Below, one piece after another: positions 1-64,000 of a stretch of DNA of 64,000 nt. The position numbers and the translations under genes were made by a program. A model generated the notes under the pieces. The model saw only the letters and a list, made by a program, of their open reading frames with translations, did not search any database and was not told the DNA's origin. Source of the stretch: Haliotis asinina (taxonomy: Eukaryota; Mollusca; Gastropoda; Lepetellida; Haliotidae); NCBI RefSeq assembly GCF_037392515.1, contig NC_090280.1, positions 26,603,118-26,667,117 on the forward strand, written 5' to 3'. Positions within the stretch are counted from its first letter, which is position 1. Each line of letters begins with the position of its first letter.

Positions 1-2020
1 GTCGCTTTTTCGTATTGACGCATTTTGCTTACAGTGTGTGCTTGCATTATATTTCATCCGCGACAAATTGAAAACGCAGTTTTGTTAAGAAATGGAAAAC
101 CTGAATAGAGACAGTTAAAATGACCCGTGGAATTTTCGTTCGCATGTTTTGTAGACAAAAAATGACTGGGTGATGATATATGACATTATATTTAATAATG
201 AAAGGCGTTTAATAGTATGATTGTCATATAGTTGCGTTGCTTGCCAAACATTTAACAAAAACATTACTGTTGAGAGGAACATAAAAACTGCGTTTTCAAA
301 ATCTTTTTGCATCATTTATTTAATTATGGTGTACGATGTTTTTACAACTGCTTGGTAGAAATGATAAACATGTATGTTAGTGTTGCAGTGGTTACGGTTG
401 TCTTTTTGTTTTCCTAACAAGATGGCTGTTCGTGAAACGAGTGGAGACCAAAAAAAATTAATGTCAGGAAAGTAAAGTTCCGTAGCCAGTTTAGGGTGGA
501 ATATTAATGTTACAGACGAAGGGTATCAATTTGCAGCGGTACTGGTCAGAATATATCAAACGAATCAGTATAAGGTATCCAATTTCGTGGCCAGTGTTTT
601 GTGTTTTAACCCCAAACAGAAAAAAGACAACGGACATCGGAATTTCCAAGATTTAAGTGAGACTCTAAACATCGAAAACACTTTCACTTTATAACTGGTA
701 TGAGTTCGTGCTATTGTTGAAGGATTGAAGCCACTTGAAATGAGTCATGAACAATCATAAAGATACAATATTAATGTAACTGAATCAGGCTTTGCTTTGT
801 TTTCCTTTTCCGCGTTCTTTTCATTTTTCATTCAAGGGGTGTGTCGTCAGCTATGCTTTGAAAGAGCTTGTAGTAAAATATTTTGAAATAAAGGCGATTT
901 TGCTCACAAGCGTACTATGTTAAGATTCAAATTCCGTGCCCACGCTCGGTTTGTTGTGGCTGTGATAAGAGCAAAGGTATTGTTACACTTCCCATCTCAT
1001 TTAGTACGAAAAACAATAACACTGGATTGGAACTTCTGTACTTGTTACCACAGCACGTAATTCTGTGATTCTGTGTAGAGGGAGAGGGTGGAAGGTGGAA
1101 GGTGGCACACAACATTTCACAGCTATGATTTACGCAACACAGGGAAAAACATTTTACTTTGTTATTTCACACAGTGTTGTGTTTCTCTGTGTATGAAAAA
1201 GGAGGATGGGGAAACGTTAATAAATGTTTTCTCACATTAGGCTACACTCGATACTGTGGTCCTGTATAGAGGGGACCGAAAGATGTCTCCTCTGGTGGTA
1301 TTGTATGAAGTACTATCATCACCCCTATTTCGGGATTCGTATCGTATAGCAGCTGTAGTACACACATTTTTGGCAGTATGTCGTCATGACTAAAACTGTA
1401 GTATCGGGATATATCGTATCGCAGGTTGCATGCCTGTACGATGTACCAGCACTACTAATTATGTTGAAGTAAAACGTTACAGCTACCTTTGCTTCATTCT
1501 GAATCGAAGTACAAGTATCCAGTAAATATATGACATGCCAAAAGTATAAGACTATATTTACTCAGAAGAAAATCTTTCTGAAACAGAACATGCAAAAACT
1601 ACAAACGAAAGAATATATGAGAATAATGAGTACTTGTTGAAAACTGGACTGTGACAGTTTCAACATTTGGTCTACATCCCTTTCCGTGGACGGTCTTATT
1701 TACAGCACGAAATATAAAAACCACCAGCTATGTTGTAAAAGAAAGAAAGGGCAGAGGAAAATTCATATATTCTCTAACCATCAAAACATACCACACTCGA
1801 GTACAAGTTAAGTCATATTCCAGCTATATGACAGCGGTCTGTGAGTCAAAGAGGAATAGGAATACTATTCCTTTCATGTTCATGCATTACTAAAAATACT
1901 GTAAATCCGTTATAAACAATAGTTGTGATACTCAATGAAGTTTTTCACGAACTCAGAATCAGAAATACTGATATAGAAAGGTAGGTTTTTAAAAGCATTT
2001 GTGTTGCTAGTATACATCCT
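1..2020. other. No gene recognised
   Basis: AT-rich sequence. The open frames are short and lack exon-like borders or recognisable domains. No repeat family was recognised either. Confidence 0.5.
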
Positions 2021-2024
2021 TGAT

Positions 2025-2255
2025 GCACAGCCATGCGTGGTGTTGGCGTGACACGTGTACTGTCCTGACACAGATACATCTATCTACAGCTGGCATATAA
2101 AACACAAACTCCCTGTGTCCTGTAATCACCACCTGTCTGAATGTGTTCCACCAGGTTACAGTGCAGGCAGGGTTACAGGCAGTTACATCTCATTTTCAGT
2201 GGGTCACCTTCTGATACATCCTGCCTGCCGCTTAACAGCACCGTGTCTGGTTCAT
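2025..2255 (-). pseudogene. Decayed Ig-domain exon, copy of receptor Ig3
   Basis: On the minus strand this matches the third Ig exon of the receptor at 43454-43720 closely over most of its length, including the acceptor (TTTTCAG at the 2255 side), the region coding the Cys-rich B strand (NPACTVTWW-like) and the F strand (QYTCH-like). The reading frame is lost: about 2 bases are missing after the first conserved Cys codon, and about 4 bases (a GATA repeat) are added before the F strand. The 3' border has also drifted. It lies downstream of the Ig1-like copy at 2625-3102, in the same order as in the intact gene, but no Ig2-like exon is visible between them. It is best read as the remains of a duplicated receptor gene. 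Confidence 0.7.
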
Positions 2256-2624
2256 CTGAAAAGAATTGTAATATATTTTCTCTATCAGAACACGTGCATT
2301 ATATATGTATCCGATATATATGTAACTGTGATATCGTTGTCTTCCAAAGGTTAGAATGCTCGCCCCGAGGAACGTTGCTGGTCATGCGGAAAACTTGCCA
2401 TTGCCATTGTTTTTCCCATAGTGATAATGAAGTGGTTCAGTGAAATAAAATGACTGGATAGGGTATGATTTCATTTGAAAGGATCCAAGATTCTATTCCT
2501 CGGGTTACTTTCTCATGAGAGACTCCAACTCACTCAATCAGTCAATCATTGTGTCTCAGAAACAAGCTTTTAATGTGAATTGTCTGTTTGGTACACTAAT
2601 CATGCTCAGATTATCTTTACACAC

Positions 2625-3102
2625 AGGCAGTGCAAGAAGTTGAGCCTCATGAGTCACGTATCCGCTAAACGTGCTTAAGTTGTAGACTCCGGCTTCCTGT
2701 ACGTCAACACTGTGGAATGTGAGACTGATCATGACTAGCTTCCTCCCCTCCTGGAATGTATTGACAGTCAGCTGAACCCTCGTCCCGTTCACTGTGTGTG
2801 TATTGACAGTCAGCTGAATCCTCGTCCCGTTCACTGTGTGTGTATTGACAGTCTCTTGAATTCTGGTCTCGCTCACTGTGTGTGTATTGACAGTCAGCTG
2901 AATCCTCGTCCCATACCCTCTGTATGTGTTGATACTTGCAGGCGGAAGCCTTTTTTCATTCATAATGAACAGGACAGTGGAATCATTTCGTTTGGGCTTC
3001 CCTTAATGGTATATGGTAGAATATACCTTAAAACCCGTGTCTGACTGACTCATACTCCAAGGTGTTGACACTTTGTCCGACACCAGTGTTGGTATAAGAA
3101 GC
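2625..3102 (-). pseudogene. Ig1-like exon copy with internal repeat expansion
   Basis: This is a minus-strand copy of the receptor's first Ig exon (45389-45730). It shares the start (CAG then GCTTCTTATACC), the VGQ-V-N region, the SQS-TGFK segment, the strand coding FHSVDVQ-AGVY and the downstream stretch that holds the donor in the intact copy. The donor (GTAAGT in the intact gene) is no longer recognisable. The 5' third seems out of frame with the open 3' part. The middle of the domain is expanded by a 42-bp tandem repeat (2759-2926). Like the intact copy it lacks the usual Ig cysteine in the F strand (AGVYNLS). Expression is doubtful. Confidence 0.7.
2759..2926. repeat. 42-bp minisatellite inside an Ig-like exon
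   Basis: Four head-to-tail copies of a 42-bp unit, each coding about 14 residues on the minus strand (VNTHTVNGTRIQLT-like). The intact paralogue at 45.5 kb has one copy of this segment. The period is a multiple of three, so each added unit keeps the frame. Confidence 0.85.
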
Positions 3103-3252
3103 CTGCACGTATTACAAACACAACTTTACTATACCGTTGATTAAAGGTAAATGCAGAAGAAGATCTACCAAACATCCACAGCTTTTTACGTAAAATGTGG
3201 CATCATTATCATTTCATAAGATGCACAACTGATATTTAACCCATGGCAAAGA

Positions 3253-3330
3253 AGTGAGTGAGTGAATTACGATTTTAAGTCACATCGGCAATATTTCAAC
3301 CATATCGTGACTATAAACAAGTTACAATTG
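3253..3330 (-). mobile_element. SINE remnant (3' part)
   Basis: It begins with GAGTGAGTGAAT and continues with an 'acatcggcaatatttcaaccatatcgtgac'-type core, the inverted 3' end of a SINE family related to others here (compare 10741-10800). The head is not recognisable. Confidence 0.5.
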
Positions 3331-4790
3331 CAGAATTTCTCATGGTAAATTATAACACCTGTCGGCATAGGACAGTAAAAATAACTAGAATATCACATAT
3401 ATAATTGTCAAACTAATATGAAAATCTAAAATATACTAACCATGAAAGAAAAACGTCAAACAACTACAGTAATGATTGTTCCACATTGTCTCTCTGCGCG
3501 TCGCTCCACAAGCGATGTCACGCAGCACTTAGAGAATAATACAAACATTGTCCTAATCATTCTCACATGTGAAATGTCACTTTTTGTCATGTTAGTCTTG
3601 ATTTTTTAAAATGCCACAATTTTGCCTTTAATATGATTTAGTCATTCAGCTATTCCATTAGTTTCAGTAAATCCAGATATGTGCGTGTAACTGAGGTGTG
3701 GATATGTTCCTTTCCATTGTTTCATTGCACAATATTGATACGGTACTTTTTTCAGTTTGTTTTATGTCAGTTTTGATATTCTATGGTAATTCTTTGATTG
3801 TATATTTTCATGTGGTACAGGTTTGTGCAACAATATTATGTCTGTCATATGAAATGTCTTTACATCGTATCTTAGACTTATAAATACGAACTTCCGTCAT
3901 TGTGGCAAATGCATATTATCCCATCGCCACTAACCCCCCTGTATCTTCTGGGCCGATAGTTGAAGGGTTGTACTTTACTATAAATCATTAGCTTAAGGCA
4001 CATTTGTCGAATTCTGATTGATCAGCAGCCAAATCATTAGACACCAAATCATTATTACGTAGGTGAATTTGTCACGGTATACGAACCGTGCATCCCGTCA
4101 AATCTGTGTTTACAGGAGTTGTACAAATGACGTAGACGTCAGATGGAATGGAAAAGTTCACAGAAAATAAAATCTCTATATATGTAAATTGTCGTTTATC
4201 AAAACCTCAAATTCAATCATAGTAATGCTACACTGAACCATCCCGAGTTATTTCCCTTTATGCGCAATCAGGATAAACCATGGTGAAACGTTTTGCGTCT
4301 CACTCTGCCGCAGACTGAATGCTGATTTATAAGGATAAGTTGAATAAAAGATCTTGACAGTAATAAATTCGCCACACGGTGTTTCGAAAGAGTTACGGGA
4401 CTGTAAGACCCTTGGTAATTGAAATACGGAATTTTCAAAACACCTTGTAACCAATGATCTTTCACAGTGTTCATATTCGGTAGTTCGTAGTTGTTGTTTT
4501 CCGCTGAACAGCCATATTGTCAAAAGGAATATCGTATGTACTGAATGGGTTGAAAATATTCAGTGGAAAAAAAATCACGGATAAACTACCTTTACAGATT
4601 TGGAAAGAACATTAACAAAAGCAGAAAAGATTGAAATCGCATTCCCATGTACGTCACCGTATAAGGTAGTTGAAAACAACGTCCACATACGTGTTGCCAT
4701 AAAGAAACATGTGCAGTTAGTCACACATACTCATACAACACACTGGAGACTACATTTAATACTTGGAGTTTTAACAGGACAATAAAAACA
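3331..4790. other. No gene recognised
   Basis: Short, AT-rich open frames only. None shows domains or convincing splice borders. Confidence 0.45.
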
Positions 4791-4795
4791 ACATT

Positions 4796-5665
4796 TACAA
4801 ATTTGTCTCTGAAACGAAACTGTAAAACACAAACTTCACGAATGTATCACGATAGTAAAACAGTAAAGCACAAGATTCACAAACAACTTCGGTAAATTGT
4901 TTGAGTGGCATTCTAGAAGCTGGGAAGCTGGGACGAACTTTATGAATAATTTCGAAAGGGCGATGTTTTGGATACAGATTCTTGTACCGTTGTCAAGCAG
5001 TTTATAAAACTGGCTGAGCATAGGGGTAAGGCATAAAAGCCGGAGATGTACAAATGGGAGGTATAGTTTAACAAGGTGGAGATGTTTAGACAGCTGATTG
5101 GGCTTTGTAGGCCAGTGTCAAGCAACTGGCATCATCGCCTAATTCATCATCTAATTGTGTTAATTATCTTATTTTCATGTTGTCTTTGTTACTTTCAGTA
5201 TATATACTTGACACCACTGCATTTTACAGTCCTCCTCGACAACGGTACGCGAATCTGTATCACAACGTGGCACTCCTGTAATGAAGCAGCTGTTATCCAG
5301 TGCGTCAATTTCATGCCACTGTAACGAAACTGTGAAGCAGAAGAATCACGGATATGTTATGACAGTAAAATACAACATTCACAACTATGGCACTGTAACA
5401 AAACCGTAAACAATCAATATTCACGCACGTACGGCTGCAACAAAGTATTACAACACAACATTCACATCTATATCGTTGTAACAAAATCGTAAAAAAATAT
5501 TCACGCACATACTACTGTAGAAAAACATTAAAACCCAACATTCATAGATATGGCAACGCCAAAAAACTGAGAAACACAGTATTTATGCAACCACAGGAAA
5601 TTGATGATTGGCAACATTCACATGCAACAAAACAGGAAAACAAAACATTCACATGTAACAAAACA
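4796..5665. repeat. Degenerate ~42-45-bp tandem repeat, interrupted
   Basis: The units resemble 'tgtaacaaaaccgtaaa' followed by an acaacattcac stretch and an atctatggcac stretch. They are clearest at 5310-5600 and 4796-4900. Unrelated sequence between about 4905 and 5310 interrupts the array and begins with GGCATTCTAGAAG, the same start as the foldback element at 13790. It is too diverged to count units exactly. Confidence 0.5.
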
Positions 5666-5749
5666 GGACAACACTACATCCATATTTCTGTTACTCATTC
5701 TGGTACAATATAACTGAATCTGTTACATTTCTCACAGATGAATAAAATC

Positions 5750-6314
5750 ATTTTCCCATTCAAACAATTTCGCACTCATATGGGTAATATATAAATGTAA
5801 ACATGTTTCCTCTACAGCGAACAGCGAATGAAACTTAACCCAGGAAGTCTAGTCGAACCCAACATATTGTACAGATAAAAAAATAAAAATGCCGCACAGA
5901 GGGTTCGAGTGATCCTGGCACGGTCTGGCTGGTAAGGCCCATCATCGGCTCTGGGTCCTTGCCCTAATACACGCAGCCCAGACAGCCAATGGGATTTCTC
6001 CCAGGAAACACTGCCTAGTCGAACCCACTCAGAACTTTCATCAGAATATGAAGACTCCCCAGCACTGCAACCTTCTGCATTATCCAGAATGTCAGAAGTC
6101 ATGTGCTCCCGGGGGAGAACCCAGGCGCGAACCTCATTGGAGTCAAGAGATTAGGCGGTACCAAAATACTGGCACCGAGAACAATGGGTAACTTGACGAC
6201 GGTGTACTCTTGATGCACGTGCGACATTGCAAAGACTAGGTCCGCATATTTTGCATGCTTTTCCTGAATCTTGCCATTCACGTTGCTGTCAAAAGAAACA
6301 GAAAACATTATCAT
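5750..6314 (-). mobile_element. LINE 3' end (ORF2 C-terminus and 3' UTR)
   Basis: The minus-strand frame at 6314-6099 contains EKHAKYADLVFAM and TVVKLPIVLGA, which resembles the C-terminal segment of LINE ORF2 proteins (a 'KY.DL' helix, then a 'VVPIV.GA' strand). Downstream to about 5750 is a non-coding-looking tail. No reverse-transcriptase core is present, so this is a 5'-truncated copy. Assignment rests on motif recall. Confidence 0.5.
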
Positions 6315-7600
6315 TATTATAGTAATTAGTTATTGGTGAAAGGTTTCCTCTGCGTGTTGTCGAGAGGACGACGAGAGGTAAGATATATGTGAATGGTGCA
6401 TCGTAAATTCACAAAACAATGTTGTGCTGAGGAAATGCTACATAGTCATGTCATATTCTGTTCACTATATTGTTATTAGGTGAAAATGCATCCCTGAACC
6501 ATTAGACAATTACATCAGATTGTGTATTAGATTTGCAGTTTGCTAATGAGTCATAACGGTGAGGCACGACATGCAGACAGAAGGTCAGTAGAGAATGGCG
6601 TTTAGCCGTACGTTATGGGAAGAGAACCAGAACACATTCGTCGTGAAAGACATAATGGAACAAATAACAAGTCAAGGAAAAGCGGTGTCATTCATCCAGT
6701 TACCACACATGATGTCCATCCAATCACGACACACATAAGTGCAATGTCAGATACAGGATTAACCAAACAAAACGGTGAGTTGAAACATGAGATCAAGATC
6801 AGGCCAGGCTTGAACTGTATAAAAAGACAGGTTTGGCGCTGGTTGAGTGGTGAGCGACTCAACGGTGAGTGGTGAGCGAAGTCAATTTACGCCACTCAGT
6901 TGCCCAGTGTATTGTGAGCCTGCCCTGTCTGTTGGTGACGTTGTAGTTAGAGAGATGGACTGAGACAGAGTAAAAGCTGAATGAGTACAAACCTGGTGTT
7001 GCGTTTATCTTTGAATGAATGTGTGGCAGTACATGAAGGTAATGTGATTAGTTCCGAGTCACGGTCGTCCGACCCCTCACTCCTTGACCTAGCATCCTGC
7101 AACGGACCAAGTGAGTGGAGAGCTACCATCTCCCCCTGGCAATGAGGAACGAGCAGTGTAATCGAGACAGTGTAATCTAGATCTAACCTGCCGTATAATT
7201 CTACTCTTGCATATTGAAAAGTTAACACCTGTACTGGGCATAGACGCTATATAAGTAGTCCGCAGTTAATACTGTGCTTATGTCTGTCAAGACGGTAGTC
7301 ACCTGTCCAACGTACACAAATTATACTGTTTATTCCCAATATAGGATGTCTACCGATTAAAAATAACCCGTGTGAAAACCTCTTTAGAATATACTCTATC
7401 CTAAACTTTGCGACTCAAAAGCGGTCTCATCACAACCAAATTTTACCTAAATATTGCATCTCCTGGAATGCAAACGATTTGACAACACGGACATCCAACC
7501 TACAACTTGTTCAGCTTCACCTGAGCTACTCTATAGATGCACGACACCGTAGGTCAATTGGCACAAGCGGTAGCTCGAGCTAAGTTCACTAAAAGGGGAG
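6315..7600. other. No gene recognised
   Basis: Only short frames. A small local duplication of GAGTGGTGAGCG occurs near 6840-6880. Confidence 0.4.
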
Positions 7601-7664
7601 TGATAGAATCTTAAACGGCGACCTTGCCTCGGCTGTTGGGACGTGTCAATTCACTGACAAAGGT

Positions 7665-7750
7665 TCAGATCAGATCACCATAAGAGGGGCCATGTCGGTA
7701 GTAAAACTACTGTAAATCCCCATGGTCCTAATTATGGTGATCTGCTTTCA
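7665..7750. repeat. Short foldback element
   Basis: Perfect 13-bp inverted arms CAGATCACCATAA (7671-7683) and TTATGGTGATCTG (7732-7744), with further partial pairing inside (ggggccatg against catggtcc). It could form a hairpin of about 75 bp and may be a MITE remnant. Confidence 0.6.
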
Positions 7751-9270
7751 ATTGTTGGTGACCTTTAGCCCCGTTTTTTATATAATGTTGTAATAATTGG
7801 ATTTAGATTATTCCTTCAGATGTTGGTTAGTTTCAAACAATTTAGCCATGCATTAAAACCATGTACTAAGATTAAAATCAAGGACAATGAAGAATACTGC
7901 GAATGAAATGGGATTTACATACCCTCTCTGGGAGACAATATAAGTTGTCTCACTTGTCACGAGAGTACCTCAGACAATGGTCACCGGGGGTCTGGGGAAC
8001 AACGTATTTATCTTACGGAACAAATCAATGATAATTTTCAACTTTTTGAAGCACGGGTACCGGATCGTACATTTCGGCCAACCTGTGTGGATCAAACAAT
8101 TCGAATCGTGCTTCTTGCTGCTTTTTCGCATCTTAGTAAGTCGCTGCGATGTCGTTCCCCTTCTTAATATTCACAGTGACTACATTTGAACATTTTGTCA
8201 AAATTTATTTATTTGACAGAGAGTCAAATGTTTTCGCAGCCATCCCTAGATTTTGCGGACGATGCAAGAAAAACAGATTTAGAGTTATCTCCCTTCCATC
8301 GTTTTCAATCGCAAAACTTCCGTGCATCACGCGTCATTTAATGTTGTTCGAGATAAGAAGAAAACGTAACTACCACGATGTACCGAATGATGTATTGCAA
8401 TACACCGCGCTTGTACACTGGGTACGTTGAAAATAACAGAAGAGCGCTCGGCCAATCAGACAGCGACATTTATGTGTGGTCAGCAATTTTGTTCAGTGTA
8501 TATGAAAATATATAACCAGTCTTCGCTGTTCACAAAATGTCATGCTTTAAGTGATCAGTACACAGTGTGTTCTGTAATGACCAGACAGCTCTGGCGAAAT
8601 TCCGTCGTGATAAACGTGTATGATCACCAAGTTTGATTGTTTGGAGAATGGTGGGGAAGTGACCACTCCAGCATAGGTCATCATTGACCAACCATTCAAA
8701 TTCATTAAATGAGGGAGAACTGATGCGTCTCAAATCTAGGGCAGAATATGTTCCAGTAGCTAGATGTAGACAGGTGTCTGTGTCCTCATTAAATATACAG
8801 AGACTGCTGTCTGATATATATTCCTAAAAATGTTACCTTTATTAGTAATATAGAAACTCCGTCAAAGTGGTCTGTGTCCGCTCATATCGCCCATGGTAAT
8901 ACATTACTTCGGTAGCTGATCGTAAAATTCTGAAGATTAGACTGTTGAATATTAGAGGAAGGAGGTTTATGCAAACTGCATAGAGTCAATGCAATATGCA
9001 GAATAAGACGAGTAGCCACAGTTTAGAGATGTCTATTGAGTAGGACAGGCTATGTATGACACAAAATGCAAGCAGCTCCTGTTGCTTTATCTCCTGGAAG
9101 AGAACAGGAAAGGTAATCACTGTATCGTCTTTGATTAAAGTTATCGGTATCTCTGAGATATGTCTCTAGAAGACGTATTGCTGACGGGTGGAAACATTGT
9201 AACAACAGCTGTATCTCGTTCTAGTTATTTTTGCGTCCTCTACAACTCCATTGCATTATAGTGGGCAATT
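7750..9270. other. No gene recognised
   Basis: Several frames of 60-95 codons occur, but none shows a domain, a leader or matched splice signals. Confidence 0.4.
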
Positions 9271-9273
9271 GAG

Positions 9274-9905
9274 TCATGGTGCCTCAATCGGAGATCTTTC
9301 ACTGGAATGCGTGAAGGACAAACTCCTCCGCCGCCTGTCCTGAGAGGACAGTGTGACCTCTGTGTCCAGAGGTCCACATTGGGTCTCTTGATGAATCTGT
9401 AACGGTAAGGGGACAGTAGGAGGCTTGTCTCTGTTGATGTTTTCCCTTTTCATCTTCTTAGACTTATCTGAGACTGGTTGTGAAGCTAATGTGTCAAATG
9501 TTTTGATTTGAGTTTGTTTGGATTTTTTTCTGTCAGAATTTCCACCTGAGATCCAGACCATGGGAATGTGCCGTAGTTACCTGGTAGGAAGAGGTACCAG
9601 CTTTTTACCTTCGAAATATGAAATATTGGTAGTAAATTTGAGGGTTTCTATATTATTTGTCATATAAGAGGCGGCATTTTGATGCGGCTACATGTCATTT
9701 AGCACACTTGATGCTATTCGTGCATTCAGTTAGGTCAAAAGCATCACTACAAAGGGAGATCACTATGTAATTGCGGCAGACTTTGGCTCTATGAACAAAG
9801 CTTTGACATTTGAAACATCGCCGTTGAGTTGGTACATATTCTTTCACTCAGATGTTAAAACTACCAGCCTTTATGCACTTCGGAAGAACCAACGTGAAAA
9901 TGTAA
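9274..9905 (-). mobile_element. LINE ORF1 remnant with zinc knuckle
   Basis: At about 9840-9770 the minus strand codes RCFKCQSFVHRAKVC, a complete C-x2-C-x4-H-x4-C zinc knuckle. A second Cys-rich stretch (ECTNSIKCAK then AASKC) follows, as in the ORF1 proteins of Jockey-like LINEs. An in-frame stop splits the second knuckle. The frame ending at 9274 (KKSKQTQIK...) is hydrophilic and fits the part after the knuckles. No reverse transcriptase follows, so this is a broken fragment. Confidence 0.6.
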
Positions 9906-10036
9906 AGAAGAATGTGATCAGTTTAACAACTATTCCATCCTCTTTCTATTTTTGAAAATAGTCCTGTGTCTTGTGTTGTTTAAATTCAGTCGCAGCTCTC
10001 GCAGCTATTGTTCAGATCTCGGTACATTCTTTCTAC

Positions 10037-10658
10037 CTTGTCAAAAGAGTCAGCAATGTCCATCGTGTTTGCCACAAGCATAGTTGGGACGATAAGTCCT
10101 GATCTCTCTACGACAGACTCGAAGGATTCACCGCACACCATCAAATATACCAAAACGTAGACGTCACAGGAAGGGAGGGTTTGCTTGAAGGGGAGATGTG
10201 TCTTTGTTGCTGTGTCCACAGTGTTGACTTTTACATCGCACCCTGGATTCCATGATCAGTAGCATCTTTACATATCTTGTTACAACATTTTAATATACTC
10301 CTCACAAAAATGGGCAATGAGTATTTTCAGTGTAATAACTTCATCAATCTCGATAGCGATTTTTGCTGGCGTGTTACTGAAAGGTAAATATTCAAAGAAT
10401 ACATAACATTTAGCGACTGTGAAAGTGAATTATCTGATAGCATTGATAACATCACCCAACCATTACTGTCCTCAGTAACAACATGGAAAATGTGTGGCAT
10501 GAATGTTCACATTTCACACAAGCCGTCTGATCGGTTACAACCTACCTGTAATTATTTCTTTGACACAAGAAGCCCGTCCATGGACGATAGTACGCGAGGA
10601 CGAGTTATTAATGATGTTGTTTAGATCAACAATATCACACATATGGGCTGGCCTGCAC
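10037..10658 (-). CDS. Divergent Ras-like small GTPase, two exons, partial
   Basis: Two minus-strand segments join in phase 1. The upstream exon spans about 10658-10546 (end ..ACAG|GTAGGT). The downstream exon spans 10242-10037 (start AATCCAG|GG, end GACAAG|GTAGAA). The second exon reads like the middle of a Ras-family G domain: a beta strand into VDTAT (usual DTAG), then CDVYVLVYLMVCGESFESV (compare Ras 'FLLVYSVTSRESFE'), then LIVPTMLVANTMDIADS (usual NKxD). The Gly of G3 and the Lys of G4 are changed, so nucleotide binding may be weak or lost. No P-loop exon was found upstream, and the next 3' element is a LINE remnant. It could be a decayed gene or part of a longer one. If the last donor is not used, the frame runs to a stop at 9986. 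Confidence 0.4.
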
Positions 10659-10740
10659 CTGATCTTAATACCACTTAACATGCGTTGGACATTATTGGAA
10701 GTCGTATACGGTCTCCATGTTCACCCATAGACTCTGGACG

Positions 10741-10800
10741 GGTGAGTGAATGAGTTAAAGTTTAAAGACACATCGGCAATATTTCAGCCATAACATGGTT
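10741..10800 (-). mobile_element. SINE remnant
   Basis: GGGTGAGTGAATGAG followed by 'acacatcggcaatatttc'. It is the same inverted 3' end as at 3253-3330. Confidence 0.45.
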
Positions 10801-11052
10801 AAAACTGGTGCTAAATTTGTAATATTCATAATATCTAATACCCTGCAGTAAAAGCACTAGAGTATCAATTGATTAAATTATGATTTAAAACTAGCAAGCA
10901 AATATCTTTAGTAGACAGCTATTTGTTTGGACAATACAATATAATAATGGGCTATTTGTCGCCAACAACTGAAGGTAGATCGCCATACTAGGGTCTGTGG
11001 GCAGTTACATTACTTTTGCTACCTGCATAGACCCTAGCTGGATTTACATCAT

Positions 11053-13683
11053 CCCTTCAGCAGTTGGCGTTGAGAATGACCCAGACTTGCTGGAAGATAA
11101 AGGGTTCCCTTGTTTGAACTGCCCTAAATCTTTTTCATCATTTTCCATGTTCAGGGATCACATCAAAGAACATAACCAGATTGTATCCATGAAAGAGCTC
11201 CCTCTGGACTTCCACCTGTGTAATGTCTGTGGCGTTCATGTTTTAGGGGAGGATAATCTCAGTGCTCACATTAGCCTCCACAAATCTGTGGATTCCCCAA
11301 ATGATTGCTGTACATCCTTGTTCCGCTGTAAAATCTGTAGCATCACGTTCACAAGCAACAAGTGTGTTTGTTATTCTTTATTTGTTGACATTCTGGATTT
11401 CAAGAGACACATTCAGAAGAAACACCTTGTGGCTCTAACAGAACGAATGAGAACAGAAACCGACACATCTGAAAGTATGATAGTCGATGAGGTTTCTGGG
11501 TATACCCAGACACTAATGCATTAAAATATACACAATGACCTTGATATTGATTTGAGAAAAACAGTAAAATATAGGCATGATCTTGTACCCGGAAAAAGAA
11601 TCAACAGAGAGGAAAGAGCTTCAGTTTCGAGCAGCAACCCAACAGCAACCAAAGGTGAAACTAAAAAGTCTGGCATCACAGAAACAATTCCTGAAACTTC
11701 AAGCAGCAATACGACCGCAACCAATGTTGAAACTGGAAAAAGTGGTGAATCAACAGTCAGTGGTAAAATTGCAATCACTGATACAAGAGCAGACAGGGGC
11801 ACAGCAGAAACAATTATTCAGGTTTCATGTGGTGACAGAACAGCCACAAGTGAAGAAAGCTAAAAAGAGATTGCCGCAACAGGAAGTGACCATGCCCCAG
11901 TGTGAAGCACCTTCGCTGTATGAGTGTGGGATATGTAACAATACATTTAAAAGCCCTGAAGAACTCATTGCTCATGTGAAAACCCACTCTAAGAAGATGC
12001 ATGAGTTGAACAGCCTCAATGGAGGCAACGTGTCCTTCTCTCTTAAGGTGGCTTTGGAACGTGCAGATGCTCTTCAGGCCAGTCCTACAGACAAATCATA
12101 TGGTTGTGCTGTATGCATAGAGACCTTTCCACAATCCACCCAACTCTTAGGCCACCTGCAGACACACCAAGCACAGAAACAGGGTAATGTCCATATGTCT
12201 GTGGTTCACAATTCAACCAGGCCTTGAGTCTGCGCAAACACATGCACTGTCACATGTGGGAGTCCGGGAAGGCTTTTACGGAGCTGGTGGCCACAGTTGA
12301 CTCTGTGTAAATGCCAGTCGCAGAGAGTTACCCTTGTGAGAAGTGTGGATTGGTGTTTCGTTCCAAGAATCGGAAGGCTGTCCATGTTCGTTATGTTCAT
12401 AAGCAAATGGCACCAAATAAGTGTACACTTTGTGAGAAGACGTTTTATTCGCCATCGGAGCTGGAACGACACATGGGGACACACACAGGGGAGAAACCAT
12501 TTGCATGTGATCAGTGCGGGAAAACCTTCGCTCTTTCTACCACATTAAAGGATCACCTGCGATCCCATACAGGGGAACGGCCATTTAAATGTTCTATATG
12601 TTGCAAAGCATATTCATCGTCATCAATACTTGGACGACACAAGCTCAAGCATGTTGGTAAACGAAAGTTTAAGTGTGACATCTGTGGTAAAAGTTTCCTA
12701 TATTCCAACTCACTCACAGTGCACATGAGGACTCACACAGGTGACTGTCCATTCACCTGTAACATCTGCGGAAAGACGTCTACAGCGTCATGTCACTATC
12801 GTGTTCACATGCGAATCCACACTGGGGAGAACCCTTGCAAGTGCACATTCTGTGAAAAACAGTTCAACAACTACGGCAGCCATTACCGCCATATTCGTAC
12901 ACATGAGGAGTGGAAGTGAAGTGAGGAGGAAGATGAACAGGAGGACATTCCTGAGGTCTTAGATATCAAGCAGGAGGTCACACCCATCGACTCCGAAGAT
13001 GAAGGTGATCTTGAGGGGAAGCTTGTTCCATTTATGCTGTCATCGGGTCTGAAAACGACCTTGTTGCAAACACGGGGAGTACCAGATAAAAGCAAAGTTG
13101 AAGACGTCAAACAAGAACTGAAACTATCATTATTAGCTCCAAGGCTGATGGATCAGCTGTGGTGTCTGCAGGGACTGGGGCTTCAAGAACAGCAATAGCC
13201 AGTGGTTCCAGTCTATGGACAGGTGCTGATGTGAGAACCCCTGCTCAGTTTAAACCCCAAGATACTAAATCAAATGTGTCATATGCTTCAAGTACAGCAT
13301 TCGCTGATGGATTGAGCCTTGAATACGAGGATGATCAAAAGATTTCTGTTCAGCTGAGCTCACAAGATTCAAATTCTGATGCCCACATGAATCCAGTCAA
13401 AGGCAATCTCGGTAGTATTATGCTTCAGTTATGTGAACTTGTGAAGTCTGCTAAAGCTGGCTCACGAAAGCAACATGTTCAGGCTTCAACAGTTTACGCA
13501 CGCAGCCTAGCCAATTGCCCCCTAGTGAAGTGACTCCACCTTGTGTCAATAAGAAGCAAAAGCAGCCAGTGACAAGACCCACCACTTCCCCACGGAAGTC
13601 GGAAACTGGAGCCATTATGAACAAATCCCCAACCACATCTGGCATCGTAGCCCAGCTGCTCTTGTCTCAGGCAAACAGTTGAT
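11053..13683 (+). pseudogene. C2H2 zinc-finger gene, intronless and disrupted
   Basis: About 2.6 kb of continuous homology to a multi-finger C2H2 protein with no introns. The N-terminal part has fingers starting CLNC, CNVC and CKIC (11110-11440). A Gln/Lys-rich linker follows, then CGIC and CAVC fingers (11925-12170). A block of seven fingers comes next (12335-12910), joined by TGEKPF-type linkers in its middle. The acidic and Ser-rich C-terminal part ends at TGA 13681-13683. The reading frame changes at least three times, with in-frame stops near 11522, 12309, 12917 and 13195. The third finger also carries extra residues between its Cys and His pairs. A processed (retro-)pseudogene fits best. 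Assembly errors in a single-exon gene are a less likely alternative. If intact it would have been a nuclear DNA-binding protein. Confidence 0.75.
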
Positions 13684-13789
13684 GTGAGGCATACGTGATG
13701 GGGAGGAGGGTAATACATGCTACACAGAATATTTTCTGTGCAACTTTGTGATGCTCTTATCCACGCACACTTCGCGTGTCTTCTTCGAT

Positions 13790-13993
13790 TGGCATTCTAG
13801 AAGTTGGCTAGATGAAGGATGAGGACTATTTTAATGGACTATTTTAATCTTCATTCTGTAAAGGCGGCGGTTCGACACATATTTCAATGTCACTGTGCTT
13901 GACACTGACATTAGAATCTATGTCAAAACGTCACCTATACAGAATAAAGAAGTTGTATGTCCATAACAATAGTCCTCATCCTTCACTTCATCT
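13790..13993. mobile_element. Foldback MITE-like element
   Basis: Inverted arms: GATGAAGGATGAGGACTATT (13811-13830) pairs with AATAGTCCTCATCCTTC (13968-13984). The inner CTTCATTCTGTA (13849 on) pairs with the tacagaataaagaag stretch (13938-13952). The outer end GGCATTCTAGAAGTT also occurs, inverted, in the copy at 36851-36993. There is no coding capacity. Confidence 0.65.
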
Positions 13994-14439
13994 GTGTTAT
14001 AGACATGGGCAGTGTATGCAGTTCCTGTGAATTACAACTGTGGACGTTTTGAAGGCTGTGGCCATCAGATACTGGAATTGGTGAATATGTGCGTGGATGT
14101 ATGTGTCTTTAGTGTAGGTGTGTGATATAGTAATTCACAGGCCCACGTTCTTGCAACTTTTGCATTGATATTGTGTGAACACTTCCAATGCCTTATATGA
14201 AAACTATTATGAGAAAAGATGCTATAGCACATCAACATAAGAAATATGACTATTTCTGTGCTTGACTGTGAGTGTTCATTGCTCCAAGCACCTGCAGGCG
14301 TTCCTGTCAGAGGAAGTAGTCCATGGCTTGATTCGTTGGTCGTGACGTCAGTCGTAATGCAGCATAGATCCACAACGAGGGAGGAAGTAGTACAACCAAA
14401 TCTCTCATACATTGATGATACATCAAGTCTTGTCATATT

Positions 14440-15100
14440 TTAGCCAGGCAAATTATCATTATTTTTCAAAGTACAACCTTTACAATATTTTGTAGCACAT
14501 TGTAATCAAGCCTTGTCGACAATGTTTTAGCCAGACAGCTACTCACTGTTTTTCAAATCACAAATGTTAGAATGCTATGTACATTGGACCTCTTGCTAAG
14601 TAATTTTCTTCAAATCACATAAATTGGGATAGTTGTTCAACTGGCTTTTGCTAAATTGATAACTATTTTTGTTCAAATCCTAAATGGGACATTGTGTTCA
14701 ACTGGAAATTATCAAGGAGTACACTTTCAAGGATTATCAAGGAGTACTCTAATGGACTCTTTCTTTGGTTTTAATCACAATTGTTAAAATACTGTGTTCA
14801 ACTGAAATTTTCACGGACAATGAGCTCTATCTTAATGGGTGAGTGAGGGGGTTTAGGTTTACGCCGCTTTTAGCAATATTCCAGGGATATCACGGCGGGG
14901 GACACCAGAATATAGTCCTCACATATTGTACCCATGTGGGGAATCGAACCCGGGTCTTCGGCGTGACGAGCGAACGCTTAACCACTAGGCTACCCCAGCG
15001 CCCCTCTCTTAATGGGCCATGAGTTTGGTTCATATCACAAATGTTGGGATACTGTCTAAAACTGGAAATTCATTTCCCAAATGTTAGGTTATTGTGTAAG
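14440..15100. repeat. Degenerate ~85-bp tandem repeat split by a SINE
   Basis: Recurring 'ttcaaatcacaaatgttag' and 'gttcaactggaaatt' segments at intervals of roughly 80-90 bases, strongly diverged. The SINE at 14840-15006 interrupts the array. Confidence 0.55.
14840..15006 (-). mobile_element. tRNA-derived SINE with target-site duplication
   Basis: Read on the minus strand it starts with a tRNA-like head: box A-like TAGCCTAGTGG and box B GGTTCGATTCC. It continues through a core containing 'ggaatattgctaaaagcgg' and ends in a short (CTCA) tail. It is flanked by the 10-bp direct repeat TCTTAATGGG at 14830-14839 and 15007-15016. It is a complete, fairly recent insertion and the best reference copy of this family in the window. 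Confidence 0.85.
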
Positions 15101-15387
15101 AATGGTCAGCTCGATGTCTATAAGGTACCTTTACTCTCTGTATCATGAGTGTGACTGTTTCAGTGAGGTTTGTTGCATTGCTGACATATGTTTTCCAGGA
15201 ACATTCGATCCATCTAGATTCCAACATGTCTACATGTATAAACACATCCTCAGGACCGGACTTACTGAAAACCACGCAGACCTACAGCTTTTGTTTTCTG
15301 TAGGTCTGTATGTCCGACAGTTTGTAGCATCATATAGTTACAAGTGATATTTTCCAGAAAATATCATTCTGTAATTTCGAGTATTTA

Positions 15388-15545
15388 TCTCGATCAGCAA
15401 TGGTTAGAGCATCTGCTCGTCACACCGAATACCTGTCATGGGTACAATATGTGAAGCCTTTTTTTGGTGTCCCCAGATGTGATGTTGCTGGAATATTGCT
15501 AAAAGTAGTGTAAATGATACTCACACAAACTGTCGATGAAATGAC
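15388..15545 (+). mobile_element. tRNA-derived SINE, diverged
   Basis: Head 'atggttagagcatctgctcg', then 'atgggtacaatatgtgaagc', then 'ggaatattgctaaaagtag'. Same family as 14840-15006, older. Confidence 0.7.
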
Positions 15546-15669
15546 TCACTTGTCAGTGTTTTGTGCTGTTGACTGAGGTACATGTAGTAGGATATTTCGT
15601 TACATTTGAGAAGTTTTTATCATTGATTAGATGAAAGGATTTTGCTTGTTTTTGAGGAAATGGCTTATT

Positions 15670-15830
15670 TGACATTTTGTTCCAATGTTGATACAATATT
15701 TGCTGATGTGTTTGAAATGTTGGTGAAAGATTCGCAGATTTTGTGAAGGTGTTTCAAATGTTGATGGAGAATTTGTTTATTTTAAGAATGTGTTTCAAAT
15801 GTTGTTGAAACATTTGCTGATTTAATTGTG
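15670..15830. repeat. ~55-bp tandem repeat, about three copies
   Basis: Repeated 'gtgtttcaaatgttgatgg' segments followed by a gaaatatttgctgatttt-like stretch. Confidence 0.55.
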
Positions 15831-16105
15831 AGGGACCATCCATAATCAGTGGCCAGGGAAGGTGATAATGAATGTTTCAGGCTGGGTTGGGTTGGATGGG
15901 ATTGGGGATGTGGGGTAGCAATTTTGTATATATGTACTAGAAGTAGTCAGCAATTTTTTGTACGGTAATAATAAGCAGATATGCTTGATTATGATGGGAG
16001 GGGGATGGAGTTAATTGATTTTGTACATTGCAAGGGGGTCACTTACTCAGTACATAAATCTTAGGGTTAATTCACATTGTACATGCTTCTCCATAACTAG
16101 CGCAC

Positions 16106-16193
16106 GCATGCACACACATACACACACACACACGCACACATACACACACACAAACACACACACACACGCACGCACGCACGCACGCACGCACAC
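16106..16193. repeat. (CA)n and (ACGC)n microsatellite
   Basis: Simple-sequence run, CA-rich then ACGC-rich. The apparent open frames on both strands here are artefacts of the repeat. Confidence 0.95.
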
Positions 16194-16525
16194 TTTATGA
16201 ATTACTGATGGCCCCTGGTCAAGATGTTTATTTGGAGTGTATTTCATCAGTAACTAGTATTCAGTTTGATTATTGGTTATACAAATTTGTCTTTAGTAAA
16301 ATTACAAACTGAATGTAACTGAATAATCTTGTCTGTTTTTAGTATTGTTTTTCCAGTTGTGAAACCTTCATGTACCCATCCTTTTACCATTTTGAGAGAA
16401 AATTCCATAACTACTAAATATTTTAGTGGGGTTTTAGGGTAGCCTAACACCCAATTTCAGTTTTTATGAAGTCCATTTCTTGATGTTACTGGCATACCAC
16501 TACAAGCACATTAAAACCATTTTCA

Positions 16526-16549
16526 CTCACTCACTCACTCACTCACTCA
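16526..16549. repeat. (CACT)n microsatellite
   Basis: About six CACT units, probably an old SINE tail. Confidence 0.8.
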
Positions 16550-17458
16550 TCTGTGATAGTGTCTGGCCAAACAACTGTATAAAAGTTTGTGCTTTAAAAT
16601 GTGCAGAACGTCTGCAATTGCACCCTATTGTATATTTATTATGTATATTTAGTTTCTGAGACTCTAAAAGAGTTTGAAGGTAAATTTTGTTGCTTATTTT
16701 TCCTTTCAAACACGTACATGCATATTGCATTCACATTCTTGAACAAAAACAGCAGGTCAATACTTTACATTGTTTTACACTAAATTTTACACTGAGTTTG
16801 AACCACTATTGCTGAGGACGTTAAACACAGATTGTGAAATCTTTTCAGCTGTGACAGTATAGTGTATGAATTAATTAAACATACATTCCCCCATTAATTA
16901 CACCTGACAATTTTTTGTTTTATTACATGATATGAGTCCTGTGTAACAAGTTTACTTTACTTGTAGCATGGAGTATCACGAAGACAAGGGAGACAACTAA
17001 GTAAGTTATTTATCAGATTACCTCCCCCTTACCCACTGTACACACTGATGGAAAAGGTAATATTTCCCCACTGACTTCAATAGTAATGTTATAATTTTTT
17101 AAGAAGGGAGCCTGAAGATAGTCGCCATGATGACAAGCAATTGTTGCTGAAGACAAGTTCTAACCCGGATCTTCATGGGTAAAATGACTACCTCTACCAA
17201 TTCCTTTTCCAACAGACTTGGACAGGTCTGTAATGTAATAATTATTAGTTTAGATGATGTTTCCTTAAAACAATAAATAAAACTGACACAGTGTCCCTCC
17301 TACTCACAGCATCCTTTCTGTCTGCTTATTCGGACTTGCCATGAAGCAAAGATAACTCCGTATCAGTGGGTTTAGCATTCAGTACAGCTAAGTACAAGAA
17401 GCAAATCAGACGTGTGGGTTGGCACAAGACTTGAAAACACCTAAGATCACATTCATGT

Positions 17459-17610
17459 GTGGTGGGGTAGCCTAATGATTGGCTTGTCATGCCGAAGATC
17501 CAGGTTCGATTCCCACATTGTTACAACGTGTAAAGTCTATTTCGGGTGTCCCTCCGCTGCTATATTTCTGGAATATTGTCAAAAGGTGTGTAAACATTCA
17601 GTTTAAGTCA
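17459..17610 (+). mobile_element. tRNA-derived SINE
   Basis: Head GGTGGGGTAGCCTAATGAT, box B-like GGTTCGATTCCC, and an end with 'ggaatattgtcaaaaggtg'. A 9-bp tandem repeat (GTGTTAAAG) follows at about 17617-17641. Confidence 0.8.
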
Positions 17611-19447
17611 TTAGAGTGTTAAAGTGTTAAAGTGTTAAAGAATTGAATTATTTTGTCAACATCTATGCATTTCTGCTAGGTTTGGCTCGTGTCCATTTTC
17701 TGCATTATGATCAAATCTCATATACCGAACCGAAAGGGATGGAAGCAAAGGCCTCGTATAACAATACGTACCATACCATGGTAAGATCTTACCGTTTCAC
17801 CCCTTGTCATCATGTTAATAAATACAAAAGTGAATATCGAAAAGTATGGTCAGTATTCACTGGATGTGCACTAATACAAAAAAAACCCACAAAAATCTGG
17901 CTCACATTTCATCCAGTCACAGCTGTCAGATTATTCAGTCATCACTGATTGTTGACCTACAGAATCTGATTTGCTAATTCCTTGAAAGACAGTATATGCT
18001 AAAGTTTGCAAAGTAGAGCACCAGTGTATGACATAGGTCAAAGACCCAGCCAGACATCAGCCTGCCTACTTCAAAATGCTACCAGCCCCAAATGGATTTA
18101 ACCAGACCAGACAAACAAAAGAAAATAACTAATTTTTTTTGGGAATGGAGAGATCACTGTTTTAGTGATCATATCTGTCAGTGCAGCGCTGCAGTGTTCA
18201 AAACGTAACCACCAAATCTGAATATAATGTTTGATTTGAAAAAAACAATAGATTTTTTAGGTAAGGTGAACTTACTCATATGTATGGAATATGCCATGTA
18301 AAGAATTTACCAAGCTCACTGCTCTTGTAACTTTACAGCATGTGTCAGTCATCTTGCCTGTCTCAGCGGTCAGACAGGCCTTAATTCATAAACTGAGTGT
18401 ACCCTTCATATTGCACTACTGTCCGTTTGGGTTCAAATGAGAACGATGAATGAATAAGTAACTCGAAATAAGAGTAAGAGCACAGAAGGTAAAGCAGACA
18501 TCTCTGTAGCCAACATGATCTGAGATCTGACTTTTGATGATCAATCAATAAAAATAGTTGTTTAAGAAACTGCTCAGTGTATGAAATAATTTGTGTATGA
18601 AATAAGGTCCCTCTGACCAATTACGGCTAGCCAGCCCAATGGTCTGGTAAAAATTTTAAATGTTCCACTCTGTCTTAAAATGTGTTTTTCAAATTGAGCA
18701 TTACATTTAGACTTGACAATTACTGTTTGAACACTGAATTTTCATATCACAGGCTTGACATATATTATTACTAAAACAGCGAAATGAATCAAAAAGCACA
18801 AAATACAATTCTCAGGTTCATTAAATTATTCATTTTAACAAAAACCTGAGATAATTTCATTGGATTGACTGTTCTGGTTGTTCATTTGGGGCAGGAAACC
18901 TTTTGAAGTTTTGAAGGAAACCAGCTATGATGTCTAGTTGGGATTTTGGCCTGTTTCAAACACTGCTATCATGTAACATAGTTTTACTTTCATTCTTCAC
19001 ACCGAGGGGTGACAAACTGTCTGTGAAACATGGCCTACCAGCACTTCAAGTGATCTCAGCACAGCCCCCTAATAGTCAGGATACAGCTGGCATCATCATC
19101 ATGTTCATCCATCCACACAACTCGATGTGTCTACCTGACTACCCAATCCTGTTAGTCATTGCAGAAAAGCAATTCTAACTTGTGTTGAAGTATTGAAGTA
19201 TTGAAGCCATCAACATCTTCCAAGGCTTGGTTGATGTGGAGGTTGTTCAGCAAACCAGACTCCAGGCATCCACTTGACACCTCAACAACAAGGACAGCTC
19301 AATAAGACATGCAATATTGACAAACTTTATAGATTACAACTTCTTTTATTTCGTGTGTGACATTTCGATATTGATTCTTGTGCCATTGTGAAGTATCTGT
19401 ATCAAATATCGATTCCCACCAACTGCTCTTATATTTCAGTATTATTG

Positions 19448-19515
19448 CCCGGCGCTTTGAGCGTGCACTAGTGCGTGGATATGTGTCTTGTATAAATATC
19501 CAGTAATAATTATTG
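19448..19515 (+). mobile_element. LINE/SINE 3' tail fragment
   Basis: 'ggcgctttgagcgtgcacta' followed by a tgtataaatatccagtaataattatt end. This resembles the 3' tails of RTE-related LINEs and SINEs common in invertebrates (recall). Nothing recognisable lies upstream. Confidence 0.45.
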
Positions 19516-20773
19516 AATTTTTCTCTGGTTCTTGGTTTTTACTTAATGTATTACTTGGAGTTTACCAGCACGTCTTATGGTGTTAGCTTTGTTTATCTTG
19601 TACCATTCAAAAACAAGGAGGGAACATTAATAAAGCCTAGGAGGAGACACGAGATGAAGAGAAATTTGTTAATGTTACATCTGTATGGATATTACATTTT
19701 ATCATATGCATTGACATTGACTAGTGGTATGCTCACAAAATGGAATATCCCCTACTTTATTTTAATGGTATATCATATTGTAGTTTGTAGTTCAGTATTG
19801 AACAACCTTTATGGATAAGGTCTTTTACTACGTGAGAGTTTTGAAACTCGACAACCACCAGGCTCACTACGTTTGCTTGACACATGGCATCTTCTCCCAG
19901 TTTATCCCTTAACGTGCGTTAGTAGATCATGAGCCGTTTCAGCAGCAGCGGCCAGGTAAAGGGATACATGTCATAATGAAGCATTTGCCTGAACATTTGG
20001 TCAGGGTGACCTGACTGATAGTCTAGATTTTTATTGATCAGCTCAGCACTATATTGGTTACCATAGTTACCAGCAGCTGTAATTACAAAGTCTGTTTAGC
20101 ATGCTTTGAATCTTACTCTGTATTTGTATATCTAGTTTTGTTACAGGTATATAGTTATGAAATGAAATACTTCTTTTTTCTGGGACTGTGTCAGTCCAGT
20201 TTTGAGACTGTGTGGTTGGAGGACACCATCTATGTCGACACCATCAACCGTTGAGATTATCGAAGGTCACTCTGATCTCAGCTTCATCCTATTGATTTGA
20301 ACTTCCCTGTATATTGATCTTGTTGCATAAACCACGTCATCATGTCAGATGAACACTGATCACGTTAGACAACTTATGTGATGTAAAAATGGCATTTTTT
20401 TCAGCTGTCTCCCCTTTCCTGCAGTGTATCTCATTCATTGGTGCACATACTGACTAATGGTTAGTCTCTGAATAAGATTTTGCTGGAAACAAATATTCCC
20501 GTTTGAATAGAAAAAGAGACCCAGTGAGATGAGAAATTCACAGGAAATCTAGACTTGCTTCATTTAGGGCTTATAGCAGGGAGGGCAAGGCAGTGAGGGA
20601 AAAGTGCGAGACAAACTAAAGTAGTTGGATGTGGATCTGAGATTGATTACATTTATATGCCACATAAGAATACAAATATTGAGAATCCAGTGGTTCAAAC
20701 TAATATGAAATGACTAGGCAACAGTGACAAACTCAGGATGGTATCACCTGGAAGTGTAGACATATCTGTGGTG

Positions 20774-20890
20774 TTGTGTAGCTCAGTAGTAAGAGCTTGG
20801 CTTGTCCAGCTGCTGATCCAGGTTTGATTCCCAGCATGGGTATGAGGTGTTAGATATCACTGTCCACACTCCGGCCGTCATGGAACACTG
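20774..20890 (+). mobile_element. tRNA-derived SINE head, diverged
   Basis: 'tgtgtagctcagtagtaaga' and the box B-like GGTTTGATTCCC. The 3' half is not recognisable. It should not be taken for a tRNA gene because no cloverleaf closes around it. Confidence 0.5.
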
Positions 20891-21065
20891 ACTGAAATAC
20901 CATGGTGACACTCATTTAGCACTCCTTTTTATCATTTTGAACCATTTTTATCTGTCTTCTGAATTTCATGTCAAATCAACCCTGATAGCATTTTCGCTTT
21001 CTTCGGCCTTATTCTATAAGATTTGTATAGATACTGGTGTCCATGTGTTTAAAATAAGGTAGTTT

Positions 21066-21190
21066 CTCAGGAGGTAGCTAGGTGGTTAAAGCACTTGCTT
21101 GTCGGGCCAAAGTCAGGGGCTAATTCCCTTCCTGGGTGTAGTATAAAGGCTTTAAGGGTGACCAGTCATCAGACTGACAAAATTATTCCA
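21066..21190 (+). mobile_element. tRNA-derived SINE head, diverged
   Basis: 'ggtagctaggtggttaaagc' followed by a cttgcttgtcgggccaaag-like stretch. It matches the family head but has a poor box B. Confidence 0.45.
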
Positions 21191-22197
21191 GGCTGTAAAT
21201 AGTCAACAAAAGATAGGATAAGTCATCAACGCTCTATTTTAATATTTACAAGGAAACAAACGAGAAAAATTCTGCACAATGTTATCAAAATGCTATCTTT
21301 CCTGGCATGCTCTTCTAACAGGAAGAAACAGTATTGTTTTGTTTTTAGTTCCGTAACCTTAGAATGCTTGAATTTTGTTTATTTGTTCACTGTTGTTTAA
21401 GTGCAGGTTTGAGTTTCTTGTCAACATGTTGAAGGAATGTAGACACAGAAATATATGCTGTTAAAGTGTTTGCTTGTCACAACAAGGATGCTCAATCACT
21501 TATGTTTTCATGTTCATAAAGTACGACTACAGTCAAACAGTTCTTGATTATAAAGACATAAAAGGCTTCTTTAGGTGGCGGAAATGGTCCTCAAATTAGG
21601 GACTATTTAGCTGACATGTTTAACAAAGACCTTTGTGCAGTAAACTAATAGATAGTCATTTTTTGTATTTTGTTTTAGAGAGAAAACAAGTCATGCAAGC
21701 TATTTCCTATGTGAACATGTGTATTCTAAATACATCCTGAAATAGAATGTGTGCATCCCATCCTGAAATAGGATGTGTGCATCACTGTGCATCTGCTGTG
21801 AAAGTAGGATTACATGTTTGCGACTGTCAGCCATTGATTATGACAAACACCTGTTGTCAGACACTCAGTCAGTGGAGGATGAACTTTAGCTGGAACCTAC
21901 AGGTATTGTTCAATGCTCAGAATACTGGATTCTTTCATTACGAACTGCTATTCCTCAACAAACATGCAACCTACTTTGTAGTGAGACAAAATATTTAGCT
22001 ATTTTGAATTCTCTTTGACAGAAACATTTCAAGTGAGACCTGAAAGAAGACGAATGACTGAGGAAAATGGTGACTTACAGTTTGAGTGAACATGCTGGCT
22101 GAAGGCTGCATGAGGGAAGTAGGCACATGTAACAGTTCCTGTTCGGAGATGACTTTCATCCGTCTTCATGTTGTTGTCGCCCTACGTAGGTGCCAGC

Positions 22198-22545
22198 ACA
22201 TCTGATGACTCAATCAAGAGAATTTTAGCAGAGATATTATTGTATTGTTATGTATGATGATAGTTGAATTCAAAAGGGAAAATCATGATATTTAAAGAAA
22301 TCAGTGTTGACGATGATGAGGAGGAGGAAGAGGACAGCAACAACAATTATGATATGTTCTGGATGACTTCCGCATATTTTCACTATTATTGACATATTAT
22401 CTTTCAGAACATTTGATGACTTAATAAAGAGAATGTTAGCAGAGATATTATTACAACTTTTAATTGTGAGTGATGCTTCAGTTCCAAACAACACAGATCA
22501 GATGTAAGGAAGTCAGTGATGATGATGATGATGATGATGAAATTA
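22198..22545. repeat. Imperfect direct repeat with GAT-rich ends
   Basis: Two related stretches start at about 22198 and 22410. Both contain 'ttagcagagatattatt' and run into gatgatgag or (GAT)n tracts. Confidence 0.6.
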
Positions 22546-23213
22546 GACTCCCTATACAAGTTGGGATCCATACACATGGCTTGTGTGATATTGTCCATAT
22601 GCCACGATACATTAGCTGGTAATGATGATTACAAGAAGTTGCCCTAAATAGGGCAGCTAAACTGTGGTGTATTTATAGTTTACAGAATTTCTTGAACAGG
22701 ATATTTACAGTGATATATCTCAGGCTGTTCCTGTCTAAAGTAGTCGATATCAACAATGCATACATTGATTGCTTGCAAATGAATGTCAACGTCGAGGGTT
22801 AAGGTTATTTTTAATGCTGTGCGTCATAATTGGCTATTGGAATCTGAAGCCACATTGCAACTTCATGTCTGCTGATTGTCTGGTCTTTGTGGAGAGTCTG
22901 GGTAATGAATTTCAAAATTACCCCACGCATGGTCTCATTAGACATGCTAGATTTACCTGCTCCCACAGTCTGAGTCACAGCAATAGCTTCAGGCTGGAAT
23001 TACTCATTAATTACATCATGAAGTGATGCAAATTTAGTCTGTTGTAGTTGTTGCTGGATCATGTTTTACCTGCATCAGAGTATTAGGTGATTTAGTGTTA
23101 GATTATTTCACTGATACAGCAGGCATGTGTGAACATGTGCGTGTATTTCACATCACATACATATATACAAATATACATTTTCAATCTTTATTATAGATCC
23201 CCAACATGTGATA

Positions 23214-23232
23214 TATTATTATTATTATTATT
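23214..23232. repeat. (ATT)n microsatellite
   Basis: Short run of ATT units. Confidence 0.8.
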
Positions 23233-23899
23233 CAAGCACAATGAAAAGACAAATTAGGTATTCATTTCAGTGATAGTATGTAGGTAAAAAAACAAGAACC
23301 AATCATATGGTAGATATCTCCCATTTTGTATTCGCCTTTTAAGAAGTTTTCTAGATACTAGCTGAAGGTAAGAAGAATCAATCCCCCAGACACATTGTTC
23401 AGTTAAACAAAAGTTATGTCAACATAGTTGAATAAATTTCTTTTATTTGAAACCAGTTATCACCTTTCTGTAAATTTAGGCTCTTTTAGATTTAGCCCCC
23501 ATGCAAGCATGTGTTTTGTAATTGCAGCAGTGAGCTGTAGGACAATAGTGAACCAAGAAGTAATAAATGTACCGTTACAGGAAACAAGGAAACTATAGTA
23601 ATGTCACCATCATGAACAGTCATAACTATACAGAGAAGTTATGAAACATTTACTATCAGCTATAGTAAACAAAGAATGATGATCATCATAATCTGCAGTA
23701 AAACATTAAGAACTACAAATATTACATATGTAAACAAATAAAAATAGAAGTATCACTGTCATGAACTGTAGTAAATAAACAAAATTATTAATATTGGTGC
23801 ATGCAAACAAATAGCGAGAGTATCTCCATCACAACCTATCACATATGAAAAGAGAAATGATATAGTATATATACTTCCCATGAAAAGACTCACAAGTGT

Positions 23900-24030
23900 A
23901 AATATAGCCTCTTACTTCAGGGCAACTCTTGTAAATTAAATTTCGCAAAATATGCCATACTGTGTACAGGTACTGTTCACACATGAACTGATGTATTGTA
24001 AAACAAATTCATAATGTTGAAAAGATTATT
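23900..24030. repeat. Dispersed repeat, copy 1
   Basis: It matches 63620-63755 in the same orientation, sharing 'cttacttcag', an 'aaaatatgccatactgt'-like core, 'ggtactgtt' and 'ctgatgtattgtaa'. No coding content. It may be the end of an unrecognised transposon. Confidence 0.6.
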
Positions 24031-24104
24031 GCCATTAGTGTGGTTGGGGTGACGTGGGGTGTGATGATGAGAGGTGAGAATGAAACTTTTGGCCAGTTTC
24101 TGTA

Positions 24105-24280
24105 GATAGTATGATGTAGTAGTAGCTAAGATCTGGTACCAGAGGGGATACTAGAAAGAGGCTTCACACATCCTACCAAATTGTAGTGGGGTTAAATTCC
24201 CCACATAGGTACATTGTGTGAAGCCCATTTCTGGTGTAGCCGTGATATTTCTGAAACACTGCTAAATATTACAGATTGAT
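24105..24280 (+). mobile_element. tRNA-derived SINE, diverged
   Basis: 'attccccacataggtacatt' and 'gtgaagcccatttctggtgt' are the core segments of the family. The head is poorly kept. Confidence 0.6.
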
Positions 24281-25318
24281 TGTGTAATATATTCTTGGAA
24301 CTAGAGCATATATGGGTCCACTTTTTGTACCCAGGTACCCCAAACCATATTACCCTACCCTACCCAGACGCCCGATAAATAATTCATGACATCAAATGTG
24401 TAGGAAGTGGCAATATATTCTTCACCTCGGAGGCTATAATTTCAAATTTTCAGTATCTTAACTAGGAATTGAGTTCAAAGCAGGTGACTGTAAATGACGT
24501 CTTAATCTTCAGAGAAAGAACAAGCTTTTAATCATGAAAGAATAACATATTACATTGTTTAACCTATTAGTCACATGATCATAACGGGTCCGGGTACTGA
24601 GACAGGGTCCATCTAGTTGCCTACCCATCCAGGGTATCAGGGTTACCCGTCCCCGCCCTACTTGGAACGCAGTGCTGTGACATATTTTGCTACCTGTTCT
24701 TGGCATGTACACTGATCGCCAACCATCATTCATCTCCCCATCTAACACTGCTGCCTCATAACCGTTAACAACTGCAAGATTGGATGATGTAAGTGGGGAA
24801 GATTGCTGGGTGTCTGATATCAGAAACATTCTTTATATGTCTGTTTTTTCACCTTGCTTAGATATTTCAAGATGTTGGAAATTTAATTTACTTTAATCCT
24901 TAATTAATGATTAAATGACATATTGTCACAAAACTGGCACTGTCAAATATCATCCTCAAGATTTCTGTCAAAATGTAAATACAAAATCATTATTTGCTCC
25001 TAAATATATGTATCCAAACAACAGAATAGGGGTTTAAGAGGAGCTTCTTGTAAATTACGAATATCACTACACAATTTTAATGTTAATAATCTTAGAAAGA
25101 AAAATGTACATGATAAAAATGTTCGTTTATTTCATTTTTCTAATGAAGGCCATGTCTAGGATGAGTTTTCATTTGTAAACAGTAGCAGTTTCTCCTTATG
25201 ATCTCAACTGTGCACAAAGATTAACAACAAATGAAAAACCTGTTCAACTCAAGAACTATCAACATATTTCTAATATCTCTAAAAAGGATTTTTGAAATTA
25301 GACAGCCTGGGATATATA

Positions 25319-25326
25319 GATATGTG

Positions 25327-25360
<34 letters not shown>

Positions 25361-25431
25361 CGTGCGTGTGTGCGTGTGTGTATAGATAGAGATAGATAGA
25401 TAGATAGGTAGATAGATAGATAGATAGATAT
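25319..25431. repeat. (TG)n and (GATA)n microsatellites
   Basis: A TG-rich run (25323-25382) followed by GATA units (25384-25431). The 81-codon minus-strand frame over it is spurious. Confidence 0.95.
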
Positions 25432-27499
25432 CCATGTGGTTCTGCAATGTGAAAATATAAGAACACAACTGTACTGTAGGTCCGATAACCTTACTTCCTG
25501 TAACCTGACTGTACCTGCCTACACTATATTTTACCTAGCTTTACCTGCGTGTTCTGGTCTGCTGTTTAATCAGATTGAAGTCCTTCATATCACACTGGAA
25601 TGTTTAACAAGTAAAGAGCTGGAAATTCATTTTGTTAACCTATTGAAAAGTGCATTTCGTCTACCCCATTGTCATCTGACCAATTTTTTAGATTATCAAT
25701 TCCTATATGTCAGAAACATTTTTCAGAATTTCAGCTGATATTATCTGTATACAACATCAGGTTTGTAGGTTGTATATTTTCTTGCATATGCAGTAGTGGT
25801 GCAGCGTAACAGTGTGACAGTGATCACTTACCTGTGCAGTGCTACCTGCTTTAACCAGGCAGGTGCAATAATCCTTGCAAAACAGATAGAAGAACAAAGT
25901 GCTTCTCCCTATAGGTGTATATGAATTGTTATCGGGGTATGGTAAAGTTAAATGTCTTTAAGGAATGGTTTCACAAATGCACATTTTCTGTACGTTTGGC
26001 CAAACCAATTAAAAGTTCTGTTTTACAGATTTTTGTCCTCAGAAAACCTAAAGGCATGGGGGTGGATGGGTAAAATCACCAGTCAAAGCATTTTTCAAAG
26101 ACATTGTTTTTCAAGTTTACATTCACCATGGTGCTTGAAGCATTGATTTCTAATGCAAATATCGTCAATTCAGTTTGAGGTCTCTGAGAACAGATACCGA
26201 TATGTTTTAGTTTCAACAAAGTGCCTTGCATAGTTGCTCCCATATAGTATTGCTCCCTATCTTAACATTAGGATTATATTTTTGAGCAGGAAAAATTTTA
26301 TGGATTTTTTCTCGATAATGATAAGACTGGGCCAACAAAATGGGTCTGGGTCTAACACAAAATCAAATTATTCACTTTTTGACAAGGTATATAGTCTTCA
26401 CAACCCAGCTATGTTGTGTCTTATGATGTGATTTGTCATATACTTATATTATTGATCATTTTATCGAAGAGATATTTCTTCATGTTCTCATTGATCATTC
26501 ATAATAAGGTATTGTTTGTGAGACATACTGTTTTTGCCAACTGACTAACTTTAACCCTCTTAACCGTAGTAGCATAAAAGTCATTAGGCTACCTGTGGGA
26601 TTTATTTATGCAACACTGATATAACCGCACAATTTTACAATATCTAAATTTTAATTAATGTCAGCTGATACACAAAATATGATCTACAAGTACCTGCTAA
26701 TGAAGATCTTACCTGCTAGTGAATGGTACAGAGGTTATAATGCTCTATTCCACCAATTTCTTTTGACATCCCCGGTATAATATGATAGGACTAAATGCCT
26801 CCAAACCATACAAACACTGTTTGAAGTAATACAATGTTTCCTTGCTAGGAAATGAAAGGCAGTTCAAAAATTTCTACCTGGTCTTGACACCTGAGAGCAT
26901 GGGTTGTTGATGGGAAATGTTTCATTGAATGCTGAAAGGTCAAGGTAACTTATTGAAAGTTGCTCAAGACGTTCCTTTCATCAGTTATCACCTGCCGTTA
27001 TTTCTTTAAGAGACAGGATATTTTGGGGTCATGAAGCTTAAAGTTGGTTTCATCCACTACATATAGCTTTTTGCAGTAACTTGAACAGTAAACCATGTGC
27101 ATGCACCCATTATCCAGGGTATTTTATGAAAGTCATTTCTAGAAGTTTGTTCTACTGCACTGTGTTAGTACAAAACGACAGGTTGAAGCTTAACTTGATT
27201 TTATATCAGAAAGTATTTCTCAGTTGGTGGTATGAAAATGTAAAACTTATTTTGATGATACTGTCATGTAAATTCATCAAACTGGCACTAGTATTTCCTC
27301 AGCTTTCAGAGCACTATGTATGAAGGCCAATGCGATTTCAGAGTGGTTTTTCATGGTGTGCTCTCCACCTTCTTTACAAACTCAATTTTATTCATTTGAG
27401 ATAATGGTGGCATACATTCAGCAAACTCCTTGGCAAATCGCATGTGAATAGCCATTCTGCACTTGACATGTCAACTGAACAATGGCTTCAACAAATATA

Positions 27500-27600
27500 G
27501 GAGCGGTGGGGTAGCCTAGTAGTTAAAGCATGAGTTGGTTGCGACAGAAACTCACATTCAATTCCCCACAATGGTGTAATGTGTGATATGCCTGATCTGA
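27500..27600 (+). mobile_element. tRNA-derived SINE, head part
   Basis: 'gcggtggggtagcctagtag', then 'attccccacaatggtgtaat'. The 3' half is lost. Confidence 0.7.
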
Positions 27601-27689
27601 TTGGCATATGAAAACTCACTACCTTTAACAAATAAAACGTGCACTGGATGATGACAGTGTTGAATTTTTATTTATTCATGAATCCCATT

Positions 27690-28040
27690 ACTTCCCGATG
27701 GTTAGATCTCGTCTATGAAATAGAACCCCTTATTTCCCATCTTAGTGTGGTGGGAAACGCTTTTATTTCCATTCTCGGTGTGGTAAGACCTTGTCTTGAC
27801 AGTAAAACCTGTTACTTTGCTTCTTGTTGTGGTGAGAACTTGCCTTGACAGTAAAATCTGTTATTTCCTTCTGTTTGGTGAGAGCCTGTCTAGACAGTAA
27901 AACCTATTAGTTCCTTTCTCGGTGTAGTGAGACCTTGTCTAGACAGTAAAATCTGTTATTTCCCTTCTCAATGGGTAAGACCTTGTCTGCATAGTATAAC
28001 CTGTTATTTCCCTTCTCACTATAATGCAAAACCCGATACT
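27690..28040. repeat. ~49-bp minisatellite
   Basis: About seven diverged units containing 'gtgagaccttgtctagacag' and 'taaaacctgttatttccctt'. Confidence 0.8.
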
Positions 28041-28559
28041 TCCATTTTACTGATGAAGAGACCATGACAATGGAGTGAAATCTCTTTCAATTACAAAGTA
28101 CTGTGGGACCTGAACTTGGTGACATATTGTTGCGTGTCAAGAGAACCCTCTTTAACCGAGAGCCAATAATTCCGAACCATAAATTAACAAAGGAAGTGAT
28201 ACAAGGAGGGAACCTTGAAGCTGCAGACATGAACTAACAAATCCATGACTTACGAGTGTGGCATTATTTAAAACACTGCAGTGAATTGATATGAATATGG
28301 CATTGTCTCAATGGGGATTACTTAGGCCTGTTGTAGTTTATTGCCGTGTTCCCTAAGAGAGCAGATGTTTATTTAGCAGCTTGACAAACAGAGTAGCATG
28401 AAATATGAGCCAAGTGGCCCATTGGCTTGTCCTTGTCAATAACTTTTACAAATTATTTCCACCTAGAGATGCGTGTGTAGGGGAGAGGGGGGGGGGGGAG
28501 GGATCAGGAGAATCCTGACTCCAGAAGCATGTCCCCTCATATTCCACTTGATACACAGT

Positions 28560-28785
28560 CACTACTTACACATTCCTACAGTGACTCAACTCTGTCAACA
28601 CAGTCCTAGAGACTCAACTCCACCATACCACCCACACACCACAACAACACAGTCCTACAGACTCAACTCCACCATGCCCCACACACATCGCCACCAAAAC
28701 ACAGTCCTAGAGGCTCGCATCCACCATGCTTCATATACACCACCACAACACAGTCATACAGAATCAGCTCCACCATGCTCCAGCC
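28560..28785. repeat. 49-bp minisatellite, left block
   Basis: Units of the type 'cctacagactcaactccacc', then catgctccacacacaccacca, then caacacagt. The right block (30186-30945) is the same array beyond the LINE. The period of 49 is not a multiple of three, so the long frames here are accidental. Confidence 0.85.
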
Positions 28786-30185
28786 CGCGGTCAACGGTTA
28801 ACCAATTAGTGTTTAACAATACCCATGCGGATACACCAGAGGTCATTTGTAACCTGCGGGGTGCCTACTATGCTAACCTTGCCTTACAACACCACGCTGA
28901 AACGTTTGATGCTGAATTAAAAGCATCTGTAGATAACAAACTAGCACATATAATTTCACAACCTAATGATTCTACTCATGCTGACGCCGTACTATATACC
29001 GATATCCAGTCTTCAGAGTTAAAACAACATCTGGTTAATCTAAATCGTAACAAATCCCCTGGACCAGATCATGTAAACAATGAGCACCTTATCTATGGAG
29101 GTGACGCACTGATCGAAAAGCTTGGCGTCTTCTATAACGCAATTATGAAAGCTGTCTACTTTCCCAGTATCTTTAGATTGGGTATGACTGTTCCACTTTA
29201 TACAGGAAAAGGTTCAAAATACGATCCCCAAACTACAGATGTATCACCTTTACTTCCTGTGTAGGAAAACTATTTGAAAAACTATTTCTTTCACGTCTAC
29301 AATGTTATATAAGACAATGATATTAATCCATACTTTCCAGACCCTTTACAATTTGGATTTAGAAAAGAACATGGTGCCGTTATGTCAACGTTCATGCTCA
29401 ATGATTGCGTAACATATTATGTTGAGCGTGGCTCACAAGTCTTTTCAGCGTTTCTCGATATTGGGAAAACCTTTGATCGCATTTGACATAACGGTCTATT
29501 CCTAAAACTGTACAAGTTGGGTAGAACGGGGAAAACGTGGAAGCTGCTGTATCATAGCTACCATAGCTTTTATAATGTACACCGGAAATAGCTCAGATAT
29601 CATTTGGAGTAAAACAAGGTGTAGGGCAAGGTAGAGTCCTGTTTGTATGTTTTTTTCTTGTCTTATTAATGATTTTATTACCTGAATTAAGACTCAGTAA
29701 CAATGGTATATGTGCATATGGTATTGACGTGCTATCAATCCTGTTAGCCGATGACACGTCACTGTTAAGTACTACCCCGTATGGGCTGCAGGATTCATTA
29801 CAAATATAAAATCATTTGTATATGACACTACTTGACATACTGGATATAGATCTAGATCTATATGTATTAACTGAAATGCTGGATGACGAAGATGCCCTTG
29901 TGCTCTTTTGTGGTGCCAAACTTCAGATCCCTGGCCTTGAAGAAGCAGCATGACAAACCATCAAATTACACTTTTCACACTATATCAGTTCCTTGAAAGA
30001 CTCTTTGATATATACTTTCTAAACTGTCACTCATGTAAATATCCATCCGCTGTTAATATGCGTGCTTTGTTAATATCATATGCATATATGTAACTGACTG
30101 ATATCATAAATGCTTAATCTTCGAATGTATTTTGGAGAAAATAAAGACATTCATTCATTCATTCATTCATTCATTCATTCATTCC
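28786..30185 (+). mobile_element. LINE, 5'-truncated, reverse-transcriptase part
   Basis: The plus strand codes a non-LTR retrotransposon RT region. NKSPGPDHVNNEHL occurs near 29050, RLGMTVPLYTGKGSKYDPQ near 29180 and LPV then KLFEKLFLSRLQ near 29260. 'FGFRKEHG'-like and 'FLDIGKTFDR'-like motifs lie at 29350-29480, split over frames. Several stops and frame changes show it is dead. The 3' end is an AT-rich UTR with AATAAAG and an (ATTC)n tail (30149-30185). It is inserted within a 49-bp minisatellite. Confidence 0.8.
30149..30185. repeat. (ATTC)n LINE tail
   Basis: About nine ATTC units directly after GAAAATAAAGAC at the LINE 3' end. Confidence 0.9.
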
Positions 30186-30945
30186 TACAGTCCTACAGAC
30201 TCACATCCACCATGCCCCCCCCCAAACCACCACAACACAGTCCTACTCACATCCACCACACTCTACATACACCACCACAGCAAAGTCCTAAAGACTCACA
30301 TTCACCATGCCCCACATACATCACCACAACACAGTCCTGCACTTGCATCCATCACACTCCACACTCATCACCACACCAGTCCTACTCACATTCATCACAC
30401 TCCAAATACACCACTACAACGCGGTCCTAAGGACTCACATTCACCATGCCTCACACATATCACCACAACACAGTCTTACACTTCCATCCATCACTCTCCA
30501 CATATACCACCATAACACAGAACCTACATACAAACATCCATCACGTTTCAAATGCACCACCACAACATACTAGTCCTACAGACTCACACCCACCATGCTC
30601 CACTCACACGACCACAACACAGTCCTACAGACTCACACCCACCATGCTCCACACACACCATAACAACACAGTCCTACAGACTTATGTCCACCATGCTCCA
30701 CACACACATCCACAACACAGTCCCACTGACACACATCCCCCATGCTCCTCACACACCACCACAACACAATCCTACAGACTCATATCCACCATGCTCCTCA
30801 CACACGACCACAACACAGACCTACAGACTCATATCCACCATGGTCCTCACACACCACCACAACACAGTCCTACAGACTCATATCCACCATGGTCCTCACA
30901 CACCACCACAACACAGTCCTACAGACTCATATCCACCATGATCCA
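30186..30945. repeat. 49-bp minisatellite, right block
   Basis: About 15 units. The last three are nearly identical with an exact period of 49 bases (for example 30841 to 30890). The units become more diverged towards the LINE. Overlapping frames of 77-187 codons in all three phases come from the repeat. Confidence 0.9.
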
Positions 30946-31434
30946 ACGGGACAATGCCAAGGCTATGTGGTTTAAACTAACATATTTATGTGTCTTGGAT
31001 TTCAACTAAAACACAACTCACAGTTGTTTGTCTAATTACACGCATGTGTGACATAGGCAGCTATGTTACTGAGAACAGACGATGTGTGGTCATATCATGA
31101 TGCTGCAGCTAATAACTCGGACAGGTTGAACTAGTAATTATAAATTGGCATTCCAGAAGCAGATGGTGACATATACATACTGCATCACGTGGTTCAACAA
31201 CCAGTGGTTATCCGTGGTGTCTGTGTAAAGGTCTTCTCTCGAAATGACACCCGTATTACTTGCTAGAAGGTTAGAGTGTTTTGTATGATTAGTTGGTTTG
31301 GAAGAAACTGAATGTAATTAAGTGCATTTCTTCCACCTTCCTCGATATGATGGTATTGTGTTGAGTTGTGTCCCTTGATCATACCAGCATTTGCTTGTCA
31401 TTATTTAAAGTTTCAGATTTGTAGGATGGGTGTA

Positions 31435-31680
31435 GAACACAGAGGGCCCAGTCATCTAAGAGGCTACCATTTGCTATGAAGCGTTGTGTCGATAGCTGTA
31501 GGTTTCAATTCTGATTTCCAACAGTCATGTTTGTTAGACCTAACCCTGTGCTGGCAGGGTTCCCCAAAGAGATCTACATCTCACATCTGCGAAAAATATT
31601 CTTGACTATGCCCAAATGCTATGGTATAACTGCAATTCTATTAAAACTGGTAGAACCCCAACTCACTCACTCACTCACAC
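31435..31680 (+). mobile_element. SINE of a different tRNA-like family
   Basis: Head 'gggcccagtcatctaagagg' and a weak box B (GGTTTCAATTCT), ending in (ACTC)n at 31655-31680. Confidence 0.5.
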
Positions 31681-31859
31681 ACACCCCCAATCACTCAGTC
31701 ATGCACCCGCCGACTCACAACAAGAAGAAGTCATGTGAAACCACTGCACTCTATCACAAGGAAACAATACAGCTGTCAGGCCAGGTCATCTGTGTTTATT
31801 AGCTTTCACATGAGAAAGATGCTTCAAATGAAGAACTGAAACGGGTTACTGCATAAAGC

Positions 31860-32260
31860 TCACCTAGGAAGGTGATGATCTAGACTGGGAGAGCTTGGAA
31901 GGTGATGATGTAGACTGGAAGAGTTACAATGGTGAGGATGTAGACTGGAGAAGTAGGAAGGTGATGATATAGATTCCGAGAGGTGATGATATGGCCTGGG
32001 AAAGCTAGGAAGGTGATGATGTAAACTGTGAGAGCTATGAAAGTGATGCTGTAGATGATGAGTGTAGACAGAGAGCTAGGACAGGGATCATGTAGATTGG
32101 GAGAGGTAGGAAGGTGATGAGTGTAGACAGAGAGCTAGGACAGGGATGATGTAGATTAGGATAGGTAGGAAGGTGTTGAGTGTAGACAGAGAGCTAGGAA
32201 AGGGATCATGTAGATTGGGAGAGGTAGGAAGGTGATGAGTGTAGACAGAGAGCTAGACCC
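31860..32260. repeat. ~30-bp minisatellite (diverged)
   Basis: Repeated 'ggaaggtgatgatgtagact' with 'gggagagctag' variants. A longer sub-repeat is present at 32040-32260. Confidence 0.8.
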
Positions 32261-32282
32261 GTCATGACTGTAGGCTGATAGT

Positions 32283-32400
32283 GATCTGGGTCCACTAGCG
32301 CAAAGCAATCTTAGCGCCACAACTATCTTAAGCCTATATGTTGGCGTATTTGAGGGGTATAATCGTTGTGGTGCTAAGATTGCTTTGTGCAAGCCGGTCC
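32283..32400. mobile_element. Foldback element with 26-bp arms
   Basis: The left arm at 32298-32323 and the right arm at 32365-32390 are inverted copies agreeing at 24 of 26 positions. The loop is about 41 bases. GGTCCA occurs in the same orientation just outside both arms. It is a MITE-like hairpin without coding content. Confidence 0.65.
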
Positions 32401-33550
32401 ATTTAAACTGTTTATACAACCAAGGTTTCAATCACTAATAGCATTCAGTTTCAAACACTGCAACATTCCTACATTTCTTAAACCACCACTATCATCACTG
32501 TTACATGCACAGTTTCAACCAACAATTACATTCGTACTGATAACTACAGCCAAGAATAGACCCTACATCCCAAGCCTCAACCACACGAACATTCACATCT
32601 CCATCTTCTACAATTAGCGACATCGACACTACAATTAATACTACAAAAACTGTGATTAAATAGTTAACATCACTACAGCGGACGTGTTGTCACCCTTAGG
32701 AAATTATCCCAGGACGATGCTGACCACAGCTTGACCAGCTGCAAACAGTTGAATCACTGTACCAGGCTTCGAGTCTCACCGTATATGCACTGATTCCATC
32801 ACACGCACATGTATTGTATTTGATGGTTGCAGTAGTAGTACTCTCAGTCCTTGGTGCCGTTCTGCAAAGCGAACTTAGTGCTAAGGTGACCCATACCTTA
32901 ACACAGGCTTCAGGTAGTCTCAGCGTTAAGGTGGCCGTAACTCCCATCTCTTAACATAGACTCAGGTAGTTTTTTAGCCGTTAGGTTAGCTTGGACAAAG
33001 GTAGCCAGGCCAACTGACTGCGACAAGACCCTGAAACGTTGTACATATATGCACTGAAACACAGTATACCAATATACTGAAACACGACAACAATAGACAC
33101 AAGTGGTAATAAAGTGAATTTTCTCTCCCACCCATGCATACGTTCAGGTGGATGTGCTAACGAGATCAAAGACGAGGATATGAATTATAACCACCTAGAT
33201 GGATTAGTTTTCTTTCAATTTTAATATTGCAATATGCATATTACATTTGTCGCATTCACTTAGCCCTGCCCGACAGCTGAGAATTGTGAGCACATGAGTT
33301 CTATGCAATATTGATCATTTATACTGCTGCACACAGTTGTTTTGTGGAAACCATTGCTATGGTTTGATACTGCTGTCCAGCTGATGTATTCAATAGCACA
33401 TTATGCGGAACATTGTCCCTTTTTTTTAATTTTTACCTTTGCATACGAATTCATGTGTCTGTGATAAATCAACAGAGAATTATGCATAGATGTAACAAGA
33501 GCGTGATTATGACGAATGTTTCATACGTCTGTTCATGTGTTCTATATCTG
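32400..33550. other. No gene recognised
   Basis: Only short frames. The stretch 32860-32960 has 'ctaaggtgac' and 'ccttaacata' motifs shared with 36440-36850. Confidence 0.4.
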
Positions 33551-33555
33551 AACTA

Positions 33556-33700
33556 TGGCGGTGGGGTAGCCTTGTGGTCAAAGCGTTCTCTCGTTCACAT
33601 TGAGGACCCGGGTTCAATTGTACTTTGTGTGGAGTCCGCTTCTTGTGTTCCCCACTTGATAATGCTGGAATATTGTCAAAAGCGGTGTAAAACCTAACTT
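33556..33700 (+). mobile_element. tRNA-derived SINE
   Basis: 'ggcggtggggtagccttgtg', then the box B region 'acccgggttcaattgtactt', then 'ggaatattgtcaaaagcggt'. Confidence 0.8.
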
Positions 33701-33937
33701 GCTATTTCTGAAATGTAAGTTTGTCCATTCATGTGCTGGTTTGCACGGATGTGTCCCATGTCAGTCATGTTTCCGGCTCATTAGTCAGTTAGACGTTAAT
33801 AGATCGCATGTGATTTGAACCTTTATGAGTCAGAGATGTGTCAGCTGCACAGGTCGCAGTCAGTGTGCAAAACTGCAGATTTGTCACATGAACACTTTAC
33901 AGAACGCTCGTAAATGTCTGTCCTTTTATGAGTTGAT

Positions 33938-34105
33938 CTGGGTGATGGGGTAACCCAGTTATTGAAGCGTCTCTCCGAGGACCCGGGTTCGTTTCTCCAC
34001 ATGGGTACAAGGTGTGAAGCCCATTTCTGGCGCTTGAGGGAATATCCGTAAATGCGTCGTAAAACTGAAATCTCACTCACTCACTCACTCACTCACTCAC
34101 CCATT
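33938..34105 (+). mobile_element. tRNA-derived SINE with (CACT)n tail
   Basis: 'gtgatggggtaacccagtta', then 'gacccgggttcgtttctcca', then a tail of about seven CACT units from 34075. Confidence 0.8.
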
Positions 34106-34149
34106 CACTCATTTATCAGTTCAGTCGGAATACATGCTTAATGGGTTTG

Positions 34150-34400
34150 CTTTAAAAGGTCCTCACTAAGAAATACCCGTGAAGAGTTAGAATTAGTCAT
34201 CAATAACCCATACTTGTCATAAGAGTTGACTAACGGAATCGGATGGTCAGGCTTGTTGACATAAGTCATGGTATCCCTGATGGCTAGATCGATGCTCATG
34301 CTGTTCATCACTGGATAGTCTGAATCAGATACGATTATACACAGACCGCTGCCATATAACTGGAATATTGAGTGCGGCGTTAAACAGCCGTCAATCAATC
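34150..34400 (+). mobile_element. SINE, second family
   Basis: This is a diverged copy of the element at 57017-57280. Shared segments are 'actaacggaatcggatggtc', 'agatcgatgctcatgctgtt', 'ccatataactggaatattga' and 'gtgcggcgttaaac'. Confidence 0.7.
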
Positions 34401-34739
34401 CTCCTTTCAGAGAAAATGTGTAACTTTGGAACAATGGTATTTCTCCAAAAATAACGTAGAAAATGATAGCAGCCTTGATAAATAATGAATAAGGAAATAT
34501 TTGTTTTTGAGCAGACGTGGGTTGTTTGGGGTAGTTTTACGTGTGTAAGGTCGAACACAAGGGACACCCAGGGATGAATTATTCGCTGTGAGGCAGCTTT
34601 GTACGGTCTGATACAAGGAAGTAAATTTGACCCACATAACACTCGAGGTCTGAATATTGAGGCAACTGTATTGAAACACTCAGGTTTTTATATATTACTG
34701 AAAGTTCGAGTGAATAAAATCTGTAAATTCTCAAAGCCC

Positions 34740-34930
34740 TCTCTGTAGAGGTCTTTTATACGGAAGCCGTATGGGGTTATTCAAAATCTGTTATTTGACA
34801 ATGTCAAGATACTAAACTGAAATTTCAAGATATTAAGTCAAAATTTCTAGCTATAACAAGATTTCAACTCCATATCTTGAAATTTCAAGATGTGTGTAAT
34901 ACGTATCTTTGAATTTCAACTTGGCATCCT
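34740..34930. repeat. Short palindrome-rich repeat
   Basis: Recurrent 'gaaatttcaagat' motifs, including the perfect 18-bp palindrome ATCTTGAAATTTCAAGAT at 34874-34891. Confidence 0.6.
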
Positions 34931-35047
34931 GTAATTTCAAGAATAAAAACGCACGACCCTAAAAGGCCTATTGGTATAATAAAGGCCTAATTACGGTACG
35001 ATCAACTAGATTTGCAGAGTTCTCCTTACGTGCCAATCGCGTGCAGA

Positions 35048-35467
35048 TCAATGACTGCATGAGGGCATTAGCTTTGTATCACTAAGGTCATCACGACCTG
35101 CGATAAGTGTAGTAATATGGTTATGTGGTGTAAACGATACTCTTGTGAGACAGTATACGTTGTCATGACAATAAGGTCTGCTGCCACGGTAATTATTCAA
35201 TTTTCGCGGAATATTGACTAACGGACTAGACGGGTCTGGGAAAGGATAACCCTGCGATGCCTCTGTGTCTATGAATTGATTACCACACTCATACAAAATA
35301 CACGCTTGATCCATTATCTGGTTCCTGCAAAGCAGTCTTAGGACGCTGTTGTTCGTCAACCTCGAGTATGAGATGGCTTCAGTGTTAAGATTTTGAACAT
35401 GGCCTTGACAGGAAGGTGTTGTCACGAAACTACAACTGATCATAAACGACAACTGATCATAATTCAC
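35048..35467 (-). other. Unassigned 139-codon open frame
   Basis: Minus-strand frame with mixed composition and eleven cysteines (for example LLCRNQIMDQACILYECGNQF), unlike the repeat-driven frames nearby. There is no leader and no domain I recognise. TTGTAG near 35432 could serve as an acceptor, but its pyrimidine tract is weak. It could be an exon of an unknown gene, a transposon fragment or chance. Confidence 0.2.
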
Positions 35468-35724
35468 AATTCTTCAAGTTACACCAAACCCACCCAGACT
35501 ACATCCTAGTAAAACACGCCATGATGAACAGTGAATACAAGACTGTCTTATACAGTAAAATCTGGTTAATCTACAAAGTGATATCTCGATCAAACAGTTG
35601 TTAGGCAATGATAGGCATGAAGTAACTTCCCTTCTTTACTATCCAGTTATAGTCCCCTCCGACGACAAACATGCGGTGATAGAATAGTTGTTACAATGTC
35701 ACTCCTAAGACCGTCACGCCGATT

Positions 35725-35822
35725 CCGCACAAGGGTGCAATGTGTGAAGCCCATTTGGTGCTCCCCTTCGGGATATTGCTGGGACATGGCTAAAAGCGGC
35801 GTAAACCTAAACTCACTCACAC
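35725..35822 (+). mobile_element. tRNA-derived SINE, 3' half
   Basis: 'gtgcaatgtgtgaagcccat', then 'ggctaaaagcggcgtaaacc', then a short ACTC tail. Confidence 0.7.
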
Positions 35823-36099
35823 ACGGACAGCTGGAACCTAACAGTATGCACATGTGGATCCCTTTGTATTATTGTACCAATGAGTAGTCGGGAAACTTGT
35901 TGCTGGAATGTCTAGGCGTTACAGACCCTTTTGGTGGTATTGCTGAGTGTGACAAAAAATGTAAGACGCTAGTTGCTCAAGCATTTATTTACCAGAAACA
36001 GGCATTGCAAAATAGCAAATACAGAATAAAAATAATTTGAGGATTGGCACATTCCATGTTTAACGAGATAGTAGAATACTACAGCATACCATGGGGGCT

Positions 36100-36195
36100 T
36101 CTTTCACAAAGCAACCTTTACTAAGATGAACCTTAACTCCCTTTCTTTAACCTTAGTGACTTACGATCACTAAGTGTTTCGTGGAAGAAGGCATA
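36100..36195. repeat. Diverged foldback-like repeat
   Basis: 'cttctttcacaaagcaacct' at the left is loosely complementary to 'aagtgtttcgtggaagaagg' at the right, with repeated 'ccttaac' and 'ccttagtgac' inside. Confidence 0.4.
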
Positions 36196-36442
36196 GTTCT
36201 CAATGGGAGAGAAAAAAAGTCGCATTAATATAATAAAATATAATAACGGCAAACCCTGTGTGACTGTAGTGTTAGACTTTATGCTGGTTATTCACTACTT
36301 CTGGACCAGGTGCCAAGAATGAATGCACCAGGTATTCTTCAATGCGACATTTTGAAAAAGTTAGAAAGAAGAAAGCCCCCCTTTTTACTTCCATGCAGTT
36401 TTGAATTGTTTATACATACTGAGATGATGACATGTCAATGTC

Positions 36443-36850
36443 AGCATGAACATCTGTGACACGTATACCGCCCCCACACCTTAACATAACATCAGTGACA
36501 CGTATACCGTCCCCAATACCTTAACATAACATCAGTGACACGTATACCCTCCCCCATACCTTAACATAACATGAGTGACACGTATATCATCCCCAATACC
36601 TTATCATAGACTTCAGACGATCTTAGAGCTCAGCTTTCGTACCTTAACATAGACGTAACAGAAACTCAGCGGTAAGGCGATCTTAACAAAGACTCAAGGC
36701 TGTCGTAACGCTAAGGTGACCGTAACACCTTAACATAGACTTACGACGATCTTAGAGCTTAGGTGATCTTAACTTTCATACCTTAACATAGAAGTAACAA
36801 AAACTCAGCGCTAGGGCGATCGTAACTTCTACACCTTAACATAGACTTAC
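36443..36850. repeat. 40-bp minisatellite and related units
   Basis: Four clear 40-bp units (36443-36602) containing 'gtgacacgtatacc' and 'ccttaacataa'. They pass into diverged units with 'ccttaacatagac' up to 36850. It lies 3' of the ITIM receptor gene. Confidence 0.8.
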
Positions 36851-36993
36851 GACCTCTTTATTCTGTATAGGCGACCTTCGACTTAGATTCTAATGTCGTT
36901 GTCCAGCAAAGCATAATGAAGTTGTACCTCCATAATAAATATCCTCATTCTTCATCTTCTCAACTTCTAGAATGCCGACCAAAGAGGCAACAT
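36851..36993. mobile_element. Foldback MITE-like element, second copy
   Basis: It carries the arm sequences of the 13790-13993 element in the other orientation ('tattctgtatagg', 'tcctcattcttcatcttctc', 'aacttctagaatgcc'). Confidence 0.55.
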
Positions 36994-37427
36994 ACCTTGT
37001 CTATTCAAATACCAAGATGGTTAGCCTTGTATGAAAAACAAGATGCATAACCTATATGATCAGCAAGATGCCAAACGTTGGATGAACTCAAAAACACAAC
37101 CTGCCAAGTCTCTATAAAGACTAGATGCTTATAGTATATGAACAATAACATGCTAAACGTTATATGAGTTCCAAAAATGAAACAACCGTTTGACAAAATA
37201 CTTTCACAACTTAGTGTAATTCGACAAAATAAAGGAGGTAGATTCCCTACTACGTATGAGGGAAGAAAATACTGTCATGAGAATGCTTAAGTAAACTGAT
37301 CGCCTTTGGGGCGAATTATAAGCTATTGCTTCTCTCTCTACGGCCAGTGCACAACCTTGTAGATAAAAACACCAATGAAACCAATGTAACCTTGAGATTC
37401 TCCTGTACTCCCAATTCAACCTCCCAG

Positions 37428-37640
37428 GTCTTGTCTGGCAGCTGAAGATACGCAAGTGTCTTTCATCTTCACTCCTTGAAGCATTGCCTCCCTCCTCCAG
37501 CTCTTCCACATCCATGGTCTTGTCCTGCAGCTGTAGATTCTCAAGGTTCATTCATCTTCACTCCCAGAGGCACTGTCGTCTCTCCTCATCCTCCTGCTCT
37601 TCCACCTCCCATATCTTGTCCGGAAGCTGTCGCCCGGGGG
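37428..37640. repeat. ~89-96-bp tandem repeat over the receptor's 3' end
   Basis: Units start at about 37428, 37517 and 37613, each with 'cttgtc..gcagctg' and 'catcttcactcc'. The uppermost unit lies within the last coding exon of the receptor and contains its stop. The other copies extend into the presumed 3' UTR and still code a similar acidic peptide in one frame. Confidence 0.8.
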
Positions 37641-37761
37641 TGAGGGCGAAGTCAATCTCTTCATATACCACAGGCTCCTCCCTTCTGTGTATGATTGGTT
37701 GGCCGTCGATCAAGGTAGGCGATTCAAGGGCAAGATCGGCGTAGGTCAGACCATCATCATT
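37558..37761 (-). CDS. Receptor tail exon 4: two ITIMs and acidic C-terminus
   Basis: The acceptor AAATTTCAG precedes AATGATGATGG and the phase is 0. The exon codes 67 residues. It opens with NDDGLTYADLAL, whose LTYADL fits the ITIM consensus (I/V/L/S)xYxx(I/V/L) and is the hexapeptide I recall from the SIRP-alpha tail. REEPVVYEEIDF follows as the second ITIM. The exon ends in a Glu-rich stretch and TGA at 37558-37560. Confidence 0.85.
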   Translation of the reverse strand, partial: NDDGLTYADLALESPTLIDGQPIIHRREEPVVYEEIDFALTPGRQLPDKIWEVEEQEDEERRQCLWE

Positions 37762-40700
37762 CTGAAATTTTAACACAACTGCACTTACAAATGTCTAACT
37801 TTTCTATCAGGGGAATTTATTCCATGACTGAACCCAAATCTGCACCTGGTACATTTACTGTTTACAGTTCACTAATGCAGATAATGCTTTCTCTTTGTGT
37901 TCGTAGCAACTTAGAGTCGTTTCGGCATTGTGTCAGCCAATCAGGGACGTCTCTTCCCGGAAGTTGGGAGGATATGTATAATAAACATACCGTTTCGCCA
38001 CAGTTGTTGTATTCGGCAGCGACTGGTCCTGCATAGTCGATTAGAACTGCATTTTCCGACTGGAGACAGCAAACATATGACCTCAACAATATGATGTACT
38101 GAACACATGATATCTTCACACATCTCATTTATTACATTGCATGTGTTGTTCAGGCTCTTGAAATGACTTGTAATGTTAATGCCCATATAAGTCTTGCTTT
38201 TTTATGAGGAACCGAACTTATTGGTAACTTTTGTTTTTGCATTACTTAAATGAATAAGAACATAATGTAACAACGTTGAAATTATTGAAAGAAGTAATAC
38301 TGTCCTTCTGCTAGTGATACGTAAGTTCGTTCTTAATGAAAGAAAAACATTGTTTTAGAACTTGGCCTCGATCTGACAGCTGCGAGCTTTTTGTATTTTT
38401 CTCTTTAAACTACACCCATTCGTGAACTAAGTGATGCTGTTCTGTGTTGACATATGATTTATGACATGTTAGGTTTGCTTTACGCAACACTCAGCAGTTG
38501 ACGTCAATGAATGAACGAGAAAATCAATGGTTTACATAATGAGCATCGATCTTCGCAATTGCAATCATTATCTCGCGAGGTGCGGGGTGGCCTAGTGGAT
38601 AAAGCGTTCGCTCCTCACGCCGAAGGCCCCGGTTCGATTACCCACATTAGTACAATGTAAAAGTCCATTTCTGGAGTTCCCCCGTGGTGATGTTGCAGGA
38701 ATATTGCTGAAAGCGGTGTAAAACCAAACTCACTCACTCACCCATCACCTTACGTTGCCTATTTCGTATCCATGTCTTTACGACACACTGACTGAATGGT
38801 AATAAATTATCTTCCTGTCAGTTTTGTATTGTAGGAAAACAGTTCCAGTACACACTTACCGATGGCCCTGCGCCGGCATAAGCCCTGTTCATGAAGTGTC
38901 TGCATTGAGCCTTCTGTACCGTGGCATAAACATCAGACACTGTGGAAAAGAGAACAAAGCAGATGAACTTAGAAGAGTTGTGTGAGATTGGTACTGAAGC
39001 CTTGATGGGTCATTCGGGGTTTCGCTTTTTTCAACTTATTTCCTTGAATTTTCAAGTTTGTAACTTAATAATTCAACATGAGCATTTGGAAATTAATGAA
39101 AAATGACCCCAGAAGGCTTCTATAGGATGTCAAACTTACAGTAATCTCTTTCAACAAAGACACCTGATGAGTAGGTGTCAAAAACAGCGAGTGTGTGTGC
39201 GAGGTTCGCGAATCTTCGTTAAAGTGATTTTTTGTACATCCGTCAGTGACACTGACGACAGCTTGTGTTAAACACCTATGGTCTGATGCTGACAAATAAA
39301 GAACCTTATTTGGGGATTCGCACCCATAACCATAGTTTCTTTTATGACAGACAAGGACAGCCATTAAACAGGGTGAATGTCAGTGCTCTAGACGGCACCT
39401 CCATCCACACATTGTCACAGAAAATACACAAGGACACACCGCTGAGGTTAAATAGTCAGGACCTAAGATGACGTCATGGCGCGTAGATGACGTCATGGGG
39501 TGTAGATGACGTCATGTATAGATCACCTCAAGTGAGATTTGCTTTACGCCGCTTTTAGCAATATTCCATCAACATCACGGCGGGGACACCGGAAATGGTC
39601 TTCATTAAACCCATATGGAGAATCGAATCCGGATCTTCAGCGTAACTAGCGAACGCTTTATCCACTAGGCTACCTCACCTAAGGTGAGACTCACTGACCA
39701 CAAGGATAGAAAGATGGGCTATACCTTCTCTCCTGCGCCTTCTCTTTTTGTTCACCTTGGCATACAGGTCTGTAGGTAGAAGTATATAGTCAGAAACAAG
39801 TATTACAAGAAGAAATAATATCAATGGTTCTACAGGCCTTTACATCGCACTCAGCAATATACCAGCTATGGCAGCGGGCTGTAACATCGAGCCTCGACCA
39901 GACAACCTCGCGTTTAACATCATGAGCATTGATTTCAGCAACTGGGACATGATACCAGGCATAAATGAAGCAGATAGTCTAACCGTTAATAATTTGTGAA
40001 GAGCATTTGAAATCTACATTTTCACGGGGTAGATTACTTGTATTTGTAGATTCTTAAAGATCTACTTGCAAACGTATCCATTACGTAACAGCTTATCATT
40101 CAATCACCCAATCCTAAACACTGCTTGTCACCCAATCCTAAAAACTCCTTGTCACCCAATCCTAAACACTGCTTGTCACCCAATCCTAAACACTCCTTGT
40201 CACGCAATCCTAAACACTCCTTGTCACCCAATCCTAAACACTGCTTGTCACCCAATCCTAAACACTGCTTGTCACCCATTGCACTCTGTAATCAACAACT
40301 GTGTAATCAGTATTACATTGTACATCAGTAAAGCATTTGTGTGTACATGCATATGAAATTTTGCTTATTATTTATCACAAGGTGTGGCTTGTCAGATAAT
40401 ATGCGACAGCGCATGGTGTTTTTCTCGGTCTGTGGAACATTTGGCCGACCTACAGTTATTCCACTATTTATTCTGCAGTAAACAGCATGCTACCAATAAT
40501 GTGTGTGACGTAGATGAATGAATAAATAAATTTGGATTTACGCCGCTTTTAGCATTCTTTCAGCAATGGCATGGTGGGGGACACCAGAAATGGACTTCGC
40601 ATGTTATACCGAAGTAGGGAATCGAACCCTGACTTCCGGCTTGACGAGAGAACGCTTTAGCTACTGGGCCACCTTTCCTCTCCTTGACACATGAAATGCA

Positions 40701-43700
40701 GCACAAGGACCTTGGTATTACTCGGGTCATGTGTGGCTGATTAACTATAGCGGCTTTTCAGTTGCTTCGTTTGCGAACGGGTGTTTTTCCCAACATGTAG
40801 TTCAAGGTCACTTTATATATCCTGGGGGGTTATCTTCTTCCTAACATTGGAACATAATTCATCTTCCTTGAACACAGGTCCTATCTTCCGGGCAAGCCGG
40901 GAGATAATAATATTCCATGAATGATTTCCAAATAATCAAGTTGATTAGAAACAAACATCAAGTACAAGGAATTTGATACAAATACAAGTACGTGGCGTGT
41001 GGCGGTTAGGTGGAGGTAGAAGTTGGAAAGGGGAGGGGCATGTGGCGATTGGGTTGGGGTTGGGATGGCGCGTCGCGGTTGGATGGAGGTGGAGGTTGGA
41101 GTGTCGTGTGGCACTTGGGTGGGAGTAGGGATTGGGAGTTCTATTACTTGTGGGGTGTTGCTGCACACATAAAGTTCAATAAACTGACCTTGAGTAATGG
41201 CGACGAAAAGTTTTACATGAAATCTGTGAGCATAACTTATTAAGTTTGATACAAATCCAGCCTCCCCCTGCTTCTTCTTGTGCGACTTGATGTATAATGG
41301 CGTTCGCGTCATCTCCCGATACAATGCTTAAATTACATGTATCACGTTATATGTGACCACTGACTGTGTCACTGTTACTAGACATATCCTATCCAGATGC
41401 CATAAGCACTACTTTCAATTATCCGTTTGTTTGTTGCGCTCAGCATACCGAACCCGGGTCTTCGGCATAACAGGGCGGTGGGGTAACTGCTAGCTTGTGG
41501 TTAGTGCGTTCGATCGTTACGGCGAAAATGCGGATTTGATTCCTCACTTGAGTACAATGTGTCCATTTCTGGTGTAGCCCAGATATTTTTGGAATGTCGC
41601 TAAAACTAAACTCACTTTCCTCGATCTGACTAAAAATCTCTGGACTATCTCACGCCCCTACGAACAATGAATGCATTACATTCATACAATCTGCAAGGGT
41701 TACGAATAAGTGCTGATCGCATGCGCCGATACACTTTGCAAGATTTCACATGCTTACCACTGGGATCTTGTTGCAATTGTGCTTCGTTGTCAGCCATACT
41801 GCGGTCTCCAGCTCTGAAAGACATGCATGAGGTGAAGGATTAAGCAGTTCATATCATTACGCGGCATACACCAGTCTGCAAAGTTGTGCTTCGAAAAGAC
41901 CAGCCTTTAATTAGTTAGCTGCCAACGCTGATATTACCTACCTGAGCCTACCTGATAACAACTTCTGTGATTATCTTGAACTTGTAATGCTCATCTTGAA
42001 AGTACAAACGACAATGCTAATCCTGTATCGTTTCTTTTCACTACCTTACCTTATGAGAGAAACACTTAACCGTATTTTGTAGGAGTAGCTCTGTACCTTA
42101 ACTTGAAGGAGTAAAACTGTATCTTAACTTGTAAAAGTAACTTTGCACCTTAACTTGTAGGAGTAAAACCGTACCTTAACTTTTAGGAGTAAAACTGTAC
42201 CTTAACTTGAAGGAGTAAAACTGTACCTTAACTTGTAAAAGTAACTTTGCACCTTAACTTGTAGGAGTAAAACTATACCTTAACTTGTAGGAGTAAAACT
42301 GTACCTTAACTTGTAGGAGTAAAACTGTACCTTAACTTGTAGGGGTAAATCTAAAGCTGAACTTGTAGGAGTAAAACTGTACCTTAACTTGTAGGAGTAA
42401 AACTGTACCTTAACTTGTAGGAGTAAAACTGTACCTTAACTTGTAGGAGTAAAACTGTACCTTAACTTGTAGGAGTAAAACTGTACCTTAACTTGTAGGG
42501 GTAAATCTAAAGCTGAACTTGTAGGAGTAAAACTGTACCTTAACACATGTGAGTGACCCTATACCTTAACTTGTCTGAGTAACCCTGAACCTGTAGGGCT
42601 AAACCTGTACCTTAACTCGTACATATGTAAACGCTGTGGTCTTCTCATTGTTCTTGAAATGATATACTGACAACAGATACCTGCTATTGGGTGTCCTCAC
42701 CTGTACACTTTACCTCCTGAAACAGATAAAACATACCCTAGTGTAATCACTACTAATGCAAATTTTCATTCAGAAAGGATTCAGTTGCACTTACTGTAAT
42801 TGTAAAAAATGACGAGATGCATAACAGGATATACGATAGCAGCATAATTCATATTTATTGTATCACCACATTGACGATACCTTTCTTGATCCTGCTTCTT
42901 CGGAAAACGACGGCGACGATGACGAAAGCGATGACGACAATAAGGACAGAACAGACGGCAGCCACAGGTACGATGAAATCGACACCAGATTCAGTTACCT
43001 CACGTGCTGCAACATTCACTATACTAAATAGCAGCTTTCCTTTGATTCAATATACATACAACATATGGTGTAAGATCACACTGAAATGTGTTCAAATGGA
43101 CGCAAGTGTCGCAAATGTCAGGATTTATTGGAACTCGAATTATATAAATGATGTATGTAATAGAGGAAATATAAATTGTTTTGTTCTCCTCGGTTCAGAT
43201 ATGATTTATTTTGCTTTTGAAGAATCTGAGAGTGGAGAATCACGCTGACTTGATGTCATATCATCAGATCAATAGTCAAGATTGACCCCTGAGCTATATT
43301 ACGAGTTTGAATAAACACTTGTCCAGAATCTCTGTGTGTTTTGAGAAATTTGAAGGCAGTAAAAACTTAAACAATCATTACATGTCTCATTCAAATATAA
43401 TTTTAAATGTTGCATATTCTAAAGTGTGTTTCCGGAATGTGTGGAGGCCTTACTGAAGACCTCCAGTGTCAGGTTCCGCGATGCACTGCCATGGCTGTTG
43501 TTGACGTGACACGTGTACTGTCCAGACACAGACACATATACAGCTGGTATAGACAACACAGCCTTCCTGTGTCCTGTAATCACCACCTGTCTGGATGTGT
43601 CCCACCAGGTTACAGTGCAGGCAGGGTTACAGTCAGCAGAACATCTCACTGTTATGGGTTTCCCTTCTTCTACCTCCAGCTTGTCCCTTGTGCCGTCAAA

Positions 43701-45730
43701 CTGTATCTGGTCAGGTCCATCTGCAATGCATGTGAGATGATCAGAAATAATAATTTGAAATTTTCTTCTATCATACCACCTTATACTAGTATCTAGATTC
43801 AAGATGATAATGAAACTAATGAAGAATGTTTTTTTTATTATAACTAGAATTTTAGCCTCGTGTCTACTGATATCACCCTCGTTCATTACGATAAAAATAT
43901 CTTCGGAAAGCCTTTGTAACTTTATCAGCTCGTGTTTATATAATTGATATCAGTAGACACGAAGGTGATAGTCTTTATTTATGCGTATACGTGAAGACTA
44001 ACTGCAACAGAGGACATGGCGTGGTGATGAATCGGATCGGACCCCATAGCTCGGGTCTTTGAGAAAATCCGTTTCAGGAAGTTTGTAGTTTCTGAGTTAT
44101 AAGCGGATGGGCAAGCTTCATGTTCCCCTGAAGTTTAGGCATCAAACGTTGATAGTGACAACATGTAGAGTAGAATCAGATTTTCTGAGTACTGTATATG
44201 AAGAAACATCTAGCTTCTGTTATTGTTTCAATATTAATCAACCTGAACCTACATAAAACATTGAGTGTGTATCCCTGACTCCAGTCTGACAGTAGTCCTT
44301 CTTCTCCAGATTGACACGAGTACACTCCCTTGTCCTCCTTGGTGACGTAGTCTATGGTCAGGAATTGTCCGTCCACGTGCACTCTGTTGTCTACACTGCT
44401 GTCTACACTCCTGTTGTTTCTCCTCCAGGTGTAGGACGTGGTCAGAGTATACGGGTACAGGGACTGGTCTGTAGGAAGACTCCGGGAGGTTGTGGAGCAG
44501 GTCAAGTTCACAGGATCACCGGATACAGTGTCTGCAGCAGTCGTGATGATGTTCGGTTCTGATGGTTTCCCTGTGAAAAGATGAATGGAAGTGGTTGTAA
44601 TTTTGCTCTTAGTCTTATTAATTATTAATAACACATATGAATATGTACTATAGAGTCAGTGACATTCAGTCACCATATGCCAGAATGTCGTTTGAACGAA
44701 AAGTTTATTTGAATTGATCTTAGTGAACGTCATCCCGACATATGTTCTATCCATGCCCAAGGAAGTAATAACGTGTCTGTGGATGGATAATGAATGTAGT
44801 GAGGCAGAATCGCTGACCACATCCGTGATAATGTCCATAAAACGTCTGCACGGAGAAAGGATGGTCAGGTCTTATAAAGCGTCTGCACGGAGACAAGGTC
44901 AGGTGTTATAAAGCGTCTGCACGTAGAGAGGATGGTCAGGTGATATAAAACGTCTGTAGTGAGAGGGGGAAGGCAGGTGTTACAAAACGTCTGTAGTGAG
45001 AGGGGGAAGGCAGGTGTTACAAAACGTCTGTAAGGAGAAAGGAAGGTCAGGTGTCATAAAACACAAGCAACACCTTCATGAAAGTGCCATGGAAGAAGAT
45101 TGGCCAGTGTCATAGTATACCCTTCAACAGTCATAAGATATATTTCATCTGGATTCTTTTACAGGATGAAGCTTTATAGCTTCATCGCTAACGTAATTAG
45201 TTCTTGCAATGACATCTGTGTAAACGACATTAAACTATAATGCTATAATGATAAAACTTCCTTTGTAAGTATGGATGATTATTTCGCAGATTATCTGCCC
45301 GTGACCGCCATATTTCTATCAATGTGTCTCAAAAACTAGCTTTTGGCGCGGAGTTTCTATTTGGTGCTCACATTATCTTCACACTTACGCAGTACAAAAA
45401 GAAGTTGAGTCCCGGGAGACACGTCACTGTTATGAGTGGTTAAGCTGTAGACTCCGGCGTCCTGTACGTCAACACTGTGGAATATGAGCATGACTTGCTT
45501 TCCCCCCTCCAGGGATGTACTGACATTCAGCTGAATCCTCGCCCCGTTCTGTGTGTGTGTGTTGACAGTAGCAGACAGAAGCTTATTTTCATCCACAATG
45601 AACAGGACAGTGGAACCAGATCTGTTGTTGTATGTGATAGATTTTATCTTAAAATCCGTAACTGACTGACTGACACTCCAGGTCATGTTGACATTTTGTC
45701 CGACACGGGCCACAGTGTTGGTATCAGAAG
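37558..45730 (-). CDS. Ig-superfamily transmembrane receptor with ITIMs
   Basis: Eight exons, listed 5' to 3' on the minus strand: Ig1 45730-45389, Ig2 44570-44253, Ig3 43720-43454, transmembrane 43018 (or 43006)-42881, tail 41811-41758, 38939-38860, 38059-37991 and 37761-37558 (stop TGA). Every junction has AG/GT and the phases match (1-1 through the first tail exon, then 1-0, 0-0, 0-stop). About 485 residues result without the leader. The layout is three extracellular Ig-like domains, one membrane span followed by FRRSRIKK, and a tail of roughly 135 residues. The tail has LTYADL and VVYEEI with their tyrosines 26 residues apart, plus DVYATV and EYNNC. Two ITIMs at such spacing are known to recruit SHP-type phosphatases, so an inhibitory role at the plasma membrane is inferred. 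The leader exon should lie above 45730 and was not found. Introns hold SINEs and minisatellites. The species' name for the gene is unknown to me. Confidence 0.85.
37991..38059 (-). CDS. Receptor tail exon 3
   Basis: 69 bases, phase 0-0, between CTGTCTCCAG and GTATGT. It codes 23 residues including LIDYAGPV and EYNNC. YNN fits the YxN pattern bound by the Grb2 SH2 domain, so the tail may carry adaptor sites as well as ITIMs. Confidence 0.8.
38580..38748 (+). mobile_element. tRNA-derived SINE in a receptor intron
   Basis: 'gtgcggggtggcctagtgga', 'ggccccggttcgattaccca' and 'aggaatattgctgaaagcgg', then an ACTC tail. It lies antisense in the intron between the second and third tail exons. Confidence 0.85.
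38860..38939 (-). CDS. Receptor tail exon 2
   Basis: 80 bases, entered in phase 1 and left in phase 0, between CTTTTCCACAG and GTAAGT. It codes about 26 residues including SDVYATVQKAQ. YATV resembles an ITIM but has Asp at -2. A second tyrosine lies in NRAYAGAG. Confidence 0.8.
39469..39514. promoter_or_regulatory. Three TGACGTCA palindromes at 19-bp spacing
   Basis: TGACGTCA at 39469-39476, 39488-39495 and 39507-39514, each inside a 19-bp unit (gtagatgacgtcatgg-like). The octamer is the consensus CREB/ATF site. The location is a receptor intron; function is unknown. Confidence 0.4.
39533..39685 (-). mobile_element. tRNA-derived SINE in a receptor intron
   Basis: The inverted family sequence runs 'ttacgccgcttttagcaata' to 'ccactaggctacctcacc'. 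Confidence 0.85.
39836..39975 (-). mobile_element. SINE, second family, diverged
   Basis: Inverted: 'cgcactcagcaatataccag', 'aacatcatgagcattgattt' and 'caactgggacatgatacc' match the 57017-57280 family. Confidence 0.65.
40098..40280. repeat. 24-bp minisatellite
   Basis: About eight units of 'cacccaatcctaaacactgc' plus ttgt. The period is divisible by three, so repetitive frames (HCLSPNPK-like) appear, but they have no coding support. It lies in a receptor intron. Confidence 0.9.
40521..40680 (-). mobile_element. tRNA-derived SINE in a receptor intron
   Basis: Inverted 'tttacgccgcttttagcatt' to 'gaatcgaaccctgacttccg' and 'gctactgggccacctttcc'. Confidence 0.8.
40990..41140. repeat. G-rich degenerate repeat
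   Basis: Irregular 'tggcggttaggtggaggt' and 'gggttggggttgggatgg' units, about 30 bp apart. G-rich on the plus strand. Confidence 0.6.
41472..41622 (+). mobile_element. tRNA-derived SINE, diverged
   Basis: 'agggcggtggggtaactgct' to 'gaatgtcgctaaaactaaac'. A reversed scrap of the family ('gaacccgggtcttcggcata') abuts it at about 41450. Confidence 0.7.
41758..41811 (-). CDS. Receptor tail exon 1 (juxtamembrane)
   Basis: 54 bases, phase 1-1, with donor GTAAGC. The acceptor is read as TTTCAGAG before CTGGAGACC, which keeps a polar frame (GDRSMADNEAQLQQDPS). Using the AG two bases earlier would shift the frame. No tyrosines. Confidence 0.7.
42070..42625. repeat. 26-bp minisatellite in a receptor intron
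   Basis: About 21 units of 'aacttgtaggagtaaaactg' plus tacctt, many identical. A higher-order variant ('gggtaaatctaaagctg') appears at two places about 150 bases apart. Confidence 0.9.
42881..43018 (-). CDS. Receptor transmembrane exon
   Basis: It codes a short stalk (AAREVTESG), a hydrophobic span of about 25 residues beginning VDFIVPVAAVCSVLIVVIAF, and the basic stop-transfer FRRSRIKK. The donor is AAAG|GTATCG. The start is either after TATAG at 43019 (138 bases) or after TTGCAG at 43007 (126 bases); both keep phase 1. The antisense plus-strand frame is a shadow. Confidence 0.8.
43454..43720 (-). CDS. Receptor Ig domain 3
   Basis: 267 bases, phase 1-1, acceptor GCATTGCAG, donor TTCA|GTAAGG. 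It is a C2-type Ig domain. The B-strand Cys is in ITVRC, followed by extra cysteines in DCNPAC, then TVTWW; the F strand is SGQYTCHV. N-glycosylation sites are possible at NNS and NLT. Confidence 0.9.
43858..43962. repeat. Hairpin with perfect 18-bp arms
   Basis: TCGTGTCTACTGATATCA (43858-43875) and its exact inverse (43945-43962), loop 69 bases. It lies in the intron between Ig2 and Ig3 and is probably a small foldback element. Confidence 0.75.
44253..44570 (-). CDS. Receptor Ig domain 2
   Basis: 318 bases, phase 1-1, acceptor CTTTTCACAG, donor TTAT|GTAGGT. It is a canonical Ig domain: VNLTC in the B strand, SYTWRRNN in the C strand, EDKGVYSC in the F strand and GYTLNVL in the G strand. Confidence 0.9.
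44830..45062. repeat. ~36-bp minisatellite in a receptor intron
   Basis: About six units containing 'aaaacgtctgtagtgagagg' and 'ggcaggtgttac'. It lies between Ig1 and Ig2. Confidence 0.85.
45389..45730 (-). CDS. Receptor Ig-like domain 1
   Basis: 342 bases, phase 1-1, acceptor CATGTTTCAG, donor CTGC|GTAAGT. It has the Ig pattern (NMTW in the B strand, FHSVDVQDAGVY before the F strand, TQLLFVL in the G strand). The two usual disulfide cysteines are absent: the B strand reads NVNMTW and the F strand AGVYSL. It is the membrane-distal domain among those found, and it has a broken paralogue at 2625-3102. Confidence 0.85.
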
Positions 45731-46497
45731 CTGAAACATGTCAGCATAATTAGTACACGATACAGAAAAGAAACATAAAGGCCAACTTTGAAAAATAAAT
45801 ACGCGTAACTGCATATTTGATCCAATTTGATTGATACAAAGATGACATTATGGTGATAGTCACATCATGGCAATGCTAATTGCCCTGTCGTAAGATGCCC
45901 ACTCAGTGAGCTGTCGATCATCACTTCTCTGTACTACTGTGTGGATTTCTCTGCCATTCTTCCCACAATGCACTGTAAACGTGTTTCAGTCTGATGTTGA
46001 CCTCGATGCAAACACTAAGATGTTGTATCGGATCTCTTTCGTTTGAAAAATATGGTCCCTGCACCAGTTCCCTGAACCGCCACCCTGTAGATCTTCCCAA
46101 GCAGGGTATGATTCCCCACACTATCACACTTTCGACACAAAACCTGTCGACCTGTCGAAAAGTGCTTAATACCTTCATTTGACCTCAGACGACAGGCTAC
46201 CATCAGTTTCAGCATTGAGGGAGAATTCACGAATCATCATTGCTCCAGACTCGCCATTTTCTCCATACCTGCAAGGTGTTGCTCCATGCTACACGTCGGC
46301 GTCGTCGGCACAGACTTCTCAGCATAGGAACAAATACTTTGGTGTCTGATTTCATGCTGTTTGGTCGGTCAACAGCACATACCATGCACACGTCGAGCAG
46401 TGTCAGCAGTGGTAGATGGATGGCGGTGAGGTAGATGAAAGACATGAATGTTGCGATATTTTGCAAGATTGGGGACTCTTCTCTACCACTTCTCGGG

Positions 46498-46541
46498 TGC
46501 GTGAGTGCGTGAGTGCGTGAGTGCGTGAGTGCGTGAGTGCT
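46498..46541. repeat. 8-bp tandem repeat (GTGAGTGC)n
   Basis: About five exact units. It inflates a 111-codon minus-strand frame. Confidence 0.9.
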
Positions 46542-46789
46542 TGCTTTGAAACTTAGTGTCACGTCGCGGTCGGCAATATTGCATCAATATCGTGACGAGA
46601 ACAATTTAATTTATATTTATTATCTATTAAAATCAATACATTTAGAACGTAAGAGCTGCCATCAAAGGACAGTACAAATATCACACATCGTAATTTAAAC
46701 TGGTACGCTATCATGGAAATAATCACTAGAGACAACAGTACTATGAAAAAGGCCATAGATCACCAGCATCTGAACGTTGATCACTAGGG

Positions 46790-46945
46790 ACGAATGAGTG
46801 AGTGAGTGAGTGAGTGAGTGAGTTTTGCGCCGCGTTTCGCAATATTTCAGCAACTGCGGGGAACACCTGAAATGGGCTTCACACATTGTTCCAATGTTAG
46901 GAATCGAACCCGCATCGAATGTTTTATCCACAAGGTTACACCACA
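46790..46945 (-). mobile_element. tRNA-derived SINE with (GTGA)n tail
   Basis: (GAGT)n at 46794-46824, then the inverted core 'cgccgcgtttcgcaatattt', 'ggaatcgaacccgcatc' and a diverged head. Confidence 0.8.
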
Positions 46946-47564
46946 ACCATTGGTGATTAATTGAACGAGATATGGTGTTATGGAGTACCTTCCCTGGGCC
47001 TTTTCTGACCTCGTGTAAGACAAAACAAATTTCACCTCATATTGTGGCCTTGGAGAGGCGAGTAAAATGGGTAAAATGGACAGCCAGTCTCGTGGCGCTC
47101 AGCAACACCGGACCTTGCACATCATATTAATCACTGGTTGATGATTACTTCAGTTGGAGTTCTGTCGAATGTTTCGAAAAACAAAACAGCAAACATGTTC
47201 AATTCTACCAAAACATAACAAAATTTGAACAAACATTATATCTAACTGGAATTATCAAGCGTAAAGATAAACGCTTACCAGCAAATTCCAGAATACCTCC
47301 ATACAAGATCACAGCTTTTAGACAAAAAATATGAAAAAACATGATAGGTGTGTTTGCCTCCAGTGTGTTGACTACCAGAAAACACTTCTGATGATTTTTA
47401 AAACTATTTGTCAGTCAGACTTGTCATGAAATATTTCCGTGTTATTAAGGGTCATTTGTGGAGGAAATGGGAAGTGAAAACTGCATATATACACCGTGTT
47501 GTAACCAGTGAGAAACACAGGAGGATATGTTGTACTACTCATATACGTTCTTCTATATACTGGC

Positions 47565-47735
47565 AATCAAGGCGACTTACTGGATTGAGCGGGCAAGCTC
47601 GCTGATTTAGTTGACACGTGACATAGATGCTCATGCTGTTGCTCACTGGTTTATCTGGCCCACACTCGATTATTCACACAACACCGCCTTATAGCTGCAC
47701 TACTGCTAAGTGCGACGTTAAACATCCAGGAAACC
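47565..47735 (+). mobile_element. SINE, second family, diverged
   Basis: 'aggcgacttactggattgag', 'agatgctcatgctgttgctc' and 'taagtgcgacgttaaac' match the 57017-57280 family. Confidence 0.7.
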
Positions 47736-48149
47736 ATGTTTAGTATCATCAGGATCAGTGTCATATAATATCATAAAGTTTGCACATCGGTTTTTAGTTT
47801 CATACCTCAATGCAACGAAAGAAATACACAGTCAATCCTTAAGTGAATGGTGTGTCTTCTTTGTTTTCCAAACAGTGTTTTTCAGTGTTTACGTTTCATC
47901 ATCCGAGCTGCCCGCCCACTACAAAAGAAGATGAAGATGCTAGAAATTAAAGGGTACCAGTTGCAAGGGTACTGGAATGATAAACTCCAGCAGAAAAACT
48001 GAAACACTATTCTTTCACCACGGTGGCCCATGAACCATACCTTCTTTTCAAATATTAAAACCGAAATTATGCTTTTGACATTCCGAGTTATTACTCGCGG
48101 GTTGAAGATACTGCAGTGTAATAATCTTACAGCAATATTACACTAGTGA

Positions 48150-48190
48150 AACGCATGACGTCAAACTGGTTCAAAGTTGTGACGTCACAA
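48150..48190. promoter_or_regulatory. Two TGACGTCA sites
   Basis: TGACGTCA at 48156-48163 and 48180-48187 in a CpG-richer stretch (48060-48370) that also has an inverted repeat. The stretch may be a promoter or part of a transposon end. No transcript start can be fixed. Confidence 0.3.
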
Positions 48191-48312
48191 TGCTAACGTC
48201 GCTGTCGCTATTTGACTAGACCTTGCTTGACTCGCGGAAAGCTGAGAGTCCTTACACTGTAAGCAATTTTGCCGCAGTTTCTGTCAGTTTATGTTGGCGA
48301 GTAATAAACAGA

Positions 48313-48363
48313 ATACTAAACTCGCTTAATAAAAACGGTATTACACGGAAGCGAGTTTAGTAT
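48313..48363. repeat. Hairpin with perfect 15-bp arms
   Basis: ATACTAAACTCGCTT (48313-48327) and its exact inverse (48349-48363), with a 21-base loop. Confidence 0.8.
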
Positions 48364-48385
48364 CTTCTATATACGCATCATTTAG

Positions 48386-48628
48386 CCAACGCTAAAGTAT
48401 TCCTGTTGCGATTCGTTATCATTTGGTGGCTCCTTTAAATTCGAAGGCAAGAAAGCGATATCCCGAGACGAAAAAGCGATAGCACGAAACGAGAAGGCAA
48501 TATCAGTGCGCGAGAAAGCAATAGAACGAGAAAGCCATAAAGTAAGAAAGCGAGAAAGCAATTCAGATCTGTCTGCACATGATCTATTACAGCATCGTTT
48601 CTGCATAGCATTAAGTGGTTTTCAGTAA
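48386..48628 (+). other. Open frame with heptad-like KAI repeats
   Basis: A plus-strand frame without an internal ATG start, open from after TAG 48383-48385 to TAA 48626-48628. It contains KKAISRDEKAIARNEKAI and further EKAIERE units, a repeat of about seven residues rich in Lys/Glu/Arg that could form a coiled coil. It could be an exon, a transposon fragment or a degenerate 21-bp DNA repeat. No family recognised. Confidence 0.25.
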
Positions 48629-49237
48629 TGTTCTTGGAGGGCGTTGTATGACTTAATGTTTAAAGAATATCTAATACGGGTTTACACGTTCCTGTTTGTA
48701 CATATATGCAATGGTCATTTTGTGAAATACAGGAAACATTCATTTCGTGAAGTGACTGAAATACATATTCTATGCCAATAATGGTCTCGGATTATCTTAA
48801 CCAACTTAATGACACCAATCAATGAAATTATGATATTGTGTGGCCACTGTTTCGGAAGTGCCAGGTGAAAGGGAGAGACCTATGACACATAAGGCATTGA
48901 CATGAGTATCTTTCATGTTGATTTCCATCATCATTGGTCAGCACTAAGAGAACGTAGCAAAAGCCACACCCATCATCCTAAAATAATATCATTCTAGCCA
49001 ATCGACAAATATTTGCTATGAATATCAAACGGCATAAACAATGTATTAATTCAATTAAAATTACTCTTAAAGATGTCTTCACGGAACAAAAATTCTTTGC
49101 TATTAAGATTAATTCGTTCTAAGTAAGATTGTATCTTATTTTGAATGTACTATAATACTGTATCTCACTGAGTGTAATAAAGAAAACGGAATAAAAATGA
49201 AAAATAAATTGAGAGCTACACCCTACCACATTAAGTT

Positions 49238-49280
49238 GCGATTTATGCCGCTTTTAGCTATATTCTATCAAAATGGAACT
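49238..49280 (-). mobile_element. SINE 3' scrap
   Basis: 'gatttatgccgcttttagct' only. Confidence 0.5.
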
Positions 49281-49891
49281 TGAGTTTTTTTCGCAACTTC
49301 TTGTATGTCAAAAACATCGCATTCAGGGATTATGTGACACTATAAATGAGCCGTATGCAGCCGATTCTATAATAATTATCAGTTCTCGCTGTCTGGTTAT
49401 AGGTGGAGGAATTAGAAATGAGGTATGGGAACTTGAGAGGCATGTAGAAGTTGGTATTCGGGAATGAGACAACATATTATGGTTGTCAACTTCTTCTTTA
49501 TTGTTTACACAACGTTTCTGGGCAATTCCTTGCCCACTCGTCATGTGGATATTAACTGACAATTATGCAGGATATATATACCAGTAATGTGCATGAAGCC
49601 AGAGTGATGATTAGAAGCATGTACATACAATAAACAGCAGACAATAAGATGAAAGGGAATTAAACATACAAAAACCGGTATGGTGTTATTACAGCAGAAT
49701 AAGTGGTTAAGCGATAGGAGACAATGAGGGTACAACAGGGTGGATGATAATCTACGATACGCAAAGATTAGGATACGATATATAAGGTAGGGATGAAGCT
49801 GTTACAGTCTAATAATAGGCGATTGGTGAAACCTTGAGTCTAAGTAATTTCGTTAGATGGCAACGTCAAACAACGCAGGATGATGGTTTGG

Positions 49892-50120
49892 TTGGTGTGT
49901 TGTTCAACACCGCACTCGGCACTATTCCAGCTATATAATAATTTGTAAATAATTGAGTCTGGACCAGACAATTAAGTGATCAACATCATGAGCACCAATC
50001 TACGTAATTGGGATACGACGACGTGTCAACCAAGTCAGCGAGTCTGACCACCCGATCTCGTTAGTCACCGTTTACGGCAAGCATGAGTTGCTGAAGACCA
50101 ATCTTCGCCCGCATCTTCGA
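49892..50120 (-). mobile_element. SINE, second family
   Basis: Inverted: 'caacaccgcactcggcacta', 'gagtctggaccagacaatta', 'catcatgagcaccaatctac' and 'ccacccgatctcgttagtc'. Confidence 0.75.
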
Positions 50121-50259
50121 GGGGCAGACAAGAGGAGAGATAAGTCTAACTCTAAGTCTAAGCCTCCCTAACTGAAGATTACAATGGTACAGTTGGATGT
50201 TTACGACAGGTATAATGTACAGGTGACATGAAGGATACTGCACAAATAGATGCATGCTT

Positions 50260-51840
50260 TAGATATAAAATCAACAAATGAGGAACATTATTTTGCACCA
50301 GATATCAAAAGCAATGTCAGCAACACATTCCGGAAAGCCACCAAGTAGAAATGTAATCATAGTGTCATAATCGTTTGCCTACGAAACCACAAAGCAATCT
50401 ACATCGAGTATATCAATGACACTTCCATACAGTTCATATATTTCTTTCATATTCATACGGCAAGACACGAATACATGCTTAATGATATCATAAGCAACAG
50501 TACCACAGCAGCATTCCTTTGCTTGAAGCTTATTTTATGCAAGTGAAACAATACGAGACAGCTGCTTTACATAGATAAAGTTGGGGTAACAGCCACAGTT
50601 TATTATGTTCACATCTGATAGGGCCATTCGTCACACCACACGGCTGGTAAGGAGGGACATATCCATACAGTGCACTTTCTCCAACACAGTGCTAGTCCAC
50701 TTAGATTAATTTACTGAGTACGTTGCCATTAGCATCACGTTCAGAAACGTCACTAGAGAGACTGTACTTTTCAACCTTCTGGACAATATTGAAGCATGGT
50801 GAATAGGAACATCTTTTAGCGCACGCTCACACTTAAAGTGAACAAGTCTGCCGATAAACACATGTTTAAAATAGTAGCAGCAACATGCTCTACAGAGTTT
50901 GCCCATAAGAAGAAGAGATTAAGAGTCAATATGGGATTGTATACTGATAAGAATTATGCTGTCAGCATAACTTCATTCGGGGTATTCTTGGGAATGCCTT
51001 GAAGCTTTACAACGTTTACATTAACCAGTTTCTCACAGACTTCTCACAAACAAATTCGTCTCCCACTACAAGAGAAGAGCACGCCCGCAAGTACTCTGTT
51101 GGCGAGGAGTATGAAGACATGACTGTTGTTTCACGACGATGTTCCTCGGTGTCATACGGTTTCGGCATAACCTCAGGCCACAGTCATTTGCCTTTCTCCA
51201 ATTAAACTTTTCACCACCATAAATTTTATAGCTGTTTTGTATATCCATGAACATCATGAGAAGAAGGTGGTCTGACACTGAATAGGTTATATTAGTGTCC
51301 GTCAGGTATCCTGTTACACAGTGAAGGTCCTCTGACGGGGACAATAGAACATAGCTGTCTCACTGTCAGGGCTCTGCGTAGACTTGCAACATGCTTCTTC
51401 ATGGGCGCAATGTGTGTTCTCAAGTCGGTGTTAAAGTCTCCCATTAGTATAGTTTGACCGGCTTGAGAGCAGATATCATACAGTTCCATGATGTTGAGTC
51501 TAAAACATTTGATGAAGGTAGATGAGCAACAATTATATATACTTCACTGTCACATGATTTTAGTCAAACACAAAGTGAACGTTCATATCCACCTTTGTGA
51601 GTTACTGATATCTTATAGTTCATGTGTTTTCTGACAAGCATTAGAACTCCTCCACATCCCCTTTGACCTGTTGATACCTCTGTAGAGTTTCTCAAGCAAT
51701 TCTCAACTTACTTGACTCGTCAAGCCAAGTTTCACAAATGACGTCATAATGGCCAACCTTCTGGTTCAAAGTGTCTACACCGTTACCAAGACCACGTATG
51801 TTCCACGTACCAAAGATTGTGAGATGCATTATTAAGGACC
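50260..51840 (-). mobile_element. LINE fragment: endonuclease and linker region
   Basis: On the minus strand the region at about 51835 codes TIFGTWNIRGLGN, the start of an apurinic-type LINE endonuclease. HYDVICETWLDE follows, then ILMGDFNTDL at about 51440, then SVSDHLLL (SDH motif) at about 51270. Below 51000 a coherent but stop-broken stretch (for example ELYGSVIDILDVDCF) fits the region between endonuclease and reverse transcriptase. The RT itself is absent. There are several stops and frame changes, so it is dead. Confidence 0.7.
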
Positions 51841-52371
51841 ACTAAGAGTAGAGCCATTAGTGATGTGGCTTGGTTACTCTCTAACATGAGTTTTCTTTAT
51901 CATTTCGTGTGCTGACATCTTGTGAGTACCAGTATTGCTTCGGCACCCACTCGCGACAAAGTACATCCTCAGGCCTGAAAGTCTCTTCTGGTTGACGTTG
52001 CTTCTAGTTTAGCAAATAAATGGATCCAGGATTTGGATGGCATACTAAATACTGAAAATATTACATACATGCGACATTTTCAATTTCAAAGTATTTCTAG
52101 CGGCAAGACCGACATGAATATTGACGATTCCACCAGTTGACAACATACAGCCGTGGGACGAACCCGATCTTGACTAGATCTACGTTTTGAATAGACTACT
52201 GCATACTGGTATGCAAGCCACTTGCCTACAATATACTCTTCAAACAAAGTAGGGGAACCCGAACTGTGAAGTCTGGTAAAAGGAAAACCCATGGGGGAAC
52301 ATTATAATGACATTCATCTTTCGTATGCAGCATCATTTCACATTATCACCACACGCAAACACAGTGCATGG

Positions 52372-52538
52372 TCAGCACGTGCACAAGTGGTGCACGAGCT
52401 TCGAACACGTGCATGGGGTGTCATTATGAATCTTGACGTTTCTCAGGCTGGTCGATAAATCACTGTAGACCATTTTCCGATACTTTTCTTGCATCTGTGC
52501 ATGGTCAGGGTTTTCAGAGTCAAATCCCACACTACTGA
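52372..52538 (-). CDS. Possible terminal exon, unknown gene
   Basis: An excellent acceptor (ACATTTTTCAG) starts a phase-1 frame. It codes SVGFDSENPDHAQMQEKYRK, then MVYSDLSTSLRN, and ends at TGA 52372-52374. It is polar, with a tyrosine motif VYSDL. No partner exon was found upstream within 1 kb. It could be the tail exon of a second membrane protein, or chance. Confidence 0.3.
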
Positions 52539-52599
52539 CTGAAAAATGTAAACGTAAAAGTTTCATGTCATATTCCAATGTTCGATCAATGTGTTACGT

Positions 52600-54240
52600 C
52601 TGTCTTCCGGTGCTACAGTCAGTATACATCGGAAAACGTTGAAATAGTTACGTTCGAGGTTCACGAGTTTATTAGGTTTATTAGTTTATTATTTCAGCTT
52701 TATTTCATAAAATGCACCTTCTGATAACATTTATCCGAAAAGTTTTCAGAATGGTAATAACGTATACCGTTACGGAAGTCGACAAGTTCGATCTCACTAT
52801 TGTAATGTAGAGAAGTACCCTAAATTCGTTAGTGTATGTTTTCGGAGCAAGTCGATAGAGACTCTATATATAGAGACCCGGTGCATTAAACACCAGTTTT
52901 ATTACACTTTCAGTTTCGATGCACGTGTAATCTGCAATATATACATAAAATGTTAAATGATAAAGACCCTGTAACCTCCTTCACAGCTGATAATAGATAT
53001 AATAAAGAAATATAGATGCAATAAATTCTGACAAATCCTTGCTGTATCGCTCTCTCCACCTGTCAGTACTAGCGAAGAAGAAATTACTTCATTGCATTCT
53101 AGTAGTAATATGTAAAAGTGTGATCAGTCCCAAAGAAAGACCACCAATCAAATCTAGAAACCAGTACACAACAATTAGAGCAAATGTTTTATTTGCATAC
53201 AAACTGTTTATGATAAAATAATGAATACGCTGTGTACACCAATATCATGACGGCTATGGCTTGCATGTGTATTAACTGGATGGACTGGTTTAAGCCAAAA
53301 AAACATGATTGCTCTCTAATAACATATGGCGACTGCAATTTGGAAACATTTACCATCTAAACAAGTGGCATTAATCGAACAGAGGAATACAATAGACCTT
53401 AAGACATCAGGTACAATTTGTTTCAGTTCACACCCTAAACATGTTACACCCCTCGGGTTCAGAACTTGCCTATATTTTAACCTTAACCATGAACTTTCAA
53501 CTTAATTACAAAGGCATAAATGATAGTTACACAAGAGATTAATTCTGGTGCTTATGGCATATTTATCATTACTTGAGTAGTGGATATGCATCAAGGTAAT
53601 GCTAAGTTGCATTATAACTTCTTTTGTAATTGTAATCCTTTAGTCAAGGCAGACACAATGGTCTCTCAAAGGTACCATGGTCAACTTATTTACTACTGTT
53701 ATGGTTTATAATGAATTCATAAACAGTAACGCTGATATTTCAAGATAATAACATTACATGTCAGGAAACTATACATTCAGATTCCTAAAAGGAACATCGT
53801 TATTCAATTCTGTAGGCACACTTACTGAAAAGTGTTATAATTCATTCAATCTAACAAATATTAAGAGTAAAGTTTTGATCAAATGCATGAACAAAATGGA
53901 ACTGACAATCCTTCATGTTCTTTACATGTATCAAACCTACTTACAACAACTGCAATTCCTGGTTTTTGTCTAATAACAAATTACTGGCAAGGTCATAAAC
54001 AGCGACATGTCCGCGAAATCCGCCTTTCTATCAGTTATTGTTTATAGACTATCTTAGACTTTCCACATGAATGCAATATATAACCATAATGTAAATATGA
54101 TCCTGACAATAAAACCTAATTGTAGAAATTACAAAAACTGTTCACAAACTGTTGAATGGTGAATTGGCTACCAGCAAATATGTTGATTACTAAGGGCTTG
54201 TCCATGTGACCCCTTTGTATTTGTCTTAGACTTGCGACAT
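52600..54240. other. No gene recognised
   Basis: AT-rich sequence with short frames only. I saw no repeat family in it. Confidence 0.4.
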
Positions 54241-54244
54241 CTTT

Positions 54245-57200
54245 AGTCAATTTTCAGAAGGTCATACAGAGGCTTGGCACGACGTGCAAAGTCGGGGATG
54301 TATTTCCTATAGTAACCCAAGAATTATAGTAACTGCCTTCCATCTCCAACAGTACGTTGTTCCTTACTCTTCAGCTTCAGGACTGTTTCTTTGTTTGCAG
54401 GATCCATTCTGTATCCATCAGCAGAGACCAGATGTCCAAGGTAACGGACTTCCTTTTTGAAGAATTCACATTTCCGTCGTTTTAGCTTTATACCGTTTGA
54501 GGCTAGTCTCTTCAACACTGATCTGAGATGCTGTATATGGTCTTCAGAACTTCTGCTGAACACCAAAATATCACCTAAGTAGGGTAGACATATTTCGTCC
54601 CTCAGGTCGTCAAGGCACTCTTCCATGAAGCGCTGAAAACACCCTGATGCTTGGGCTATACCAAAAGGTATTCACTTCCACTCGCATAAACCCCAAGGTA
54701 TAATGAATGCTGTCAAATGACGATCATTTTCCCGAACATAACCCTGGCGGTATGCTTTTCCTTGATCTAGAAGGGTGAACCATTCATTTCCTCTCAGAGT
54801 ATTGAGGGAATCTTGAATCCTGGGTATTGGTTACCTGCCAACGAAACTTTGACGATTAATCTGCCTGTAATCTAAGCGTAGGCTACCATCCCGTTTGCGC
54901 ACACACACCACTGGACTGGAATAATCAGAAGATGAAATCTTTGAAATCCACCCTTTTCTGATCAAATCAGTTACATAGTCTTTCACTTCCTTGTGTAGAA
55001 GTGGTGGAATTGACATTATGTTTTCTTCACAGTGGTATTGTCTTTCAGATTAATCTCTAACTTCAGGTCAGGAACATTTCCAACATCATCATCTGATTTT
55101 GAAAATGCCCTACACTTTTCTCGGAGACCACTCCCGACTTGCTCCTGCTGACTCCCATCTGAGTGGTCTAGACTGACTGGTGGATCCCACGATTCTGTTT
55201 CCCTAACTGATGACACTGAACACTGTTGAACCTAATCCAGATGTTCATCTCTGGGTATCAGGGCACTACAGACTGTATGGGCTGTATTTCTCCCAGTGTA
55301 GTTCTCTGTAAATAATTACATCCTTATCACTTAGGCTGCTCAATACAATATTCACATTACCAGCTAATGTCTTGGCAACAAGACTAAAGTTTCACAAAAT
55401 TCCCATGAATCTTGTAATGACTCAGGATATGGTACAAACAGTCCTTGATCAGTCACCTCGCACAATCTAACTCTACATTTCAAAATGATAGTACTTCTCT
55501 TTGGCACAATAACATTCTTTTTACCAGTCTTAATTGAACACAGTGGTGAATAATCCCTCTTTAACAACTGTACAACTGTGGATGCACCTACGGCTGTAAC
55601 GCAAGGAATGGTAGACGTGACCATTTCAACCGAGTCAGATTGTCTAACATCTGAGAGATAAACCTTAATTACATTAAATCCAATCAGTGGTTGTGTCACA
55701 TCATCTGTAACTAGAAAGGTTATTGTTGTTACTAAGTCCTGATACGTTCTGATCACAATTGACTAGATCAGATATAGGTTTAACCGGAATGTTTGGAAAA
55801 TTGTCCTTGAGCCACGAGGCTAACCTGTTCACTCGCGTCCCATAGGACTTTTGTAGGGGAGTCATTGAGGAAAACGTCCATCTCACAAACTTGACCTACA
55901 AGGTCAACCATGGTTTTCCTTTGCTTAGGTGACAGAAAGTGCTCATCCCCTTGCAACTTCTCAGAACTCTTCCGTGCGAGGTCGAGTTCTGGGATCTGTC
56001 CTCAAAGCACCTAGATGCAACTTCCCTGATTCCTTTACAAACGTTCTTGTGTTGGTTCCAGTGTCTCTCGTGGCACTTGGTGGAGCAGTAAGAGGTAGTA
56101 TGACAACCTGAACAAACAGACAACTTCTGTTTCGCTGCCTGTGCGCATGCTACACAACGTGGGATCTCGTCTTGTGCCGGCTGGGTCACTTCAGGTCCCT
56201 GATCTGAAGTGACCTTCGTCCGTTTCCCTGTCCGGCTCTGCAACCAATGGCGGCTGTCACACTCATAGCAGTGACTACATTTATCCCCTTCCTGGCATTT
56301 GGGACACCACCTCGGCCGACGTTTAGTTGACAAGTCTCCTGCATTCCCCAGTCTCAGCTTTTCCCTTAAAGCGGCTATTTCTACTCTTAACTTTTCAATT
56401 TCATCATCACAGGCATCACTGGAGGAGGTTTGGAGCTTGCTCACCTTGCCGTTATTTGTTTTCTTGGATGTCTTGTGACTTCTTTCGTTTCTGTCAACTA
56501 TCAATTTTCCAAGTCTCTCAATAAGTTCCTCATCAGTGGCTTCCTCCTTGCACTCGGTAAAACGCTTCATCTCCATGTGAACTGCTTCATCTGTGAATCC
56601 GGAGATTAAAGACTGGATGAACATTCCTTGCACAAGGGGATTTCCACTATGGGCGTGATTACTGGCAGCCACAGTTGCCCTCTCCAAGGCCCTCAACAGG
56701 TAAGTCTGGGGATCGTCATTTGGTTTCTGCACTAATCGTCCTAATTCTGCATGCAAATCGGAAATGCTACTATCCTTGTAGTGGGAGCTGAGAATGCATT
56801 GTAGGTTGGCAAGCGTCATATCACCACGTCCATCAAGGTAGTATCTCAGGGAGCTGGTGTGTTCTACTACCCGGATAATCCCATCGATCACCTCCCTTTC
56901 AGTATAGCCCTTCTCAAGGCCTGCTGTGATCTGTCTCAGGGGACTGGTGAAACTTAAACTTGTTCCTTTTTCTAAAATTTGCCCTCCCACAATCTTGAAA
57001 TCTCTTCATCATATGGGACCCGTGAAGGTCCCGGGGTAGAATAGTCCTTCAGGAACCCATGCTTGCCATAAAAGGCGACTCAGCTTGTCGTAAGAGGCGA
57101 CTAACGGGATCGGCTGGTCATACTCGCTGACTTGGTTGACACATGTCATCGGTTCCCAATTGCGCAGATCGATGCTCATGTTGTTGATCACTGGATTGTC

Positions 57201-57480
57201 TGGTCCAGACTCGATTATTTACCGACCGCCGCCATATAGCTGGAATATTGCTGAGTGCGGCGTAAAACTAAACTCACTCACTCTTCATCATATGGTCCTA
57301 CTGTGTCGTGGTCATCTTTCTGTGGTGGTACAGTGCTCTGACTCACTTAAGCTTGGAATTTCGAAGCCTATTCTAGGATCCTACAACCCACAGCTCTGCC
57401 TTTGTCTTCTTCCTTAATCGCATTCGCGAAGTCTTTCAGTCCTGCATTCTGACCCAGTATGGCGAGGCTCCTGAAGTGGC
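54245..57480 (-). mobile_element. Ty3/gypsy-like LTR retrotransposon fossil
   Basis: Minus-strand fossil of a Ty3/gypsy (Metaviridae) element. Recognised parts are a Gag-like region at about 57400-55900, a spacer/protease-like region at about 55760-55360, and a reverse-transcriptase region at about 55016-54245. The Gag-like region has a helical capsid-like part, a short coiled coil, one Cys-rich knot and a MYND-type zinc finger. The element is broken, with roughly five or more breaks. No LTR was recognised. A SINE (57017-57280) sits in its 5' part, so it is older than that SINE. Confidence 0.75.
57017..57280 (+). mobile_element. SINE, second family, with target-site duplication
   Basis: A nearly complete copy: 'gtagaatagtccttcaggaa', 'gactaacgggatcggctggt', 'gatcgatgctcatgttgttg', 'ccgccgccatatagctggaa' and 'gagtgcggcgtaaaac', then an ACTC tail. 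It is flanked by the 15-bp direct repeat CTCTTCATCATATGG at 57002-57016 and 57281-57295. It is inserted into the Ty3/gypsy fossil and is the reference copy for this family here. Confidence 0.9.
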
Positions 57481-57489
57481 ATGTGTGTG

Positions 57490-58270
57490 ACACAATTAGT
57501 ACATTACATGGTACATGGTATGCATTATTACTGAAGTACAATCTGTTTCAACAGCATGTTGAACTAATCTTTGCACAATACTTTCAATGTTTGTCTAGGG
57601 GTATTATTTGCTCAAGGAAAGTTACAGTAATTCTACACAATGAAACAGGACAACTTCAACTTGCATAGGGGTTTGGAGTTTTTATTATTATTCGTTTTTA
57701 GTTGTTCTTGAGTTGGTCTTTTGTTCACTGGCTTCTACATCAGCTGTTTCTTTATACAGGAAAGAGCTACAGGAGTTTTTATATTGCTCCAAAACAACTA
57801 CATCTAAAACTCATCTGCAACCAACATCTACAATACAACTCTCTCTCAGTCTCTGTCCCAAGTTCATTTCAGCCTCTGTGTTTGTTTAGTATATCGAAAT
57901 GAATGCCTAACAAAGAGCATCCTTATATAGTTTTTCCCATTCGTATCAATATTTTGCCGGCACTGTGGTCTTTCACAGCACCTCTTCGAAAAAGGTAACG
58001 AACAGAGGTGACCGTGCTTAGAGGTGTTCACAAGATCAGCACGACGACAGTACTCTATGCCCTTTTTGCTTGCCAAATAGAATTGCTCAGGAAATGTACA
58101 TCCGTGTCGTTTACACATTTGGATAATCACCAAAACTCAGTTTGTCAGTTTCCAGTACATAACCACAACAACGCTTTATTCACAATATTGCGCTTCGCGT
58201 CACTTTCAAACTCGATGGCGTATTAAACAGAGAATACTGCACGAGGTCTCATTGCAAACGAAATATACAA
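57490..58270. other. No gene recognised
   Basis: Short frames without domains or splice borders. Confidence 0.4.
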
Positions 58271-58280
58271 AACGAGTATG

Positions 58281-58307
58281 CTTCCTATGGTATGATACCA
58301 TAGGAAG
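58281..58307. repeat. Near-perfect 27-bp palindrome
   Basis: 13-bp arms CTTCCTATGGTAT and their exact inverse around a single central base. It could extrude a cruciform or bind a dimeric factor. Confidence 0.85.
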
Positions 58308-58449
58308 TTCACGAGTTTCGTATAATTCCTATGTACCCACGTTTTACTTGCATTAAAATGACAAAATATCGCATAGTCATTTTCATGGTTTCAAACCGAA
58401 ACCGGTTTCAGAAACACATTCCGGCAGAATGTTGTACTGCTGTTCACTC

Positions 58450-58800
58450 TTAGCATGACGTCACAGTGTGGCATGACGTCACACCCCTTGATGACCGATG
58501 TCGCGATGCATGTCAGTTGTTATTGCCTCGAATAGTCTCCTACACTAAACTACTCGTAGCACCCCGGGGTTTTTTTTGGGGTGGTGGTGGTGGGGTGGTG
58601 GGTGGGGTGGGGTGCAGTTGTGTCGTCGGTTATCCAGTCAAATCGTTAGAATCTCAGGTCAAATCGTTACGACACAGGTCAACGTGATACGACACACGTG
58701 TGATTATTATGCAACTACCCATACGTTGACAACATGGGTAATAATACGCACTACTGAAATATAAACACACCGAGCGGACTCTCGAGTGTGACGTCACACC
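58450..58800 (+). promoter_or_regulatory. Candidate upstream region of the secreted-protein gene
   Basis: TGACGTCA occurs at 58456-58463, 58474-58481 and 58789-58796, the last about 320 bases before the start codon at 59118. A G-rich tract lies between them. These are the CREB/ATF consensus octamers. Promoter function is inferred only from position. Confidence 0.3.
58567..58613 (+). other. G-rich tract with quadruplex pattern
   Basis: Plus-strand runs of GGGG and GGG separated by 1-7 bases over about 45 bp satisfy the usual G-quadruplex pattern. Confidence 0.6.
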
Positions 58801-59117
58801 TAAAAATGTATTATGGACACGAGTGGGCAGGGCTAAAGTGGTTTTCGTTTCGGTGCATAATTATAATTTTTAGGACATTTTTTCATAAATGGATGGTGCA
58901 AATGTGGTATATATTCATGTCTGAATGACATTATATAACAAAGATTGATAGTGTTTAACTTTTTAAAAAATCCTTTAAACAAAGATTTGCTTCATCTTCT
59001 TGGGGGATTTGTAATGAGTAATGTCTGGCGGCATATAATGACGCGAAAACAAAGACACAAAGGGGACGCAACTCCTGCGCCCGGAACGCTTCCTTACAGA
59101 CGCTGTGCTGTATAAAC

Positions 59118-61528
59118 ATGTGGAACAGACATGACGGTAGGTTGGTTATTGTATTTTCCTAAGATTTAGTTCTGATTATAACACTGACGTCAATGCTGTC
59201 TAGTACAATGACCATCTCGTGGATAGAGTATGGGTTCCAAGATGGGGGTACATAACACCACAGATCAACAGTTAAATCCACATGCAGTCAGGCGCTCATC
59301 AAATATGGCGGTTACAGTGGTGATGGTGACCATGCGACCAGCTGACTAACTGGTACACGAACAGTCGAGCTCTATATGGTGCTCATTGTGTGAATATCGC
59401 ATATGCCAGCATTCACTGACTTTATGAGCTTTTTCACACGTGTCGTACCACTCGGTCGGGACTGACAACGCTAATTCCAATATCAAGAGATATGAATATG
59501 CGGTTTAATTCATCCTTTTCACCTTTTCAGTGGCATGTCTGGCTGTGTGCTTGCATTTGTGGCTTGCCAAATCCTCTTCAGGTATGTACAATGTATGAAT
59601 TAATACCCAAACATGGGAACATTCTGAATGTTTTCCGGAATATCATCCGTGTGAGCTGAACGTAACTTGTTCACACATTTGACAGGCTTTTTCAACACGA
59701 TTCCGTATGTTCCTTTCCATAAAAGACACAGTATAAAATATTTAATTCACTTTGCACATATACAACCAGCAATTGTCCTGTTTTAACTTGCTCTCTGTGG
59801 TTCACATGGGTGATGTTTAGATTGATTACATCCTGTGGGTGTCAGTGCAAGAATACAGTTACCGGACAGTCTGCATGGGTAGTTTCGTCCAGACTCGACC
59901 ATTGCTGTGTACGATTGATGGGGTGGTCGCTATTTCCAAATCATACTGTAAGTTCACAGAAGTATGCCCGTTAGGTGTATAATTGTATTTGGGATGCTGA
60001 CGGGTCATAGATACATACACAGACAATGAACGAACGAAATAACGTCAGTGCCTAAACCTGGCAACAATGGTATTGTCAAGCCTTACCTCCCTTTAATTGG
60101 TGGGCATTTCTTCATATGGCGGGGCGACGGCGGGTGACGGTCGTAGTGAGTGAGGCGGACTGTTTGATTAAGAATCTGCCATACAGACCCTAAAACAACT
60201 CTACAAATCTGTAACCATGTTATGTTTATCAGGTAACAGAACCGTTTTTTTTTCAGAAATATTCACACAGCACAAACGTGATGTGTGTGCATCTAAAGGA
60301 GGAAGAGGAATCTTTCACTGGAACGACATTACCCGAGATGTTTTAAAAGTTGAATATGTTTTTGAAAAAAACCTAATTGCAAAGTTATCCAGCCCCAATC
60401 TGTCAACGGTAGGTTCTCTTGTCATCTAATTGAATACTTGTATAGAGAATCCGTCAATAAGTTTTTACACACTTCGAAGGTGTATATATATATTATAATT
60501 ATATATATTTATATTCAGTTATGAGCATTTTATACGGAGACAAACATATTCCACACAGTGTGGCATACGGTCATGAATGAAATATAACCAGATGCACATA
60601 TATATTCGTTATATGTAGTAAATGTGAAATCCAGTCTTCAAAGGACACCAAAACAACCGGCGTTTCACAAAGTTTGAGTTAAATCTAGCACGTTATCATA
60701 AATAGATATCACAAATTCTAAACGAAAAGTCTACCGGCTATCTAGATCGTCATGACAATACAGAGTATTATTTAAATATATTATTACATATTACATCACG
60801 CACAATTTCCTAAGTAAGCACAAATAGAGGATTACGGTTTTGTGTGTCTAAAAATAATTTATGAAACAGTAACTATAATTATCTTTCTGTGAAAGTTGAT
60901 GACAAAATCGTAGACGAATTCAACCATTTTCTGGTTTTGAGGGTCAGTAAGTTCTTTGTTTCCGTTAATAATGGTATCCGTGTTATAACCAGAAATATAT
61001 AATACATATTAAACCTAGCAGAGTTACCGCAAGTGAAAAAACATAACATATAGGGCTTTATACTCTCGTATGTACAAGGGCAACATGGACTGTCCATTGA
61101 ATGTTTCTTATACTTATCGGCGTTTAGGTCGCTATAACCGAGCCTGAAGCGACATAGTTAAGGTCAAAATATATCTCGCTTTCGGTTTTTCGGAGGTAGT
61201 TTTAAAAATTCGGAGAGAATGCACGACTCTTTGGAATTTGGTAGAGGATTTCATATTATGTCTGGTAAAAAGGATCTAGCGTAAATTCCTTTAATTTCAG
61301 AACTGTGTCTTAACGCCCTGCATGGTGCCAGAGGGACATATATGTGATTCCTCTTCAACCCTCACTTTGAAGTCCTGTGAAATTCTCAACAAATCACACA
61401 CTCTAATACAATTCAAAGTTTTGCATTCTGCGATAAATTATCTATCCCTTGATACAAGCTGTGTCTCAGACAGAATGCTTGAAATAGCCTTTCAAAATAA
61501 GTTTCATCGTAAATGTTACCATTTTTGA
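59118..61528 (+). CDS. Small secreted cysteine-containing protein, four exons
   Basis: Exons 59118-59136, 59531-59581, 60257-60408 and 61301-61528. Borders: GACG|GTAGGT; CACCTTTTCAG..TTCAG|GTATGT; TTTTTTTTCAG..ACG|GTAGGT; TTTAATTTCAG. Phases are 1-1, 1-1 and 0-0, and the frame stays open to TGA. About 149 residues result. The first 23 (MWNRHDVACLAVCLHLWLAK and SSS) form a signal peptide across the first two exons. The mature part has seven cysteines (RDVC, NCV, TPC, HIC, KSC, TSC, RKC) and possible N-glycosylation at NLS and NKS. HWNDITRDVLKVEYVF and LTLKSC have the alternating look of a beta-sandwich, perhaps Ig-like, but I recognise no family. A possible internal donor (CATC|GTAAAT near 61509) could extend the protein into further exons. 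Confidence 0.65.
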
Positions 61529-62061
61529 CACAATACGAAATCGCGATTCACGGTGTTATTTGAAACGCTGCCGGTGAACCTTCAATCGGTTGGGATGTTT
61601 TCGAAAATACACCTCCACGAATACCGAAGTGCGTGTTCCCCCTTACTGGATAATGTTTATAAATCATTTCGCAAAGGCCGCGGTATTGACAAACCTGTGA
61701 CTACACGTATATTTCACATTCAGCATCACTGAATTCACCCAACATTTTTAATCAAATTACATCTGATCATTGTCACCATTACCAGCTGTCTAGATAAATT
61801 GAATTGAAACATGTGGATGTGAACACGAAGCTGTGCTCGAAAGACTGGGCTTGTTTGAAATGTAAACAATGATAAATTCCTATTTAACACTGCGTAGCGT
61901 TTCCTCGAAATTTCTGATATACAACCGTCTCTTCATTGCTTGGACTGGCTCAGTACCTTTAGAATATGAATGGAAATACTATCGTTACAAGAAATGGAAA
62001 ATTAAAACTATATCAAATTTGATGACTTGATAATTTGTACGTTTCCACGCATTGTGGCGCC

Positions 62062-62094
62062 ATGACTGACACAAAATCACACAGAACGACCACG
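62062..62094 (+). other. Possible short first exon
   Basis: ATG followed by 11 open codons (MTDTKSHRTTT) and a strong donor ACG|GTAAGT. No downstream exon was matched. It may be chance. Confidence 0.15.
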
Positions 62095-62554
62095 GTAAGT
62101 ATCAACAATTCTGACGTCTTCTCTTACATACAACACTGTCGAACGTATCCGCTCACATTGAGGAACTTTGTATTGGAATAGTTTGGTTCAGCGTGAACAA
62201 AACTTAACGAAAATATAGCGTCCGCATCGTTACATATATCTAGAGTTAAGCACAGCAGAGTTATGCCCCTTATGTGACAGTGTCAGTTACCATGTTGTTA
62301 ATGTCCATTCCATTCCCCACATACAATAAGATATCGGAATTAATTATTAATGTAAACAAAAATGTGGGGGTGTATCATTTATTCTTTCATTCATTCACAT
62401 ATGTACCTATTTCTTTTATTCTTTTCTTTGCTTCTTTCATTCATTCACACATTTCGTGCTCTTAATTCATACTATAATCAGAGACCATATACCGTATCGG
62501 TATCGTCCTTTGGGTCCCTACATCCATACCTGATTCGGCAGTGGACGATCTTGT

Positions 62555-62760
62555 AGAAAACGAGTGCCATAATTAAGGCCAAAGTAAATCTTGTTTTCGA
62601 TTTTTGTAATTAGGTATTTAAATTTTGTGAAACTGCATGGCGCTTTGGAACTAGGTCCATAAATGTATTGTGGTAGGTGAAAAGGATTTGCCATAAGAAG
62701 CAGCTCGACTGTAAATTCCTTGTATTTAAGAGATATTTCTTAAATTATAAGTTGTAGTTT
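62555..62760 (+). repeat. Diverged copy of 61150-61310
   Basis: It shares 'cataattaaggccaaagtaa' with the 61150 region, then 'gctttggaacta', 'aaaaggat' and 'tgtaaattccttgtattt' just before the position matching the last exon of the secreted-protein gene. The AG and the exon itself are not kept. Confidence 0.55.
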
Positions 62761-62959
62761 GGAGATGGAGTTTGGGATCACGTCACAAAGAAATTTTGTG
62801 AACTGGTTAGTGTACATGTTCATCTTAAAAAAATAACATCTGGCAGTAAGTTCTATCTTGCAAGGACTGAAAGTTTGTTATGAGTTGTGCTACAAAAGAC
62901 ACCACGTACAGTTCTCAGAGCATCAGGATTTACGTGAGAATTGAGTACCTTTGCTTTTA

Positions 62960-63560
62960 TTTGGGTAAAATGTAACCTCCCACTCACGGCCCCAGTGAGG
63001 TCATTGTTAGAACAAGTAGATGCAGCTGATGGATCGTCTATAACATAATCTCATCCGCAAAGAGCCGAAAGTTACTGTCAACATCACATACAGTATCATT
63101 GATGTATGTCAGGGAAAGAAGACGTCCAAGGACAGAGCCCTGAGGTACTCCAGTTAGTACAGTTTTCTTGTCACATTTATACCGATTAATTGATACCCGG
63201 TGTACTCTATTTTCAAACTATTTATAATATCACATTAAGTTTTCAGTTTATAAATAATTCCTCAATGCCAGATCTTGTCAAAGGTCTCACTATGTCGCAG
63301 AGGACTGCTCTAACATCTTTACCTTCGTCAAGAGCTCTAGCAATGAAATTATGCAAATGTGTTAACTGATTTGATGTGGAATCTCATGGCATGAATCCTG
63401 ATTGTAACTTTGTCATTAAATCGTTATTTCTTAAGTTGAATACATGTTTAAGTACGCATTTATCAAAGAGTTACTTTTTATTATACATTTGCGAATGAAA
63501 GATGGTACTTAAGACGTCACCCAAAGCGGATCTGCAGGTCTAACATTGGCAGTCTTATTT
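62960..63560 (-). mobile_element. LINE fragment: reverse-transcriptase core
   Basis: The minus strand codes TGVPQGSVLGRLLSLTYIND (RT motif region B), then FRLFADEIML (motif C region, usual F-ADD), with VLCDIVRPLTRSGIEEL upstream. It is broken by stops and frame changes. It belongs to a Jockey/CR1-like clade by motif recall. Confidence 0.7.
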
Positions 63561-63619
63561 CGTATATGTTCGCAGCAGTTTTTCGTAATTGCGGATTCTT
63601 ATCTATACTACCCAGACTC

Positions 63620-63755
63620 ACTTGTGTAAATGTAGCCACTTACTTCAGTCAACATTTCCGAACTAGATTTTGTAAAATATTCCATACTGTTTTAGGTACT
63701 GTTTACTCATGACCTGATGTATTGTAACAAATTCGTAACGTTGAAGAGGCCATGA
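63620..63755. repeat. Dispersed repeat, copy 2
   Basis: See 23900-24030. It is in the same orientation and directly follows the LINE fragment on the map. Confidence 0.6.
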
Positions 63756-63941
63756 GTTCGGTAACTGAATAAAATCTGTGAATATTTGCGACTTCATAAC
63801 AAATATTTACACCAAATACAGGTGTACACATACATGATATTTGCTTATGTCTTACAACAATTGGATGCATGCTGAGAAATTTATACTCGATGTGAGTGCT
63901 TTCAGTGAGTCTGATTTTTTATGGGTAGTATATATTATTGG

Positions 63942-64000
63942 AATGAGTGAGCGAGTTTAGTTTTACGCCGCACTCAGTAATATTCCAGATATGATATTGG
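63942..64000 (-). mobile_element. SINE, second family, cut by the window end
   Basis: 'gaatgagtgagcgagtttag' followed by 'acgccgcactcagtaatatt', the inverted 3' end of the family. Confidence 0.75.

Follow-up and report, generated by a model that had tools for sequence, protein, structure and literature searches.

Background

Vertebrate innate immunity relies centrally on paired activating and inhibitory immunoglobulin (Ig) receptors. SIRP-alpha and the CD33-type Siglecs share Ig domains and ITIM-type tails with the abalone gene described below, including the motif LTYADL, which we take to be the SIRP-alpha hexapeptide. In SIRPs, a V-set domain is followed by two C1-set domains; Siglecs begin with a V-set domain that contains an Arg for binding sialic acid.

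According to the parts of PMC5112662 used here, paired receptors of the CEACAM1/CEACAM3 type in mammals and Xenopus combine an IgV N-domain with IgC-like domains and are encoded by clustered genes, in which similar N-domains come with ITIM, ITAM or ITAM-like tails. The same source gives dN/dS values of 1.0-1.3 for the N-domain exons of the ITIM members and places the vertebrate genes between lipe and bcl3. Among invertebrates, the Botryllus fester co-receptors (FcoR) and Hydractinia Alr are type I Ig receptors that are encoded at multigene loci and carry ITIM and ITAM-type motifs. The FcoRs have ITIMs and hemITAMs, contain a sushi domain and form pairs with fester proteins, and at some of the loci splicing exchanges one motif for another (PMC12065747, in the parts used here). 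Two oyster Ig-domain proteins have been connected with immunity: CgIgIT2 combines five Ig domains with a transmembrane (TM) segment and an ITAM, and blocking of CgSiglec-1 raised apoptosis and phagocytosis. Both are described as single proteins, and the parts of PMC11999971 and PMC5877582 drawn on here describe no ITIM/ITAM pair on a common ectodomain.

The gene analyzed here, from Haliotis asinina, in our estimation belongs, with a probability of roughly 70%, to the ITIM-type (inhibitory) side of a large family of paired Ig receptors whose genes are clustered on a chromosome of this abalone. In contrast to the CEACAMs, it is molluscan, and the ITAM-type gene that we read has a second TM exon; the likeness is that of the Ig superfamily (IgSF) in general, and does not imply orthology or synteny. 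Unlike in the FcoR genes, whole tails differ from gene to gene in the abalone cluster, and the active motif consists of two YxxL/V halves.

Structure of the gene

The minus strand of the window, i.e., the whole 64,000-nucleotide stretch of DNA that was analyzed, contains a predicted ten-exon gene. Its 522-aa product consists of a leader, a V-like Ig1, Ig2, Ig3, a TM segment and a 157-aa tail, and the exon junctions are GT-AG with agreeing phases. The original prediction placed eight exons with consistent phases within 37558-45730. The phases held, as all eight junctions in this interval are GT-AG and phase-consistent, but the count did not: the interval contains nine exons (Ig1 to T5), because the 54-nt exon T1 had been missed, and the leader lies outside it. 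The proposed order Ig-Ig-Ig-TM-tail is borne out both by these in-phase junctions and by its recurrence in three further genes.

The leader exon that the original prediction had left to be found was located by a sequence scan. Exon 1 (47279..47342, minus strand, as are all exons below) carries the start codon and signal peptide, MFFHIFCLKAVILYGGILEFA, and ends in the donor GTAAGC in phase 1, a donor shared by the copy L015. It was the sole candidate in 45731-62000 at the scan thresholds used. The leader has 12 other genomic matches at E<=1, and in 11 of these cases an Ig1 match follows on the same strand, 1.8-2.6 kb further downstream. A signal-peptide-like stretch at ~46445-46380 (MSFIYLTAIHLPLL...) was considered as an alternative leader and dropped, since the phase of its strong donor is 0. 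A blastn comparison of the window with its decayed paralogue (see below) did not reveal the leader. No tRNA, and no Rfam match at gathering thresholds, was found in the window.

The TM segment is encoded by exon 5 (42881..43006), which is defined by splice sites and phase, and five tail exons follow, all of them in phase. T1 (exon 6, 41758..41811) has symmetric phases 1-1, so it could be skipped in frame; copies that are 94-100% identical occur in L015, L095 and the L067 gene. T2 (exon 7, 39725..39769) contains DLYAKV, and its 15 amino acids are identical in L095 and the L067 gene. T3 (exon 8, 38860..38939) contains DVYATV and AYAGA and is 92.6% identical in L014, L095 and the L067 gene. T4 (exon 9, 37991..38059) contains DYAGP and EYNNC, and 25 of the 26 tail loci that were read have a copy of it. 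T5 (exon 10, 37558..37761) contains LTYADL, VVYEEI and the stop codon. A candidate poly(A) signal, supported by a pattern match only, lies ~700 nt past the stop (36857..36862).

Ig domains

Three Ig domains had been proposed, and Pfam places two of them above its cut-offs: Ig2 (exon 3, 44253..44570; Ig_3, 2e-9) and Ig3 (exon 4, 43454..43720; I-set, 7.4e-11), both also consistent in phase. Ig1 (exon 2, 45389..45730) is delimited by splice sites and phase; it falls below the cut-off, lacks cysteines, and appears to be a divergent V-set-like N-terminal domain. A V-set match at E<=0.01 was obtained for 10 of the 12 Ig1-type sequences submitted (from ~30), the best at 4.4e-6; the window's own Ig1, at 0.011, is outside these 10. 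With Ig1 alone, phmmer against the PDB gave nothing convincing. A profile of the Ig1 family matched Ig domains, many of them over the F-strand half only, and a single-sequence AlphaFold2 model was uninformative (pLDDT 38).

Leading matches of the ectodomain to PDB sequences include CEA, CEACAM1, DSCAM, contactins, CD22 and MAG, and also titin. Judged by such matches, the similarity of Ig2 and Ig3 to known proteins is of the general IgSF kind. Nine Pfam families match the protein without its leader at E<=1, led by Ig_3, I-set and Ig_2; no C1-set model is among them, and membership in the SIRP family was rejected on this basis. For SIRP-alpha and the Siglecs, the homology observed is that of the IgSF.

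Tail motifs and ITIM-type paralogues

In the assembled product, LTYADL (Y462) and VVYEEI (Y488) are 26 residues apart and are preceded by YAKV, YATV and YNNC; the spacing and the YATV and YNN motifs are as originally predicted. Both hexapeptides fit the ITIM consensus [S/I/V/L]xYxx[I/V/L] and follow the single predicted TM segment. When the tail was shuffled, at least two ITIMs arose in 2.0% of cases, a pair 15-40 residues apart in 0.6%, and at least five Tyr-Ala in 0.01%. Both this result and the recurrence of the exons in further genes show that the exon set is more than chance.

The same exons, with the same order and splice flanks, occur in three further genes: L014/L015, whose T2 differs downstream of DLYAKV, the L067 gene (Ig1 to T5) and L095 (Ig1 to T3). 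The Ig1 of L095 is only 31% identical to that of the window, yet its T1-T3 are at 93-100%. A decayed paralogue is located in the window itself (2009..3102, minus strand), where an Ig1-like exon carries a 42-bp tandem expansion as well as a stop, and an Ig3-like exon is frameshifted; no Ig2 match was found there.

The genome contains 26 copies of T5, all of which were read, and both ITIM-consensus motifs are present in 21 of them. The first motif is LTYADL in 20 copies and LIYANL in one. The ITIM pair is not universal, since the remaining five read LTYADP; four of these five also read AVYE[EQ]I. Three of the 26 tails have stops.

ITAM-type sister loci

A tail exon unrelated to T5, with the ITAM spacing YxxL-x7-YxxL, is present in at least 57 copies of nearly full length, as counted among the 150 candidates (of 332) that were scored; this and the other copy numbers come from one assembly, which carries a repeated shift of ~333 kb. 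We read 22 of the 57: 15 fit YxxL/I x6-8 YxxL/I strictly, six have Val at the first +3 position, and one is broken. Their cytoplasmic placement presumes that one TM exon is used. One ITAM-type gene was traced from Ig2 to the ITAM exon; in it, exon TM-b continues in frame through a 16-nt micro-exon into the ITAM exon. The micro-exon was found in all seven aligned loci. The ITAM-type gene L068 has two TM exons, and a product using both would place the ITAM outside the cell. Homology between the window gene and L068 ends with the TM exon (exon 5).

Among the best 20 Ig1 matches, 15 are followed in the same orientation, after 7.9-12.3 kb, by an ITAM exon, four by an ITIM exon, and one by neither. 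When the 15 kb upstream of each tail exon were considered, an Ig1-type match (E<=1) was present for 36 of the 57 ITAM exons and 22 of the 26 ITIM exons; there was no such match for the other 21 and four, respectively. The gene does not stand alone but is one of many that share a chromosome: there are 26 tail-exon copies and at least 57 ITAM-type exons, with window-like Ig1 sequences upstream of both.

Two pairs combine similar ligand-binding domains with opposing tail motifs, which is the sequence criterion for paired receptors as used in the parts of PMC5112662 drawn on here. The Ig1 domains of L067 (ITIM) and L064 are identical at 107 of 114 positions, where the tail of L064 (YxxV-x7-YxxL, with YERV) is ITAM-like and not a strict ITAM. 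The Ig1 of the window and that of L054 agree at 93 of 113 positions, and the L054 gene continues into L068, which has a strict ITAM. We also considered a single gene that splices alternatively between ITIM and ITAM tails. This idea was dropped because a full ITAM exon is absent from the window and the surrounding 200 kb, where only two partial, repeat-like matches occur (in L024), and because none of the 57 ITAM exons, from the 150 of 332 candidates scored, lies within 23.57-28.06 Mb.

Selection on Ig1 and the tails

For 17 Ig1 paralogues, N/S is 1.55 (p 0.017, codon bootstrap 0.99-2.95), which suggests a modest excess of replacement changes. The tail exons have values of 0.42 for T5 (p 0.004) and 0.53 for the ITAM exon (p 0.02), indicating that both are constrained. 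Ig1 differs from T5 (Fisher p 0.0007) and from the ITAM exon (Fisher p 0.002), and mean dS is alike in Ig1 (0.070) and T5 (0.075). With few sequences, pN/pS is 0.54 for Ig2 (n=4) and 0.87 for Ig3 (n=5). The Ig1 set omits the decayed window copy and L009 (stops), as well as three of the best 20 Ig1 matches (23022302, 25453667 and 22687040). The T5 set holds 22 of the 26 copies, leaving out L044 and L045 for stops and L051 and L052 for coverage below 85%. The ITAM set holds 15 of the first 21 copies read, the other six having a stop within the aligned stretch past the second YxxL.

Interpretation and alternative explanations

We hypothesize that Ig1 binds a ligand, which may be self, pathogen or both, and that a Src-family kinase would phosphorylate the tail. 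A SHP-2-type phosphatase would then be recruited to pYADL through an SH2 domain, while pYEEI would engage the second SH2 or dock a Src-family kinase; pYNN could bind Grb2. The phosphatase would damp the signals of ITAM-type relatives with the same or similar ligands, which would signal via a Syk-like kinase. With constant tails and a fast-changing Ig1, recognition could change and leave the signal unchanged. A SHP-2-type gene is present in the same genome (C16:47015732-47017994), and SH2 matches of 32-40% identity (best E 2.3e-8) tentatively point to a Syk-like gene. The receptor may have a role in immunity. Molluscan haemocyanin domains, in two groups of eight, and Egg_lysin matches in the same genome support a snail origin.

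An adhesion, allorecognition or self-recognition system, comparable to Botryllus fuhc or Hydractinia Alr and not directed at pathogens, could use the same SH2 logic to tune cell or gamete contact, and invertebrate Ig receptors with ITIMs or hemITAMs are described for allorecognition loci in the parts of PMC12065747 used here. The adhesion molecules CEA, DSCAM, contactins, CD22 and MAG are, beside titin, among the leading PDB matches. However, abalones are solitary animals, so colony fusion does not apply to them, and the many copies and the replacement excess suit pathogen-driven or reproductive conflict equally. We consider this explanation unlikely.

It is quite unlikely, in our judgment, that the tail is activating or adaptor-docking, with YEEI bound by Src-family SH2 domains, YNN by Grb2, and YAKV, YATV and YADL by other SH2 proteins. 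In its favor, pYEEI is a standard ligand of Src-family SH2 domains, and pYxN is the consensus ligand of the Grb2 SH2 domain. In the parts of PMC8631942 used here, Ala at pY+1 favors recruitment of SHP1, and Ser, Thr, Lys and Asp did not work at this position; Glu is absent from the list of failures, but a site with a charged pY+1 does not resemble good SHP1 sites. LTYADL (Ala) and VVYEEI (Glu) are not equivalent, even though both fit the ITIM consensus. Against an activating tail, LTYADL fits that consensus with the favorable Ala and is retained in 20 of 26 copies, plus one LIYANL; moreover, a sister set with ITAMs exists, and a second activating tail would presumably leave no inhibitory partner. 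The original assignment as an inhibitory-type Ig receptor has gained support from the 21 of 26 motif pairs, the constraint on T5 and the SHP-2-type gene, and is weakened by the Glu of VVYEEI and by the LTYADP copies.

Finally, a recent burst of duplication with little function, in which tail conservation reflects young age or gene conversion, would fit the ~84-94% identity of introns among the related copies compared, the decayed copies and the three tails with stops, but is very improbable given that Ig1 has much and T5 little replacement change at similar mean dS (Fisher p as above) and that L095 retains its T1-T3 beside so divergent an Ig1.

Beyond an ITIM-type member of a paired family, we raise, at slightly less than even odds, the possibility of a protostome supercluster resembling the leukocyte receptor complex, evolved independently or kept. 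It would comprise ~80 tail loci on one chromosome, divided between an activating ITAM block and an inhibitory ITIM block. Distal Ig domains and tails would be exchanged as modules, the N-terminal domain would diversify, and the system might serve innate discrimination, like that of NK receptors, in molluscan haemocytes. Among the papers listed by searches of an open-access library, none described a molluscan cluster of this kind, which does not prove its absence from print. If our reading is correct, a large molluscan cluster that satisfies the sequence definition of paired receptors, and in which the tails are constrained and the N-domain changes fast, would mean that paired receptors are not a vertebrate speciality, and the haemocytes of a farmed animal group would offer a tractable system for studying how receptor pairs arise.

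Structure of the gene and its predicted product

The Ig-receptor gene lies on the minus strand of C1:26603118-26667117, within a 1.14-Gb assembly. The eight exons originally predicted do agree in phase, and their junctions are GT-AG, but the reported interval contains nine exons; the overlooked one, tail exon T1, has 54 nt (41811-41758, minus). The leader exon that had been sought has a single phase-1 candidate upstream of Ig1 in our scan at the set thresholds (47342-47279, minus). This candidate is backed by 12 further matches in a genome search, 11 of which sit 1.8-2.6 kb upstream of a same-strand Ig1 match, and by the copy in locus L015, which has the same donor.

The predicted product has 522 amino acids, one transmembrane (TM) segment and a 157-residue tail. 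The tail's seven tyrosines lie in YAKV, YATV, YAGA, YAGP, YNNC, YADL and YEEI, which include all the motifs originally listed (LTYADL, VVYEEI, YATV and YNN). Three Ig domains had been proposed: Ig2 and Ig3 are above the Pfam cut-offs, but Ig1 alone falls below them (V-set, 0.011; Ig_3, 0.008) and contains no cysteines. V-set was matched at E<=0.01 by 10 of the 12 family members submitted, with the window gene's Ig1 outside those 10. The 3' end of T5, the last exon, is tandemly repeated into the presumed 3' UTR (89-bp unit, 2.3 copies, 37415-37630).

Relatives with an ITIM tail

Copy numbers for this family refer to one assembly, and search counts are lower bounds. A genome search with T4 and T5 found 26 copies of T5, i.e., 25 within 24.24-27.15 Mb of contig C1 and one at 2.96 Mb, and all 26 were read for motifs. 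The first motif is LTYADL in 20 copies, LIYANL in 1 and LTYADP in 5, while the second is V[V/I]YE[E/Q]I in 22 and AVYE[E/Q]I in 4; 21 copies have both motifs in ITIM-consensus form. Stops occur in three copies (L044, L045 and L052), all beyond both motif positions. The remaining tail exons were examined in three more genes. T2 of L014 is altered past DLYAKV, and in the gene at L067 everything from Ig1 through T5 was located. Identity between L095 and the window gene is 31% in Ig1, 45% in Ig2, 83% in Ig3, 78% in TM, 94% in T1, 100% in T2 and 93% in T3.

The remote T5 relative (C1:2963767-2963937; LIYANL, VVYEEI) is far from the main cluster, and Ig1-like exons occur near it at C1 2939638 and 3027027. 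It is possible that this group, at 2.94-3.03 Mb, is an ancestral or escaped family member.

Relatives with an ITAM tail

The Ig1 exon of L054 is identical to that of the window gene at 93 of 113 positions. In the 9 kb downstream of it, leading into L068, Ig2, Ig3 and TM are 91%, 82% and 62% identical to the window gene's, and T1-T5 gave no significant match there. The exon in their place in L068 encodes DYERLLREQFHIYTSL, with the ITAM spacing YxxL-x7-YxxL. This ITAM exon has at least 57 near-full-length copies (genome search; 150 of 332 candidates scored) on C1, of which 55 fall within 22.35-23.57 Mb and the other 2 within 28.06-28.09 Mb. Among the 22 of these 57 that were read, 15 are strict, 6 have Val replacing the first Leu and 1 is broken. 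L068 also has a second TM exon (TM-b) and a 16-nt micro-exon, which join in frame with each other and with the ITAM exon. All 7 aligned loci contain the micro-exon; of the 7 stretches read, 6 have TM-b. A gene was traced from Ig2 to its ITAM tail in L068 only, and other links to ITAM exons are based on position and orientation.

The TM exons of L068 lie at ~2523-2645 and 6967-7083: TM-a, homologous to the ITIM gene's TM, and TM-b. Read-through from TM-a would end four codons on, giving a short-tailed form, and use of both would leave the ITAM on the extracellular side. Downstream of ITAM exons (e.g., C1 22386197-22397325), the exon's end recurs as ~83-bp units, dozens of times in one stretch; in both tail types, minisatellites seem to derive from the last coding exon. 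Several ITAM copies at ~22.74-22.81 Mb of C1 recur ~333 kb away, at 23.07-23.14 Mb, with equal query identities, which may reflect a recent (segmental) duplication or an assembly effect.

Similar ectodomains on different tails

Among the 20 best matches to Ig1, 15 are followed by an ITAM exon (same strand, 7.9-12.3 kb downstream), 4 by the ITIM exon and 1 by neither. With weaker matches included, an Ig1-type match lies within 15 kb upstream of 36 of 57 ITAM exons and 22 of 26 ITIM exons; for 25 tail exons, none was found within that distance. Ig1 of the ITIM-tail gene at L067 shares 107 of 114 residues with Ig1 of L064, a locus where the ITAM exon encodes YERVLGGKFHIYTSL, and 104 of 114 with Ig1 of L066. 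In an Ig1 tree (midpoint root, without support values), four ITIM-tail genes fall at two places amid ITAM-tail genes. Because of these two placements, it is probable that the tail type was switched, or ectodomains exchanged, more than once.

Aligned as DNA, the window gene and L068 share 84-91% identity, in exons as well as introns, over a stretch that starts at the end of Ig1 and stops ~80 bp after Ig3. Farther on, the TM exon alone matches (81% over ~100 bp), besides short dispersed-repeat hits. The comparison with L095 gives 84-87% from Ig3 onward, and upstream of Ig3 only a weak 66% match to part of Ig2. Given this likeness to L068 on the 5' side and to L095 on the 3' side, the family's genes look like mosaics of ectodomain modules and tail modules.

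Decayed relatives, marked by stops or reduced to fragments, were also observed. One in the window (2009-3102, minus) has a 42-bp tandem expansion within its Ig1 exon; others are in L009 (4513-6671, minus) and L024 (7071-7823, minus). The L024 fragments adjoin ITAM-exon-like repeats despite their position in the ITIM block.

Selection on ectodomains and tails

Parsimony counts over 17 Ig1 sequences (174 N changes, 34 S) give an N/S rate ratio of 1.55, with a two-sided p of 0.017 and a codon bootstrap of 0.99-2.95. The ratios are lower in the tail exons: 0.42 among 22 T5 sequences (p 0.004) and 0.53 among 15 ITAM exons (p 0.02). With changes taken as independent, the difference of Ig1 has p 0.0007 against T5 and p 0.002 against ITAM. 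Pooled pN/pS from pairwise counts agrees (1.57, 0.52 and 0.41 for Ig1, T5 and ITAM), at mean dS of 0.070, 0.075 and 0.126, respectively; pN/pS is 0.54 for Ig2 (n=4) and 0.87 for Ig3 (n=5). The excess of Ig1 above 1 is modest, and the contrast between Ig1 and the tails is firmer.

Genomic setting

The window also contains a C2H2 zinc-finger gene (10979-12916, plus; three adjoining open frames with zf-C2H2 matches) and a retroelement-like region (54327-57005, minus) with a reverse transcriptase match of 66.6 bits and a 369-aa frame bearing a MYND-type finger. Dispersed repeats of ~140-165 bp, 72-82% alike and in both orientations (14835-14996, 38584-38745, 39531-39677, 40513-40673 and others), look like a SINE family. 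Intron minisatellites lie at 42077-42544 (26-bp units), 40104-40278 (24-bp) and 44837-45062 (37-bp), the last having grown to ~3.6 kb in the L067 gene. Elsewhere, the genome has sixteen molluscan haemocyanin domains, as two groups of eight, and six Egg_lysin matches, and both kinds of match point to a mollusc; lysins of this type are known from abalones and top snails.

Comparison with known receptors and possible signaling

As outlined for Xenopus CEACAMs (PMC5112662), paired receptors are recognized in sequence by N-domains that resemble one another and are joined to either ITIM or ITAM/ITAM-like tails. The snail cluster has this arrangement, and is like those CEACAMs in carrying similar N-domains on opposing tail types. 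ITIM and ITAM-type receptors are likewise described at the Botryllus and Hydractinia allorecognition loci (PMC12065747). The nearest molluscan counterparts in the literature we found are oyster CgIgIT2, reported to carry an ITAM (PMC11999971), and CgSiglec-1 (PMC5877582). Judging from its sequences, we class the snail family as a putative variant of paired receptors, outside CEACAM, SIRP and Siglec.

As to signaling partners, SH2 queries gave four matches to an SHP-2-type gene on contig C16 (66-80% identical to the SH2 regions of human SHP-2) and three Syk-like matches, ordered on one strand of C7 (32-40%), which we tentatively assign to a Syk-like gene. In a receptor study, alanine at pY+1 favours SHP1 recruitment, and Ser, Thr, Lys and Asp there failed (PMC8631942). 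The proposal that the paired ITIMs recruit SHP agrees with LTYADL, which has the favoured Ala, but less well with its partner. With Glu at pY+1, and with the YEEI sequence of a Src-family SH2 ligand, VVYEEI may bring a kinase rather than a phosphatase. In the mechanism that we propose, the fast-changing Ig1 would bind a ligand, a Src-family kinase would phosphorylate the tail, SHP-2 would be recruited chiefly via pYADL, and ITAM-type relatives with a shared ligand would be damped.
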